This document shows, in pieces, positions 1 through 64,000 of a DNA stretch of 64,000 bases. This stretch comes from Ceratodon purpureus. Taxonomy: Eukaryota; Streptophyta; Bryopsida; Pseudoditrichales; Ditrichaceae. The translations under genes were made by a program, and so were the position numbers. Position 1 is the first letter of the stretch. Every line of letters starts with the position of its first letter. Location of the stretch: contig CM026433.1 of NCBI GenBank assembly GCA_014871385.1, positions 6,025,585 to 6,089,584 on the forward strand. Direction: 5' to 3'. Below the pieces are notes generated by a model, which was not told where the DNA came from, made no database searches, and worked only from the letters and a program-made list of their open reading frames with translations.

Positions 1-733
1 CCCATATCGTGGTAGCATGGGAAGGGATATGACTGAAAGGTATTTATAGTCGTCTAACAATATCGTCATCTTATAGACATGTTGGGTCCGATGCCTGGTT
101 TTTTTTTTTTGATAAAAACAATGATTATAGCGCCAAGAAAGTGTAAAAATAGTGTATTTTATTCTCATTTTTGTAGTTCATGTCAAGAGCTATTACACCC
201 CATGTTTTCTATCGCACTGTTCAGGTTGATAACTAGCGTCTCAACAGAATTGGGATAACCTGACTATGCGTAGGCCTTATGTTTTGACCATGCGGGTTTC
301 TGCCAATTCAATCTTTGATTAATTAGTCATCAAGTCTCTGACAGACCTAGTTTTAAATTAACGTCTTCTTATTTCGTACGCACATAGGAAACGATCACTA
401 GGATCTGTCATATGGGTCCATATTATTTCGAAGAAGCTCATTTAACTCGCGAACGTGGCTGTTGTAGACGCACACAATGCAGTATTTGAGGGCCATAGTT
501 TTTGGCCATTCTACACTGCCGTCAGTATGTATGGTCGATGTGATGAGACATGTGTCTCGTTTTGTCTGTTAGTGGCTTCTGCACTTATAATTGGCTTCAC
601 TCAGTCAATTTCCAGCGGTTTAGCCGTGGTAGTAATTGTTGATTCGTCCATGCTAAATTGATTAATTGCCTTCGTAGCATGGTCTGTTTCATTTGTTTAT
701 AACGGTGACTTATCATTGTCCTTGATAGCATAG

Positions 734-781
<48 letters not shown>

Positions 782-1084
782 TTGTTTTTTATCCATGCTA
801 TTGTTAGTTTCTGCTGTCACAACGAAGTCAGGCCTTCATCAATCGGTATGTGAGTCTAAAGACGTAGAGCGTAGGAAGTACCGTCATCCCGTTCTCTGAT
901 AGTTGTTGTTATGGTAGCTGTGTGATGTAGAATTTGTGTTTCGGAGTTTTGTGTTGTGTTGATGCTCTGTCAAGCTGCGTGTGAGTCATATGACATGCAG
1001 TATGAACTTGCTTTGAAGACGTGATCAGTATAAAAGACAATTAACGAAGGCGCGTTCTTATAGTCCAATTTTTCAAATGTGCAG
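1..1084. other. Upstream non-coding stretch with (TA)n microsatellite
   Basis: No convincing gene is seen here. A pure (TA)n microsatellite lies at about 735-779. The N-terminal half of a CACTA transposase (the TNP2/transposase_21 catalytic region) would be expected just upstream of the exon at 1085, but I cannot find it, so the element seems 5'-truncated or its earlier exons lie outside the window. The short open frames in this stretch have no recognisable domain. Confidence 0.55.
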
Positions 1085-3036
1085 GACCTTCCCATTCGGA
1101 ACTTGGTGGATGTGATGCACTGCGAGAAGAACCTCGGAGAAAATATTCTCAAAACCATTTTCGGTGAGAAGGATAGTCCGAAAGTTCGTCTGGACATGCA
1201 GAACCGCAACATCCGGCGTCATCTTTGGTTACGGATACTAAGAGATCAAGAGAGGCGAGCTTTCATGCCGAATGCGGAGTACGTACTGTCTCCTGAATCG
1301 CGGGAGAAATTTCTATCCAATCTTAAGGGTATTCACTTACCCTCACACTACTCGAGTCTGTTGCACTCAAAAGTAAGCAAAGGCAAACTGTCCGGACTTA
1401 AATCACATGATTACCATGTTTTGATTCAAGACCTCTTGCCTGTGTGTATGAGGGATCTCGGCAACGATGCTTTGACCTCGGTCATAGTGAGAATAAGTCG
1501 AATCTTCAAGCGAATTTGTTCGAAGACAGTGGACAGCGCGGAAAGGGAGACATTATTTGAAGATTGCGCAGAAACCCTGTGCCTTATGGAAAAAATGTTT
1601 CCCCCTGCTTTCTTTGACGTTATGGTTCACCTAACTATACATCTGGTAGAGGAGCTTTTTATTTGTGGCCCTGTTCATATAAGGTGGATGTACCCGTATG
1701 AGAGATATTTTAAAACTCTGAAGGGGTATGTACGAAACCTGGCTAAACCCGAGGGCAGCATGGCTAAGGGGTACGAGCTGATGGAGGCTTGCGGATTTGT
1801 TACTGAGTATTTCGGTGACAGCCAGGAACATATGAAGAAAGTTTGGGATTCAGAAGAAGATCCTTCGATGACAGACGTAGTCTTGGAAGGAAAGGGGAAG
1901 GATCGAGAACTTGATGAAAGGTTGTGGAGAGACATCCACAGCTTTGTAGTAGACAACGCAGACATAACTGAAGAATACCGAGTGTAAGTGGCCCTGCCCA
2001 GCATACCCATCCGCACTGTGTACGTGTTTATTATCTCGAAAGTGAAATTGAGCATGGTGATGCCGCAAGTGATTTGTTATTAATCATACGGTCTAATTAG
2101 CATGATGCACGTTTGGGAATGGTTCGGCGCTGTTATTAACTGGTGAATATATGCAGGAGGTACCAGGTACTTGTGGAGGAGAGGAACGCTGCAAGAGTAC
2201 GGTGGCGAGGACGGCACCAAGGGCGGAATGGAGCGAGGGGGCCCAACTTCCCGGCTGAACTGGCGGAATATCCACTGTTCGCAGATTGGTTGCGGGATAC
2301 GGTCAGAGAAGCAACTGAGCGGGGAGACGCGGTGGATTCTTCACTGCATGCTCTCTCGAAGTTCCCGTCACGAAAAGCAAAGAAGTACAGGAGTCTGTAC
2401 GCCTACGGCTATCACCTAAGAGTTCGAAGTGTAGAATCGAATATGAAAACATGTGACTCTGGGATTGCAGCAACGTTTCTAAGGCCCTGTCGATATGGCT
2501 TACGGGATCCGAACCCTGTCTTGGCTGCTTTAGAGTACGTTGGACACCTCGACGAGATCATTGAACTGGATTACATGGAGTTCCAACAGACTGTACTCAT
2601 AGGCTCTTGGGTGAAAGCGAATTACCGAGGCCCGTCTGCAACAGTGAAGCGGGACAAGTGGGGGTTGACGCTTGCAAATTTTAACCGGATGATTGATTTT
2701 GGAGCGGACTCATTTGCATTCCCCAATCATGTAGAGCAAGTTTTTTACGCTGACTGCCAAGAAAGTCCCGGTTGGAAAGTGGTTATTAGGACAGAGCCAA
2801 GGGGTAGGAGAGTGGTTGCAACGGATGAGGAAGAAAACGCGGGATTACTCTTCAGGCAAGGGAGAGATGCGGAATTCCCTGGCTTGAGGGTGCCGGATTC
2901 TGAAGGAGACGAGCCTGACACACGAGCCGAAGGAGGGAGGGTAATCCGAGTTGACGATTTTTACGCATCAGTGGAGGCAGAAACAGCCGAGGTGTTTGAT
3001 AGGGACGTTGGAGTTTCTTCTGACGAAGATCAATGA
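1085..3036 (+). CDS. CACTA (En/Spm) transposase, C-terminal part with DUF4218 and DUF4216
   Basis: Two exons fit: 1085-1983 and 2157-3036, about 592 codons. The acceptor before 1085 reads TGCAG; the donor at 1984 is GTAAGT; the next acceptor at 2156 reads ATGCAG, and the phase-2 join continues as RVRYQV. The first exon starts with the end of the TNP2-type transposase (NLVDVMHCEKNLGENI, matching the family's LDVMHxEKN motif). It is followed by a DUF4218 region (MFPPAFFDVMVHLTIHL, then IRWMYPYERYFKTLKGYV). The second exon has a DUF4216-like region (WVKANYRG through VEQVFYADC) and an acidic tail ending in EDQ. In CACTA elements this protein excises and inserts the transposon. The catalytic N-terminus is missing from the window, so this is a 5'-truncated or partial copy. 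Both exons are free of stops, which suggests recent decay or exons further upstream. CACTA terminal repeats were not found. Confidence 0.88.
1984..2156 (+). other. Intron of the CACTA transposase
   Basis: The intron starts with a consensus GTAAGT donor and ends with ATGCAG. It is 173 bp long. Removing it joins the DUF4218 and DUF4216 parts in a single frame, whereas read-through meets a stop at 1985-1987. Confidence 0.75.
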
Positions 3037-5794
3037 TCTGGCACTTTACCTCGTAGCTGGGATAAGTAATGTGAGGGAGAATGTGAAGGTGCGAGGTGCG
3101 TTTTATTTCTTCCATATCGACGCTGTGCATTCATCATTTGTTAGTGACAGCGTATCCGTTTCTGTTTTTTTGTGATAGGATAAGAAAGTGTCCAATTTAT
3201 TGTAAGTCTCGTGCTGAGTGGTCAATGTCAAAAAGAACTCGTAAAATGTGTACTCGATATAAAAATACTATGTGGTGTGTGCATTATTTGAACAGGCTAA
3301 ACTGATTGAATGTGTCATTTTGTGACAGATGCATGTTATGGAATGCGTGACTCGTTTAAAATTTGCCGGAGTCGCGGGTTGTTGCCAAGATGAAGAGGAG
3401 GCTCTAATATATGATTTTGCAGAAGAAGGGAGCATATGTGACCATGTTCATGGTCAGTCTCACCATCATCTGCGAAGTGGATTGAAAGTTGATTTTGTAC
3501 CGTGAACAGAGTAGTCAACCAATAGGTGTCCTTCAGCTGGAGAATGTGCAGTTTACATTTGCCTTGAATTGATTGATGTCATACGACTGAAATGCAGGAG
3601 ACGGGAAGTGACTCGACTGGAAGCAGCGTATCGGGATTGCAGTACAAGCTGCATGTGGTACGTTCATCGGTGCAACAACTCTTTATTTGGGACTTGTGAC
3701 TCGTCATTTAACCTTGAGTAATTTTTTATTTTATCTGTAGAACACGCGGAAGTCGCAAGCCAGTTTCCAGTTTGTTATTATACTTACTTAAAGTAGCTTG
3801 AAACTGTCCTCAGTCGCACATGCTGTAGGGCTGAAAGATCATATTGAAAATGTAGAAATTGCATTTGTATGTTCCTGAGTTCGCAGATGATAAAAAAAAG
3901 CAGTGACAAGAGGGATATTCCTTGTATCAGGGTTGGAGTACATGCAGAGACCGGGGAATCCAAAAATATTTCAAGGAGACACCATGAGCGAAATGATTAT
4001 TCTGATTAAATCATGGTTGCCGAGGCCACCGATTTAGGGTTGTAACAATTGGCTTGGACGAAGATAAAAGCTCGAGGACGCTTGTACTGCTGGATTTACT
4101 ACTGAACTGATGGACATAGTTTTAAACCGTATATACGTAATTACATCTGGCATACTCTGGAGGAATAAGTTCGAAGTTTGTATATCATTGAAGTTTGTTG
4201 CAGTAGTCATTGATAAAGTGGAGAACAAGTTTGCTATCTAAAAAAAAAAAAAAAAAACACAAGATCGGATGCAACGAAATATGCCTTGCTGCGATTTGGG
4301 CTAAACAGAAGGTCGGGTTACAGTTAAGTTAGTTCCATAGAAACAGTTCAAAGCTTTGCGTGGAATTCGGCTGGGGTACGTCATATTCAGTGGTGCAGTA
4401 GTTTCGTGGGTGCGCAATGTAGCGAACAGGAGGAATCCAAGTGACCATGCCGGGATTTCATAACAGATACTACGAGGGCAACGGCTGGAGAGGTAATAAA
4501 TACGTGGTCCATAAAGGAAAAAAGTAAGCTTCCGACCCATTTGATCTTAGAGTAGGCATTGCAAGGCTATAACTTACGTAGGTATAGGATTCGATCACCT
4601 AATCATTGTCTTGGCTAAAATCATATTACTCCTAGTGATTATATGATAGTACTGTGATCATTATGTCCCTAATGTAGATAGTTCTTTTCAGATGTACATC
4701 AATTATGTCAAGTACGTGCAATTAAGTAGAAGTGAAAGACTGTCTCAGAAACTGATGTAGGAAGTGGTTTTGGTTATTTTCTAGATTAAGCAATGGAAAA
4801 GAGGATATGAATGGGGTTGCACTGGGGCTGGTAGGGATGAAGTCAGTGGTATTCAAGGATCTGTTAAATACAAGCGTCCGAAGAAGTGCATGAGTAGCTG
4901 GAAGTTCTAACAGAGCATCCGATCTTGTGTTTTTTTTTTTTTTTTTTTTTTTTGGGCATCTACATACACCGTTTATATTGAAGTCCGATCGGATAAGTAG
5001 TGGCTCAGCTAATGTTTCAGCGAATTAAAAAAATGTAGATTCCTACTCCGTGATATTGCAACATGAAGCCCTTCTCCGACAATGGGAAAACTTGGATGCG
5101 ATAAGTTGGAGCAGCAGTGAGGAACGCACGTAACCAGCGCAGGTTCATGGACAAGAAGGGAGGAGGTTCTGGTAATAGAGAACTCACCGAAGACTCTTGG
5201 ACTCCAGGTAAAATAAAATGAAGTAAATTAAGATCGGTCTGAAACCATTGTGTGTCCTATATCATATTACAGGATAACAAAGAAATTAATGTAGGTGGTT
5301 TTTAATGTTACACGTGAAATTAGTACTAATATTTTCGCCCTGATTGATATCTGATTTGGAACCCCGCAAATTGAACTAGGTAGACTTGACACTCGGGTAG
5401 GGCACTAATCAACCACCAGTACAGGAATCTTGTCAAGTAGGAAAAAATCATGGAACTAGTTAAGTCCCAACTGAGGGGTGGAATCTGAATCATGAGATTA
5501 CCCTGTGTGAGCAAAATCGAAGTTGAGTGAAGGGATCTGAATTGATGGAGTTTAAGGCTGTTGCGTGTGTGAGCAAAATTTTGCTAATCATGGAAAAATG
5601 CTAATTACTGCAGCAGTGACGTTGGCCCATATGATGGCATGAGAAGTGATCGGCGAGTGAAATCCATGTGCGATCCAGATACGGCTCACACCATCCAGCC
5701 ACTGATACAGGGAATCCGAGATTTACGTTGCTATTTATTGTAGTGCAGGCAAAGGAGAAAGTATAAAACAGAGCACAGTGCATTTGGCACACAG
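3037..5794. other. Intergenic, no gene supported
   Basis: I see no coding region with recognisable similarity. The stretch is fairly AT-rich, with a run of A at about 4241-4257 and a run of about 24 T at 4930-4953. Short ORFs on both strands lack domains and look like chance frames. Part may be the 3' flank of the CACTA copy. GTATAAAAC at 5761-5769 could be a TATA box for the ORF starting at 5795, but an intron acceptor reading of the same place (CACACAG just before the ATG) is also possible. Confidence 0.4.
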
Positions 5795-6466
5795 ATGTTG
5801 AAGAGTGAGGAGGCTCTCCGAGGAAGCTTAGTTCGAGAAGGCAGAGAGTTTGTGGGTGTCGTAGTAAATTCCAGTGCGGTTGTAGCTGTGCATGCGAGTA
5901 TCTGGTCTACAGAGGAGTCAGTAGTGATCACCGAGGATATTGTCATGTCGACGCCGTGGGAAACTGCATTGTGTGAGGGAGTCTTGTACAATCTGTTGGG
6001 GATGATGACCCAGCAGATGGATCCCTGGGAGACTGCGTCGCCACCTTGGGGACCTGCGGTACCCAGGAAACGGTGCACAATCCAGGATGTCGACAACGCC
6101 CGGGCGGCCAGTGAGTTTTTCAGGGGCATTATTGATATATCTCCGGAGTGGTGCTGCATCAAGTTGGCACGCTATGACTTTGACCAGGAGAATTCGCCTT
6201 GGGAGTCACGGGAGTCTTTCGAGCTCAAGGGTTTTGCAACAAACTGGGCTTTGTTTAGTCGGTCGTGGACGATGGCGACGCCAATTTCGGATGACCGCCT
6301 CCGCCTGGCTCCCCTGTACGACCTTTCCATTGAAGAATTGAGCGCCCTGCGTTACCTCCTCAATAGTAGCAGCAACAAAGAGATATGGACTGGAGCGAAT
6401 GACAAGCTGCGGCCCAAAGCAGACATCTGGGTTTCCCCAAATCACCGAGTCTGGTTCGAGGGTTGA
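5795..6466 (+). CDS. Hypothetical protein, 223 aa, with two PWET motifs
   Basis: An uninterrupted ATG-to-TGA frame of 223 residues. I do not recognise the family. Visible features are a Val-rich stretch near residues 17-35, two PWETA motifs (about residues 54 and 77) with a nearby PPWGP, and a C-terminal part with LSIEELSALRYLL and KADIWVSPNHRVWF. No signal peptide or membrane segment is evident. It follows a possible TATA box (GTATAAAAC) by about 25 bp, which is too close for a normal leader, so the true 5' end may be an upstream exon joined at CACACAG|ATG. It lies between transposon remnants and may belong to a mobile element. Length and codon mix support coding, but it could be a pseudogene fragment. 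Confidence 0.4.
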   Translation: MLKSEEALRGSLVREGREFVGVVVNSSAVVAVHASIWSTEESVVITEDIVMSTPWETALCEGVLYNLLGMMTQQMDPWETASPPWGPAVPRKRCTIQDVDNARAASEFFRGIIDISPEWCCIKLARYDFDQENSPWESRESFELKGFATNWALFSRSWTMATPISDDRLRLAPLYDLSIEELSALRYLLNSSSNKEIWTGANDKLRPKADIWVSPNHRVWFEG

Positions 6467-8403
6467 CACCAAAGTAAGGTAATTCATCTCCCGCCCCTCA
6501 CAATTTCCTTCCAATGCACAGCGACATAAATAGGATGGTGTCTACTTAGTTTTCCTTCTCTGTATGCATCGCATTGGTAATATTTGTAAATGAGTTTTAG
6601 CGGCTGCGCAGGATTGGACAGGTGTGGGCCACTACGGCGGGGAGTAGAACAAGGTCCGTCAACTGCAGAACTGGATGAGGTAGCGTTCGGAGAAGTATTA
6701 AGCGGGTATCGGCAGCGGCGGCTATGGGGAGACGTGAGACTCTGTTGTTGCGAAGACGTAGCTGGAGGGTTCCGATTTAAAATGTCTATCTCGACAGGGT
6801 AATTAGAAGCAGCGGATAGTGACGCTATTTTGTTTTTTTGTACGAATATATAAATAGTACTTACTACTAGGAGGAAGCAGAGGTACTCTAGATATACATA
6901 GCGACAAAACTTGGATGTTGTGTGGAGAATTAGCAAATGTGTAACAGACATTACCAGTCTATTTTTAATGAAATCAACTTTTTGAAAAACGGGAACTTGA
7001 GTTCGGAGGAAAGTGAATCTATTTTGACAACCTGTAACTCGAAGATTTATCTGCCATGTGAAAACCGGAGTTGTAATGGTGAGCGAGCTGTAATTTTACT
7101 TGGAATTCCGACGTGGAAAGAGATAGGGTTCCAGCCACCACGGAACGGTGCGCGTAGTCTCAGGATGGACATGGACACGTCAGAAAATGGGGAGCGTGGT
7201 CTCTTGGTTCTCAGAGTTTTCTCTTGATCCGAATTCCAGACTCCCCGTTCAGTTGACAGTCCAATTTAAACAACTGAAACGGCAACGGCCTCTTGGTTTT
7301 AAGAGTTTTTACTTGTTTCTTACTTGCTTCTTACAGGATTTTCCCGTAGTGTTACCTCACATAGACTTCTCCATGTCAAACTTGCTTTGATAAATGATTC
7401 CACGCGTGACCCTTGTTTCTTAGTGAATTTCGTCAAATCTTCAGTCGAAGTACACATTCCAGCTTGCAGCTAGATTTCACAAGTCTTACCGATTGTGCAG
7501 CAGTCAAATCCGTGGAGTCGTGCGTCATGAGTAGTACATTTTACATACGAAAAGATGCGAAATTCGTGGAATCCGGAAATACTGCATATCACCAAACGTA
7601 TTCACCAAGCACCGAGTCTTCGCACTCACTCTGGCAAATAAAAGATCATTTATTAATTTGTCCCACACATCAACGGATGAAAGGTGGCATCGACACAGGT
7701 GAGACAAGTGAGCTCGAGATTCACTTTAACTCATTAGATTCCATGTCATTTAAAAACATGAAATAAATGAGCAAGCTACAGATGTACTTTAGAATCTGTA
7801 TACATGGAAATAGATCACAGTCAATACGTTATAGGTTGCCGGTTTACTTTGTTTCATACATCAACAAAGTCATGAACTAGTATGTAAAATATGAGAAAAT
7901 CATGTGGTGCTCACACAGAATTCACTGAAAGAGGTCGCAAGCATTTTCCACTTATGATGAGCTAGCGGTGACGACCTCACTCAAATGATCCGGTTCACAA
8001 ATTCAGCGCAGTGGAGATGACGCTTGAAGAAAAATAACTGCTTGGGACCTTTAAGTGCTGACTTATGGACTTAGACTTTTCTGTGTCACTTCTTTCAGAT
8101 GCTAGGAATTCAATCCCTGAGCCACTTTCAGCTAATGTCCAATTTGTCGATGTCGTCACGATGCCGTAATGCCATCTGCAAATTGGTCTCTTCGAATATG
8201 CTTGAAGGGTTACAAATGCTGATGCGATTTGTTGAAGTATATTCGTAAATGTTACAAGTTGATAGGTGTTAGTGCGCTCTTTGACTCTTATATCCTGCAA
8301 TCCGATATGCTTGACGTTGCATTTTTGTCTGAATTCTAGAATATTAAGAATATTTATATCCTAGTCTTGTAGCCTGGTTAGTGGACAAGAACCTTTCACC
8401 CAC
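6467..8403. other. Intergenic, no gene supported
   Basis: Short open frames of 60-117 codons occur on both strands (for example 7413-7766 +), but none shows a domain, a paired splice structure or a family motif that I recognise. I regard them as chance frames. No repeat longer than a few tens of bases was noticed. Confidence 0.4.
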
Positions 8404-8405
8404 TA

Positions 8406-8812
8406 AGGTGGAGGCACCTATAATCGACCAGTTAAGAGATTTGCCGCTAAGATTGGAGGTGTATGAGTTGAGGGAGATTTTTCCTTGAAGGGGAAATAGG
8501 TTTAAGGAGGAATGCAACTTTAGATGTCATGTTTCCTTCAATATTTAATTTACTATGAATTTTGAAAAACATTTTTTTTGTAATACATACAATCGATATG
8601 TAGGCCCACCTAAAACCGACCACCATGACACCAAAACTTGATCACTGTGCTTCTACCAAAATATTCCCTTTGATTCCCTTTGATTCCCTTTCTACCAATC
8701 ATGCTTGATACTTTCTTCTAGATCTCCCAAGATTTTGAACAGTAAGTGGTTGGAAATGGAGAAGTCTACTGATTAGTTGTGGATACCTGGTCGGTTATAG
8801 GTGCCTCCACCT
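8406..8812. mobile_element. MITE copy 1, about 407 bp, with TA flanks
   Basis: The ends are a nearly perfect inverted repeat of about 26 bp. The left end begins AGGTGGAGGCACCTATAA and the right end is its complement, differing at one position (CGACC versus CGGTT context). Both ends are flanked by TA (8404-8405 and 8813-8814), as expected for a Tc1/mariner-type target site. There is no internal ORF. A run TTGATTCCCT is repeated three times at about 8661-8691. A diverged copy lies at 46434-46820 in the opposite orientation and shares long internal stretches, such as TTTTTCCTTGAAGGGGAAAT. The superfamily call rests on the TA flanks only. Confidence 0.8.
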
Positions 8813-8814
8813 TA

Positions 8815-9702
8815 CTTTCTCAACAAGCTCGGGTGAATGATCATCCAAACTTCACTGGAAGGCGCCGTGTTCGGCTGCATTTCTCAGGATGCGTGGTTCG
8901 CAGTGAACTCTTAGCTGGAAAAGTATACAACAAGACCGAGTCATTCCCGTTGCTTAAAAGGATTGTGCATTTACAGGTATCTCATTTTGGTTTTATGTAA
9001 ATTGTCTTCAACAGTTCAATTTAGAAGAAATCTAATGCAACTCAGAAGATAAATTTTGGACTCAGAAGATAAATTTGTCTTTTCAAGTCACATTACATCG
9101 GAAAGACAGAAATGTAATGCCAAGGTTGACATCAGCAAAATAATAAAAATGAATAGAACACAGCCTGCAACGTAAGACGACCTATATTTACAATCATGCT
9201 TATTAATTTACACGAATAAATCATGCTTTCATACAGTATATCAAACTCACATATTGCAAATCAAAAGCGGTACCGTTTCAGGATTTGGTTTCAAAGCCCA
9301 ATCATCGGCATAGAAGCACATAAATTAATACCTCGATACAGAGTGATACAGTAACAGAAGAAAATGTACCGTCAGAGCCAGAACTAGTACATAAATGGTA
9401 ACGATTCACACTCCATTAGACCCAGTCCAAAACGTTGCGTTCTGAGAGTCGCAAAGAATGGACCTGCTGTTGTGCACTAGTTAAGTCACTGACGGCAAGA
9501 CTACTCCTTGTCTAATTCAAAGGCACCAAATCAGTGGAAAATCTGATTCACATGCAATTTCGGCATCACAATTTATTCCCCACCACACTGTATATGCCCC
9601 AAACTCGCGTCTCTTCTATTGCACTATGATCCAACATAATGTCAGCCTCCACTTCGCCAACCAACTCATGACCTCACCAATACCTCGCTCCTTGTGTCTC
9701 AA
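8815..9702. other. Intergenic region downstream of the MACPF-VLIG gene
   Basis: This stretch should hold the 3' UTR and polyadenylation region of the minus-strand gene that stops at 9703. A 16-bp motif (CTCAGAAGATAAATTT) is tandemly duplicated near 9040-9080. No gene is supported here. Confidence 0.4.
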
Positions 9703-12700
9703 CTAATCTTCAATCATCACCTCAAAAGGATTGTAAGGACGGCCAGTGCAGCTCAGGATGACATTCGAAAGTTTGATGCGCAGAGATTTAAGGTCGTGCC
9801 TGAATTCGAGGGGAATATTGCTGCAGGCTCTAGTGTTGTGGCCGTATTTGTCGACAAGCTCTTTTTGGAAGTGTGCAAAGATATACTCGCGAACTTCAAC
9901 CTCTCCCAAGCCATCAGAAGGAAGCGTCCACGAAGGATAATACTTCTCGAAATCCCTATACGGCACAGAGTCTGGCGAATCATACTTTAATTTCATATTT
10001 AAACCTAACTCCACATTCTTGGAACAAGAAGTCCAGCACAATTTACGGCTAAACGAGTCGCGTACCCCCGCCAGACCTTCGGGCTGGTGTAGTGTATGAT
10101 GCTTTCCCGGATGATTTGAGGCCATAAAGCATGTAAGGCAGCAACGAGGACAAGTTTCATCACATCGCGGTCGGGCACCGTCGGTGTTGGATTCAACCAT
10201 CCTGTTTCTCACTTTGTCCACGGTGTCAGCCGTGGTGAAGGCGGCCGTATCGAAATGAATGTCGTTTATCATCTTGGAGACTTGGTCACGGATATCGTAA
10301 AAATTAATTGCACTTCCAGACAGCTGACACACGTCCTTGCTCACCTTGATGGAGACACTCTTGGCAAGTTCAGGAGACAAAGAAGCAAGACTACTGATGA
10401 TACTCTCCTGATATACTTGAGGTTTTTCTAGATCAGACCTAGACCTCCCTGCTGCAAGAGCTGCAGTATTCAAGGCATCAGTAATCGCACCTGTAAGCAG
10501 AGTCCAAAGATCCGCCTTTTTCAGTCGATTGGTAATTGCGCTTTTGATCAATTTGTTCACAATGCATTTGTAATGTTCCTTTCCATTGGAAACATAATCA
10601 ATCATCGCGTGAGTCTCCTTGCTTTCAATGAGTTCAATCAAGTGATGGTCCAGATATGCCCTCATCACTTTCCAATTTGTCACCCACTGCTCGGACTGTA
10701 GCTCGTTGGCAACATTTCTAGAGAGTAGCGCTGTGAACCCGGATATCAGATGGTCCTTTCCAAGGGCATTGCAGAATGCTATGGCCAACATCTTGGTTCC
10801 ATTCAGTTTTTTACCGTGGTTCATAAAACATGTCCAAAAATACTCTCGTTGTTCCTCCAATTTTTTGGAAACATTGTGCTGCTTATCCCAGTCTTCTTGG
10901 ATTTTTGTCATGCGTTCTGTCAATGAAATTTTTACAAGATCATGCATTTCCTGCCCCATGGCTTTTGAACACCTACGCTCTTCTTGTATCGACTTCTCAG
11001 TGAACTGCATCATATTGTCCACTAAGTGATCTGAATACTCCTGAACATCTTCCAAATAAGTTTGCAACCGAGTCATCAATTTATGGCGCAAAACTTCACC
11101 TGGATTGTATGTCTCCCTCTGTGAGAGAAAAAACGATGTCGAGAATTTGATGGACTCGGTTGTCCAAGTCTTCAACGATTCAATAATGCGAATTTTGTCC
11201 TCGGTACTTGCTTCGAATTTATATTTTCCTCCAACCATTGAATCGTTTACATATTTTTTGTGTATCATCCCCTCTACCTTCGTTGCCATGGCCGGGTGCT
11301 TGTCTGCCGCATCTTCCATGACGCGCTGGAAGATTGATTCAAAGTCTTTCTTCATGATCTCTTCATCACTATCAAGGTTGTAAGACTTTTTCCTAACGGA
11401 GGACATTTCCACCTCCATCATAGAGGTGTACTTTCTCATTGAACTTTCAAACCCAAGCACAACATTGGTCCAATTCTGTAGTTGCTCCTGCCAGTGACTC
11501 TTATTGCTCTCAAGAAAGGAGTGCCATCCATCAGTTTCCGCGACCTTCCAATTCTGGTATCGTTCATCATCAAGAATCTCGCGCACCTCCTGATTTACAT
11601 TTGTGACAGTGTCTTGGATCTTGATTTTCAAATCCTTCCACAATATGAGGAAGCTAAAGGGTTGGTCAGTCTGCGCTGTGTCAAGTCCCTTCGTACTTGT
11701 GAGACTCTCAAATTCGTCCTGCCATTTCTTCCCTACCTTTTGTCGGCAGGTAGCCAATCTAGTCTGCATTTCATGATAGTTTGCATGCTCAATCTGATTC
11801 ACGAAGCTCAGCTCAAAATTTGCATCGCAAATGCTTTTCCACACCATTCCCAAGTAATCCTTCCATTCCACCAACCCGTGAGATTTCCAACGACAACCAC
11901 CAGACAAAACACGTTCGTGGATGTACTCTCGCAGCTCTTCCACCTTGGAGCCATACTCCCAAATTGGGACGTCATCTGGCGGTGTTGTATCCTTCTTAAG
12001 ATTTCCGAAGTACTTTACGTCACTCTTCTTCTCATCTTCGGGGTTGTTCTGGAAATCTTGAAGTGGACACACGCCATCCGGCAAAGCAGAAATTTGACAA
12101 CTTCCTCCAGAAATGCTCAAGTTACCTACTGCTCTGGACGCTTCTTGCAAGTCTAATATAAGCTTCCGTTGATTGTTCTTTAGCTTTTTGATGTCGTTTC
12201 TGTCAACACTTCTGTAAACAAAGAAAAGCTTTGCTTTAATACGTCCCGACTCTCTTTCAGCCAAAGCAGATCCTTTAAATGCCAACATCACCATGGGAAG
12301 TACTTCCTTCAGTCCATTGTCCTCTTCATTGGCGACCATGACAACACAAGCATCTGCTGGAAGAACAGCAAAAGTTGCTAGGCGATTATCGTGTGCCACG
12401 GCACCCTTACGACCAAAATACTCTGGTGCCTTCAATCCCATTGTATCCAGAATAAGCACGTAGTCAAAATGAGAACCTGGCCACTCGGATTTCACTAGCT
12501 GAAGAAAGACCCCGCGGGTACACATGCCTGCACTGGCCTTCAGTTTTGCACCGAACATAACATTGAGTAGGGTAGATTTACCGCTGCTCTGCACACCAAC
12601 AACACTCAATACAAATACCTTTGGCTTTCGCTTGAGTATCACCTGAAGCGCAAGATCCAGTTCAGCTAAGACCGAATCCACCCATGGTTGGTGAAATGTG

Positions 12701-15700
12701 CCTGCATCTCCGTCTAAAATCTCCAATGGAAAGCCATCCAATAGATGTAACGTTGCCAACTTCGGCAAAAGTCGTCTGTGCTCTGGGTCTAAAACAAATA
12801 TGTGACTTAGCTCGCGCCACAGGTGCTCTAGGCCCAACATTTTATCTGCATGCTCCTCCTTAGCACGATAATAATCGCCTTTCATGTACTTCGATTCGGG
12901 GTTTCTCTGATAATCATCAAAAGCGTCATTCTCCTTCCTAGCAGCCTTTTCCAGCGTTAAGTGCAACTTCTGATCGATGGTAAGTTGGAACTGCCAAATG
13001 CCAATGTTCCGTTTCACATGGTCGCTCTCGAGAAGCAGTTTAACAAAGTGTTGAAGAATTGGCAATTTCGAGATGCGTTTCGCTTCACGTGCACGTCTTT
13101 CTTGACAATCCTTTATCTTTCGTTGAAGTTCGAGCCTTTGTCTTGGGTTTTGCAGTGCTTCAAAATAATACTGAGCTTCCTCAGTATAAATTTTCTGCAA
13201 CAAAAAATTATTCCTTGCATTTTCAAAATCGGATATCTCAAGTTCCACTTGTACCACATTAGAAATCGACGTCTTGCGGTTCAAAGACGCCACTGATTTG
13301 AAGCACTCTTCCAAGGTTGTTGCTCCACTGTTGTGTCCATTCAGTTGCTTCGACCAGGCTGTAATCAAGAATCTGCTGATTGCTTGAGAAACCTGTTTGA
13401 AAGATCCCCACACTTGTCGAAAATTTGGCTTGGATCTCTGGCCAAAGGGTCTTATAGAATCAGTACTCCAAGAGAATATGTTTTGCCGTGTTGTCCATGA
13501 AGGACCGCTCTGTTTAGCACCTGGCTCCGTTTCCATGACAACGACATCAGCAATCTTCTCCAAAAGAGTTCCTAGCTGGTTGTGATCTCCGGACACGCAG
13601 AAAACAAGACAAGGAAACTGCTTCGGAGGCTTCTCGCTTGGTACTACTACATCTTTGTTTAATATGGCACCACGTATGTTTAATACAAATCCAACGCCAA
13701 GTTCCACTACCGTAGGGTCATGAGATCCAACATTGCGATTAAAGTCAAAACCATAGTTTGGAAATTGACAATTCATCACGTCACATGCCATTTCTGTAAT
13801 TTGACGTTGAGAGACAACCTCTCTGTTCGAAACAAACACCACGCGGAGCAACTTTGTGTCCTCGGCTATCGATAGGATTTCTTGATTTTCTAGTTTCACT
13901 TTCACAAAGCCAAGTGCCTCCACCAGATGGCCAAACTCAGTGCTTCCCTCGATAGGTGAAACTACCTTTTCAAGTGGAACCACAATAGGGATGGCAAAAC
14001 GCTCTTCAAGGAGTACTTGCAAAATCGAAACCTGAGCAAGCACATCTGAGCGGACCAACAACTGTACCAAAATTTCAAGCGGAGAGCACTCAAGAGAGTG
14101 ATTAGAGGTGACAGTGCCATCGTCAGGCACTACATTAGTACAGCTGCTTGAATCTGATCCAAAAGTGATGTCATCGTCGCAGTCGTCATCGTAGTCTTGG
14201 TCAAGGATTTTAGAATTGTCCTGAAATGTGTCCAATCTCGCTTTAAAAGGCTCAATTCTATGTCTTATATTATCCATCATTCTTCTGCATGGATCTTCAC
14301 AGGATGCTGTGTTCGGCCGATCAACCAAAAAGTCGCCACTGTACGTGAATTTATCCATGAGGGAAGTACTGTACGCTGGAACAGTTGTGATGTCGAAAAT
14401 GTCTGTCAAAAGTTGCCACCATGTCAAGTACAAGTCAATCAAGATCCTCTAATCCACGATACTTCAATTCATGGGTTGCAACGAATTTAAAGGCAGCTTA
14501 AGTTACAAAGAGGGTTCAATTAAGTTGCAAAGGCCAAAGTCATCAAAGAAGACATCCAAAAGATCTTTGGTGACGTTAACACAACATGAACTCAGACACT
14601 ACAAGAAAAAGGTGTTGTCCAGGCCAACATATGTAAACAGAATGTCGATGAAGAAATTCTGCCAATGCCTTATTAATTGACATGTATATGAAATTAATAT
14701 TCAATTTGGGCAAGTAAAAAAAAGGCCATACCTGGTTCTTGTGGACCAAGAGATGCAGAGCATGGGAGAGGAGTCTCAAGATAATCAGCCAAGTCCTGAA
14801 TTATAATCTGTAACGTGTCACCTTCAAAAGACCTCCCAGAGAAGTTGCCCCTTTCAATATTGAAGCCATGCTTCATGACGATGATCTTCACTGCTTCTGA
14901 TCCTACGGAATGTTCACGTAAGCAAGCTTTGATAGCCTTGATAGCCGTCTCCACCAAATTGGGCATCTTGAAATTAGGTGCTCCACTTAGCAATTCTCTC
15001 AGCTGCACCAATAGTTGAGTGGGTAATAAAGTATGTAAAGTAGGCAATCGGTCTATGACCTGGGCCTGGTCAATTAGATTTCGGATTGATGTAGGTAAGT
15101 TGATATCCGCATCTTTCAAAACCTTTTGCATGTCTGTGGACAAAATTCCTTGCACGATCAAGGTTTTCGCATCACTCAAGTCGTTCTCAGCCGACTCCGC
15201 TATCTCACTTAAAAGATTTAGGAAACTAGAATCTTGAAATAACCGCACCCTTTCTTCCCACGATGCAGAGATCTCAGAATCGGTTTTCTTGGATGCCTCA
15301 ATCCACAAATCTGACAGAATTTCGCAGGTTTTAACCGGTGTCTTCATCTTTTCGTTTAAACACAATCTGAGCAATTTGTTGACCTTAAGCCGTCGGGATG
15401 AGCTGTACGATTCTCGCAACATTTCATACAGCCTGCCTTTACTAAGGCCTGTACTTTTAATTGTACTTTGCCAAGATTGCTCGAGGAGATCACAAGACTG
15501 GTGAAGACCACTAACACCCTTAACTGATGGGATATCCCAAACTGGCACAAGTTCACCTCCATCTTCAGTGTCAATGATATACCAAGTGGACCTATCCTCA
15601 AGCCCTTTCTTAAACTCCTCTTCATCATCTGTAGAAGGACCTAGCGTCATGCTAACAGTTTTCAAATTTGCTTGTTTCTTGCTGCTTGTGTTGGAAGAAG

Positions 15701-16403
15701 ATGAACTCCCATCGTTCAGATACAAAAAATCCAAGCCACCCTTTACAGCAAGATAATTGACCTCAGCTTTTAGGTTGGATTTTGTGACCAAGTTCGTTTC
15801 TAGCATGCTTTGAAAAGTTGTCTCGGAATTTGACTTCATTGTGACACCTTTGAAGAGGATGCCACCCAGATAGAATGGGCCCGTTGAGATATGGGAGTTG
15901 TATTTATCCAAAAACTGCTTAGCCTGCTCGGTAGTATTTATGCGATACATGTCGTCCAAAGCCTCCGCTGTCAACTGCATTTGGTTGGGGGAAAGACTAA
16001 ATGTAGCTTTTGGAACATACCAGTACTGCAGATAGCATGACTCGGAGGTTTTTCGTGCACAAGTGGCCTTCATCTCCTCCAATTTGGATTTGTCAATTCC
16101 TCCGGCCACGGTCGCACCAAGTGAAAACATATTGGCTGTTGAAATGTTGCATGCCACACTTAGCCCAGACTTGCGCACTGCGTCGCTGAAGTCTTCATAA
16201 GCCTGGATGCTGGACAAACATAGACTCTCCATCTTGTACGGTCGATCGGGCGTCTTAAGTTTACATGCTTTAGGGGGGCAAAGCAATTCCTTCTTGGCTT
16301 GCTTACTTCCGATTAGCTCATCTGATCCACCAACATAAGTTCCACAAAGCGTCCGTCCAGAGCTTGCCTTTGCTATCAAGGCTTCATCAGCATCATCCTC
16401 CAT
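9703..16403 (-). CDS. MACPF-like domain fused to VLIG-type very large GTPase
   Basis: Two exons, 16403-14733/14732 and 14402-9703, give about 2,123 codons. The start is the first ATG, at 16403 (MEDDADEAL); the frame upstream opens only at a TTG. Residues about 20-230 resemble a MACPF domain: the signature-like YNSHISTGPFYLGG lies at about 166-180 (family pattern Y-G-T/S-H-x-GG). The G domain begins near residue 1,159 with P-loop GVQSSGKST. It continues with a switch-I-side TRG, G3 LDTMGL near 1,207 and FVYRSVDRND near 1,285, in the place of the divergent G4 of VLIGs. A helical middle follows. Near residue 1,970 there is a Cys/His cluster (CPRCCLTC, then HPGKHH and PEGLAG) matching the C-terminus of VLIG and URGCP proteins. 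In vertebrates VLIGs are interferon-induced GTPases; MACPF domains can insert into membranes. The role in plants is not known to me. The large uninterrupted exon and intact motifs argue for a functional gene. It could be two adjacent genes, but the splice phase favours one. Confidence 0.82.
14403..14731 (-). other. Intron joining the MACPF and VLIG exons
   Basis: On the minus strand the donor reads CCAG|GTATGG (GT at 14731-14730) and the acceptor TTTTGACAG|AC (AG at 14404-14403). The join is phase 1: G plus AC makes Asp, giving QEPD-IFDITT without a stop. The intron is 329 bp. The acceptor nearer the 5' side (GATTAG at 14449) does not keep the frame. A CACTACAAGAAAA string inside the intron (near 14596) resembles a CACTA terminus but has no partner. 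Confidence 0.72.
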
Positions 16404-19194
16404 CTTTAAAAGTAGGAACAACCAAAGCCGCAGCTGAGCAACAATTCCCCTTCAATATCAGACAATGGGAACAAATAGTTACACTCGATGACCACCTTAG
16501 CTGCACTGGTATCATTCACTCCGGAGACACCCGCTGAACTGTTGGCACAATCAATAATCAAATGCCCTATGTAGCAGCAAATAAGATAATCCGAGCACTC
16601 CTCCTAATTCATGCTGATTACAAGAGCAGAAGCGCGTAGAAACGGGATCTTCAGCACCAGGGACACAAAATGCCAGAATGTGACCACTGCACCAAGTTAA
16701 AAACACTTAAAACACTTAGTACCGCCAGTGACCTCATGTGCTTCTATTATAGCTATAGCACAAAGGTCAAGCCGATGGAAAACAAAAAAGAAGAAAACCT
16801 GGTGATGAATGGAAAAGAGATCGTGACAGTTAGCAGAGAATTTGAAGCGTGTAAGCAGATCACCAACCGATGGATTTCAGCTCACAACAAGACATGAAGA
16901 AAAACAAAACTTTGACTTCACTCAAGACAGTGAATGCACAGAATAAAGTCTTACCGCTATGGTAATACACCTTCGTGATGAACCTCTGATGATACTAACA
17001 GATCTCCCCACCATTCCTTGCATCTCCCAGTAACAACTCCAGAAACGCAGCAGGATCTCAAACTGCTAGCAAGTGCATTGGAACTGCAGAGCCTGTGGAA
17101 AAGCATAAATGAAATCATATCAGTTGAGCACACCTGAAGACCTTTGATGCAAGGGGTACGACGAGTCACACATTCTATCACAAGTGCTATCGACTCGGCC
17201 TTGCAGTTAAGGGTACCACACCAGCAACAGGCCGAGCATAGCAACGCCGATGTCAAACCACCTTTAAATTCATGTACTCTCCCAGATGGAACCTCACAGA
17301 ATATCACAAAACATCATTGACAATTGCAAATCACACAGAAGATCAACGCACTCACCGACCAGAATTAAGTAAATAGAGCAACGGAAGACACCGAAGCCAT
17401 AACCCTGAGCATAGAAAAATTCAGTGCCTTGCTGCAACTGTACGCAAAGCAGGCGGTGAAGAGGACAGACAGAACACCTTCTACTTATACTCCTCTCCCA
17501 CCACGGATGTCAACTAAACTTGGACCGCACTTGAGCATAGAGGTTGCCCCAGCGTGTCCAGTGCAGCACGCTTCGTTCCACTCACTTCCTTGTTATCATG
17601 AACTGCAACACCAAGTAAGTTACAGTGAACTTCGTGAGTCGATATACAGTACTAAAGTCGCCCACGACTACCGACTGTAGCCTGCAATAGAGTAATGCAG
17701 TTCCGGGTTGGCCTCGGGTTCTATTCGACAAACAGATAAGGCTTTACTCGGCGAAGTCAAATCCACAACTACCGGTTGTAGGGCCTGCCACAAATAACCT
17801 TGACCGATTCACTCCCACATAAATATTACTCCCAAATTGCAGATAATAGCATTGAGTTTTGCAAGTGGTTGTTCAATTTAGCAAGTGTTCACCAGGAATT
17901 CACCATTATTCCTGTACCATTTACTACCTAGTGAATATCTAGTGAATGTGTCAAGGTGCCTGTGGCGGCAATAGAATAATGCAGTTCCGGGTTGGCCTTG
18001 GGTTCCGTCAGACAGACGGATAAAGCCTTGCTCGGCGAAGTCAAAACCTTCCCCACCGTAGCCTAGCTTCGAGACTGTTTGCAACGAGCATCACAAATAA
18101 TTTGCAATTATTCGCAGAATGTTAGAACCATAACCGCATCATGTCTAATTGCATCAGGTTTAAAGGCTGGCAAACAGTGCTAGTGTAATTGGCTATACTC
18201 TAAAAGTACGTTTGACGACAAACATAGCACGTCAGTATTGGCAAGCTGTACCAAACCCATATATTGTCAATACAAGGTAATATTCCTTTCCAACTAACCT
18301 CAGGTTGAGAGGTTTTAAGACAAAGGGTGATCTGGCAGTTGGATTACAAGTAACAATCTGCGTCTGGTGAAGGGTTTAAGGAACAATGCCTTTCAGCACT
18401 ACCTCGTGCAACCTACGTCCTCTCCAGACATGTACATGACTTCACTTGTTATGATGAAACAACGCCGTGAAAATGCATTTACCGTATGCATAGCGCATCG
18501 CAAGAAAAGACAAATTTGACACATTGCATTATTTTGCGTCTTGTGTTCGCCATTGCATACTAGAATGAAAATGCAAGTAGTGCTACTGGTGCAGAGAACG
18601 TGCTGAAGTACTCACAAGATTTAAACAAATGGTGGAAGTCAGAAATTAAAACATTCTAGAGACTCACCCAATTACACCTCAGCTATTGAAAACACGGCAG
18701 ATACACCGTTTGACTCGCTGCTGATTCCAATCAGCCTCTGCAGTGAAAAAAAAATACTACAGCACACAATCACACAACGCAACCTGAGAGCAGGACAGTC
18801 GTTGAAAAGGCTCCAACGAGGAGAAAAACCAAACATAACAATGATCAACACCAAGAAACAAGCATCAGCAGAAACTTCTTCTGACAACTCCAGAAACGGA
18901 ATTCATTAAAATTGATTCCTTCAGCAAAACAAGCCTCGAAATGCGAGACTCTCTGCTAAAGAGTGGAAGACTATCTGCGGTAAAATGAAAATGAACTTCA
19001 ATACTCTGTACCAGGGAAGAATGTGCTCGCACTTTGAAACATAGGGAAGCGATCTGTAACCCTAAGAAATCATGTTGACAGAAGCGAATAATGCCTGAAG
19101 AAAGGCGCGTCACCGAACTGTTTGCAGAAGCAGAGAGCATGAAACTTACTGAAACCAAACACCATACCTACAGCATGCCCTGAAGCAGAGGAGC
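16404..19194. other. Upstream region of the MACPF-VLIG gene, no ORF supported
   Basis: The region between the MACPF-VLIG start and the RGP-like gene's stop has only short, domain-free ORFs. It probably contains the promoter and 5' UTR (perhaps with introns) of the minus-strand gene, and the 3' UTR of the RGP-like gene towards 19194. It contains a direct duplication of about 77 bp, listed separately. Confidence 0.4.
17685..18045. repeat. Direct duplication of a 77-bp segment
   Basis: Segments 17685-17761 and 17969-18045 are closely similar. Both begin CAATAG(A)G/ATAATGCAG, carry TTCCGGGTTGGCCT and end with CTCGGCGAAGTCAAA. They are separated by about 207 bp. They lie roughly 1.3-1.6 kb upstream of the MACPF-VLIG start. 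No terminal inverted repeat was noticed, so this looks like a local duplication rather than two MITE insertions. Confidence 0.7.
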
Positions 19195-20181
19195 TCAATG
19201 TCCAAGCTTATTCCAAGCTTGGATCCACGCCTGCATAGACGACGCAACCTCCTTAAAGATTGGATCCACTGCAGACAACTTGGACTTGGCTTGCTCCGCT
19301 ATCTCGAGATAACAACTCTCTACGTCCAGTGGATTGCTACTCAACTGTGTAACCTGGAAGAACTCTGCAATTAGATCGAACTTATTGGTATTGCCTGCAC
19401 CTTGCCCTAAGGCAGCCTTCTCGCTTCGGCAGACATATGGCAGACCAGTCTTGACGCCCCAGGGGTAATAATCACAGACCGTCTTGGCACAGAGCCCCGC
19501 CCAGAGCTCCCCAGCGCCGTTTGCAGATCCAAGCTGAGGAGGCTCGAACATCAAGGGCCCCACAAGATGCCGGTCGAACGCCAGATTAATCCCACTCGAG
19601 GTATACAATACAAACTTCGGCACCGTCAGCACCGCATCCACATAACGCTTGCTACCCACTTCGCTCATCCATGAGCCCTGAGAGATAGCCGTAGGCACGC
19701 CCTCCCGCAAGCTAAACGGATACCCACGCACAAAATCGGCTCCCTCTCGGAACGGATCATACAAGGTGTTAAAGAAGAACGGAGTCGCAGGGGTCTTGAG
19801 GTTCAACACATGCTCCACCACGGGGTTCACCACATAACCCTCCGGGTCTTGAGCCGGAACGCAATCCGCTTCCATGGTGAACACATACCGCCGTCTGGCT
19901 ACAAGATACCCAAACCCTCTGCTACCATAGCCAGTAAACTTCAACGCTCTAGCAAGCTCCGGACCCAGCAACCTTACCATGTCGCTTCTCGTATACACAT
20001 CCACATCTTCAAACCCTGCTGGCACATGGATCGCGCCTGTGAAATCCTCCCCCTGCACCACGATCAGATGGCACCCCTTCAGCAGCTCCCGCCACGCTGC
20101 AAGATAACCCAAGTCGGGCTTCAACGCCACCACCACAACGTCCACCTCCTCGAGCTTGACATCGGACGCATCCCTCACCAT
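19195..20181 (-). CDS. RGP/UDP-arabinopyranose mutase-like protein, divergent
   Basis: From ATG at 20181 the product has about 328 residues, near the family's usual 340-360. The family (reversibly glycosylated polypeptides, GT75) interconverts UDP-arabinopyranose and UDP-arabinofuranose at the cytosolic face of the Golgi for cell-wall synthesis. Highly conserved blocks are present: TPFFFNTLYDPFREGADFVR, GYPFSLREGVPTA and the later GVKTGLPYVCRSE. The usual DDD metal/nucleotide-sugar motif reads EAD here (FTMEADCVPAQDP), so two of the three acidic positions differ. The overall pattern resembles the divergent RGP5-like class more than RGP1. The start is uncertain: a splice acceptor (TCTTGCAG) lies just upstream at about 20208 and the frame continues through VEGFKLPEM, so an upstream exon could add a few residues. 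It may be catalytically altered or act as a partner subunit of active RGPs (inference). Confidence 0.88.
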   Translation of the reverse strand: MVRDASDVKLEEVDVVVVALKPDLGYLAAWRELLKGCHLIVVQGEDFTGAIHVPAGFEDVDVYTRSDMVRLLGPELARALKFTGYGSRGFGYLVARRRYVFTMEADCVPAQDPEGYVVNPVVEHVLNLKTPATPFFFNTLYDPFREGADFVRGYPFSLREGVPTAISQGSWMSEVGSKRYVDAVLTVPKFVLYTSSGINLAFDRHLVGPLMFEPPQLGSANGAGELWAGLCAKTVCDYYPWGVKTGLPYVCRSEKAALGQGAGNTNKFDLIAEFFQVTQLSSNPLDVESCYLEIAEQAKSKLSAVDPIFKEVASSMQAWIQAWNKLGH

Positions 20182-21877
20182 CTCTGGAAGCTTGAAACCC
20201 TCAACCTGCAAGACCACAAAACAAGACCTCAAGACCAACTCAAATCACCACTTCAAATACACGACATGGTTGATCCAATAAACCTCTTAAGCGATGAAAC
20301 TTTCACATGTGAGCTATGATCAGAAAGATATGATGAGACCTAATAGTTGTGTGCACAGAGAAGGTCGTGTATGTGAGAGAGAGGACTTAGGCCAATGTGG
20401 GTATGATTGAATAACCTTTGGATCTTAGTGATTGAATGGGTGGAGTGTGAATGTGATGACCTCGATGTGTGATGTGACGAGGGACGATGTCGTCGCATGG
20501 AATTCAGCAGGACCTGACTACACGTAGCGAGCCAAGAGGTTCCGTTACACTCGATTCGGAATTTGAACTGTTGGATGCTCCTCACAGGATTGACAAACCG
20601 TGATCTACTTACAAGTTCGTTAAGAAGGATACTGATAGCGCTCACGACGAGAGTCTCGGCGTGTGGAATGAGGATGCGACGCCTGTGCTTGCTGACTAAC
20701 TTAATCGTGATGAGGAGCTAGGGTTTTGGCTCTATCCGGGTTTTGGTCAGGTTCTCGAGTGTTTGCATATTCTGAAGTACTTGATGTTACCGTTGTTTAG
20801 CTGAAGGAGAATGCCGTCTGGGTTTGTGTCTGATTAGTGGAAGTTCGTGTTAGCTCGACGCTTCCACGTTTGAAAATTGGTAAAGGAACAATCCAAGATG
20901 TAAGTGCACGAATTATGACACGACCTGGTTTTAATAGAAAGCACATGCATGCATGTGCAGAAGTTGTGGCAGACGAAGATATTGTGTCATTTTTTTGAAT
21001 GTAAGCTCTTTTTCTTCCTGCGGATCATATGAATTAAATGACACATCAGAGTTTCCAAGTTTTTCGCAAGCAAACCAGAGTTCACGAGCAAACTGCCCAA
21101 ATGACTGATGACCATAGTTCATAGCTGTGTGATATTGTAAGATCCATCAGATGATGCTTCCAGTGGAAGTAATGCAAGGCATTGCACCGTAGTCTGCACA
21201 AATACTTCACCCCTTTTCGAGAGTAGCTCTTGAATCAGCTGGCCGCATTTCCAAGAAGAACTTTTCTCGATAGGAGATTGTTGAATCTGTGACTTTGATG
21301 ATGGAAGGTGCGTAGCTTATCTCGTACCCTCTCCGCAGAAATGGCTCATTACCAGCCCATCCGGCATTCTCCGCTTATCTCGTACCCTGAATGCGGAGAA
21401 AGAAAATGGAATCAAATGAACAACACCGATCGAGAAGCGAATTTGGCGACTCTTAGGGCAGAGTGCTCGCAACACCCTCATGCACTCTCAGCCTGTCCAT
21501 GCTCAAGAGAAAAACTACTATCGAAGCTAGCGTGTAATTTAAGGCTACAATAACTATTGTGAAGATCATGACAAGCCCTAGTAAACGGCAAGCTGCGATT
21601 CTCGACTGTTCTCACACTCAAGGAAGCGCTACGTTGAATTTCCATATCAAACTAACTGCCGAAATGCGAAACTCGAACCCACAATACAGTACAGACCTAA
21701 CGGCCGCCCCTAATCAAGACTCTGCAGAAACTCCGGTTCCACCGAAGTGAGGTTGCATTGCTGCAAAGCCTTGAAGTTTAACACTTTAACCTAATTTGCT
21801 CTACAGGCTTTTGCCGAGCAGACCTGCTTCTACTGCCGAACGAGAAAAACGCTTCGCACAACTCATTAGCAAGTGGC
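20182..21877. other. Intergenic region between the RGP-like and F-box genes
   Basis: This should hold the promoter and 5' UTR of the RGP-like gene and the 3' end of the F-box gene. A probable intron end (TCTTGCAG on the minus strand, about 20209) suggests a 5' leader exon further upstream in 20.3-20.9 kb. The words CCAGCCCATCC and CTTATCTCGTACCCT are repeated at short range near 21315-21390. No coding region is supported. Confidence 0.4.
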
Positions 21878-23200
21878 CTACCATGGTAAACTGGGCAGAC
21901 GAAGATTCATGGCCTTCCCAGACCATAGCTGGTACGCTGTCCTACGTTGAGGGCGGTTCACAGGATCCCCAAACCATAGCTCGTACCCATCAGGGAGGGG
22001 ATCCATGAGACTTGCAGGCAGCTGACTCCACAAAGCTGACTCCAAATCGTAGAGCAAGGAAACTCCAGTCTCCTCCGACATCAGGATAACAGACTTCTGA
22101 AAACCGAACGCTTGAAACTTGCTCTCCTGTGCCGCTGCCAAATGAAAAACCACCAGCAGTTCTTCCGGTGTCATTTGAAACACCTCCTGGATGTCCGCAT
22201 CCGCAAGCAAGACTTCGTCCATGTGCAATCCACAACATGCATCAGGAAACCGGTTCAAGGATCCCCAATACACCAGAAACAAACGATCGTCGCTCACAAG
22301 GAGTTGAACTTGGCTGAGCGTCGGAACCCTATAATTAGCTGAGCTCCGGATGTGTATGCCAGTGTCCTCCCACACATCCTCCAGAATGTCGTAACTGAAG
22401 AGGCAATACTCGTAGTGCCGACTACTACTAAACAAAACAAAAAGACGTCCTTGAAACATAACAGTGCTTCCGAGGTATCCAACAAAACCTTCCTTATCCA
22501 GCAAGGAATTAGGGTTGCTTGAGCTCCGCCATAACTCAGTGCCAGAATCATAAATGTACATGAATGGCTCTACAACTCCTCCGGGGTAACAGTATCTATT
22601 AGTAGTAAAACCTGTGCGTATAAAAAAAACCTTGAAGCTGGAGCTGCCAATGTTATCAACTACGAAGTTCATCAGCACGTCACGAGGGTCGGCTTCTAAG
22701 CATTTTGGAGGGGCTGGCAGAATTCTGATTCCATGATTTGTCAGGGGGTTGGAGATGCGTACACATGGACCGCCGAGGAAACCGCCTATGTATTCGCAGA
22801 CTAAACCTCGGTCTGCAGCCATGCACCCCTGCATAGACAAACACTCGAAGCCATCGACATGTTCATGGTGATTTAGTCTGTACCAGTGTTTTGCCTCTAC
22901 GTCAAGGATACTCCAACCGAGGTAACCTCTTCTTTCGTAGGATTCTAGCTCTAAATCCAAAGCAGCTGGGCTTGGATCTGCATCCAGATCTAGCTCTGCA
23001 ATCCAACGAGCTACAACGTAAGACTGTCCTTCCTTGGCATGGTTCTGCAAGCAACGACTAGCAAACTGGGATGTGGAGATGAGAGAGTTCCATCCCTTGC
23101 ACACAGCGCAACACCTGCACAAGTCCGGTATGGGCAAGAGTGACAGGACTTGCTCCAGTATCTCAACTGGGAGCCTGCTCCAGAGCTCCTGGTCTTCCAT
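21878..23200 (-). CDS. F-box protein with kelch-like C-terminal region
   Basis: A single uninterrupted frame of 440 residues from ATG at 23200 (MEDQELWSRLP); the frame extends one GTG codon further, which I do not use. Residues about 5-48 are a clear F-box (LPVEILEQVLSLLPIPDLCRC, then VCKGWNSLI), which binds SKP1 in SCF ubiquitin ligases. The rest resembles the beta-propeller (kelch/F-box associated) region of plant F-box proteins. Trp- and Gly-rich repeated blades include MYIYDSGTELWRSS, LFSYDILEDVWEDTG and LLYDLESALWSQLP. The product should select a substrate for ubiquitination; the target cannot be guessed. No introns or breaks are seen, as is common for this plant family. Confidence 0.9.
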   Translation of the reverse strand: MEDQELWSRLPVEILEQVLSLLPIPDLCRCCAVCKGWNSLISTSQFASRCLQNHAKEGQSYVVARWIAELDLDADPSPAALDLELESYERRGYLGWSILDVEAKHWYRLNHHEHVDGFECLSMQGCMAADRGLVCEYIGGFLGGPCVRISNPLTNHGIRILPAPPKCLEADPRDVLMNFVVDNIGSSSFKVFFIRTGFTTNRYCYPGGVVEPFMYIYDSGTELWRSSSNPNSLLDKEGFVGYLGSTVMFQGRLFVLFSSSRHYEYCLFSYDILEDVWEDTGIHIRSSANYRVPTLSQVQLLVSDDRLFLVYWGSLNRFPDACCGLHMDEVLLADADIQEVFQMTPEELLVVFHLAAAQESKFQAFGFQKSVILMSEETGVSLLYDLESALWSQLPASLMDPLPDGYELWFGDPVNRPQRRTAYQLWSGKAMNLRLPSLPW

Positions 23201-23870
23201 CACAAGCCTTAGAACGCAAGAGTCTGATCTACAGCTTCGTCGAAACTAAACAGATCGGAAGCATGCAAATTGCTCTAGGTCACTTGAGTTATGTTGACAC
23301 AGATGATCAATCAAGGGTTGATGAAGTGAAGCTAATTTTCTCATTGCCGAACCCTCTAATGTATGCACATTTGAAGTGCACACCGACGTGTCTGAAATGG
23401 TCACCTTGGAGCCTTGGATAATAAGCTAAGTGCATATTTTTTTTATCAAACATTTAACGTTGTCTGAAATGGTCATCTTGGAGCCTTGGACAATAAGCCT
23501 TGGACATATTTTTCATCAAAACATTCAACCTGGAGTCTTGGACAGTATGCTAAGTGACAACTTTTCAATGGAAGTATGAAATAGGTTAAGTATATGTATT
23601 CAATAGATAAGAATGCGAAAAGTAGCTGGGAATATGTGTTTCATACATTCTAGGTTGGATGGCCAAGTTCTCATCATCCTTGTGTTTAACCTGTAAAGGT
23701 CTACATGTATTGGAACCTCCAAGACCCAAAACTGCAGATTTTGACCACCTAATGGAAATTGATGTATGTTTCTTATAAAATTTGCTTTTCAGGTATTTCC
23801 AACCATAAGATTCCATAATTTTAATCATTGGATCTTACCATTTGTGATATTATAATGTTCGAAGTTTATT

Positions 23871-23918
<48 letters not shown>

Positions 23919-24629
23919 CTTTGCCTTTGCCTTTGCTCGAAAGGCATAGTCTAAATGGTGTCAAGGGACACTTGATGATTGTTACCTCGAAAAATTTTGC
24001 TCATATTTTTTACCATGTAGGTAACTAAGTTTGGCACCTCCATGCAAAATTTTGGAGACTCATTTTGATGTTTTGGCCTTCATGCAAATTATTTTCTAGC
24101 GGGTACAAAATCCTCAATATAGTAAAACTTGAATAAAGTTAAAGTTTTTTGGTTTGGAAAAGAAGTGAATGGTGAAAAGTTACATGTATGAGTTTGTGAA
24201 TTTCAAAACAAAAAAAAATTTGAAAAAATCCTAAATCTCAACTTTTGACAATTTTTGAAAAGAAAAAATGGAAAATTACAAAAAACTTTGAAGCTTGTCC
24301 ATGCAATTTTTGGAGGCTGTCCTTGTAAAATTTGTAAACTTCTTGACTTGGGTCATTTTGGATTTTGAGTAGTGATTTGGTTATGAACATATTTATAAAA
24401 AAAATTGAAAAAAATAACTTAATTTTAAATTGTCATTTTTTAACTTGAAACCTAAATTTCTAGAGGAAGGTTCTAAAATTAGAATTTGACTTTGAAAATT
24501 TTACTACTTACACCTTACCGTAAAGGGAGCATCTAGTAAAAATCTTAGGCACAAATATTACTTTCAACCTGTTCATCTAGGATACTCAAAATAGCAAAAC
24601 CAGAATCAGATTTCCTATACCTTTAGGGG
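23201..24629. other. AT-rich flank left of the piggyBac element
   Basis: This region contains the F-box gene's 5' flank, a run of 45 T at 23872-23916 followed by three GCCTTT-type hexamers, and AT-rich DNA without supported genes. Composition changes sharply at 24630-24650, where the GC-rich piggyBac interior begins. Confidence 0.5.
23389..23560. repeat. Imperfect tandem repeat, about 72-bp period
   Basis: TGTCTGAAATGGTCA(C/T)CTTGGAGCC starts at 23389 and again at 23461, followed by a shorter third variant containing CTGGAGTCTTGGACAGTATGC. The second and third copies carry internal indels. The repeat is non-coding. Confidence 0.6.
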
Positions 24630-24633
24630 TTAA

Positions 24634-24642
24634 CCCTTAATG
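24634..24642 (+). repeat. Left terminal inverted repeat of the piggyBac element
   Basis: CCCTTAATG follows a TTAA at 24630-24633 and is the exact complement of the right tip. The following bases (CAGTGCGCGC) match the other end only loosely. Confidence 0.75.
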
Positions 24643-25860
24643 CAGTGCGCGCAGGTGGTTGAACATGTCTACTAGAGCGTATACTGCCTGCTTACTCCCA
24701 TACCGGTGTCGATTTCCGGGGTTCTACTGACCCGTTAGACTTCCTTTTTTTTTCTACCGATGCATTCAAGGGTTGCGGTAGTTGTGAGCGCATTCGGCAG
24801 TTGCGAAAGCATGCTACACATGTTGTAAGATTTATGTAACCGCGGGGGGGGGGGGGGGGGGGGGGGGGTGGAATCGGAGGTGGGGACCGAATACATAGGA
24901 GTCCGGGTCCTGCGCGAGTAAATGAAGGACGTCCGGCCCACCTCCGCTCGGGGCGATGTGATGGATCGTAGGGGGTTTGACGGTGGAAATGGTCACCGGG
25001 ACAGCCCGCTGCCGTAAGTTACGCGCGTTGAGAGGGAAGGACGCAAATGGCCTGGCGAATGGGAGTCCTTTGATGGACGCGGACACGAAGTCCCAGGACA
25101 TTGAACCCTGAACTCAGTAACTGCTTTTGTGGTCCTCGCAAAGGGGTGTATCTGCTGAAATGTGGTCGACGCTGTTTGTGAAGTTGCGGTAGAGGCGTGG
25201 CAAATTAGGGTTAGGTTTAGCAATGGCAATGTGCTGAATGCTCTACCGCAAGAGAGTGGTTTCAATGTCTATGGTTTAGGATCATAGTTAGAAAGGTTTT
25301 AGGTACCCTAGGAAACAGAGACGGAAATGACTCCGAGAAACCTGAAAACCATCAGTGAACATGGTGCTTATTATGGACGAAGTAGACTTGAATGCTCACT
25401 TCCAACTTCCAGCAACGAAACAGAAAAAGTCTGCATTTTTGGTGTACATGGTGAAGGCATGGTAGGTGAACTTCTTACAAACACAGCTGAGCAAAATTTG
25501 CATGGTTCAGAAACAAACATTTCAACAAAGGTCACGTTGCACGACTCACGAGTATTCAATGTATCGTGCTTGCAGAATGAGATGTGTCGTGAAACATAAT
25601 AAAGGTATTACACAACGTAAAAGAGTATGCTCTCAGACATCATCTCTGAGTTCTCACAATATTTCAGGAAAATGTACAGCTACATTGTTCAGGTAATCGA
25701 GCTAACATCTGTCAACAAAAAAGGTCCACTTGAAAGAACAACAGAGTCGGCTACGGTGAAGCAAAAGAGGTAGGACCTAGAGGTTGCATTGTGATTTCAT
25801 GCTAGCTGGGAAGACGGTGTTTCGCGTCCGACGTCTACTGCGATGGAAGATATCACGAGT
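24643..25860. other. Left subterminal region of the piggyBac element
   Basis: No supported gene. It holds a run of 25 G at 24844-24868 and, near 24758, CGATGCAT followed by TCAAGGG, resembling the right tip of the element. Short minus-strand frames at 24832-25265 are probably fortuitous. Confidence 0.45.
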
Positions 25861-27004
25861 TCACACCTTCGTCACTCGGTATTCGATGTCGCCCACCTTT
25901 TCGAAAAGCAGGGTGTCACCTAACTTGAGGTGGTTGGCACGGCAGAAGCTGGCCCATCCGTCGGTGAAAAAGCACTGCCTCTGCTTCCCGGAGAAGTAAG
26001 TTGCAGAATCCACTGTACACGCCGCCCTCGGGCCGCTGAGCCAGTACCAGACGTCGTCAAAATGACAGCTGCCATACTTCCTCCAAAACGCCGTGGGCAC
26101 ATCCTGCAGACAGCAACCGAATCGGCCGTGAGTGCAGGCAGAAGGAGAGTCAGCGGGATGTGTCTACAATAGGGCAGTAAACAAGAATTTCGGTATGAAG
26201 CAAAGACGGGAAGCTTACAACTCTGCTTGAGGGAACGTCGAGGACATGCGATTTTCGGAGAGTCTTCCGAAAGGAAGGAATGTCAACGGCCGTGGTGTCG
26301 TGAAGGTCAGTGACGCGGGTTGTAGGCAGCTGCGTGGACAAAGGCCGGCGAGCATGACCAACCTCGGAAAGGTCCCTGTGCTTAAGGCGTGTAGGCTTTA
26401 TGTCGGTGTCCACTACCTCGGGGGGAGAGACACGGGAGCTGCTGCGCCGATGTATGGCCACTGCCAGGCACGCCTTGTCAACGACTTCAAACGTCAGGAA
26501 AGCGCCGATGGTCAATTCGTGGTCGGAAACAAAGGAAGCCCACCCTGTCCCGATAGAAATGAATGCGAGCCCCCCAGATTCATCCTTCACTCCATGGAAC
26601 TGCACGGGCCACTCGTCTTTCGTCGTGACGGACGTGACAAGGAGGCAGTTTTCCTCTCCCGGCCAGCCATGGCGCTGGGTGAAGGAGGTTGGGATTTCCT
26701 GCACTCCGGTGCAGACACATTCCAAGATCGGCAGAAGACCTTTAGGGTCAGTACTCGCAGTGGAAGGTTGAGAACATGGAAGGTCACTATCGCAAATCCG
26801 AATTGAGTGCTACAGAAACGTCAACTGTACAAAAATGAAAGAGTCTAACGTTCTGAAATGAGCGAGACGAAGAGAGTGCAAGAGGTTGATGATGCGTACC
26901 AGGGATGATGTGTGAGAGTTCGAGGAGAAGACGACCGAGAAATAACGCGCGCCACAATCCTCTAGCTCCTTCAGAACCGCTGCCACAGCTAAGTCTTCCG
27001 CCAT
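25861..27004 (-). CDS. Two-B3-domain (REM-like) DNA-binding protein
   Basis: Three exons fit without any frame break: 27004-26900, 26698-26219 and 26103-25861. They give 275 residues from ATG at 27004 (MAEDLAVAAV) to TGA. Donors are CTG|GTACGC and GTT|GTAAGC; acceptors are GTGCAG and GTCTGCAG; both joins are phase 0. The first B3 domain spans about residues 20-115: YFSVVF, EIPTSFTQRHGW, then GWASFVSDHELTIGAFLTFEV. The second spans about 180-272: FRKTLRKSHVLDVP, DVPTAFWRKYG, then GWASFCRANHLKLGDTLLFE. Both share the GWASF core typical of B3 folds. Between them is a Ser/Pro/Arg-rich linker. B3 proteins are plant transcription factors acting in the nucleus. The gene lies inside the piggyBac element on the same strand as the transposase. 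It could be captured host cargo or an element-owned regulator; it appears intact. Confidence 0.85.
26104..26218 (-). other. Intron 2 of the B3 gene
   Basis: Donor GTT|GTAAGC and acceptor GTCTGCAG|GAT on the minus strand; 115 bp. It interrupts the second B3 domain, and its removal gives PSSRV-DVPTAFW. Confidence 0.75.
26699..26899 (-). other. Intron 1 of the B3 gene
   Basis: Donor CTG|GTACGC and acceptor GTGCAG|GAA on the minus strand; 201 bp. Removal rebuilds the start of the first B3 domain (HTSSL-EIPTSF). Confidence 0.75.
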
Positions 27005-28524
27005 CGCACCTCCAAAGTCAAAGGCCACAGAAGCGCACACAGACACGAGTAAGGAACAGAGTGCTGAGCATCAAACCAAGGAGTGCAGAACGACTGAGAG
27101 AGGACGGCTAATAGCAAAAACGAGCGAGAAGAGTATGTTATAAGTGAGGACAGAAGAGAAGCACGCAAATTAAAGGCAGGAAGCTTGCCTTCAATGCAGG
27201 GAAATTTGCAAAGATTGCACTTGAGAGTAGGCGCAGTAAAAGGCCTACGAAACTAGGTTTAGACATTATGGCCTACGAGGGAGAGCAGATCTAATCATTT
27301 GGATTGGGCGTCCTAAATATCAAAGGGTCACCTCGGACATCGTGTCACGGGGGATTCAGTCGTGACAGCACTTAAGAGACCTTGATGAGGATGGACAGCC
27401 GCATCGAAGGTGATAATGACCAGGGAGAAGGAGGTGTCACCGTCAAGAGACACAGAGACACAGTGCATATAATGCATCCACGAAGCCCCTCTGTAAAAGA
27501 ACAAGGGACGTTAGAATTCTGCTTCTGCAGTTTCCTTTTGTATAAGAACTACAAAGATTGAAACAATTACAAACGTCTGATTTGGCAAAAATTTGGTCCC
27601 GTGAACCTGATGCTAGACATCGAACCTGAACATAAGCTCTGGCATTGTCGTGATGTCTCACGGCCACGTGCAGGGGAAGATCGGAACGAGAAATATTATC
27701 CAACCTCCTGCCAGAAGATTGACCCTGTACACTCCAAACACGGTTCTCAATGATCAAAACACAAAAGAAAACCTTCATGAATAAGAAATTAACTAACAAT
27801 CAACACTTCTGTTGCAAGCCGATGTGTACATTGAGCATGTAACTCACATAGCCATGCCAATAAACCCTACCAAAAGCTCTATGAAAACCCAGTGAGAATA
27901 AAACCGCAAGTGAAACATGATGAAGTACCTGATGATCACTCAGGGGCGTGACCGAAAGCGGAAACAGGTAAAGATTCCACTTCGATGGCTCCGGAGCACT
28001 TCCTCCAAAACAGCTACTTCTGCCTGTTCCCACCTGCAAATTCAAAGAGTGAACGCGTCTGGGGCGATGTGTCATTAGAAACCGCATAAAAGACGGGGGT
28101 TACCAAAAGGCTAATGGCACCACTAAAGCGACCTTCTGCCTTCTCACATTGAGCAAAGAAACATTAGCCTCTGATGTCCGTGGTTTCCACCACCGGAAGT
28201 GACACCGCGAAGTGACACATGGACTGCAGCGAGATTGTACAACAATGCTGGCAAACCTCAAATTCCGGAGTGACTGTCAAGTACAGAGAAATAAAAAGCA
28301 AAATGGAAGCAACAGCATCATTGCGGTAGCTTGGTAGCAAAATGGAGAATATGGAACAGTAGTCTTCGGGAAAGTCCGAACGTGTAAGCCCACCGGAGCT
28401 GCTGCAGCAGCTTCTAAGGGAGAACCAATAAACATTCCAGCCTGAAACTAGGACGGACACCTACGCGACCCTGGGTGCCATCTCTACTAAATCTGGAGTG
28501 AGTAGAACAAGGAAGATATCGAAG
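27005..28524. other. Piggybac interior between the B3 gene and the acidic ORF
   Basis: This probably contains the B3 gene's promoter. Minus-strand frames at 27443-28460 are short, and I could not link them by splice sites into a product. No repeat or RNA gene was recognised. Confidence 0.4.
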
Positions 28525-28968
28525 CTACACAGGCACCCATCGGCGAGTGTGGTTCTCGCACTCTGGGTCGCTACAGCGGTAGTCAGTGCTGTCGCTATCG
28601 TCGGCAGCGTCGCTCCCATCGGTGTCTGATGCGGACGGAATCACCGGAGGGGGGCGTCCTACAACGCCGACAGAGTCCGGAGGGCCTGCCTCTAGGTGGA
28701 CGGGCGGTGAAGCAAGACGGGGAGGTCGGTCCAAGGGATGCACATGGCGCACACCAGTCACTTCAGCGACGGCCTCGTACTGCGCGGTGTAGGTCTGCGA
28801 CCACTCCCAAACGAAGTCGTCGTCGAGGAGGTGCGTGATGGCATGGTAGCAGGGAAGTTCCATGTCCCAATTGACCTGCTCAAAAAGTTCTACTCGAGAA
28901 AGCCAGTGACGCACCTCCTCGACATTTCCGGGCCGGTCCGCCGACACGTCCTCGAACTTGCGTTTCAT
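28525..28968 (-). CDS. Small acidic protein with Cys/His tail, 147 aa
   Basis: From ATG at 28968 (MKRKFEDVSADRP) the frame gives 147 residues. The N-terminus is basic and charged (a KRK motif that could serve in nuclear import), and the middle is WLSRVELFEQVNWDMELPCYH. A Pro-rich linker leads to an acidic run (SDTDGSDAADDSDSTD). The C-terminus holds CSDPECENHTRRW, which could bind a metal. I do not recognise the family. The frame stays open upstream to 29202, so the start is a guess based on the first ATG. It lies within the piggyBac element on the same strand as the B3 and transposase genes and is likely an element-encoded accessory protein or a captured fragment. Confidence 0.45.
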   Translation of the reverse strand: MKRKFEDVSADRPGNVEEVRHWLSRVELFEQVNWDMELPCYHAITHLLDDDFVWEWSQTYTAQYEAVAEVTGVRHVHPLDRPPRLASPPVHLEAGPPDSVGVVGRPPPVIPSASDTDGSDAADDSDSTDYRCSDPECENHTRRWVPV

Positions 28969-29221
28969 GGCACATGCGGAAATAGAGAAGGAGCAAATTT
29001 TATCAGAGAAGGGAACTGCAAAGCGGTGCTCAAAATGAAACTGAAATCTGCTCTTAGCCGAGGAGGGAATTCGTGGGCAGCCTACATACCGTCTGAGGGG
29101 GGGATCCATCCTCGGGTGTCGCCCTCCTCCACGGCTGTCGGTACGAGTGACAAAATCGCCGACGCGTGCCAGGGATATTTCTGCTCCCACACTTCCGTTC
29201 AAGTCCTTTCCCTTGGCCTCT

Positions 29222-30736
29222 TCACGTTTCCGAGAAGGCGTCTACGGCTGATGTTGCAATCGGCTGTTGAAATCGGCGTGTCGGAATTGAAAGAGGGACG
29301 GACAGCCATATGAACTGTAGTGAGGAACGTCGCGTCAGTATTTTCAGCAGACACTCCTTCCGCACTTCCATACCACGGCTGTCTGGGACAGGTCGTCTTC
29401 CCTCTGGAAAATGGCAGCCCCTGGTACGACATAGGCATTCTGTTTTAGAGCGGTGCCCCCCCGTGCTGTCAAAGAAGGGTGATTGAGTCACAACGACCGG
29501 GACCAAATCTTCTGAGGTACAGTTGATATGTACAGTAGTTGGAGCGCCCTTCCACTCCAGAACTCTCCAAGTGCAGCCTCGGCGTCCAAATCCAACCGCA
29601 ACACACCATAACCAAAACCAGCGCTAACTGAAGACACAAATCCCAGTGTCAGGTCATAGCATAGTGCAAAATATAAACCACTTGGGAGCTTCACTTCCAC
29701 TCCAAGAACACAAACAGTATTGCATTCACCAAAATCAACATGTGGTACTGAAAACCTCTTTCTCCTTCACGCCACTCTTACTCCAACTCCGACATAGCAA
29801 TCCATTAATACAAAAGTAACTTACAATTACGAAAACAAATAAAATTTTAATACAATACTCTAAACTACTTGGGGAGCGTACCTCGTCATCAGGAGGGTCG
29901 TCATTCTCCTTGACGGCAACAGGATAGTCCCCCAAAGCAGAGAAACAAATGCATCCGGGATTCCAGAGTGGGGATTAGCAAGGGAGGAAAAATGGACGAC
30001 AAGGTTCGCACTCAGAACAGGTTCACAAGAGTCACAGTAAAAAACTACATTGTCCAGACGCACTTACACTTCAGTCGGACGTGGGGATCTTCCGGCAGCG
30101 CTTGCTTCTGACGTCCAATATGACAGTACGCCGGAATGTACGAAGTGGGCTTACGAAGCACCTCCCATTCTCACACCTGTTAAATCTCAAAGATGTTACG
30201 ATACTACAAACACCAAACCAAAAAGAAGGACAAATATACCTCCTCAGCACCAATTCCGCTCACGAACGTTACAGGGAAGAACAGAGTCATCGTTTGAATA
30301 TAAAAGTCAGAAGTAAAACTTCGTGTACTAGAGAGTCATCAGGCATTTACAAACAAATGAGGAGGTCCTCCACAGTTCGCACTACATTGTCCAGACACCG
30401 CTATGTACTCCTACGAGGCACTTCAACTTCGCAGATAAGGAAGCGCCACGGGACGACTGAGATTCAGGCCTGGGGGGAAAATAAAAAGACGGCCCGTCAC
30501 CAACTACAAATGCACAGCCTTCGCTCGCCGAGGTATGTTCCTGGCCTTCGGGGCCACATTCACAGGGACCTACTGCGGCGGGCACGGCCGCTTTCGCTTC
30601 GAAGTCCTTCCATGTCAGGGAAGTCCACCGCCATGGACAAGTCCCATGTCGCATCCCGCCACGCAACGTTTCCAACCCGACCCTGCAAAAAAAGGCACAC
30701 AACCCCTTGGCATTAGCGACAGATGAAATTTTTAGC
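29222..30736 (-). other. Unresolved exon-like frames in the piggyBac element
   Basis: Several minus-strand frames look like pieces of a spliced gene. One begins at 30682 after a strong acceptor (TTTTTTTGCAG) and reads GRVGNVAWRDATWDLSMAVD. Another at about 30063-29882 ends in KENDDPPDDE at a GTACGC donor. A third, at 29700-29488, reads VKLPSGLYFALCYDLTLGF onwards. I could not join them in phase and found no known domain, so I report no product. They lie just downstream of the transposase stop codon on the same strand. Confidence 0.35.
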
Positions 30737-33700
30737 CTAAAGGTTGTCGTGCTGTTCCTGATAGCAATCCTCGGGGCACATCCACGTGCTTCTACACGCC
30801 GAGCAGTACCACTTCGTTCGGATACCACATATGACGCAAGCCCTTCTAAGCGTCGACCGGAACAAGGTATGGACCTTTGGAGGCCGCCTGGGTGCGCACT
30901 GAGCAACGGGTCGCTCTCTCCTGCGGCGTGCTTCTACTGCACCCTGAACGAGATACTTCCCGACGGCGATCTTGAAAGCAAGATGAGTGGTGACTGGAAG
31001 GCCAAAGTCCTGCATCGACTTCACCCACGTCACGTAAGAATTCACCATTGTCTGATCGACAACCAGGTGAAAGATTTTCAACCACCACTTGTGGCACCTG
31101 AGTTGCGCTGAGTAATTCCCTCTGAGCTGGTCAGCTACGTCGACTCCCCGCATGTACTCGACATATTGTCGGTGCATGGGAGACGATGGGACTACCAGCT
31201 GCCCCCGCATCCCAGGTATACGTCGCAGCACCTGAGTGTTCGGCTCCCAGGGGGCGGCTGCGGTACTCAAGAGGGTTACCAGCTTCTTATCCTGCCAGCT
31301 TACCACCCCCATTTGGCGGTGAACATGAGTTCGAATAAGCATTGACCCCCTCACCCTGGAGTCAGATTTGCGGTACAACCCACCAGGAAGGTTCTTACTG
31401 GCCCGCTTCACGGTGCCCGTAGCCCATATACCCTTGCACATCAAGTCGTGGAACAAATTAACACTATTGAAGAAATTGTCTATTACAAGACAGTGGCCTC
31501 GGTGCTCCAGCCCCTTCACCAGTCGCTCCACGACATGGTAAGCCAAGCCATGAGGTCCCGCCCCTGTTCCCTCCCTGAAGTAGACCTCCATCTGCCAAAC
31601 AAATCTTGACTTCGAGCTCGCTAGGAGCCACACCTTGATGCCAAACCTCACAGGTTTCTTCGGCATGAACTGCCTGATGTAACAATACGGCCCCTTATAG
31701 GGAATGACGCATTCGTCCACCGTTATCTCCCTCTCGAGGTTGTAGATGTCTCTGGAGACCTGAACAAACATTTCTACCAACCACCTCGTCTTTGCTATTC
31801 TATCGAATCTCCTGTCTTTCGCATCCCTAACTATGGTACTGTTGTCCACCAGATGCAAACACCTGAGGATACTCTGCCACCGCTGTAACGTCATCACGGA
31901 GGAGATAAGTTCGTAGTAGAGAAAAGGCTGACCCCGCATCCGGTATTGACGAATACTGGGGAGCCGCTTGCATCCCATCAGTATGCAGATGCCTATCCAC
32001 CCGCGTATCTCCTTTCTATCCACATCTCTCCAGCCAGGGCCCCCCTTCGTCTTAGGCGGTTGTGTTTCTTGAGGAGGCAAGGGCGCTCTTGCATAGCGGT
32101 TCGTCTCTTGGACGATGCGGTCTACAGTAGCATCCGACCAGTACAGGTCAAACACTGCATGCGGCAACGGCACCCCCTCCGCTCTGGGCCCCTTCAGTCC
32201 GGGGGTTGGTCCGCTGAAATTGTCTCTTGACCCCAGGAAGCTGACACTGCTGGAGCTCCATGACTCCTTCCTGTAATGCATGTCGAGTTGGTAAGCGTCC
32301 AGATACGCCGGGGTGAAAGAATCCGGCGTCATACACCAGTCCTCTACTCCGGCCGCCACAGGCACATCTTCGTCGTCAATATCCACGTAGCAGTCTGACT
32401 CGTCGCTGTTGAGCGTGTCTTCGAACTCCGGAAGCCACTCCGCATCACTGGAGTCCGGTTCTTCAACTGGTGCTTTGCCCCCCGCCTTTCCTGCTTTCCC
32501 ACCCGCGTTTGTGCATTTAGTACTAAGTTCCATGTAATCAAGGAGCTCGTTATATACCTTAGGAAATGTAGTGCGAGCCGTCGAATCTTGTGTTCCGTCC
32601 ATCCCCTCCATGTCGGAGGGGGCATCGTAGTCTGCAATAGGCTCCCCTGCTGATGGCTCTGGGAGTGGCAGTTCTTTACCCCGGACTCCCACGTTTTCTG
32701 CGACGTGTTCTGTCCGCCCAGGTAAGCCATCGGACTCTCCAGCCTCGCTTCCACTCCCTGTCCCTACTGCTGTGTCCAGGGGAGCCGATGGCACCGCAGG
32801 GCTCCCAGGATACTCGTCCACAATGTCCGGGAACACGACCGGGGCCCTCGGGCTAAAACAATGCTGGCGTTTCCACCACCCGTATCCATGGCCTCCCTCG
32901 CTCCCGCAGGCCCGCAAATTTGGTCCCGTCGAGATCCTCACGTTCTCTTCCTCCATGTGGCACTCTGTATTGTTTCCCCCGAGATCGCACACCACAAACT
33001 TCTTCCCTGTGTGGACGTGCACGCCCTCCCCGACGATGTCACCTTGCGTCCACGAGGGCGTGTCGCCGATATGGAAGGAGGCCTCACTCAGAAATCGATT
33101 CGGAACCAGCACGGCCCACCCCGCCCTTTCTGTACTCCAGTTGCAGTATGCTCCGTGGTAGCGATCCGGCAGTGGACCAATTTCAACCACAACCTCTGCC
33201 TCCCGAGCCCCTCCAGGATGTGTCGCCCCGAACCCCGGGCCGCTCTTCACGATCGGCGCAGACGTTCTCCACGCGTTGTCCTGGAAAACTGACTCCCAGA
33301 GGTTGATGCTGACTGTCTCCATACTGTCAACAGTATGGAGATTCTCCTGTGCTACTGTCCCCAGCGCGACGTTGTCTTCGTCTGCAAAATGGGCAAGGAC
33401 CTCGGCTAAGGCCTCGTCATTGAGGCGCTGGATTTCATCCTCCGCTGCCTGCGCTGCGAGCGCCCGGATCAGAACCCCGTGGGTAGCGTTGGGCTCAATC
33501 ACCGGAGAGAGCCATCCAGTGGGCTTACGAGGTTTTCTTGTCCTCTTCCCCTTGTCCTCCTTCGGAATCCGCGGTGCACTTCCCTTCGGTCTCCCTGCAC
33601 AGAGCACCACTCAGAAGATGGCTCAGGTATTCCTCGTGACCTCTCCCGACTATCAACACAGCGGCCTAAACCGTATTCCCTTTACACAGGTCGGACAGTA

Positions 33701-34641
33701 ACTCCAACAGCAAGGGAACATGCTGAAGGCAATGCCAAATGCAAATGCAGAACACTTACGGTAAGCTTTTGGAGTCGACTGGGGCGGGGGTGGTCCGAGG
33801 GCGTTTGGCGTCTGACTCTCCGGCATGGGAGTCTGCTGGGTGGATAGACTTGTGATGTCGGGATGCACATGCGCGCCCTTCTTCGCTCTCGACTTGCGTG
33901 GGGGCTTTGGCGTGCTGACGTCCTCCATTGTCTTTTGCCTCGGTTGGCGAGGCTTCCTTGGCCTCTTTGTCCCGACTCCGACGATGGAGATCGGCAGCTG
34001 CGTAAGGGCGACGGGCGTTCCCCCCTCCGTCCCATCCGGCCCCTCCGCACTGCCCGGTACGGGCACGTGAATCAGCACCTACGGAACAGGAATGTGAATC
34101 ACACTTGTGAGTGCCGTGGGCGATTGATAGTGAGGAAGAACTGTAATTCCTGAACCCTAAACAATGAGATGAGATGACTCGTCCTCAAACAGAAAGCAGA
34201 GACTAACCTTCCGTGCTCTTGGCTTGCGAGGTTGCTTCTGTGTCCCGGATGGGTCGACGTTCTCCTTCCCTGGCTCCGCGAGTGCACAGTTTGGTATTGC
34301 TCCCACCTGGCAATAAATAAGCAACAGCGGTGAACTATTAATACTGCATTTCACCATGAAACAAAGAACTCCGAGAAAGGATTACGCCATTTAGTTTGAA
34401 CTGGATCGCAGGGGTTCATTGTCTATCATTCCGAACAGATGACTGTAACTCTGTGCAACAGTCCTGCATATGTGACAATCAACCACGCACACCTCTTTGT
34501 ACACTGCAGCGCTCACCTGCGTCTTCGCCCTGCTCTGGCGCGGCTTTTGCGGGCGTGGTGGAGGTCCCCTTGCCTCGGGTGCTGTCTGGACTACGAGACA
34601 TTCCAGCCCCTCGCTCTCCTGCCGTTCCGTCAACTCCAGAC
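30737..34641 (-). CDS. piggyBac transposase with long PRKPR-repeat N-terminal region
   Basis: Exons 34641-34517, 34306-34208, 34078-33760 and 33594-30737 join in phase with GT-AG signals and give about 1,132 residues; the N-terminus is not resolved. The large exon carries the DDE_Tnp_1_7 fold of piggyBac and PGBD proteins. The three catalytic aspartates are present: ITVDECVIPYKG (near 31715), CLVIDNFFNSVNLFHD (near 31478) and RGVDVADQLRGNY (near 31139). The end is a cysteine-rich DNA-binding domain (CVICGIRTKWYCSAC, then CPEDC and H). Upstream exons each encode a basic AT-hook-like motif: PQKPRQSRAK, KQPRKPRARK, KRPRKPRQPRQK with PPRKSRAKKG, and KRTRKPRKPTG. These may bind AT-rich DNA (inference). 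The enzyme excises and inserts at TTAA. Its roughly doubled length compared with the insect enzyme (about 594) comes from the N-terminal extension and an acidic linker. No stop or frameshift is seen in the core. Confidence 0.9.
33595..33759 (-). other. Intron of the piggyBac transposase gene
   Basis: Donor TACC|GTAAGT, acceptor TCTGTGCAG|GG; 165 bp on the minus strand. The phase-1 join makes CGG (Arg) and yields PKAY-R-RPKGSAPRI. Confidence 0.7.
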
Positions 34642-35920
34642 CTTGAAATTCACATCAACCAATGACGCAAATCAATTCGACTCTAAACCTAAATCTCCAA
34701 CCATGCGTATTTCATGAACCCATGTGTAATACATCAGAGGTTCCATGGCCTGCATTCAGGCATAAAAAATCGAGTTTCATTTGACATATTACCCTCTGAC
34801 TGCATCCCCGTCTCGCCTGAAGCAATTGCCTCTACCGTGAACCCCATAGCAAGCCACAGGGAAACACCGCAAACTGCCTATAACCCTAAATGTCGCAATT
34901 TCAAGGTATGGAGTCCTTACCTGAGCATTGGTGCTTGGACACCCTGTAAAGCATTCTGCGCCCCCCGTCTGCTGTGAGCCCCCCTTCGACAACCTCGCCA
35001 AACGTTTCATCATTGCGAACGACAGTGGAAAATGTACCCTCGTAGAATGCCTGTTACCACCTCCGGGAATTTCTTCCTCTCGCACCACCCTAAAATCCTC
35101 GCCGCGTGATGATACCAGAGGTATCTGCTGCGTTCTGCTACCCCAAATGTGCCACGGCGATTCCACTTTGATGGTCGCGGCTGCGCAAGGAGCGTAGGCC
35201 CGTCCAGCAGCACAATCGCCCGGAGCACTCCTTCCTCCGATACCCCTTGCCCTCTAAACCAGGTCGCCAATTCCTCCTCAACTGAGACGCGCTCTGCACT
35301 CTTTGCTCTCCCGGAGATCGGCATGTATACTCCTTCCCCAGTACCTCTCCCGCCGCAAATTCCTTGGCCACGACCTTGCTACACCAGTGCATGCTCCAAG
35401 TGAAGATAATCTGCCGCCACCACAGCAACATGTACCCCAAGCTGCAGTCCATTTCCCCAGTCGCTTCACGGCCGAGTACTTCAGAACGTGGTGGTCACAA
35501 TCCGCAACGCCGCCTCCGCCCGCCAAAACCTCCGTCACGTAGTCCGGATGGCCTTCAAGAAACTAAAAACAATACCCTCACCCACAAACCCTGAGGGGTG
35601 GGAGAGGAAGCCCAAGCAAAGCGCGGGGGAGAGGAATCCAACAATTGGATGTCACATGAGTGGGGATGTCAACGACCTCGACCCGCTCCCCCGGTCACCA
35701 ACGGCCACGCCACAAATCACGCTGAGTCTCGGTAGCCCGGACGCCGCAAATCCCGGAAAGACCACACGTTCCTACGGCGCTCTAGAGGAGCCCCCGAAAT
35801 ACACGGAGGAGCGCACTCTAACCGACCTAGAAATTCAAATACGACTCTGCGAAATTCAAGAAAAATCTCATTCTCTTCTCCCTTCTACTGCCGACAACTC
35901 GGCAGTTCAATACCAACGCT
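34642..35920 (-). other. Possible 5' exons of the transposase gene and right end of the element
   Basis: A minus-strand frame running to 34921 (ESPWHIWGSRTQQIP through CPSTNAQ) ends at a good donor (CAG|GTAAGG). Its phase does not match the exon at 34641, so at least one small exon is missing from my model. A second frame at 35010-35324 (VEEELATWFRGQGVSEEGV) overlaps it in another phase. A possible terminal transposase start could not be chosen. No other gene is supported up to the right tip. Confidence 0.35.
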
Positions 35921-35989
35921 GATTCGCATGGCAAAGTGTCGCAAATCCACTTTCCCCTCGGTCCACGACCACATTTGGGTCGATGCATA

Positions 35990-35998
35990 CATTAAGGG
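35990..35998 (-). repeat. Right terminal inverted repeat of the piggyBac element
   Basis: CATTAAGGG precedes a TTAA at 35999-36002 and is the exact complement of the left tip. The sequence becomes AT-rich immediately beyond it. Confidence 0.75.
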
Positions 35999-36396
35999 TT
36001 AATGTGATCTGATTATATGGGTAGACAGACATTAGAGTCTTATGTGAGCATGACAGATAGAACAAGTAACGGTGATTTTAAGGTAGGACAACCAAAAACG
36101 ATGAAAATAAGGTAATTTGACCAAAAAAAAAGGAGTTAGAAAATAGGTGAAATTTTTTGAGATGAAGAATGCAAGTTGTTTTGTATTTATATTCTCCACA
36201 AATAATTATCAATAACTTTTCAAAGTGGAAATTTTGTCAAACCCCCTTCTTGTATACTATACTCTTTCTAACCTAAATGTGATGGTATCCCTTTCGACAC
36301 ATAAAAACACCTAAAACAGTTAATTAATATCACCAAAAACCGCACATAAGATTATTAAAAAAAAAACCTTGACATTATGTGGCATTGCAATCACTT

Positions 36397-36476
36397 AAAC
36401 TAGCTCATAGTCCACCAAAACTAGCTCATAATCACCCAAAACTAGCTCACAATCCACCACAACTAACTCATAGTCA
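36397..36476. repeat. Short tandem repeat, about 21-bp period, four copies
   Basis: AAACTAGCTCATAGTCCACC and close variants occur four times in a row. Non-coding. Confidence 0.7.
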
Positions 36477-38459
36477 TGCCTAAATTCTTCATTTTTGTCT
36501 ACCACTTCCCTATTTTATTGCAACTCTACTGCACCCCTTGAGGGCATTATCCGTTTTTGGTTTCTCTACTTTAAAACAAAAAATACAATATGGGTTTCAT
36601 CTTTATCTTAGAAATATAAATGTTGGCATTCAATGGTCGGGATCTCCATCTGGACGAAGCTCCTGACCTTATATTTATTTTATTTGGGACTATTCCGCAC
36701 ATTTGAAACTCCATTAACCCCTAAATTTGAAAAGAGCCCTAACATGGTCGATTTGAGTTTATTCAAGTTGTCAATTACTGAATAAAGATTGTAAGAAGTT
36801 GAATTTTTTTGGAGATCATGGTATTTTCCATTCCTTTTCAACAAGACCATTCATGTTTCAAAATTCCTCATGATTTAGGAGATATTTGCAATCAAAATTT
36901 ACAAACACTACTAATGCATCATGAAATTTGCCCAAAATTGCACTATATGCTCATTTGTCCTCAAAGTCTGCCTATAAGTAATTAGACCTCAGAAACTTCA
37001 AAAATTCACCTAGTATTGAGATTTTTTTTTTTCTCAAATTTTATTTTTTGAACATGTTAACAAAACTTTAAGGCATGATCTCACCGCTTGGATTTTGAAT
37101 CCAGTATTCCTCCATATGCCTATTTTACTATCAAAGATCGGCCTTTATATTTGAATTTCATCATACCTCTATGAGAAACATCAAGCATCTTTATATGTTT
37201 TATAGATTGTGTGAGGATAAAAGTGCATGGACATATTTCTAACCCATCTAGAAACAAGAATTCGAAGAGCCTCAAGTCCAATTTACTTTTGAAATTAATT
37301 TTTTGGCTCACGAAACACTCAAACCCATTTTGCAACAATAAAGAAAAAATTAATTAATTAATTAATTAATTAAAAAAAAATTCCAACTTTGAACATTACG
37401 ATCTTATAAACGGCAATAATTTTGAATTTAAGATTTGGAGTACAAGTACATGTACAAGTAATGTTCTAGATCCTATGGTTGTTTCTCCTCAATATGCATC
37501 GAAACTTGAAAACCTACACCTGAAAACTTACACCTTGTATTGAAAGAGGCTAGTTCTGAGGGGTTATGTCAGTTATGAGACCTTTTCAACTTAGAAGTGA
37601 ATTTTTAAAATTTGCATTTTCCAAGGCAAATGATTTGTATTAAAAGGCATAGTTTTTTTATACATGATTTCTTGAAAGTACATTATTTCAAGATGAAATT
37701 TTGCTTTCTTTTTAATTATGCATAAGTATTCCATGCAACTTGCCAAGAAAATAAAAAGACCACTCAATGTAATAAAAGGAATAAAATTAAGTTAAATAAT
37801 TCAATCTCAAATATCTTGTACTTATATTTTAAGGCATAGACAAAACACATTATTAAATTTATTTTGTTTGCAAATCCCTTAAAGGACGAAGGGGTATTTC
37901 CACAGTTTTTCAGTACCTACATTGCCATTCTTGCATTTTCCAAAGTGAGACAAATTTGAGAATCACCATAAGCAATTTAACCGTAAGATCTTTGAAAGTA
38001 GTGAGCTACCAAAATTTGTATAAAATTTTGGGTTTTGAGAAGTCACGGATTGGAAGATGATAACATGTGAAGTTTAGAAGATTAGTGAATTTTTGAAATA
38101 CTAACAGTGAGTTTCTGAGTTTGACTGAAAATCGCTAATTCAAAAATTTATAAAAACTTGGCAACTAAAGCTAATTCTCTTTTCTAGTATGTTAGGAACA
38201 TGCACAATTTTTTAAAGATTTTTTCGAGTTAACAACTTGAAGAAAATGGGTTTCACATAAGCGTCACTCTGAATTTCATTTATTTCAACATGGCACTTTT
38301 TGCAAAATTCAAAAGGATTTTTGATAAATCCAAAACGGTGAAGCCATAAAAGAGTGGTCATACAAGCATTCCTAAAAAAAAAAATGCTAAAAAAAAAAAT
38401 CTACAAGGAGAGATATTCATTACAGTTTTCAATGTGCTCAAAGTCATTAAGGGAAAAAT

Positions 38460-38660
38460 GGGGTCTCCAACGGGCCTTGTAAGATAGCCCGAAGGTAGGT
38501 GAATTGCTGCCCGCTGACACCTCTTTGCGAAATCTCATTGGTGGATATCCTGCCCGCTGACAACAAAATTGGTCTCCAACGGGCCATTGGTGCGAGCAGG
38601 TAAAGTGCACGGGCATGGCCAAATTTTGAGGCACGGATTCCGACCAAAGGCCCGTTGGAA
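38460..38660. repeat. Mixed direct and inverted short repeats
   Basis: GGTCTCCAACGGGCC occurs near 38462 and 38571, its complement core GGCCCGTTGGA near 38650, and TGCCCGCTGACA near 38507 and 38550. This GC-rich island of about 200 bp stands out in AT-rich DNA and may be a fragment of a transposon end. Confidence 0.5.
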
Positions 38661-39535
38661 CCTCAAAAAAATTTCCCCTAATGTTTGGTTGAAACATTTT
38701 CACTGTAGAAACACTAACTTTTATACCCTTTGAATGACACAAAGGGTAGGCAAATTCTGCCAATAGAGTATTGGCGTTCCATTGTACATAAATAACTCTC
38801 ATGGGCTGCTGCAAAAACCATCATCGCTAATCCTGATGTACATGAGGAGGAGAAGGAGAAGCTACATTATTAGAATTGTGATTTTGTTTGGACATAAGAT
38901 CTTGTTATGTTGTCAGAATATCTTCTTCACATTCAATACACCTGGAATTAGCTATTGGGGAGAAATACAATATAACCAGTATATTACTGCCTTTTGGCTT
39001 CATTAATCGGTTGGGCTTTAAACCTAGCCGGTTGGAATCGCTTTCTTGATTTTTTAATCAGCCAATTTCTGTTGTTTTGGTAAGTTGGATTTTTTTATTT
39101 ATTTTTCCTACATTTATATTTTTCAAACAGTTGAAATCCAAATATTTTCCACTTATTTCAATGGATTTCAAATTTTCCACTTTTTTAAAAGGCTACCTAA
39201 ATCATAATGCAAAGACCTCAATCGAATAATAACAAAAAATATATGAATTATCTTTAGCAGGATTTAAACCTGGTATTGTCCTTCACCATTTGAAGGCCAA
39301 AGATTGAGCCTTTATAAAATACAAAGACCAAAACTTTTCAAAGTTTTGAGCTTTTATATTTCAAAGATGCTACCTATCTATAAAATAAAAAATGAACATG
39401 CCACAAGAGAAAAAGAATGAAGAAAAAAACACAATCATTAAAACAAGAAGAAAAAAGTGAAGTAGAAAAAAAAATAAAAATTTTAAACAAATGAAAGAAA
39501 GAGTCTGACAATCTTCATCAAAATATTGGAGCTTT

Positions 39536-41330
39536 TTAGTAACATTTTAACCACTCAAATACAATTCTGAGGTTAGAAAATAAACACCTAAATTTTGTGG
39601 AATTTTTCCTCAAAGCCACAACCTCAATTAGAACACCATTAGCACCTTCTCTAGAACCTTCTAAGGCAATTCGAAGCAAACTATCAAAGTTTTTTATTCC
39701 TAATTTATTTCTAAACTTATTTTTAATCATGTTTTCAATGAAAAAAACCCTTTTACATGTGGCACTACCAATACATTGGACTTAAGCAATTTCAGCCAAT
39801 ACCAACAAATTTTCATACTTCAATTGCAATGTGGCATTCCAAGTGATCATTCCCCACAAATCTTTAAATGTTTTATCACACCATTCAGTTAAAGATTAGA
39901 TCTTAAAGACAAAGAATTCCTTATCTTTTGAGGTTTGATGAGAGTGGCATAATTTTACTCCTCACATTCCTCTCTACACCATATTGCCCAATGAGAGCTT
40001 CAATTTTTTCACAACCCCATTGAGCCAATCTCACTTACCTAGAAGGCATGTTAGTAGGATTTAAAACCTTAAAATTGCTCACGATATCATTGTTTTCAAA
40101 CGTAGACTCCAAAGCATCAATTAAGGCCTCACTAAATTGTTTTGGGAACAACAAAGCCTCTTCTAAATCTCTACCATGTGCATCTTTAATCATCAATACT
40201 AGGAAATCTACTTCCTCTAATTTGAGTTGCAAAGCGCCTCATGTATCCACCAAATGGTCCAAATTTTGGCAAAACATGGAAATTAGTCTCCTCATTAAAG
40301 GTTATAGCATTCAAATCACGGTGTTCATCAAGAAACAATATTTTAATTTGAGTGATTTCAGTCTAAATTATGAAACCAACACTAGATATATCTACAAACT
40401 TTGCTTGAAAGAGTTTGGAAAGCATGGTAAGACAATGTAAAATATCAGCCAGAAAATATAGAGAATACAACAATTTGAAGCCCCTCAACTTCTTATACAA
40501 ATTAGAAAATTCATCCTCAATCTTTCTCTTTCTAGGAGTATCTCTCAAGTATGTTAATACACTCTCTAAACTATCACATAAGCTGGTTATTACTTGCCAT
40601 TTAGACAACCACCTAATTTTCGTAAACCTTTTCAAAACCTTCTTTGAATCAAACAAATCTTCTTGCAACTTCTGTAAACAAACCTTCCTTAGACTAGACT
40701 TTTTAAAGTGGGATGCCAAAGTTCATTAAATCATCAATTTTGAGTTCCTAACTCTATCTAAGATTTTTTTTTACAAAACTTTAGATATACAAAAAGCATT
40801 TTTGCACATGCATTTTCATCATGATAAAGCTTAGTGGTTATGTTTGCATTTACTAATACAAGCATCTCACACAAAGATGAAATCTTACAATAACTAATTG
40901 TTTCTTTACCCAAAAAGTATGATGCCTTAAAAAAAAGAGACAAAACAGCTTCATCATAAGCTTTATTATTTGTTGCCACCATTTTCTCCATAGTTTTTTT
41001 TCCCTTTTTGTTCAACCCACACATAGTTTTTATGTTCTTATGATTTCCCATAATCTTGAAATGCAAATTTTTTTACATTAATGAAGCCAGTCTTGGCAAA
41101 AACATTCCTTCCTCCATCTTTTTTAGAGATTTTACAAAAGACTCTCCTTCTTCATAGTTAATTTCAATCCAATCAAACATTGTATACTAACTAGTATCTT
41201 TCCAATTTTCTCTAGCAATTTCCAACTTACTTTTCTCATTTTTTGAATTAGAGCATTTGGAGTTAGAACTTTGAAGAGAGTGAGACTCATGATTGTCGTC
41301 TCCCTCTCTTCCAACCCTAAACAATAAGGC
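39536..41330 (-). pseudogene. Decayed hAT-like (DUF4371/ZNF862-type) transposase
   Basis: Reading minus-strand frames from 41.3 to 39.5 kb gives broken pieces of a hAT-related transposase: ALIQKMRKVSWKLLEKIGKI, then KAYDEAVLSLFFKASYFLGK, then KRFTKIRWLSKWQVITSLCD (matching the RWLS core of the family), then LLYSLYFLADILHCLTMLSKLFQ. The C-terminus-like FRNKLGIKNFDSLLRIALEG resembles the hAT dimerisation region. The order is right for one gene, but stops and frame changes separate the parts. The copy is inactive. No terminal repeats or 8-bp target duplication were identified. Confidence 0.65.
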
Positions 41331-41508
41331 TTGCAAAGTTCTTTGTCTCTTTACCATAGACTATAGTGCACAACAAAAACAACCAAAATCCCAAAAAAAA
41401 CAAAGTCACATACTTACTCAAACACACAAGAAAATGCCCTTTGTCCTATTCTCGTTTGCTTCACATTCTTTTAAATGGAAGCAATAGAATCTCAGAGGGG
41501 AAGGATAA

Positions 41509-43731
41509 TTATATTGGGCCTTTCAAAATTTCAAGGCTCCAATAATGTGCGAAACAAGCTTGAAGGGCTTGAAATTTTTGCTTTGTCTCTTCTTCATTGT
41601 CACTATTAAGAGTTGCTTGACTTAGTGATTCGATTTCATGCATCATGTTGAACGCCTTCTCACGCATAACACCAATCGAAAGAGCCTCCTCCCTTGGTAC
41701 ATCCGGTTGAGTTGGAGTCATAAGCTCCATGTCTTCCATATTGATTTGTGGAGGCAATGGTTCCTGAACCACTTCATTTTCTTTGAGTCTTTCAAAAAAT
41801 ACCTTCACAATCGATTGCAGACCAAGTATGTGCTTGCAAGTGCAGACTTTACTGGGATAATCGCAATAATGTGATTTCAATGAAACACTATACTATAAGT
41901 TAAGAGAAGTCTCACTCTTGCATTGAAAGAGGAGATGTTCCTCATCAACAACCTTGAAGCTTCCATAGGACAAGATTGATAAGCCTTCAAAATTTGTTTT
42001 ACTCCTTTCAATCGACGTCTATAATCCTTGTCATTCCATTTCTTTATATATCGTTCCAAATTAGCTACAAGATCAAAAAATAGAGACTTACTTAAACGTT
42101 GAGTCATTCGCAGTTGACTCATTAATGTGGGTTGGCCCACACGAGTGCCATCCTTGGCACTACCAACAATTGCCACTATAAGGTCTCTTAGCGACCGGTT
42201 CATTTTTCCCTGTAAAAAGATGTATTTAATCAACTTCGAATGTCTTTCGATTTAGTTAATTAGTTGTATCCATACTCCTTTAAGCAAATAATTTCCAAAA
42301 TCGAGGCTACAACCTTCTCAAGGACAATCAATTCCGGCCCATTCGGAAATCACATATTTGGCAAAGGTCGGGATGTATTGAAATTCAACACAATTTTTTT
42401 TTAAATTCTCATAAAAATGGTCTTTACTAGAGCAAAACATTAAAACATGTAATACACTCCACATCCGACAATTGTCCTCATTAGATACTTTGGTTAACAA
42501 ATTCTCACTCCATGCCTTCATGACATGGAAGTGACACAAGAAAACTTGTCCACCAATTCATCTTTTGGTACCCTCTTCATAAATTCAACAATGAACATCA
42601 TTACTTCATAGTATGTAAAACCCTTTGAATAACATTCAAAGATGGCTTGTGTTTGTCAATGATGATTGCGGAGAGTTTAACCTCTCCGAATGATCCAAGC
42701 ACATGAAATAATGCTATCTTTATGGCTAGACCCTCATGTCCCTCTTTAACATCATTACTTCATAGTATATAAAAACCGGAATTTCAATTCCATCTTAGTT
42801 TTGTACAATTGCCGCATAAAAATGCAAACCATATTCATTTGTTTTGAATATAGAATCCAAGGCCATAGAATTATTACCTGAAAATTGTAGGGCCAATTTC
42901 CGCATGAAATCATCTTATATAACTACCACAAATGGTCTTTTCTTGGGGTCTTCATTCTTGAGTGCATACGTTTGATGGTACAAAATCCTATCTTGAGCTT
43001 GTAAATTCATAATCTCAATTTGTGCCGCATCCCAATCGTCTTTCCGAAGTGCATCTACACACACTCAATCAAAAATTTGTATAAAAATGAAAACATAAAC
43101 ATGAATAATTTTAAAAAAAAATGAAAACATAAAAATGAAGAATTTAAATCAAATTCAAATACTCAATACAATTCATAACTTCACCAAAAAAGAATATGGA
43201 AAAAAAAATTAAATACTGTTGATTCTTAAAGAAAATGCATAGATTTGTACTTTTTTTATGACAAAAAATCTATATGTAGCACGTTTTATCTTTAGTATAC
43301 TTTGTGAAAATCTCTTTTGAGCTTCAACTGACGTTGCTTCAATGGCCCTTGGTAAAAGCATGAACTTTAAGTTCTCTACAACATATACAATAATATAAAG
43401 GTGCACCGGTACAAAGAAAAGATCGGAATTGGAACCCGAAGTGTGACTACTATGTTTGCTATGAATAAAGATCCTTGATTTTTCCAACAAAAGAAAAAGT
43501 TAAAGGACGATACGATCACCAAATTTTCAAGGTCATTAATAGGCCCAAGAATATCATGAGAATTACGATTAGTTTTTGTCCTTGCAAACTCATAAATAAT
43601 GTTGTCTTTTTCAAAGAATGAAAGAACATAAGCAAGAAAAGTATCTGTAGGTGTAGGTTTCTTGAGATTATGTGCGCTTGTAAATCCCACGTGCTTCTTG
43701 AACGCCTTCCATACTTCAGCATCTTCTCCAT
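41509..43731 (-). pseudogene. Decayed MULE-type transposase with SWIM zinc finger
   Basis: On the minus strand, pieces appear in order. One near 43.7-43.4 kb (VGFTSAHNLKKPTPTDTFL) is followed by MCHFHVMKAWSENLLTKVS near 42.5 kb, a typical MULE transposase CxFHxxxAW motif. Next comes a helical part near 42.2-41.9 kb, and last a SWIM-type zinc finger near 41.87 kb (KSHYCDYPSKVCTCKHILGL). The arrangement matches Mutator-like transposases related to FAR1. Stops, frame changes and AT-rich decay make it a pseudogene. It lies beside and on the same strand as the hAT-like remnant, which may reflect nested insertion. Confidence 0.62.
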
Positions 43732-46433
43732 TCCAAAGTTGCCTTGGATATTGGCAATCTAACCATCAAACTATAGCGTTTTTTGCTTTCTTTTAAATCT
43801 CAAATGTCTTTAGTACTAAGAAGAGGGTTGTCAATTATCTCCTTTGTTGTTTCTTTGTACTTTGGTAAGCCCGCTGTAAAGAAACGTGTCTGGATTTTAT
43901 CTTCACCTTTATTGAATATTAAATTTACAACACTTCCTGAAGCATTTTCGACCCACACAAATATGTTTGGACGATTCACCTTGACATCAATAACAATCTA
44001 ATTTGAGATTGTTGCAAATGCTTAATTTAATTCACGAAGAAGCACCCTATTAACCGTTAAAAACTTTTAGTGTTTCCAGAGCTGAAACTGCTAAAAACAC
44101 ACTTCTACCAATAGTAACTTACTGTTATTCTAAATATCAAAAACACACCTCTACCAATAGTAACTTACTGTTATTCTAAATATCAAAAACACACCTCTAC
44201 CAATAGTAACTTACTGTTATTCTAAATATCAAAGGTCGAAGATTAAACTTCAAAGATCAAAAATAAATATCATAGATTGAAGATTGGTCTTATTGTTTTG
44301 CCAAAAAAACAAAGTATAAATGAAAAGGAATTTCACTGTAGATGTGAGAATTAGTCTTAAACAAATGCCATAATATGGTGTTGGTAAACAACATAAGCCA
44401 CAGTAAAAGTGCATTATTAAAAAATGCTGATAATGAATTTAAAGACCATATTACAGAGGACGTTATCCATTTCATAAGAGATTTAAAAATGAAAAACCTA
44501 TACGATGAAAGTAATGTTGAGCTTTTTCAACTATAAACTAACCATGAATTTTTGGGAGGCAAAGATCCTATCAACATTATCAAATCATTTTGAAAATAGG
44601 TGTTTTCTATACCAAATGGAATAAAACAAGTAATTAACATTGCTCAAGATAAAATATTTACTAAAAAGAAATATGAAGAAGATTTTTCCAAAATTATTGA
44701 GGTGTAAGATTCATCTATTTTTTGCAAAAATAACATACTTATTGGAATGGTTCTTTTTAACATTCTTGATTAAAAAACATGTCAAATTCTCTTAAGGGAT
44801 TTAAATCTAACATATACAAATGCTCGGAGGTAGTATTCCTAGAGGCAAAAATAAAGAAGGTGCAAAGATGTATGGATGGAGATACATTGTAGAAACAAAT
44901 GATTTTGGAGAATAATCTCATAGTGATAGATCAAAACAAAATGCAATTTATGAATATTCTAAAGAAAGTTCTACTTAAATTTTTTATATTATACATATAA
45001 ATCACATTAAGGAATATCATTGAGGATGATATCATCTTTGTTTTTAGAATTAAGAAAAGTTAATTCTACATATCAAATGTGTGTGATTGCAATTATTATA
45101 AGATATCAAATTTTCAAAATTTTTAAAGGATAAAGAAGAATAGTCTTGTCAAATAGAATGGCACTTTCAATTGTAAGAAGTAAGTTCACCATTTAATCTA
45201 TGTACTCTCTGATATAGTGTAACTTATAAATGGCATGCTTAATTTCATCATTATCCATCTTGGTGAATTTAACTCTAAATAGTTACTACCATTTGCCTCT
45301 AGTGCTTTGAATAGAAGATGATTGCATCTTTACGTTTCCATTAGGCTAGCATTTCAAAATGGAAGGAGCCATAATCACCCAATTCAACAATGTAGTATAG
45401 CCAAAAACAAAACGCTAATAGGAAAAAAAGAAATCCTAAAATTCACTTTGGAAAAAGTAAAAACACTTAAAATATAAAGTCAGAGAGAGAAACACAAAAT
45501 AGAATCCTTGTGCTCATATCCTAAAAGTATCTTTAAATGATCATAATCTATATTCCATTCCGCTTAGGAATTTATCAAGAAGACAAACCAAGTTGTATAT
45601 AAATATCTTTGCTATTTTTAATTATTACTTTTTGTATCAATTTTTATTGTATGTATCTTTATTTTTTATTAGAAAAATATACTCAGCAGTACAAGTCCTA
45701 TTAGTTTTCCGATAATCCACTTAGCTTAAAAGAGTAACAAACTGCTTACTAGTGCTCACTAGCCGATGCCATGCTATGTCCAATTTCTAGGTATATTTCC
45801 AATGGCACGACTGTCGACAAGATTGTAATTAAGATAAGTTATGAAACATGGAGGAGCACAATAAAGTCGACCAAAAATGTGCTTTAAAGCTATTTGTTAC
45901 TTTCAGTTTTTTGCAAAAATTGTACAAAAGTGATGGAAAGATGTTATTGAAGTTAATTTTTTTTGCTAATATAGATTCTCAACTTGTTTTTCTAAAACTT
46001 AGAATTTTTTTGTGCAAAGTAGATACTTTAAAGTTATTGTATAAGGGCTTCAAATCCAAGCAAAGTGAATGCAATCATTCGAAAAAGTGACTGGAAAGGA
46101 ACAAATACTTTTTGTCAGTTTTTTTCACCGAACATTTTTTTTTTAATTTTTTTTATAAAAAGTTGGAAAAAACATCTTCTAAAGACAATAGAAGGCACCA
46201 AATGAAGAATTAGAGATGTAGTTCAATACTACCGGGCACTAGTGCTTGGAAGCTCCACACTATAAGGAGGAAAAGAAGGAAAAGATTTTGGAAAAGTCGA
46301 TTTTCATGATTTAGAACTAATGGTCAAATTAAGTTTCAATTAAGCATGTTCTTTTGATGTAGATACATGTGAGAAAACTTATGACATTCTAAAAAGTGAC
46401 TAAAGTGCTCAAAAGCTGCATAAAAATGTTCTA
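43732..46433. other. AT-rich DNA without supported genes
   Basis: Highly AT-rich with low-complexity runs and scattered short frames. A 46-bp tandem triplication at 44094-44231 is listed separately. Short frames such as 45848-46090 (+) have no recognisable motif. Confidence 0.5.
44094..44231. repeat. 46-bp unit repeated three times in tandem
   Basis: The unit begins AAAACACAC and includes CTACCAATAGTAACTTAC and TTATTCTAAATATC. The three copies fill 138 bp and differ by one or two bases, so the duplication is recent. Confidence 0.9.
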
Positions 46434-46820
46434 AGGTAGACACATCTATACCTGACCGGCTCTCCATAACTGATCAGTATCTAATTCTGACAAGTTTTTA
46501 GATGTAGAATTTTGGGAGATCTAAAAGAAAGTATAGAGCATGATTGGTAAGAAGGGAACCATATGAGAATATTCTGGTAGTAATAGAGTGATCAAGTTTT
46601 GGTGTCATGGTGGTCGGCTTTAGGTGGACCTACATATGGTTTATATGTATTACACAAAAAATGGCTTTAAAATTTCATAGTAAATTGAAGTAAACATGAA
46701 ATTTAAAGTTGCATTCCTCCTTGAACCTATTTCCCCTTCAAGGAAAAATCTCCCTCAACTTATACACCTCCAATATTAGTGGGAAATCTCTTAATTGGTC
46801 GTCTTTAGATGCGTCTACCT
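46434..46820. mobile_element. MITE copy 2, about 387 bp, reverse orientation to copy 1
   Basis: The left end starts AGGTAGACACATCTATACC and the right end complements it imperfectly (AGATGCGTCTACCT). TA flanks both ends (46432-46433 and 46821-46822). Much of the interior matches 8406-8812 on the opposite strand, including the stretch around CTTGAAGGGGAAATAGG. The two copies appear roughly 75-85% alike by eye. The ends are more diverged than those of copy 1, suggesting an older insertion. Confidence 0.75.
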
Positions 46821-46822
46821 TA

Positions 46823-47978
46823 AATTAGCTATGAGCTTTGAAAAACAGCACACTTCATATTCACTTCATAGTGATCACATGTTACACTTTGTGGAGCACA
46901 CTTCATATTCACTTCATAGTGATCACATGTTACACTTTGTGGACCACTTTATTGTGCTCTCCCCCAAACTCAACCCCACCGATCGGAGAATTTGGTGATC
47001 ATTCGGATGACTCTTCCATGGCACTTCGATGGACCTCGCAAGGAACTTTTCGAGCATTGACGTCAACAAGCTTCGCCGCGCTTCAATCGATCTAAAAATA
47101 AGGAGTTACGATGTCATGGTGGAGCAGCTGGAAGCCGAGCATCCGAATGATCAGGAGACACAATTGTTTTTCACCGGTTGAATGGAGCCGCAAGGCTTTG
47201 AAACATGCAATCGATCGAGAAAACTTCGTCAGAGGAGATGACTTAAGTTCGGTTTTCTCATCAGGAAATTCCAATTCCAGTAAACCACGGTGCGGATCAT
47301 GGGGAACTCCGGAGTCATGCACTTGATGGAGATCGATCAGTCTAGTTCCGCGCCGTGACCTTCGGGGCTACTTTTGGTACGTTTCACGTGTGTTGTAACA
47401 AAACTAGCGATCTTGATATGTTGGCTTTCCCGCTCTAGAAAGACGGAGTGGAAAGTCGCGACTGGATTGCTCTAGATCTTTTGCAGGTGAATGATCACCT
47501 AGCCTGGTCGAGTTCTGCAACGTACGGGGTGCTCTCGAAGTCGAGGTTGTGTTTCGTGCTGGAGGTTGATAATGTGGTCGCGCTGAAGTTTATTTATGGA
47601 TACTGGAGCACACATTGCATTCCGCTGGGTTGTCATACTTAAGTTGTCGAGCAGAGTAAACGTTTGGGGATTTTGAGGTTTTGGGGTATTTTTTAGATTG
47701 ATGTTGTAGCGTGTTTGTTCACGGGATCTGATGGGTTGTAGGTGGCGTTGTTAGGATTTGTGGAGTTGCATTATTTGTTAGCTTCTGGGTTTCAGGGTTC
47801 AGGGTTCAAGATGGGGAGACACTTTTGTCACCAGCATTGGAGGCCAAGCACCAGATCTGAGAGCTGGAAGAGGTGAAGTGGTGTTTGCAGAAGTTGGAGA
47901 AGTGCGCTTTGCTCAAAATTCGATTCAGCCTTTTTGATGCCTGCGGGGTTTTGTACAGACCTAGAACAGTAGGCGACG
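46823..47978. other. Upstream region of the proline-rich membrane protein gene
   Basis: Base composition rises in GC from about 47.0 kb. Part of this likely forms the promoter and 5' UTR of the gene starting at 47979. Open frames at 47035-47330 and 47448-47642 have no known domain. A 48-bp tandem duplication lies at 46847-46942. Confidence 0.4.
46847..46942. repeat. 48-bp perfect tandem duplication
   Basis: The unit starts AGCACACTTCATATTCACTT and ends ACACTTTGTGG. The two copies (46847-46894 and 46895-46942) are identical apart from what follows, so the event is recent. Confidence 0.9.
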
Positions 47979-48590
47979 ATGGCGGTTTTAGATCTAGCGA
48001 AGATTCGAAGAGCCCGATCCATTAGCTTCCTTCTGCTCCTCACATTCTCGTCCAGTGTCTCTGCCTCCGACTCTCCAACCTCCAACTTCACAGGGTACAG
48101 GTCACGCAGTAGTTCTATAATTTTCCAGGAGCAAGAGCTTGTCGGGAGGAAACTAGTTGCATTCCCACCGGGCCCGGATTTGGTTGTCTCTGGAGCGCCT
48201 GCTCGAGCACCGAGCCCCTCTACTTCTAAGCACCCTCCCCCTCCTTCATCCAACCCGCCTCGTGCTCCCCCGCCTCCTCCCTCTAACAAGCGACCGGCAT
48301 TGATTACTCCCAGTGCGGACGCGCCTGGAGCTGACTTGCCACCCAAGGATTTAAACACACCGCCGCCGTCAAGAAGCCCTCCGCCGCTCTTGGCTCCAAT
48401 ATCCTCCCAGGCTGAGACCTTGTCTACCAAGCAATCAAACACGGCAGTAATCCTGGGAGTCACTCTAGGAGTCGTCGTGGTTTTGGTGGTTTCAGTGTCA
48501 GCAGCAGCATTCTTCAAGCCAGATTGGCTGCCCTGCTGCAAAGGCCGCGACAGTCAGCTTAATCAGTACCAGCGACACATCCAAACTTAG
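47979..48590 (+). CDS. Secreted/single-pass membrane proline-rich protein
   Basis: 203 residues from ATG at 47979 (context GACGATGG). Residues about 14-29 (ISFLLLLTFSSSVSASD) form a signal peptide. Residues about 75-145 are rich in Pro and Ser (HPPPPSSNPPRAPPPPPSN), like cell-wall-associated extracellular segments. Residues about 155-178 (AVILGVTLGVVVVLVVSVSAA) are a transmembrane helix. A short cytosolic tail with two Cys (WLPCCKGRDSQ) could be palmitoylated (inference). The layout resembles the N-terminal part of plant class I formins or PERK-like receptor kinases, but no FH2 or kinase domain follows in the next kilobase, and a stop ends the frame. It may be a stand-alone wall sensor or anchor, or a truncated gene. 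Confidence 0.6.
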   Translation: MAVLDLAKIRRARSISFLLLLTFSSSVSASDSPTSNFTGYRSRSSSIIFQEQELVGRKLVAFPPGPDLVVSGAPARAPSPSTSKHPPPPSSNPPRAPPPPPSNKRPALITPSADAPGADLPPKDLNTPPPSRSPPPLLAPISSQAETLSTKQSNTAVILGVTLGVVVVLVVSVSAAAFFKPDWLPCCKGRDSQLNQYQRHIQT

Positions 48591-49518
48591 GATAAATCAT
48601 ATTCTACCCATTAGATATAATCAGGTTGCATCATCTTCCACATGGAGCACCGCAGCAACTAGCCAGAAATACAATTGACGTCCATACCAAGATGGAGACA
48701 TTTCTTCCAGCATATGTGCTTCTGCTAGAAATTCTCGGACAACATGGATTCAGACATCTTCGAAACGAACGATGTCTACACTATGATACTCTCCCATCTG
48801 ATTCTTTCATTGCCTAGCTGCTTGGTTTTAGTGCTGCTAACCTATCCAATTTGATCAGACTTAGGTTCGGAAGGGAAGTGATTTAACCATTCGGTGACAT
48901 TGCCAAGCACCTCAGTTATGGTATTGTTTTAAGTGAAGGCAAGAAGTTGGAGATAGTTTTGAACTTATATTGGAGAGCGATTTTTGGAGCTTTTTGGAGA
49001 TAGTTTAGAAGAGGAAGGCTGCAATGTGCTTCCATTGCAAGCAGATTCGAGGCAGATCAAAATTATGATTTGTGCAGTGAACATTTGTGGTGATGCTTTG
49101 AGCAAAGCAACCGCTAGCACTCCCAACAGGGTACCTGTGAATGGTGCAGTGATTTTCAGCGAACACTGGCTTACTGATTTTGTTCATATCTTAACATTGT
49201 GTGTAGTATTCTTTGTCAGTGCCACCAGTCGCTTGTGCAAATTTCTAGGTTTGCAATGTTTCCAACAATAACTTTAGGGTTGCACTGTTTTTACAAGCAG
49301 TGCATCATAGAGCGAAACTTGTTTTTACGACAGTTTGTTGACAGAGATTGAAGTTGATGCTTTCTGAGATTCAAACATTGCACTGCAGTGAAAAGTTTTG
49401 ATATCATGTTCTAGATCAGGATTGCTAAATTGTGTGTTTAGAGAATCATCTGATTAGGAGTAATGCATTAGATAACCAATGAGCTGCAATAGTGGTGAGT
49501 AGGTTATTGTACATTAGG
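48591..49518. other. 3' flank, no gene supported
   Basis: Probable 3' UTR of the proline-rich gene in the first part. A frame at 48984-49271 (+) has no known domain. The DNA becomes AT-rich before the palindrome at 49519. Confidence 0.4.
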
Positions 49519-50468
49519 GTCCAAGGCAGAATGGGGTTTGGGCAATTCTAGTGATGGTGTCCGACACTGCTGCCAACTTTGACACCCTCCACAGGACTAA
49601 AAAATTGCTATTTTACTCTGAAAATTTGGGAAAAATATCATCTCTATGTTGAGAATACGCATACCAAATCTCAAGTCCAGGAAACTTATGAAACAAAAGT
49701 TATCAAAGATTAACCACCATGGGGTAGCTATGAGAAAAGTTTCACAATTGCCGAATTTGACACCCTCCCAAGGATTGAGGAATTTTTTTTACCTATGGAA
49801 ATTTTGGAGTGGAAACACCTTCATGTTGATTTCATGTGTGAAAAAATCCAAGTCCAAAAGACCCACACATAAAATGAGATTCCAAATCTACCAATAGGTG
49901 TTGAGAGGAAAATCGTCTCACAACTTTGACAGCCTCCCTAGGGTCAAGAATTTGTTATTTTGAAATGAAATTTTTGGGGCAAAATCATTTTTGATTTGAT
50001 AACACGTGTGAAAAATTTCATTTCAAAATAACAAATTCTTGACCCTAGGGAGGCTGTCAAAGTTGTGAGACGATTTTCCTCTCAACACCTATTGGTAGAT
50101 TTGGAATCTCATTTTATGTGTGGGTCTTTTGGACTTGGATTTTTTCACACATGAAATCAACATGAAGGTGTTTCCACTCCAAAATTTCCATAGGTAAAAA
50201 AAATTCCTCAATCCTTGGGAGGGTGTCAAATTCGGCAATTGTGAAACTTTTCTCATAGCTACCCCATGGTGGTTAATCTTTGATAACTTTTGTTTCATAA
50301 GTTTCCTGGACTTGAGATTTGGTATGCGTATTCTCAACATAGAGATGATATTTTTCCCAAATTTTCAGAGTAAAATAGCAATTTTTTAGTCCTGTGGAGG
50401 GTGTCAAAGTTGGCAGCAGTGTCGGACACTATCACTGGAATTGCCCAAACGCCATTCTGCCTTGGACC
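49519..50468. repeat. 0.95-kb near-perfect palindrome (long inverted repeat)
   Basis: Arms of about 457 bp (49519-49975 and 50011-50468) are inverted copies around a spacer of about 35 bp. An 83-codon frame is identical on opposite strands (49646-49897 + and 50089-50340 -), so at least 252 bp are perfectly matched; only a few mismatches occur near the outer ends. Each arm holds three diverged direct units of roughly 185 bp marked by TTGACA(C/G)CCTCC. The whole could fold into a long hairpin. A GTACAT word occurs 3-5 bp outside both ends and could be a target duplication. I take it as a foldback-type element or recent inverted duplication rather than a gene. Confidence 0.88.
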
Positions 50469-51567
50469 ATACAGTACATACTTGGGTGTCCACTTTTCAA
50501 TCACAAACCTTGATCTTCATGATCCAAGGATGTAGGATGCAAGTTGAAAAGAGAGAAGGTTATGAGTTGCAACTTGTTATGGTGATTGGTTGCCAATGGG
50601 ATGATGCCACGTTAGCATTGAAAAAGTCAACAACCGGATATGTATGGAAAGAATTATAGATAAACTATTGCAGTGTGTCTAAAAAAGAACTACAATCATC
50701 TAATTATGAATCTCACCTAGGTGTCTACAAAAAAACTATTGTAATAGACTACTTTGAAAAATACTTTGAAGTTGATGTATAAATGGAAGCTGTAAAATTT
50801 TAATTTTAGTGGCTCTATTCATATGGTTAAATTTATGAATATAATCACTAATTTTTTATAGTGACTTTTCAAACATAGAATTCAAAAAAAAATCTAAATT
50901 TGATTATAGACAAACATTAACAATTTAAAATTTTTCTTTTGGAATGGATTTGAAATGAGATAAATTTGAAGTGATGACTTTTGGAAATTTTTATATTTAT
51001 TAAATCTATGACCATATATTTGCAAGGCCTCTTTAAAGGAATAGTTTGTAGAATTTATAAATTCCAAAAACTATGATTGATGTATTTGAATTACAAAAGT
51101 GATTTTTTTTTATAAAGTGAAGAATGACAATAAAAATCAAATTATACTTAAATACAAGTCTTTCACTCATTTATAAGAATTTTTAATTTTTATATAATTT
51201 GAAAGTAATTCAAGTGATGCAAATTCTTTCATGATGTGTAAAGGCTTTTAAACCATTGATAAAGTTTTACTACAAATGCAAATTAAAACTACACATTTTA
51301 CATCATCCTCAAATAAACTTTCCACAAATTTGAAAAATGGGATGCCATATATATGACCCAGTTAACCCATCATTGATATTAATTAAAGACATTCAAAAAT
51401 TCAATAGCAGTACATTTGTGTCCATCTATGTTTTGAAACACTAACTATGTTCATGTGTGGAACGTAATGTATGAGTGATATTGTAGGCATTTGCTTATTG
51501 GTCTATGTACACAGAAAAGAGCCTCTACCAAGATCTTAATGCCTGTACTGCAGGCTTGTAAATTAGA
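50469..51567. other. AT-rich DNA with a possible weak Copia fragment
   Basis: A frame at 50441-50659 (+) ends with KKSTTGYVW, which weakly recalls the RRSTTGYVF motif of Copia RNase H. It is too short to call. The rest is AT-rich without supported features. Confidence 0.3.
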
Positions 51568-52290
51568 TGAAACATTTTTGTCACAAATTAAGAAAGGCCG
51601 CTTATGAATCACAAGAGAAATTAATCACAAATTAATTCATGGCTGTCAGTTAGTTACTCAAAGGAGACTTTTTTTATTACAAACCAGGCCGTGAATCACG
51701 GGAGGAATTATTGTCATAAATTAGAACTGGGTTGTCAGTCAGTCAGTTAGGGGAGACATTTTTGTCACAAATTACAGAGAAGTTATTGTCACCAATTAAG
51801 ACAGATTTATTAGGTAGTGAGTCAGACGAGAAATTTTTGTCACAAATCAAGACATGGTTGTGAATCACGGGAGCAATTATTGTTACAAATCAGTTCAGGG
51901 TTGTCAATTAGTCAGCTAGGGGAGACATTTCTGGCAAAAAAATAGTACAAGGCTATCAGTTAGTCGGTGAGGCTAGGGAGACTTTTTGGTCACAAATCAA
52001 GATGGGTCTATGAATCACCAGAGAAATTATGGTCACAAATTATGGTCACAAATTAAATTAGGATTGTCAATCAAGGATATGAATCAAGAAAAATATTATT
52101 CACAAATTCAAACATGTTTATTAATTAAAGAAACATTTTTGTCACAAATCAAAGTTAGGGTTGTAAATCATGGAAGAAATTATTGTTACAAATTAGGACA
52201 AGGAAATAATTAGGGAAGATATTTTTGTCACAAATTAAAACATGGCTATTAATCAAAGGAAGACATTTTTGTCACAAATTAGGACAAAGT
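51568..52290. repeat. Degenerate tandem-repeat field built on GTCACAAATTA
   Basis: About a dozen copies of TTTTTGTCACAAATTA and variants alternate with TGAATCACGGGAG and GGTTGTCAGTTAGTCAG(T)TAGG words, with short spacing (about 50-70 bp) and a higher-order period near 125-190 bp. No coding sequence. It looks like a decaying minisatellite. Confidence 0.75.
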
Positions 52291-55187
52291 GCTAAGGTCA
52301 AGTGACATGAGGAGTGACATGAGGGGTGAATGACGTTCCTACTCATGAGCCGTATGTCCATACCAAAGATGAAGGCAGCACCAAATCTGCTTTGGCCGGT
52401 GTACAATTTTCGAACTAAGTCTTGCCGGTGCTGTTAGGAACTGCATAATTAGTAACAGCAAACTAAAACTTTTGATTCATCGATTTGCAATGCAAGAAAT
52501 AATCAATTCAGTACCTAGGTTTTTCCCAGTAAAGTACAGGATGATCAAATTTTACCCAAAAACACAAAAACAATCACGGCAGCACTGTTCGTAGGCAGCT
52601 AATAATTCACATACTGTCAAACTCGACATAGCCATCTGGGATTTGTGCAAGAGAAGGGACACCATCTGTCAAGGGCTGGGAACAGGTTAAGTCCGTGACT
52701 ATTTCTGGATGGACTTGAGGGGCTTCCTGTCTTCCACAACAACTGAATGGTGAACATGGTGAACAGGCTGACAGTGCAATAATATAAGAATTTGGAGAAG
52801 CCTCCAATATGCATCATTGTACCCGTTTTTGCTTCACCATGTGAACTAAGAATCCCGAATCTAGATAATATTACACACTCAATTTCTTCCTTTTTGTAAT
52901 ATGTAAGGGCTACATGATGTTAGTAGATTTAAAAGGCCTGTTTTGTCTTCCTGGTTGTGCACAAAGAATGTTTTGGAGCAGTGTTTGGGAGAATGATAAA
53001 TATGACTGAAAAGTGTTGGAAGCAACCGAATGATTGTATTCCTTCTGCTGCTCCTATTATTTGTCACAAAGCTCCATACAACCTTATGACAAATGACAGA
53101 CAAGGAAATGCTGAAGACAGACAAGGAGTACCAGGTCGTCGCAAGAATCTCAACCTACCACGAGGGTATTGCTCGCCCATTATATCACATTCTTCGACAT
53201 CGCTACCCCATCGCCGATTTATGCTCATTGATGAACCTAGATGATGACGACAATGCACGAGTGAGAAATGCAAGTGCTAAATTTTCCGAAGGGAAAAGGT
53301 GAGGTTTCTCTATGAATGTGGCACCAATATTGAGAGAACTGATGTCAAGGAAACAGAGATCAATATTTAGTGACTAATTGCAAACAGCGACTGTGCCACT
53401 TAGACGACCATATTGTAAGAGAGCAGGTCTATGCATCATCAAAATCACAAAACCAGCAACCATGTCATTTATCTAGGCTGCAGAAGCCAACTTTCTGACT
53501 TTCACATCGCAATACAATGACGGTGTAGTAGTATAACTTAAAATTTGCCAAGTGGCTATGTACTGGTAGGTAAATTCTGTACTGGGAAATTTCAAGTACA
53601 GGAAGAGAGACCGCTATTCTCAACCAATCAACAGAGCAACCTTACCCCCCATCTAATACGCATGCATCAAGTGACAGCCCGGTTGAAGATGGGTTAGGTG
53701 AAGTCACAGGTACTACAACACTGTGAATCTGATTATGAGGGAGATTAGCGGATATCGACTAGCATACCATACTTAAATAAACGCGCTTACTGGTGAATGC
53801 AACGCTCTCTGAGTACTGACCGATCTGGACCTTGTTAAAAATCTCTGATCAGCTGTGCAAAATGCAAGGCCCTCTGGTTCGTTAAACTACCAGTTTTTGA
53901 TCAAGCGAAGATTGGGATCACGGCCAGCATTTTGAATTTTCAACGTTGACTGTTTCGGTTTCCAAGTTCACATTAATTTTGATCTCCGACTACCTTCACG
54001 AGTACATCTTTTTTCCAGAAATTTGAAGCCAAGGAGCTCACAAGAATCATAGAAACGGAAACACTAGTTGTGAAGGTGTTTCCACATTATTTTGCACTGA
54101 AACTAGTTGTAGTTTGTTGATGGGCACATAGCATTCATCATTTCGAGAGAACTATATTCAGAACCTTCCGAGCCTCAATCTAAGCTCCAGCGTGTGAGTC
54201 TTCAAAGAGGGGGTCGCTTGGCTTTCTTGTTCGGAGTACTACTCACCTCTTGGTCAATTTCAACTTCATGAACCGCAACGGTGACACACTCATGAGCCAA
54301 AGCTTTCAAAGTTTGTACAGCATTGGCTCTAGACGTCTGCTATCCTATTCCGGCATTCATTGTCGTACCTCCTCCTGCAATAGACTTCACTTGTGCCAGG
54401 AAACCACATATCCACCGTCTCTATTTAATTTCTACTGCAGCGGTTTCCATACATCAGCAAGGCTGTTAATGTGGTTCTAGAGCTCTGACTTATACCAAGT
54501 TAGCAGAGATAAATTGCGTCCTTGTTAGAACCGGCAGCTTTGTAGAGTCCTTCAAAAGTATGGTGTTGTGAGCTGGTGAAGAGCAATATGGCCGACTCGT
54601 GTTGGAGCAGTGCGTTGCGATGCTTGTTGCATCGTCATGGTGGCCAGGTGCTTTCTCACTGATTCTTTCAAAACCTTGTTCTTGTACCACTTGAGAGCTG
54701 GTTTGAATGTTAGATGTTCCTCCATCTCTTTAAAATCATTCTTAAGAAATTGTGGCTGCTCAAGCTTTCTGATGATAATGTGAGCATTCTCTTGTGAGTG
54801 ACCAGTGTCGTTAGACAGCCATACAAAGTCCCAGACAGCATTTTATTCTTAGTTTTTGATAGCGGTCTCAGAGAGCTTCACGAAAACCTTGCAATTTCAA
54901 CCTGACTTTCCTTGATTGTTATAATACGTGTTGAGTTCGACGAAGTCCTTTTCGCTGGTTGAGTCTCAAATTCTTCGTGATGCTTCGTTGCATCTAATCT
55001 GCAAGGTTATTCAACAGAAAGCCTGATACTATTAATAGATCAATACTCCTCTCATTAGTTCTCTTGTTAGGAACAGTACAGTAGCTCCAGGGTTATCCCT
55101 TGCTCTAAGGAAACGACGAAGTCGTGTAAGATCAAGGAGAAGTTAGATGGATATTAACCTATTACCTAACCTAACGATCCGCCACAG
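52291..55187. other. Intergenic region upstream of the NPF gene
   Basis: No gene is supported. Short frames on both strands lack domains. The first exon and promoter of the NPF transporter should lie near the right end (probably 54.5-55.18 kb), but I could not choose a start codon. Confidence 0.4.
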
Positions 55188-57944
55188 GTACAAGAGCACA
55201 TTTCTTCAAGTGAACAGGACCATGGCATTGGGTCTGATAGCAGCAAAGAGATTGTAGCATGTGGAGGCAACGAAGCACATGATGATAGTGCAAAACCTTG
55301 CAGAATCGGTGGCTGGAAGACTACACCTTATATATTTGGTAAGCCATTTATTCCTTAGCGTGAACTCGCTATGCTAATGAACACACGCTATTCGTCTGAT
55401 TTTCTCTAGCAAATCGAAGCATCGCTGAGACAGAAGAACACGGCCAGACAGGGTTGTCAGAGAATTTCTACTTAGTTCCACTTGAACGAAGCTGACACAT
55501 TTTTTCCTTTGCAGGAAATGAGCTGGGTGAACGGCTAGCAGGTTTTGGACTATCAATGAACCTGATTACATTCCTCACTTTGGAGATGCACATGCCGACA
55601 GTCAAAGCTGCAAACATCATCACAAACTTTGGAGGAACATGTGGCCTGACCCCACTGGTAGGAGCATTCATTGCAGATGCATACCTTGGGCGCTTCAAGA
55701 CCATTGCCATTACCTCTGTCATTTACATGCTGGTAATGATTTCTTCACAAACCCCTACGTCATGCTGAAATATTTGTATGCATCATCATACTAGCTCAAG
55801 GTATCTCCATAATATCCCCAAATAGTGACACACTCATCAGTTCCTGATTATTTGAGATATAATATGAGGTATTGAACTTGTCTCCGCAATCTGTTATTAC
55901 CAAAGAGTTTAACATGAACTTCTTCTTCAGTTCATTCTGATTCTCTGCTCATACTCTTGAAGATATTTGGGTGGTCTTCTAATACGTTCTAGGACATAAA
56001 CCTTATGTACAAGTCATCTTAAAATAACGCTAAGGTATTTTAAGATGACTTCACACTTACCTTGCTCTGGCATGTGTACAGGGAGTCATACTCTTGACAT
56101 TATCTGCAACACTATCCTCTCTCCGACCACCGCAATGCAATTACCACCTCGCAGTATCAAGTCTCTGCGAAGAGCCCACAACAAAGCAACTTTGGTACTT
56201 CTACACCTCGCTGTTTCTGCTAGCAGTCGGTACAGGAGGGATCAGGCCTAACACAGCCGCATTCGGAGCAGACCAGTTCAACCCTTTGGATCCAAAGGAG
56301 AAAAACCAGCTCTGGCATTTCTTCAACTGGTACTATTTCAGTGTAGGACTCTCTATCCTTGGAGCAGTCACCGTGATAGTGTATGTACAAGATAATGTGG
56401 GATGGGCATGGGGATTTGGGATTCCAGCCGTAGCCATGGCGCTTGCTTTGGTGAGTTTCTTCATTGGAGCTCCGATCTTCCGGTATATACCGCCAGTTGG
56501 GAGTCCCTTCACTCGGCTTGCCCAGGTGATTGTGGCTTCATTTCGGAAGAGACGCCTCGCATTACCTAGTGACGCTTCCTTGCTGCACACAAGGGATGAC
56601 AAAGGTGGAGTAAGCAGCTACCCGGCGGTTGTCGAACTCCGTCACAGCAATCAGTTTACGTGAGTGGAGCGTAACTCTTGATATTGTCTCTCAATTTCAT
56701 GAAAATATTTTGCTAAATATTATACTGCTTATAAGACAATTGTCACCATATACACCTTGAGCTCCATAAGCATGTCTAACTAAAAGAAAGATAAAGACTA
56801 GTTTACGGAAGAGAACTAAATCATCTGCTGCGTTCATATAATCTTTCCGTATCGTCCAAGTAGAAAAGCCCATGTAGCACATTCTTGCCCTGAACAAACT
56901 TCAAGTTAATGAGCACAATATTTGTATGGTTTCAGGTTTTTAGATAAGGCTGCGATCAAGGAAGATGACAGCGCGAGCTCACACACAAGCCGGTGGCGCC
57001 TCTGCACTGTCCACCAAGTCGAGGAGCTCAAGTCGCTGATGCGCATGGCACCAATCTGGACAACCACCATCCTCGTCTCCACAGTCATAGTCCAGCAAGG
57101 CACCTTCTCCGTGCAGCAAGCCCGCAGCATGGATAGGTATGTTGGACCCAATCCAAAACTGCCCGCTCCAATTCTCTGCTTCTTTTGACATCAATTCTAC
57201 TCAGTCTACTCAAAAAAAGGTTGAATTAGAACACCCTAGTCCTCCAGGTACTCATTTCTTCGTTACATATTGAATCCGTATATGTGCAGACACATGGGAA
57301 CCAAATTTGAAATTCCAGCCGCCTCCTTCGGAGTGTTTGGTATACTCATGCTCCTGATTTGGGTTCCAATATACGATCTCTTCGTCATGCGCTGGCTCAA
57401 GAAAGCCACTGGCAACGAGAGAGGCATCACGTCCCTCCAGCGGATCGGCACAGGGCTCTTCATAGCGATCCTGGCTATGGTGGCTGCAGCGATTGTAGAA
57501 GTGAAACGTCGAAACGCAGCCCACCGATACGGCCTCCTCGACAGACCAGATCTCATGATCCCAGTCTCCGCCTTCTGGTTGGTCCCCCAGCATTGTCTCT
57601 TCGGCCTCGCAGAATCATTTGTGTTCATAGGAGAGCTGGAGTTTTTCTACGACCAGTCACCCGAAAGCATGCGCAGCACAGGCACCGCGCTGTTCTGGAG
57701 CACCTTCGCAATCGGAAACTATGTCAGCACGGTGCTGGTGACTCTGATCAGTAAGAAGACAGACTGGCTTGAAAACAACTTGAACCGGGCACACCTCGAC
57801 TACTTCTACTGGTTTCTCGCTGTTCTCAGTGTTGTCAACTTGATGTGTTTCCTCGTCTCCGCCACCTGGTTCAGGTACAGGAATGAAGGGGTGGAACCAG
57901 ATCCGGAGACTGCGCCTGAAAGCGAACTGGCAAACAAAACTTAA
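55188..57944 (+). CDS. NPF (NRT1/PTR family) proton-coupled transporter
   Basis: Exons 55188-55338, 55515-55732, 56082-56659, 56936-57136 and 57290-57944 join in phase (GT-AG each) into about 600 codons ending in ANKT-stop. The N-terminus is incomplete: the first visible exon follows an acceptor (GCCACAG), so a short starting exon lies upstream. Family hallmarks are the proton-coupling ExxER motif (NELGERLAGFG), then NFGGTCGLTPLVGAFIADAY, FGADQFNPLDPKEKNQLWHF with FFNWYYF, and NQFTFLDKAAI in the central loop. Later come GLAESFVFIGELEFFYDQSP and MRSTGTALFWSTFAIGNYVS. About 12 membrane helices are expected. Members carry nitrate, peptides, hormones or other solutes across the plasma membrane or tonoplast; the substrate cannot be told from sequence. 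No breaks are seen. Confidence 0.93.
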
Positions 57945-60334
57945 TGCACAGCACCAAGTAGATGGATTGAAAAACAAGTTCCTAGAGTAGTTCGAACTTT
58001 GAGCTTTCACTCATTTCAATGACTGTTATACTTTGACATTCCTGGACAAGTTCATATCTAACTTCCCAGATCATGGACTGAGAGTTCAGACAAACTATTT
58101 CACATGAGGTTACCGGGGGGAAGCATGGTAAAGTGGACCACAAAAGTGCTTAGCTCAATGTCAATTTCAGCCCCGCTTGCGAGTAGTTAAAAAAGTGGGG
58201 AGTAAATTGTTTGTATGTTGAGAAGAAGCTTGGAAATAGGAAATAGACTTGGTTGTCTACAGTGTGACAAAATTTTGAGCGAAATCGCAACTTCTATGAT
58301 GTCGTATGAGGAACTTAAAGTCGGACAAAGTGAACTCCGTCATTTGGAAAAGTGACTCAAATGATTAATCAACTTGTCGGAAGTCACTTTTGATTTCGCG
58401 GGGAACTCCGTTTTTGAACCCATGTTGTAGAAATGATCATGAGTACTTCGAGTGCGTTTTAGGGTTGTCGAAAAGTATCCAGAACACGTTTTTGAAACGC
58501 GATTTTACGGGAAACTTTTAGGGGCCTTCATGGAAAATATTGTGACATTGGAATATGTTTTTACGAACATTTTCATGATACCGAGTTCCCAAAAAAAAAA
58601 AAAGTGGAAAAAATATACTTATAAAAATTGATCTGCACTTGAGAACCACTGTGGAGAAAGTGACAGTGGGTCTCAAGTGGCTTAGTTGAGTGCCACGTCC
58701 CATCTGGTGGTTGAGCTGTTCCATGGGAACTCTTTGGATTACCATGTACGCGAGTAACGTCGTTCGTGCCGGGAATGTCAGGGGACGCAGGAACTACATT
58801 CAGACCGCCTGCGGATTGTGGGATTGTTTTGATTATGTATACTTTTAACCAATCTTGCCTAGGGTCTGTGGGATCGGAGGGGGGGGGGGGGGCTCGGCAA
58901 CATTAATGTGGGTTAGGGTGATGACGGAATCCACATCTCGGTGACAATGGAGCTGCGAATACCACCCGTGTGGGGGTGTCAAGTGAGGCAAATCCAGTCC
59001 GGGGGGATTAGGGTTTCTGCGGGACCGGAGCACGGCCACGGGGAATCCCAGTCGAGTAAGATTTGCGGCATCGTATCCCCCAGGTCTATATTGAGAGGAA
59101 GTTGCTGCACGAAATTGAGACCGAGCGAGTAAACATGAGAACCAGCAACGTCAGTGTGGAACACATGAGAGAGAAGCTGCATAGAGGTGCGAAATAAGCC
59201 ACTTGGTGAGGAAGGACCGTTCGGATCGTGTGCGGGGCAAGGAGAATTACACGCTCATGCAGACCTAGAGCTTCATCGGGGACGAGTTGACAAGTACGAA
59301 CGTCAGTTTTTAGAGGTTTGTTTGCAAATTCAGACCCCCCTCCCCCTCCCCCCCCCTCCCCGAACCGAATCTTTGTTATTCCGAGCTCTATTCTGTACAG
59401 GGGAGATGACGGGGTGCTCTTGTAGGAGAATGATGAAGAACTTGCAATGTGGAGTACTGTTCTCAGACTCTTAACAATGCTGGATCGGACCTGAGAAGCA
59501 TGGGACATTTCCGTGACTGATTCAGTGCCGATTTTTTAGTTCGTTTTTCTTTCTAAGTGGCAACACTGCGAATAGTAGTATGCTGGAATCAGTTGCAGCA
59601 TGTTGTAGCTCAGTTGAAGTTCTAACACTTGAACAATGATGATCAATACCCTAGAATCGTAAACCCTAAAACGGGTGCTGAATCAAATTGTGGCTGGACA
59701 AGTTCAATGGAAGCCCTAAAGGGGAGCATTCATTGCGGTCACAATTTAAGCTGGATTACTGGTTTTCTTCTCTATAATTGGTTAAAAAACAAATGCGAAT
59801 TTGGCTCTGCAATTTGCTGGAAGCTGAGTTCGGTGAAGTTGATATTTTGATCACACATCCTTTTGTTGATATTTTGATCACACATCCTTTTGTTGATATT
59901 TTGATGTTTAGGGTGGGTAGTTCCTGCTTTGCCAAAGAAGAAACTCCTGGAGGTTCCCGCAGCCGTGTGGGAAACGACGGACGTCACAACTGAGATCTGA
60001 CTCAGAACCAGAGGAAGGTGTGGCCAACTGAGCTCCGACTGTGTTCAACATATGAGGTGAGATACCACGAAAAGCAGTGTATCATATTGTCTAAGAAAGA
60101 TCTATTGCATTTTCCATACGGTTTATTTAGGTAGAGGGAGTGAAATCATGGTTCTGCATTCGACCCTGTTCAGGGTCGGAAGGAGCGAGTATTCTTAATT
60201 TTCTAAGTAATGAACATCCTGATTACAGCACGTGTTCTACTTTAATTTTTTTAAATGTGGCAAGTTAAATCTTTCCTGCATGTTTTAACCTAGACGGTTT
60301 ACAGTGATGATGTTTGATTTCTTCAATGACGCAG
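57945..60334. other. Intergenic region between NPF and the chimeric pseudogene
   Basis: The start should be the NPF 3' UTR. Poly-G at about 58878-58891 and a C-rich run at about 59335-59360 are simple tracts. A 26-bp tandem repeat lies at 59838-59904. No coding region is supported. Confidence 0.4.
59838..59904. repeat. 26-bp tandem repeat, two and a half copies
   Basis: Unit GTTGATATTTTGATCACACA plus TCCTTT, at 59838, 59864 and partially at 59890. Confidence 0.85.
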
Positions 60335-62333
60335 GTATTGACGGTATCACGGAACAAGATTGCAGAGTGGCCACGTGCAGTTGTAGGATCCGTTCTAAGC
60401 CTCGGACAGATGCATCTTGCTTACAATCCTATTCTTGAGGTTCAGGGTGCCAAATCCCCAGTACTTCAGATCCTGTTAAGCGAGCTTCAAAGCTTGTCTG
60501 CAACACCCACGGCCTTGGCGAGTTCTGAAAAGAGGTCAGAACTGTTGCAATTTTGTTGTTGCTGCTACAATCCTCCTATTTATTATGCTATTGGCTAATT
60601 CCTTCTACCTCTTACTTACAGCTTCATGGTTATATGATAAAGGACAGCCGATTGGAAATATTGAAGATTGGTACAAAGCATTGATGATCAAGGATAGTGG
60701 GATTCTTTACGGAGACCCTTACGTTCAGGTGAGTCTATTTTCTTTATTGGAAATATTGGGTAGCATCTCAATATAATGTTTTGGCAATTTATGTATCTTA
60801 GATCTCCATTATAGTCACGTACGTGTAACTCAAACTTACATTCTGATTTGTTCATAGGACTTTTTATCTACTGATGATGGGTTGCATATGCTGAACATCT
60901 ATGTAGATTCTTAATCTTGTGTTATAAGGTTTTCTATTGAGGGTAACACTAGCATTGGGCATGTACAGATTGGAGTTAAAGCTGACTGGAGAGGAATTCA
61001 AGGGACCGTATGGTCTTGTTTATTGGTAACAAGCACACAGGGTCTTTAAGCAATGTTAAAGTTGTGGTGCTTCCACCCTCTCATTTAAGGTTTCAGTCAC
61101 CTCCAGTTCCTGATACTATTCCGCCAAGGGCTCAGGTGAGTTTATGAAACCGCACACTGGGCTTTATCTTTTTATTTGTCAGATGCTCTGTGTGGCTGCA
61201 ACTTAGCAGGTGCCTGTAGTTGACACTGGACTTGCGAGAAGGTTCGCATTGGTTTTAGAAATTACATGAGGTTGGCTAGGCATTGAAGCCTGAAAGTGTC
61301 AACTGTTCTCTGTGTTCTATAGGTGCAATGCCCCTTCGATATATTTTGTTCGCAAGCCAGCCGAGAGACAGCGGTTCTGGAATTTGCCTACAACAATGGC
61401 AACATTCCTGTACGCCACCATCTCATCTTCACTGCACCTCTGTATTCTGCCCTATTTAGTCACTTGACTTGTTTACGGTTTGCTCTAATTGTGCAATGTT
61501 AGCGTGGGGAGTCAGGGGCCTCGTAGTTCAATGATTTATACTAGAGCTGCCGATGGGTTTAAAGGAAGTACCTACCATTGTTCTTTATGATGTTTTTTCC
61601 CCAAGTTAAGCTCATTGAGGGGTTGGACTTCCAGGTAGGCGTGACTCTTAAACTTCCAGTGTTGATGAACAAATTCCTACAAGCAGTACCCGTAACTGCA
61701 AATGATTTCGTAGGAAGATGGCGAGCGCTAACTGGTCCCCCTACAAAGCTTCAAGAAGTGGTAGGCATCAGTTCTTCTTGATGTGGTTGGCACTTTTTCA
61801 CTGAGATGTAGAGATTCTATTTTTCATCTGGTGAAGTGGTTTGGGTTTGTACATAGTCTGTTTCTTGACATGTTCTAATTATCTTGAGAGTCAATTGTTT
61901 CCTTCAAGAACTTATAGAATAATATTAATTATAATGCATTACATCGGTGATTGAACTCTAGGTGCGAAATGTAAGGCCCATCCCTCTTGCCGAGATGGCA
62001 GCATTATTTAACAGCCTTCACATCGGTGTTGCCCCTGGACTGGTGAGTCACGGTGAATTATGTTATTTCCCCAGCACAGGCTCTCTGCGTAGTTCCTTCA
62101 CGTCGGGACAGTTTATCCTTTACTAATGGATGATATTACTTTGTGTGCCAAGTATTGAGCCAGGATCCTAGAACAGTTTCTTGCTTCAGAGATTGAGCAT
62201 AGCATACCAAGTCAGATTGATTCGAATTTTACTAACTGCGCTAAATTTGATGTGTTAACAGGACCCAAATGTGAACAATACTGTGTGTGCATGAACATTC
62301 TACTCTGAATCTGCCCAAGCAACACTTTGCCTG
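60335..62333 (+). pseudogene. Chimera: LRR-like exon plus AP-2 alpha ear-domain exons, broken
   Basis: Exon-like blocks with GT-AG borders lie at 60335-60534, 60622-60728, 60969-61135, 61323-61409, 61635-61760, 61962-62042 and 62262-62333. The first (VLTVSRNKIAEWPRAVV, then LGQMHLAYNPI) resembles a leucine-rich repeat. The others match the C-terminal appendage (ear) of plant AP-2 complex subunit alpha, the clathrin-adaptor part that recruits endocytic accessory proteins: IGNIEDWYKALMIKDSGILY, LPPSHLRF, PVPDTIPPRAQVQCP, LKLPVLMNKFLQ and EMAALFNSLHIGVAPGLDPN. A frameshift is present in the 60969 exon (before MVLFIGNKHTGS), and a stop codon (TGA) follows NNTVCA in the last block. The final ear exons are absent. 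Two unrelated families in series suggest capture of host gene fragments, for example by a Helitron or Pack-MULE; borders of such an element were not found. Confidence 0.75.
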
Positions 62334-62789
62334 GTACATAGTTTTATCTTATTACTACTTTTTCCCTCTCATTCTCATTTTCGCTTGATTCGCTTTGAGG
62401 ATGTCCGAGAACGATTTTTATCCTCAAATATTCTGAAATAGCGTAGAGGTTGGGTGCTCCGGTTTTAAGAATATACCATACAAGCCACTTGTTTCGGACA
62501 AACTAGTGTTGAAATTGAATTGCTGGATGACACATCTAGACATGTCTAAAGAATTACGCAATGGCACGTGATACTTTTTGTCAAATTTCGAATTATTTTT
62601 GTAGGATTCTGTAGGAGGATTGTAGCAGCAACAACAAATCTCTTGATGTCAGACTTAGAGCATGTCGTTCGGGTATCAAGAAATTGAGTGGGGCTGGATA
62701 ATAGTGCCGGTCTTGGAAACATGGTAGAGATCCTAGAAATTGTAAGCGGAATCTGACGCGCTCTTGGTACAGTTTGCAGTGTTCAGGGG
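62334..62789. other. Short intergenic stretch, no feature supported
   Basis: AT-rich sequence between the chimeric pseudogene and the transposon-like gene. It may hold the latter's promoter. Nothing else was recognised. Confidence 0.4.
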
Positions 62790-63978
62790 ATGGGTAATTC
62801 GAAGAAAGCGCTTCAGAGGGCGACTGTCCCCCAACGGCGGGAGCTGAGATTGGAGTACAGCCAACGTCGGGAGCTGGAAATCTTGGAACATGCCGAGCAG
62901 GAGCGGGTGCGTGAACTCAGGTATGCCTATTGTACATGTATAGTCGGAGAGCTTCAGGTCTAGCGAGAGCTGTGGGATTGTGGGTTAAAGCGCTGTATTT
63001 CACCAGGAGTGGCGGGAACTTTTATGGGAAGGAAGCAAGGGAAGGGATGTTCATTGAACCACCTATGTACTAACCTGAGGATAACGCGCTTACCATCGCA
63101 GGGCTGCTCAGAAGCGGGAACATCACCGGGCATGGCGCACACGGAGAGCGTCAACTGAGGTACGGGGTGGTGTTGGCGGCGGCAGTGGAGAGGGTCCTTC
63201 CGGGGCACAAGCCGAGGAATACCCGCCAGTGGGAGAGCAGGGACATGAGAATGCTGAGGTGCCGCATACGTTGGAGGAGAATGATGGCGCACCGTCCACC
63301 GGGGAAGACTCCGTGGAGGAACCTGTGATTGGCACTCAGACTACAGAGTCAGAAGGAGCTGATGGCGACGAAATACAGGGCGCCATAGTGACCCCCCGTA
63401 ACCGAAAGTGCTCATGGGCAGCTTCCAAGGTCATGAATGACCTCATGCGAACCCTGGATGCAGGGCTCTCCGAAGAGGAGAAGAGAATAGTGTTGCGCAA
63501 GTGCTTGGCTGATGAACGGATTCGCGCCCTGGACCCCGAATTGACTACAGCTGTCCAGAGGGTGCGCGCTGGGGTGCCCATGCTCGGACAGAGTTTGAGA
63601 GGGGCATTGCAGACCATACGGTCCACATGCATACAGGGGAAATCAAAGGTGAGGAACATTGTGCTGACGGCTGCTGTCTCGAAGGGCGATTCCCAGAGGA
63701 TGATTTCCAAGGCTTTAGGAGCGTCTCGGTATCTTGTACGAAAAGCTTTCCATCGGCGTGCTGAAGTTGACGAAACTGGGGAAAATTTATGGGCCGGGGG
63801 GGACAGAAAACGGCGTAGCGACGCGCTCAGTGTGGAGGACCAGTCTGCCGTCTGTGGCTGGTGGGAGACGGAGACAACGGTCTCCCCGAACTCAAAAGAT
63901 GTGAAGAGGCGTCGGATAGGACCGAAGGAGCACGAGGAACATGCGACTCATTACTTACAGGTTTCACAGGTACAGTGA
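62790..63978 (+). CDS. Transposon-like nuclear protein, N-terminal part, runs off window
   Basis: Exon 1 (62790-62920) starts at ATG (MGNSKKALQRATVPQRREL). A donor AG|GTATGC and acceptor ATCGCAG|GG, phase 2, lead to exon 2 from 63102 (RAAQKREHHRAWRTRR). The product begins with an Arg/Glu-rich helical region (RRELRLEYSQRRELEILEH) and continues with a Gly/Glu-rich acidic linker. A basic DNA-binding-like region follows (VLTAAVSKGDSQRMISKALG, then RKRRSDALSVEDQ). It ends with KDVKRRRIGPKEHEEHATHY, a motif of a kind I associate with DNA transposon proteins, but I cannot name the superfamily. The frame meets a stop at 63976-63978, just after candidate donors at CAG|GTTTCA and CAG|GTACAG. The true gene therefore probably splices here and continues beyond the window. 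Confidence 0.55.
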
Positions 63979-64000
63979 TACCCGGACCTGGAGGGACTGT

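Follow-up and report, generated by a model that had tools for sequence, protein, structure and literature searches.

Organisation of the locus

The window, which is the whole 64,000-nucleotide stretch of Ceratodon purpureus DNA that we analysed, contains a piggyBac element whose body spans positions 24634-35998 (11,365 bp) and is flanked by TTAA duplications. The order of its parts is fixed: upstream ORF, transposase, ORF2, B3 gene and left tip. The features are given below in window coordinates; the exon structure is a gene model built from the sequence.

23686..24633 (about), no strand: abutting non-autonomous piggyBac-type repeat, outside the element, its insertion site (repeat copies compared)
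24630..24633, no strand: left TTAA target duplication, also the right TTAA of the abutting repeat
24634..24642, plus: left terminal inverted repeat CCCTTAATG, identical tip found at other sites
25861..26103, minus: B3 gene, modelled exon 3, second B3 domain and stop codon (GT-AG intron model; Pfam B3 on the enclosing ORF)
26219..26698, minus: B3 gene, modelled exon 2, most of the first B3 domain (GT-AG intron model and Pfam)
26900..27004, minus: B3 gene, modelled exon 1, start codon (gene model)
28525..28968, minus: ORF2, 147 aa from ATG, conserved 3' of related transposases, no Pfam match
30737..33610, minus: transposase main exon, 957 aa open (PF13843 and PDB piggyBat matches)
about 30749-30838, minus: Cys/His-rich C-terminus of the transposase (alignment of transposases)
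about 31034-32164, minus: DDE domain of the transposase (Pfam)
31715-31717, 31478-31480 and 31139-31141, minus: transposase catalytic D codons (alignment of transposases)
33653..34078, minus: upstream ORF bearing PRKPR motifs of AT-hook-like type, probably a transposase exon (predicted splicing)
34160..34381, minus: small ORF with AT-hook-like motif QPRKPRARK, with partial conservation in elements C11 and C2b
34391..34654, minus: small ORF with AT-hook-like motif RPQKPRQSRAK, same type occurring about three times in C11
35010..35324, minus: first ORF (MPISGRAK...), homologue before 47 of 48 transposases, frame broken here
35990..35998, minus: right terminal inverted repeat (sequence inspection)
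35999..36002, no strand: right TTAA target duplication (sequence inspection)

Element ends and insertion site

The left tip CCCTTAATG starts at 24634 and the right tip CATTAAGGG ends at 35998, each tip 13-mer occurring once in the window. The inverted repeat is perfect over 9 bp and starts with CCCT, and end-to-end comparison of the window element gave no longer match. The part of PMC10175614 available to us describes piggyBac ends as terminal inverted repeats of 12-19 bp starting with CCYT; in the related C11 element, the two ends are identical over 20 bases. The tip pattern TTAACCCTTAATG was found 37 times in 362 Mb, compared to 12 times for a reversed control, and elements lie between three further convergent pairs of this pattern, so the tips are not due to chance. 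Two of these pairs enclose a clearly related transposase, while the third (C2:1904227) gave weak protein matches only. The first-pass annotation had proposed TTAA-flanked tips with a transposase between them, and the coordinates and the transposase match (see below) bear this out; tips of the same kind, which it had suggested seeking at other TTAA sites, do occur elsewhere in the genome.

An abrupt change of composition at both tips had also been claimed. In 100-base windows, G+C was 0.19 and 0.34 to the left of the element, 0.26-0.37 to its right and 0.45-0.64 in the outermost few hundred bases inside both ends, with a drop to about 0.4 at 25200-25600. The change was thus measurable on both sides, but on the left it belongs in part to the neighbouring repeat, since that flank is itself a piggyBac-type non-autonomous repeat. 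The window copy inserted into the TTAA at the edge of this older repeat.

We also searched for an empty site of the window element, another check proposed at first pass, using its joined flanks. None was found: there were 41 matches including the element's own two halves, and all others stopped at or no more than 6 bases from the junction. The left flank is repeated in the genome and the right flank matched itself alone.

Transposase and upstream reading frames

The main exon matched PF13843 (DDE_Tnp_1_7) with E = 4.3e-68 and piggyBat in the PDB with E = 1.1e-27. D632, D711 and D824, to which we assign a catalytic role from piggyBac, were invariant in 15/15 aligned transposases picked for long open frames, as were C925, C928, C936, C939, C945, C949 and H954 near the C-terminus. 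No Pfam zinc finger scored above the cut-off in the C-terminal part. By its sequence, the window transposase has a complete predicted piggyBac catalytic core, in agreement with the intact core noted earlier. An N-terminal domain at about residues 158-252 is conserved as well.

A homologue of the window's first ORF precedes 47 of the 48 related transposase loci described below. Compared to four relatives, the window copy lacks two bases in this ORF and its frame is broken; because the break lies upstream of the transposase core, the activity of this particular copy is doubtful. The ORF at 33653..34078 is probably an exon of the transposase gene. It and the small ORFs carrying motifs that we take to be AT-hook-like would be spliced onto the transposase, where they may aid its hold on DNA.

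A family of related elements in the moss genome

Searching the 362 Mb Ceratodon purpureus assembly gave 48 scored transposase loci (57 matches minus 9 second pieces, scored among 1228 first-look candidates), all 48 at least 54% identical to the window transposase. The matched stretch was free of stops in 32 of the 48 and contained a stop in 16. Eight further elements with TTAA tips were delineated: four form two pairs of near-identical copies whose flanks differ, and the other four were recognised by paired tip patterns alone. The C10 and C6 copies, each holding transposase, ORF2 and B3, are 98.7-98.8% identical tip to tip and TTAA-bounded, and their flanks differ, showing by sequence comparison that the whole 11-kb unit has moved with its cargo. 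In the two parts that they share, the C2 and C11 copies are 98.9 and 99.6% identical. Possibly active or recently active, as the element had first been described, fits the family (copy pairs 98.7-99.6% identical) better than the window copy, with its two missing bases. Its size had likewise been called unusual; at about 11 kb it does exceed a typical piggyBac but is not special in this genome, relatives without nested inserts being 9-12 kb long.

Empty-site searches were extended to two relatives. For the C11 element, 38/38 scored non-self matches crossed the insertion point (40 scored of 1303 candidates, two being the element's own halves), which defines a paralogous empty site, from repeat copies; five of five aligned copies were uninterrupted, with TTGA instead of TTAA at the target. 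For the C10 copy only its own halves matched. By the known piggyBac mechanism, the transposase would bind both ends, cut at TTAA and paste the unit into a new TTAA.

A second set, the 116 best-scoring PF13843 loci of 998 candidates, was mostly distinct: two belong to the 48, six have a downstream B3 match and five an upstream-ORF match. Since these matches are so few, B3 cargo seems to be confined to one piggyBac lineage among the 150 matches listed for each of B3 and the upstream ORF, which were made with the window's proteins, so that more distant cargo in the other lineage could escape. Viral contigs scanned for transposase relatives gave 79 pattern matches, none confirmed, and Rfam gave no match over the window.

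The B3 and ORF2 cargo

The spliced B3 model matched PF02362 in two stretches (E = 7.5e-22, 77.6 bits against a cut-off of 30.1). Its best PDB match, a weak one (E = 0.04), was At1g16640, presumably a REM protein. B3 lay downstream of the transposase on the same strand in 28 of 48 loci, compared to a mean of 0.14 and a maximum of 2 in 200 trials of random placement, in which some contigs were assigned 18 Mb. ORF2 was downstream in 21 of 48 (one of 64 ORF2 matches, a second piece, was dropped before counting). Beyond B3, at 1.0-2.3 kb, an inward-pointing tip-like pattern was present in 22 of 150 listed B3 matches, with 0 for the wrong-way control and 3 upstream in either orientation (100 listed of 187 pattern matches were used). 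Match strength correlated with transposase identity weakly for B3 (Spearman 0.34, p = 0.09, 27 elements) and at 0.50 for ORF2 (p = 0.026, 20 elements, drawn from the best 31 ORF2 matches). The first reading of the locus as one large element with cargo stands, and by sequence the cargo forms a conserved module.

Between the window and C11 elements, the third codon position was the most variable and the second the least in transposase, ORF2, B3 and upstream ORF, and the pattern was flat in a 5' region. Such patterns, observed here between the window and a single relative, are expected of coding sequence under selection. Omega for this pair was 0.13 for the transposase, 0.30 for ORF2, 0.29 for B3 and 0.15 for the upstream ORF; most values for other pairs were saturated. 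The C10/C6 pair differed in its cargo by 3 codon changes that were synonymous and 16 that were non-synonymous (ORF2 1 and 4, B3 2 and 7 and 0 and 2, upstream ORF 0 and 3) and in its transposase by 13 and 12. The cargo changes are as relaxed selection would give.

Alternative explanations

Taken whole, the locus is very probably an autonomous-type piggyBac of about 11 kb, from a large moss family with conserved gene order, carrying B3 as its putative own regulator. It is barely conceivable that the true ends lie elsewhere and that the left tip was mistaken owing to the abutting repeat: this repeat is indeed of piggyBac type and has its TTAA in common with the element, yet relatives carry the identical tip beside other flanks and the repeat occurred without the element in four of four fetched copies. 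Boundaries within the repeat were rejected on these grounds. A composite, with cargo from another transposon nested in or beside the piggyBac, would explain 11.4 kb, and nested pieces do exist in two relatives (a Ty3-type retroelement in C11, CACTA-like and Ty3-type proteins in C2b, names that come from reading the ORFs alone). The C10/C6 pair, however, is bounded at its outer TTAAs alone and continuous through the cargo save for one piece of about 420 bp, and tip-like patterns lie outside B3 in the 22 matches above; we rejected the composite on this tip-to-tip continuity and regard it as very improbable.

More weight is due to the idea that the B3 gene and ORF2 were captured from the host as passengers without a role (Pack-type gene capture) and that the transposase alone matters. 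The C2 element of 9,028 bp has persisted despite the loss of ORF2 and of most of the exon for the first B3 domain, so the full cargo is not strictly needed for persistence or movement; the C11 match to the window is 54% for B3 against 76% for the transposase; and the function of the cargo is putative. Because the C10/C6 codon changes are near-neutral, we moved this explanation from quite improbable to merely improbable. Against it, order and strand are kept in the loci counted above, whose transposases are 54-76% identical to that of the window, and window and C11 share the coding pattern with cargo omega of about 0.3. We keep to an element with its own B3 gene, whose product may be a transposon-owned, sequence-specific regulator of the element's copies, acting on their expression or silencing and possibly against silencing. 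Self-regulation would lead one to expect repeated short motifs in the ends. Over its outer 650 bases, the window element had no significant motif of this kind (p = 0.27 and 0.39), and eight such tests on four elements gave one 8-mer, in C11 (p = 0.005). That B3 acts as an ordinary transcription factor on the promoter of its own element, not as an anti-silencing factor, is possible but less likely than not: B3 is a DNA-binding domain and the transposase gene's non-coding 5' region is about 71% conserved between window and C11 in its aligned part, but the motif tests on the ends found no binding-site repeat.

Relation to known systems

The element resembles the piggyBac superfamily (Trichoplusia piggyBac, piggyBat) in its DDE domain, TTAA duplication and Cys/His-rich C-terminus. 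It differs in its length of about 11 kb, piggyBac elements usually being a few kb, in a long N-terminal part with AT-hook-like motifs, in its conserved B3 and ORF2, and in its plant host. The start of its ends is of the CCYT type, following the rule given in the available part of PMC10175614. The same portion reports piggyBac as widespread in eukaryotes, especially animals, and describes Teratorn, a 180-kb piggyBac-herpesvirus fusion of fish (PMC10175614). In both, a piggyBac transposase moves extra genes, but the moss element is about 16 times smaller and its cargo is a plant-type B3 gene. Pfam scans of 10 ORFs and three window ORFs gave no herpesvirus gene families; a Teratorn-like virus fusion was rejected, as no virus genes were seen and 11.4 kb is too small for the Teratorn gene set.

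VANDAL elements of Arabidopsis are described, in the portion of PMC10398659 available, as DNA transposons encoding their own sequence-specific DNA-binding regulator, VANC. The moss element may likewise encode such a regulator, but the ends of the window element showed none of the motif repeats that VANC targets would be expected to have. The VANDAL transposase superfamily and the VANC family also differ from piggyBac and B3. REM-type factors share B3 domains with the cargo protein, which is very divergent, encoded inside a transposon family and REM-like by its weak PDB match. REM proteins have been reported to direct plant small-RNA methylation to targets (available part of PMC12270911). One reading, rather doubtful, has a moss piggyBac lineage taking a REM-like B3 gene into its own service, either for targeting or to counter silencing. 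If so, a transposon-owned REM relative could divert or block the small-RNA methylation machinery on its own copies, and the haploid-dominant mosses would provide, after VANC and independently of it, a second case of a plant transposon system that counters silencing.

The literature searched listed neither a moss piggyBac nor any piggyBac element with a B3 gene. Our data point to a large piggyBac population in this moss (998 and 1228 first-look candidates), near-identical copies that indicate recent movement, and one lineage with a fixed accessory gene of plant type. They suggest that a plant regulatory gene was acquired, and has been retained, by a transposon of a mainly animal type. This offers a testable example of a host-type DNA-binding regulator taken over by a transposon. 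As a natural piggyBac with about 8 kb in addition to the main exon of its transposase, the moss element is a candidate for piggyBac tools in plants.

Boundaries and coding content of the element

We found that the window element belongs to the piggyBac superfamily, which moves by cut-and-paste at TTAA. The first-pass annotation had placed its two tips at TTAA, and both positions were confirmed. The perfect inverted repeat at the ends is 9 bp (CCCTTAATG). A long G run lies inside the left end, at about 24846-24868.

Features of the window element and its left flank (window positions)
23686-24633: abutting piggyBac-type non-autonomous repeat, ~950 bp, with piggyBac-like ends
24630-24633: left TTAA target duplication, from sequence
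24634-35998: element body, 11,365 bp, between the TTAAs
28525-28968 (-): ORF2, open frame
30737-33610 (-): transposase open frame, 957 aa
35010-35324 (-): first (upstream) ORF, with a homologue upstream of related transposases
35999-36002: right TTAA target duplication, from sequence

The 957-aa frame matched PF13843 in Pfam (E = 4.3e-68) and the piggyBat transposase in PDB (E = 1.1e-27). Downstream of it, two ORFs within 25861-26809 have Pfam B3 domains, and a three-exon GT-AG model gave a predicted protein of 275 aa that matches B3 in two stretches (PF02362, E = 7.5e-22) and has At1g16640 as its nearest PDB chain (E = 0.04). ORF2 had no Pfam match.

Related copies and their insertion sites

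Transposase gene and cargo (the B3 gene and ORF2), bounded by TTAA, have moved together as one unit. The searched assembly comprises 362.5 Mb in 151 contigs. The exact 13-mer of the tip occurred 37 times, against 12 for a reversed control. In keeping with the first-pass reading of one large element, the same ends were found at other sites, where three further convergent 13-mer pairs bound elements.

Elements bounded by convergent 13-mer pairs
C2:18619351-18628386: 9,028 bp
C11:13382204-13407162: 24,951 bp
C2:1904227-1930445: 26,211 bp

The 9,028-bp C2 copy and the C11 element have different flanks and share a 7.2-kb part at 98.9% identity and a 1.8-kb part at 99.6%. The C2 copy is without the middle of the C11 element, and ORF2 and most of the first-B3-domain exon are missing with it; from its ORFs, we read a retroelement nested in that middle as putatively Ty3-type. 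At the nucleotide level the 26,211-bp element did not match the window element; its protein matches were weak and came from small ORFs confined to the right end. CACTA-like and Ty3-like proteins lie inside this tip pair.

The pair C10:2459435 (10,981 bp) and C6:95210491 (11,383 bp; both lengths from tip positions) has tips of another kind, TTAACCCCTTTTGCAGG. These copies are 98.7-98.8% identical in different flanks, and transposase, ORF2 and B3 are present in both. A looser tip pattern matched 187 times, against 57 in the control. Among 100 of the 187 matches listed, pairs bound four more elements of 10,929, 12,122, 10,520 and 10,679 bp, with boundaries based on tip pattern alone, each holding at least one of transposase, B3 and ORF2. 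By these tip-to-tip lengths, ~11 kb is an ordinary size for the family in this genome. A further 9.5-kb pair, C5:19832434-19841972, has an upstream-ORF match just inside its bounds and no transposase, B3 or ORF2 match among the matches listed.

Empty sites, by which the first-pass annotation had proposed to check the insertion, were found for the C11 relative and not for the window element. With the joined C11 flanks (1303 candidates, 40 scored, two being its own halves), 38/38 non-self matches crossed the junction. All five aligned copies were continuous, with TTGA in place of the TTAA, so the C11 element sits in a repeat copy where TTAA had arisen. Aligned copies of this host repeat begin TTAACCC. 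The joined flanks of the window element gave no empty site (left half, a repeat, 2034 candidates, 40 scored), the right flank matching itself only. The target of the window element is the TTAA at the edge of the ~950-bp repeat, four fetched copies of which (4/4) aligned over its length at 79-82% identity, with exact TTAACCC/GGGTTAA tips at both ends in two, one end in one and neither in one. The C6 copy directly follows GGGGTTAA sequence.

The transposase family and its upstream ORFs

The transposase query gave 1228 candidates, of which 48 loci were scored (57 matches, nine being second pieces), with relatives 54-76% identical to the window's. The matched stretch was stop-free in 32 of the 48 and contained a stop in 16 (window's included). 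We aligned 15 transposases that have long open frames and whose identity to the window transposase is 52-74% over the full alignment. D632, D711 and D824, the catalytic aspartates, were invariant in all 15, as were seven C-terminal Cys/His. A block near residues 158-252, with no Pfam match, was also strongly conserved.

A homologue of the first ORF lay 1.2-3.5 kb upstream in 47/48 loci (upstream-ORF query: 150 matches, 150 scored of 277 candidates). Small same-strand ORFs upstream of the transposase carry AT-hook-like PRKPR motifs and occur repeatedly in the C11 and C10 copies. We infer that these and the upstream ORF are exons of the transposase gene. The AT-hook-like exon stands in about three tandem copies in the C11 element, and the C10 copy repeats a similar exon, whereas the window element has one clear copy of this type. 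Exon duplication may therefore change the number of AT-hooks. The window copy's first ORF is 2 bases short compared with four relatives, so the full protein may not be produced from it.

A PF13843 profile search of the assembly gave 998 first-look candidates, of which 116 were scored, all above cut-off. These best-scoring loci overlap only 2 of the 48 and are mostly without the cargo of the window element among the matches listed; most look like a second piggyBac lineage. Many have open frames of 900-1100 aa.

Linkage of the cargo to the transposase

B3 was found downstream on the same strand at 28/48 transposase loci, and within 15 kb in any orientation at 29/48, among the B3 matches listed (150, with 150 scored of 382 candidates); random placement averaged 0.14, with a maximum of 2. 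ORF2 matched at 21/48 among the matches listed (64, with 150 scored of 666 candidates). Around the 150 upstream-ORF matches, B3 was downstream on the same strand in 63, upstream in none and on the opposite strand in 5. An inward-pointing tip-like pattern lay 1.0-2.3 kb past B3 in 22/150 B3 matches (100 of 187 tip matches listed), against 0 in the opposite orientation and 3 upstream in either orientation. Host genes may be included among these 150 B3 matches.

Selection and possible role of the B3 protein

Divergence by coding part (differences between window and C11 at first, second and third codon positions; omega for the window and C11, stop-to-stop ORFs; synonymous/non-synonymous codon changes in the recent C10/C6 pair)
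Transposase: 0.18, 0.15, 0.48; omega 0.13; 13/12
ORF2 (positions, conserved part): 0.22, 0.11, 0.43; omega 0.30; 1/4
B3 (positions, exon 2): 0.40, 0.25, 0.50; omega 0.29; 2/7 and 0/2
Upstream ORF: 0.20, 0.13, 0.44; omega 0.15; 0/3
5' stretch preceding the first ORF: 0.26, 0.29, 0.31

In many other pairs synonymous sites were saturated for omega. The C10/C6 cargo changes, few in number, are the pattern that relaxed selection would give, and count against selected cargo. Cargo similarity follows transposase similarity weakly.

We infer that the B3 protein would act on the element's own copies, either as a promoter factor for them or as a factor countering their silencing. The anti-silencing reading is suggested by REM B3 proteins, which are reported to direct RNA-directed DNA methylation (PMC12270911), and by the precedent of VANC, anti-silencing proteins encoded by transposons (PMC10398659). 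A search of the window element did not reveal the motif repeats that VANC-like targeting would predict.

No report of piggyBac in mosses or of a B3-carrying piggyBac was found among the titles and starts of abstracts listed, with subscription literature little covered. By term search, piggyBac was absent from PMC7466625 and from PMC13317346, a 2026 review on how plant transposons capture genes, and as a transposon name from PMC10619864 (only 'piggybacking'). We could not find a description of this variant form, though an earlier one is possible.

Other features of the window

ORFs at 1064-3033 (+) carry DUF4218 (over cut-off) and DUF4216 (under cut-off), domains of CACTA-type transposons. A gene for a reversibly glycosylated polypeptide, a plant family, is also present, and a 1581-aa open frame at 9706-14448 (-) has a URGCP-like GTPase domain (E = 9.8e-51), of a family found mainly in animals.
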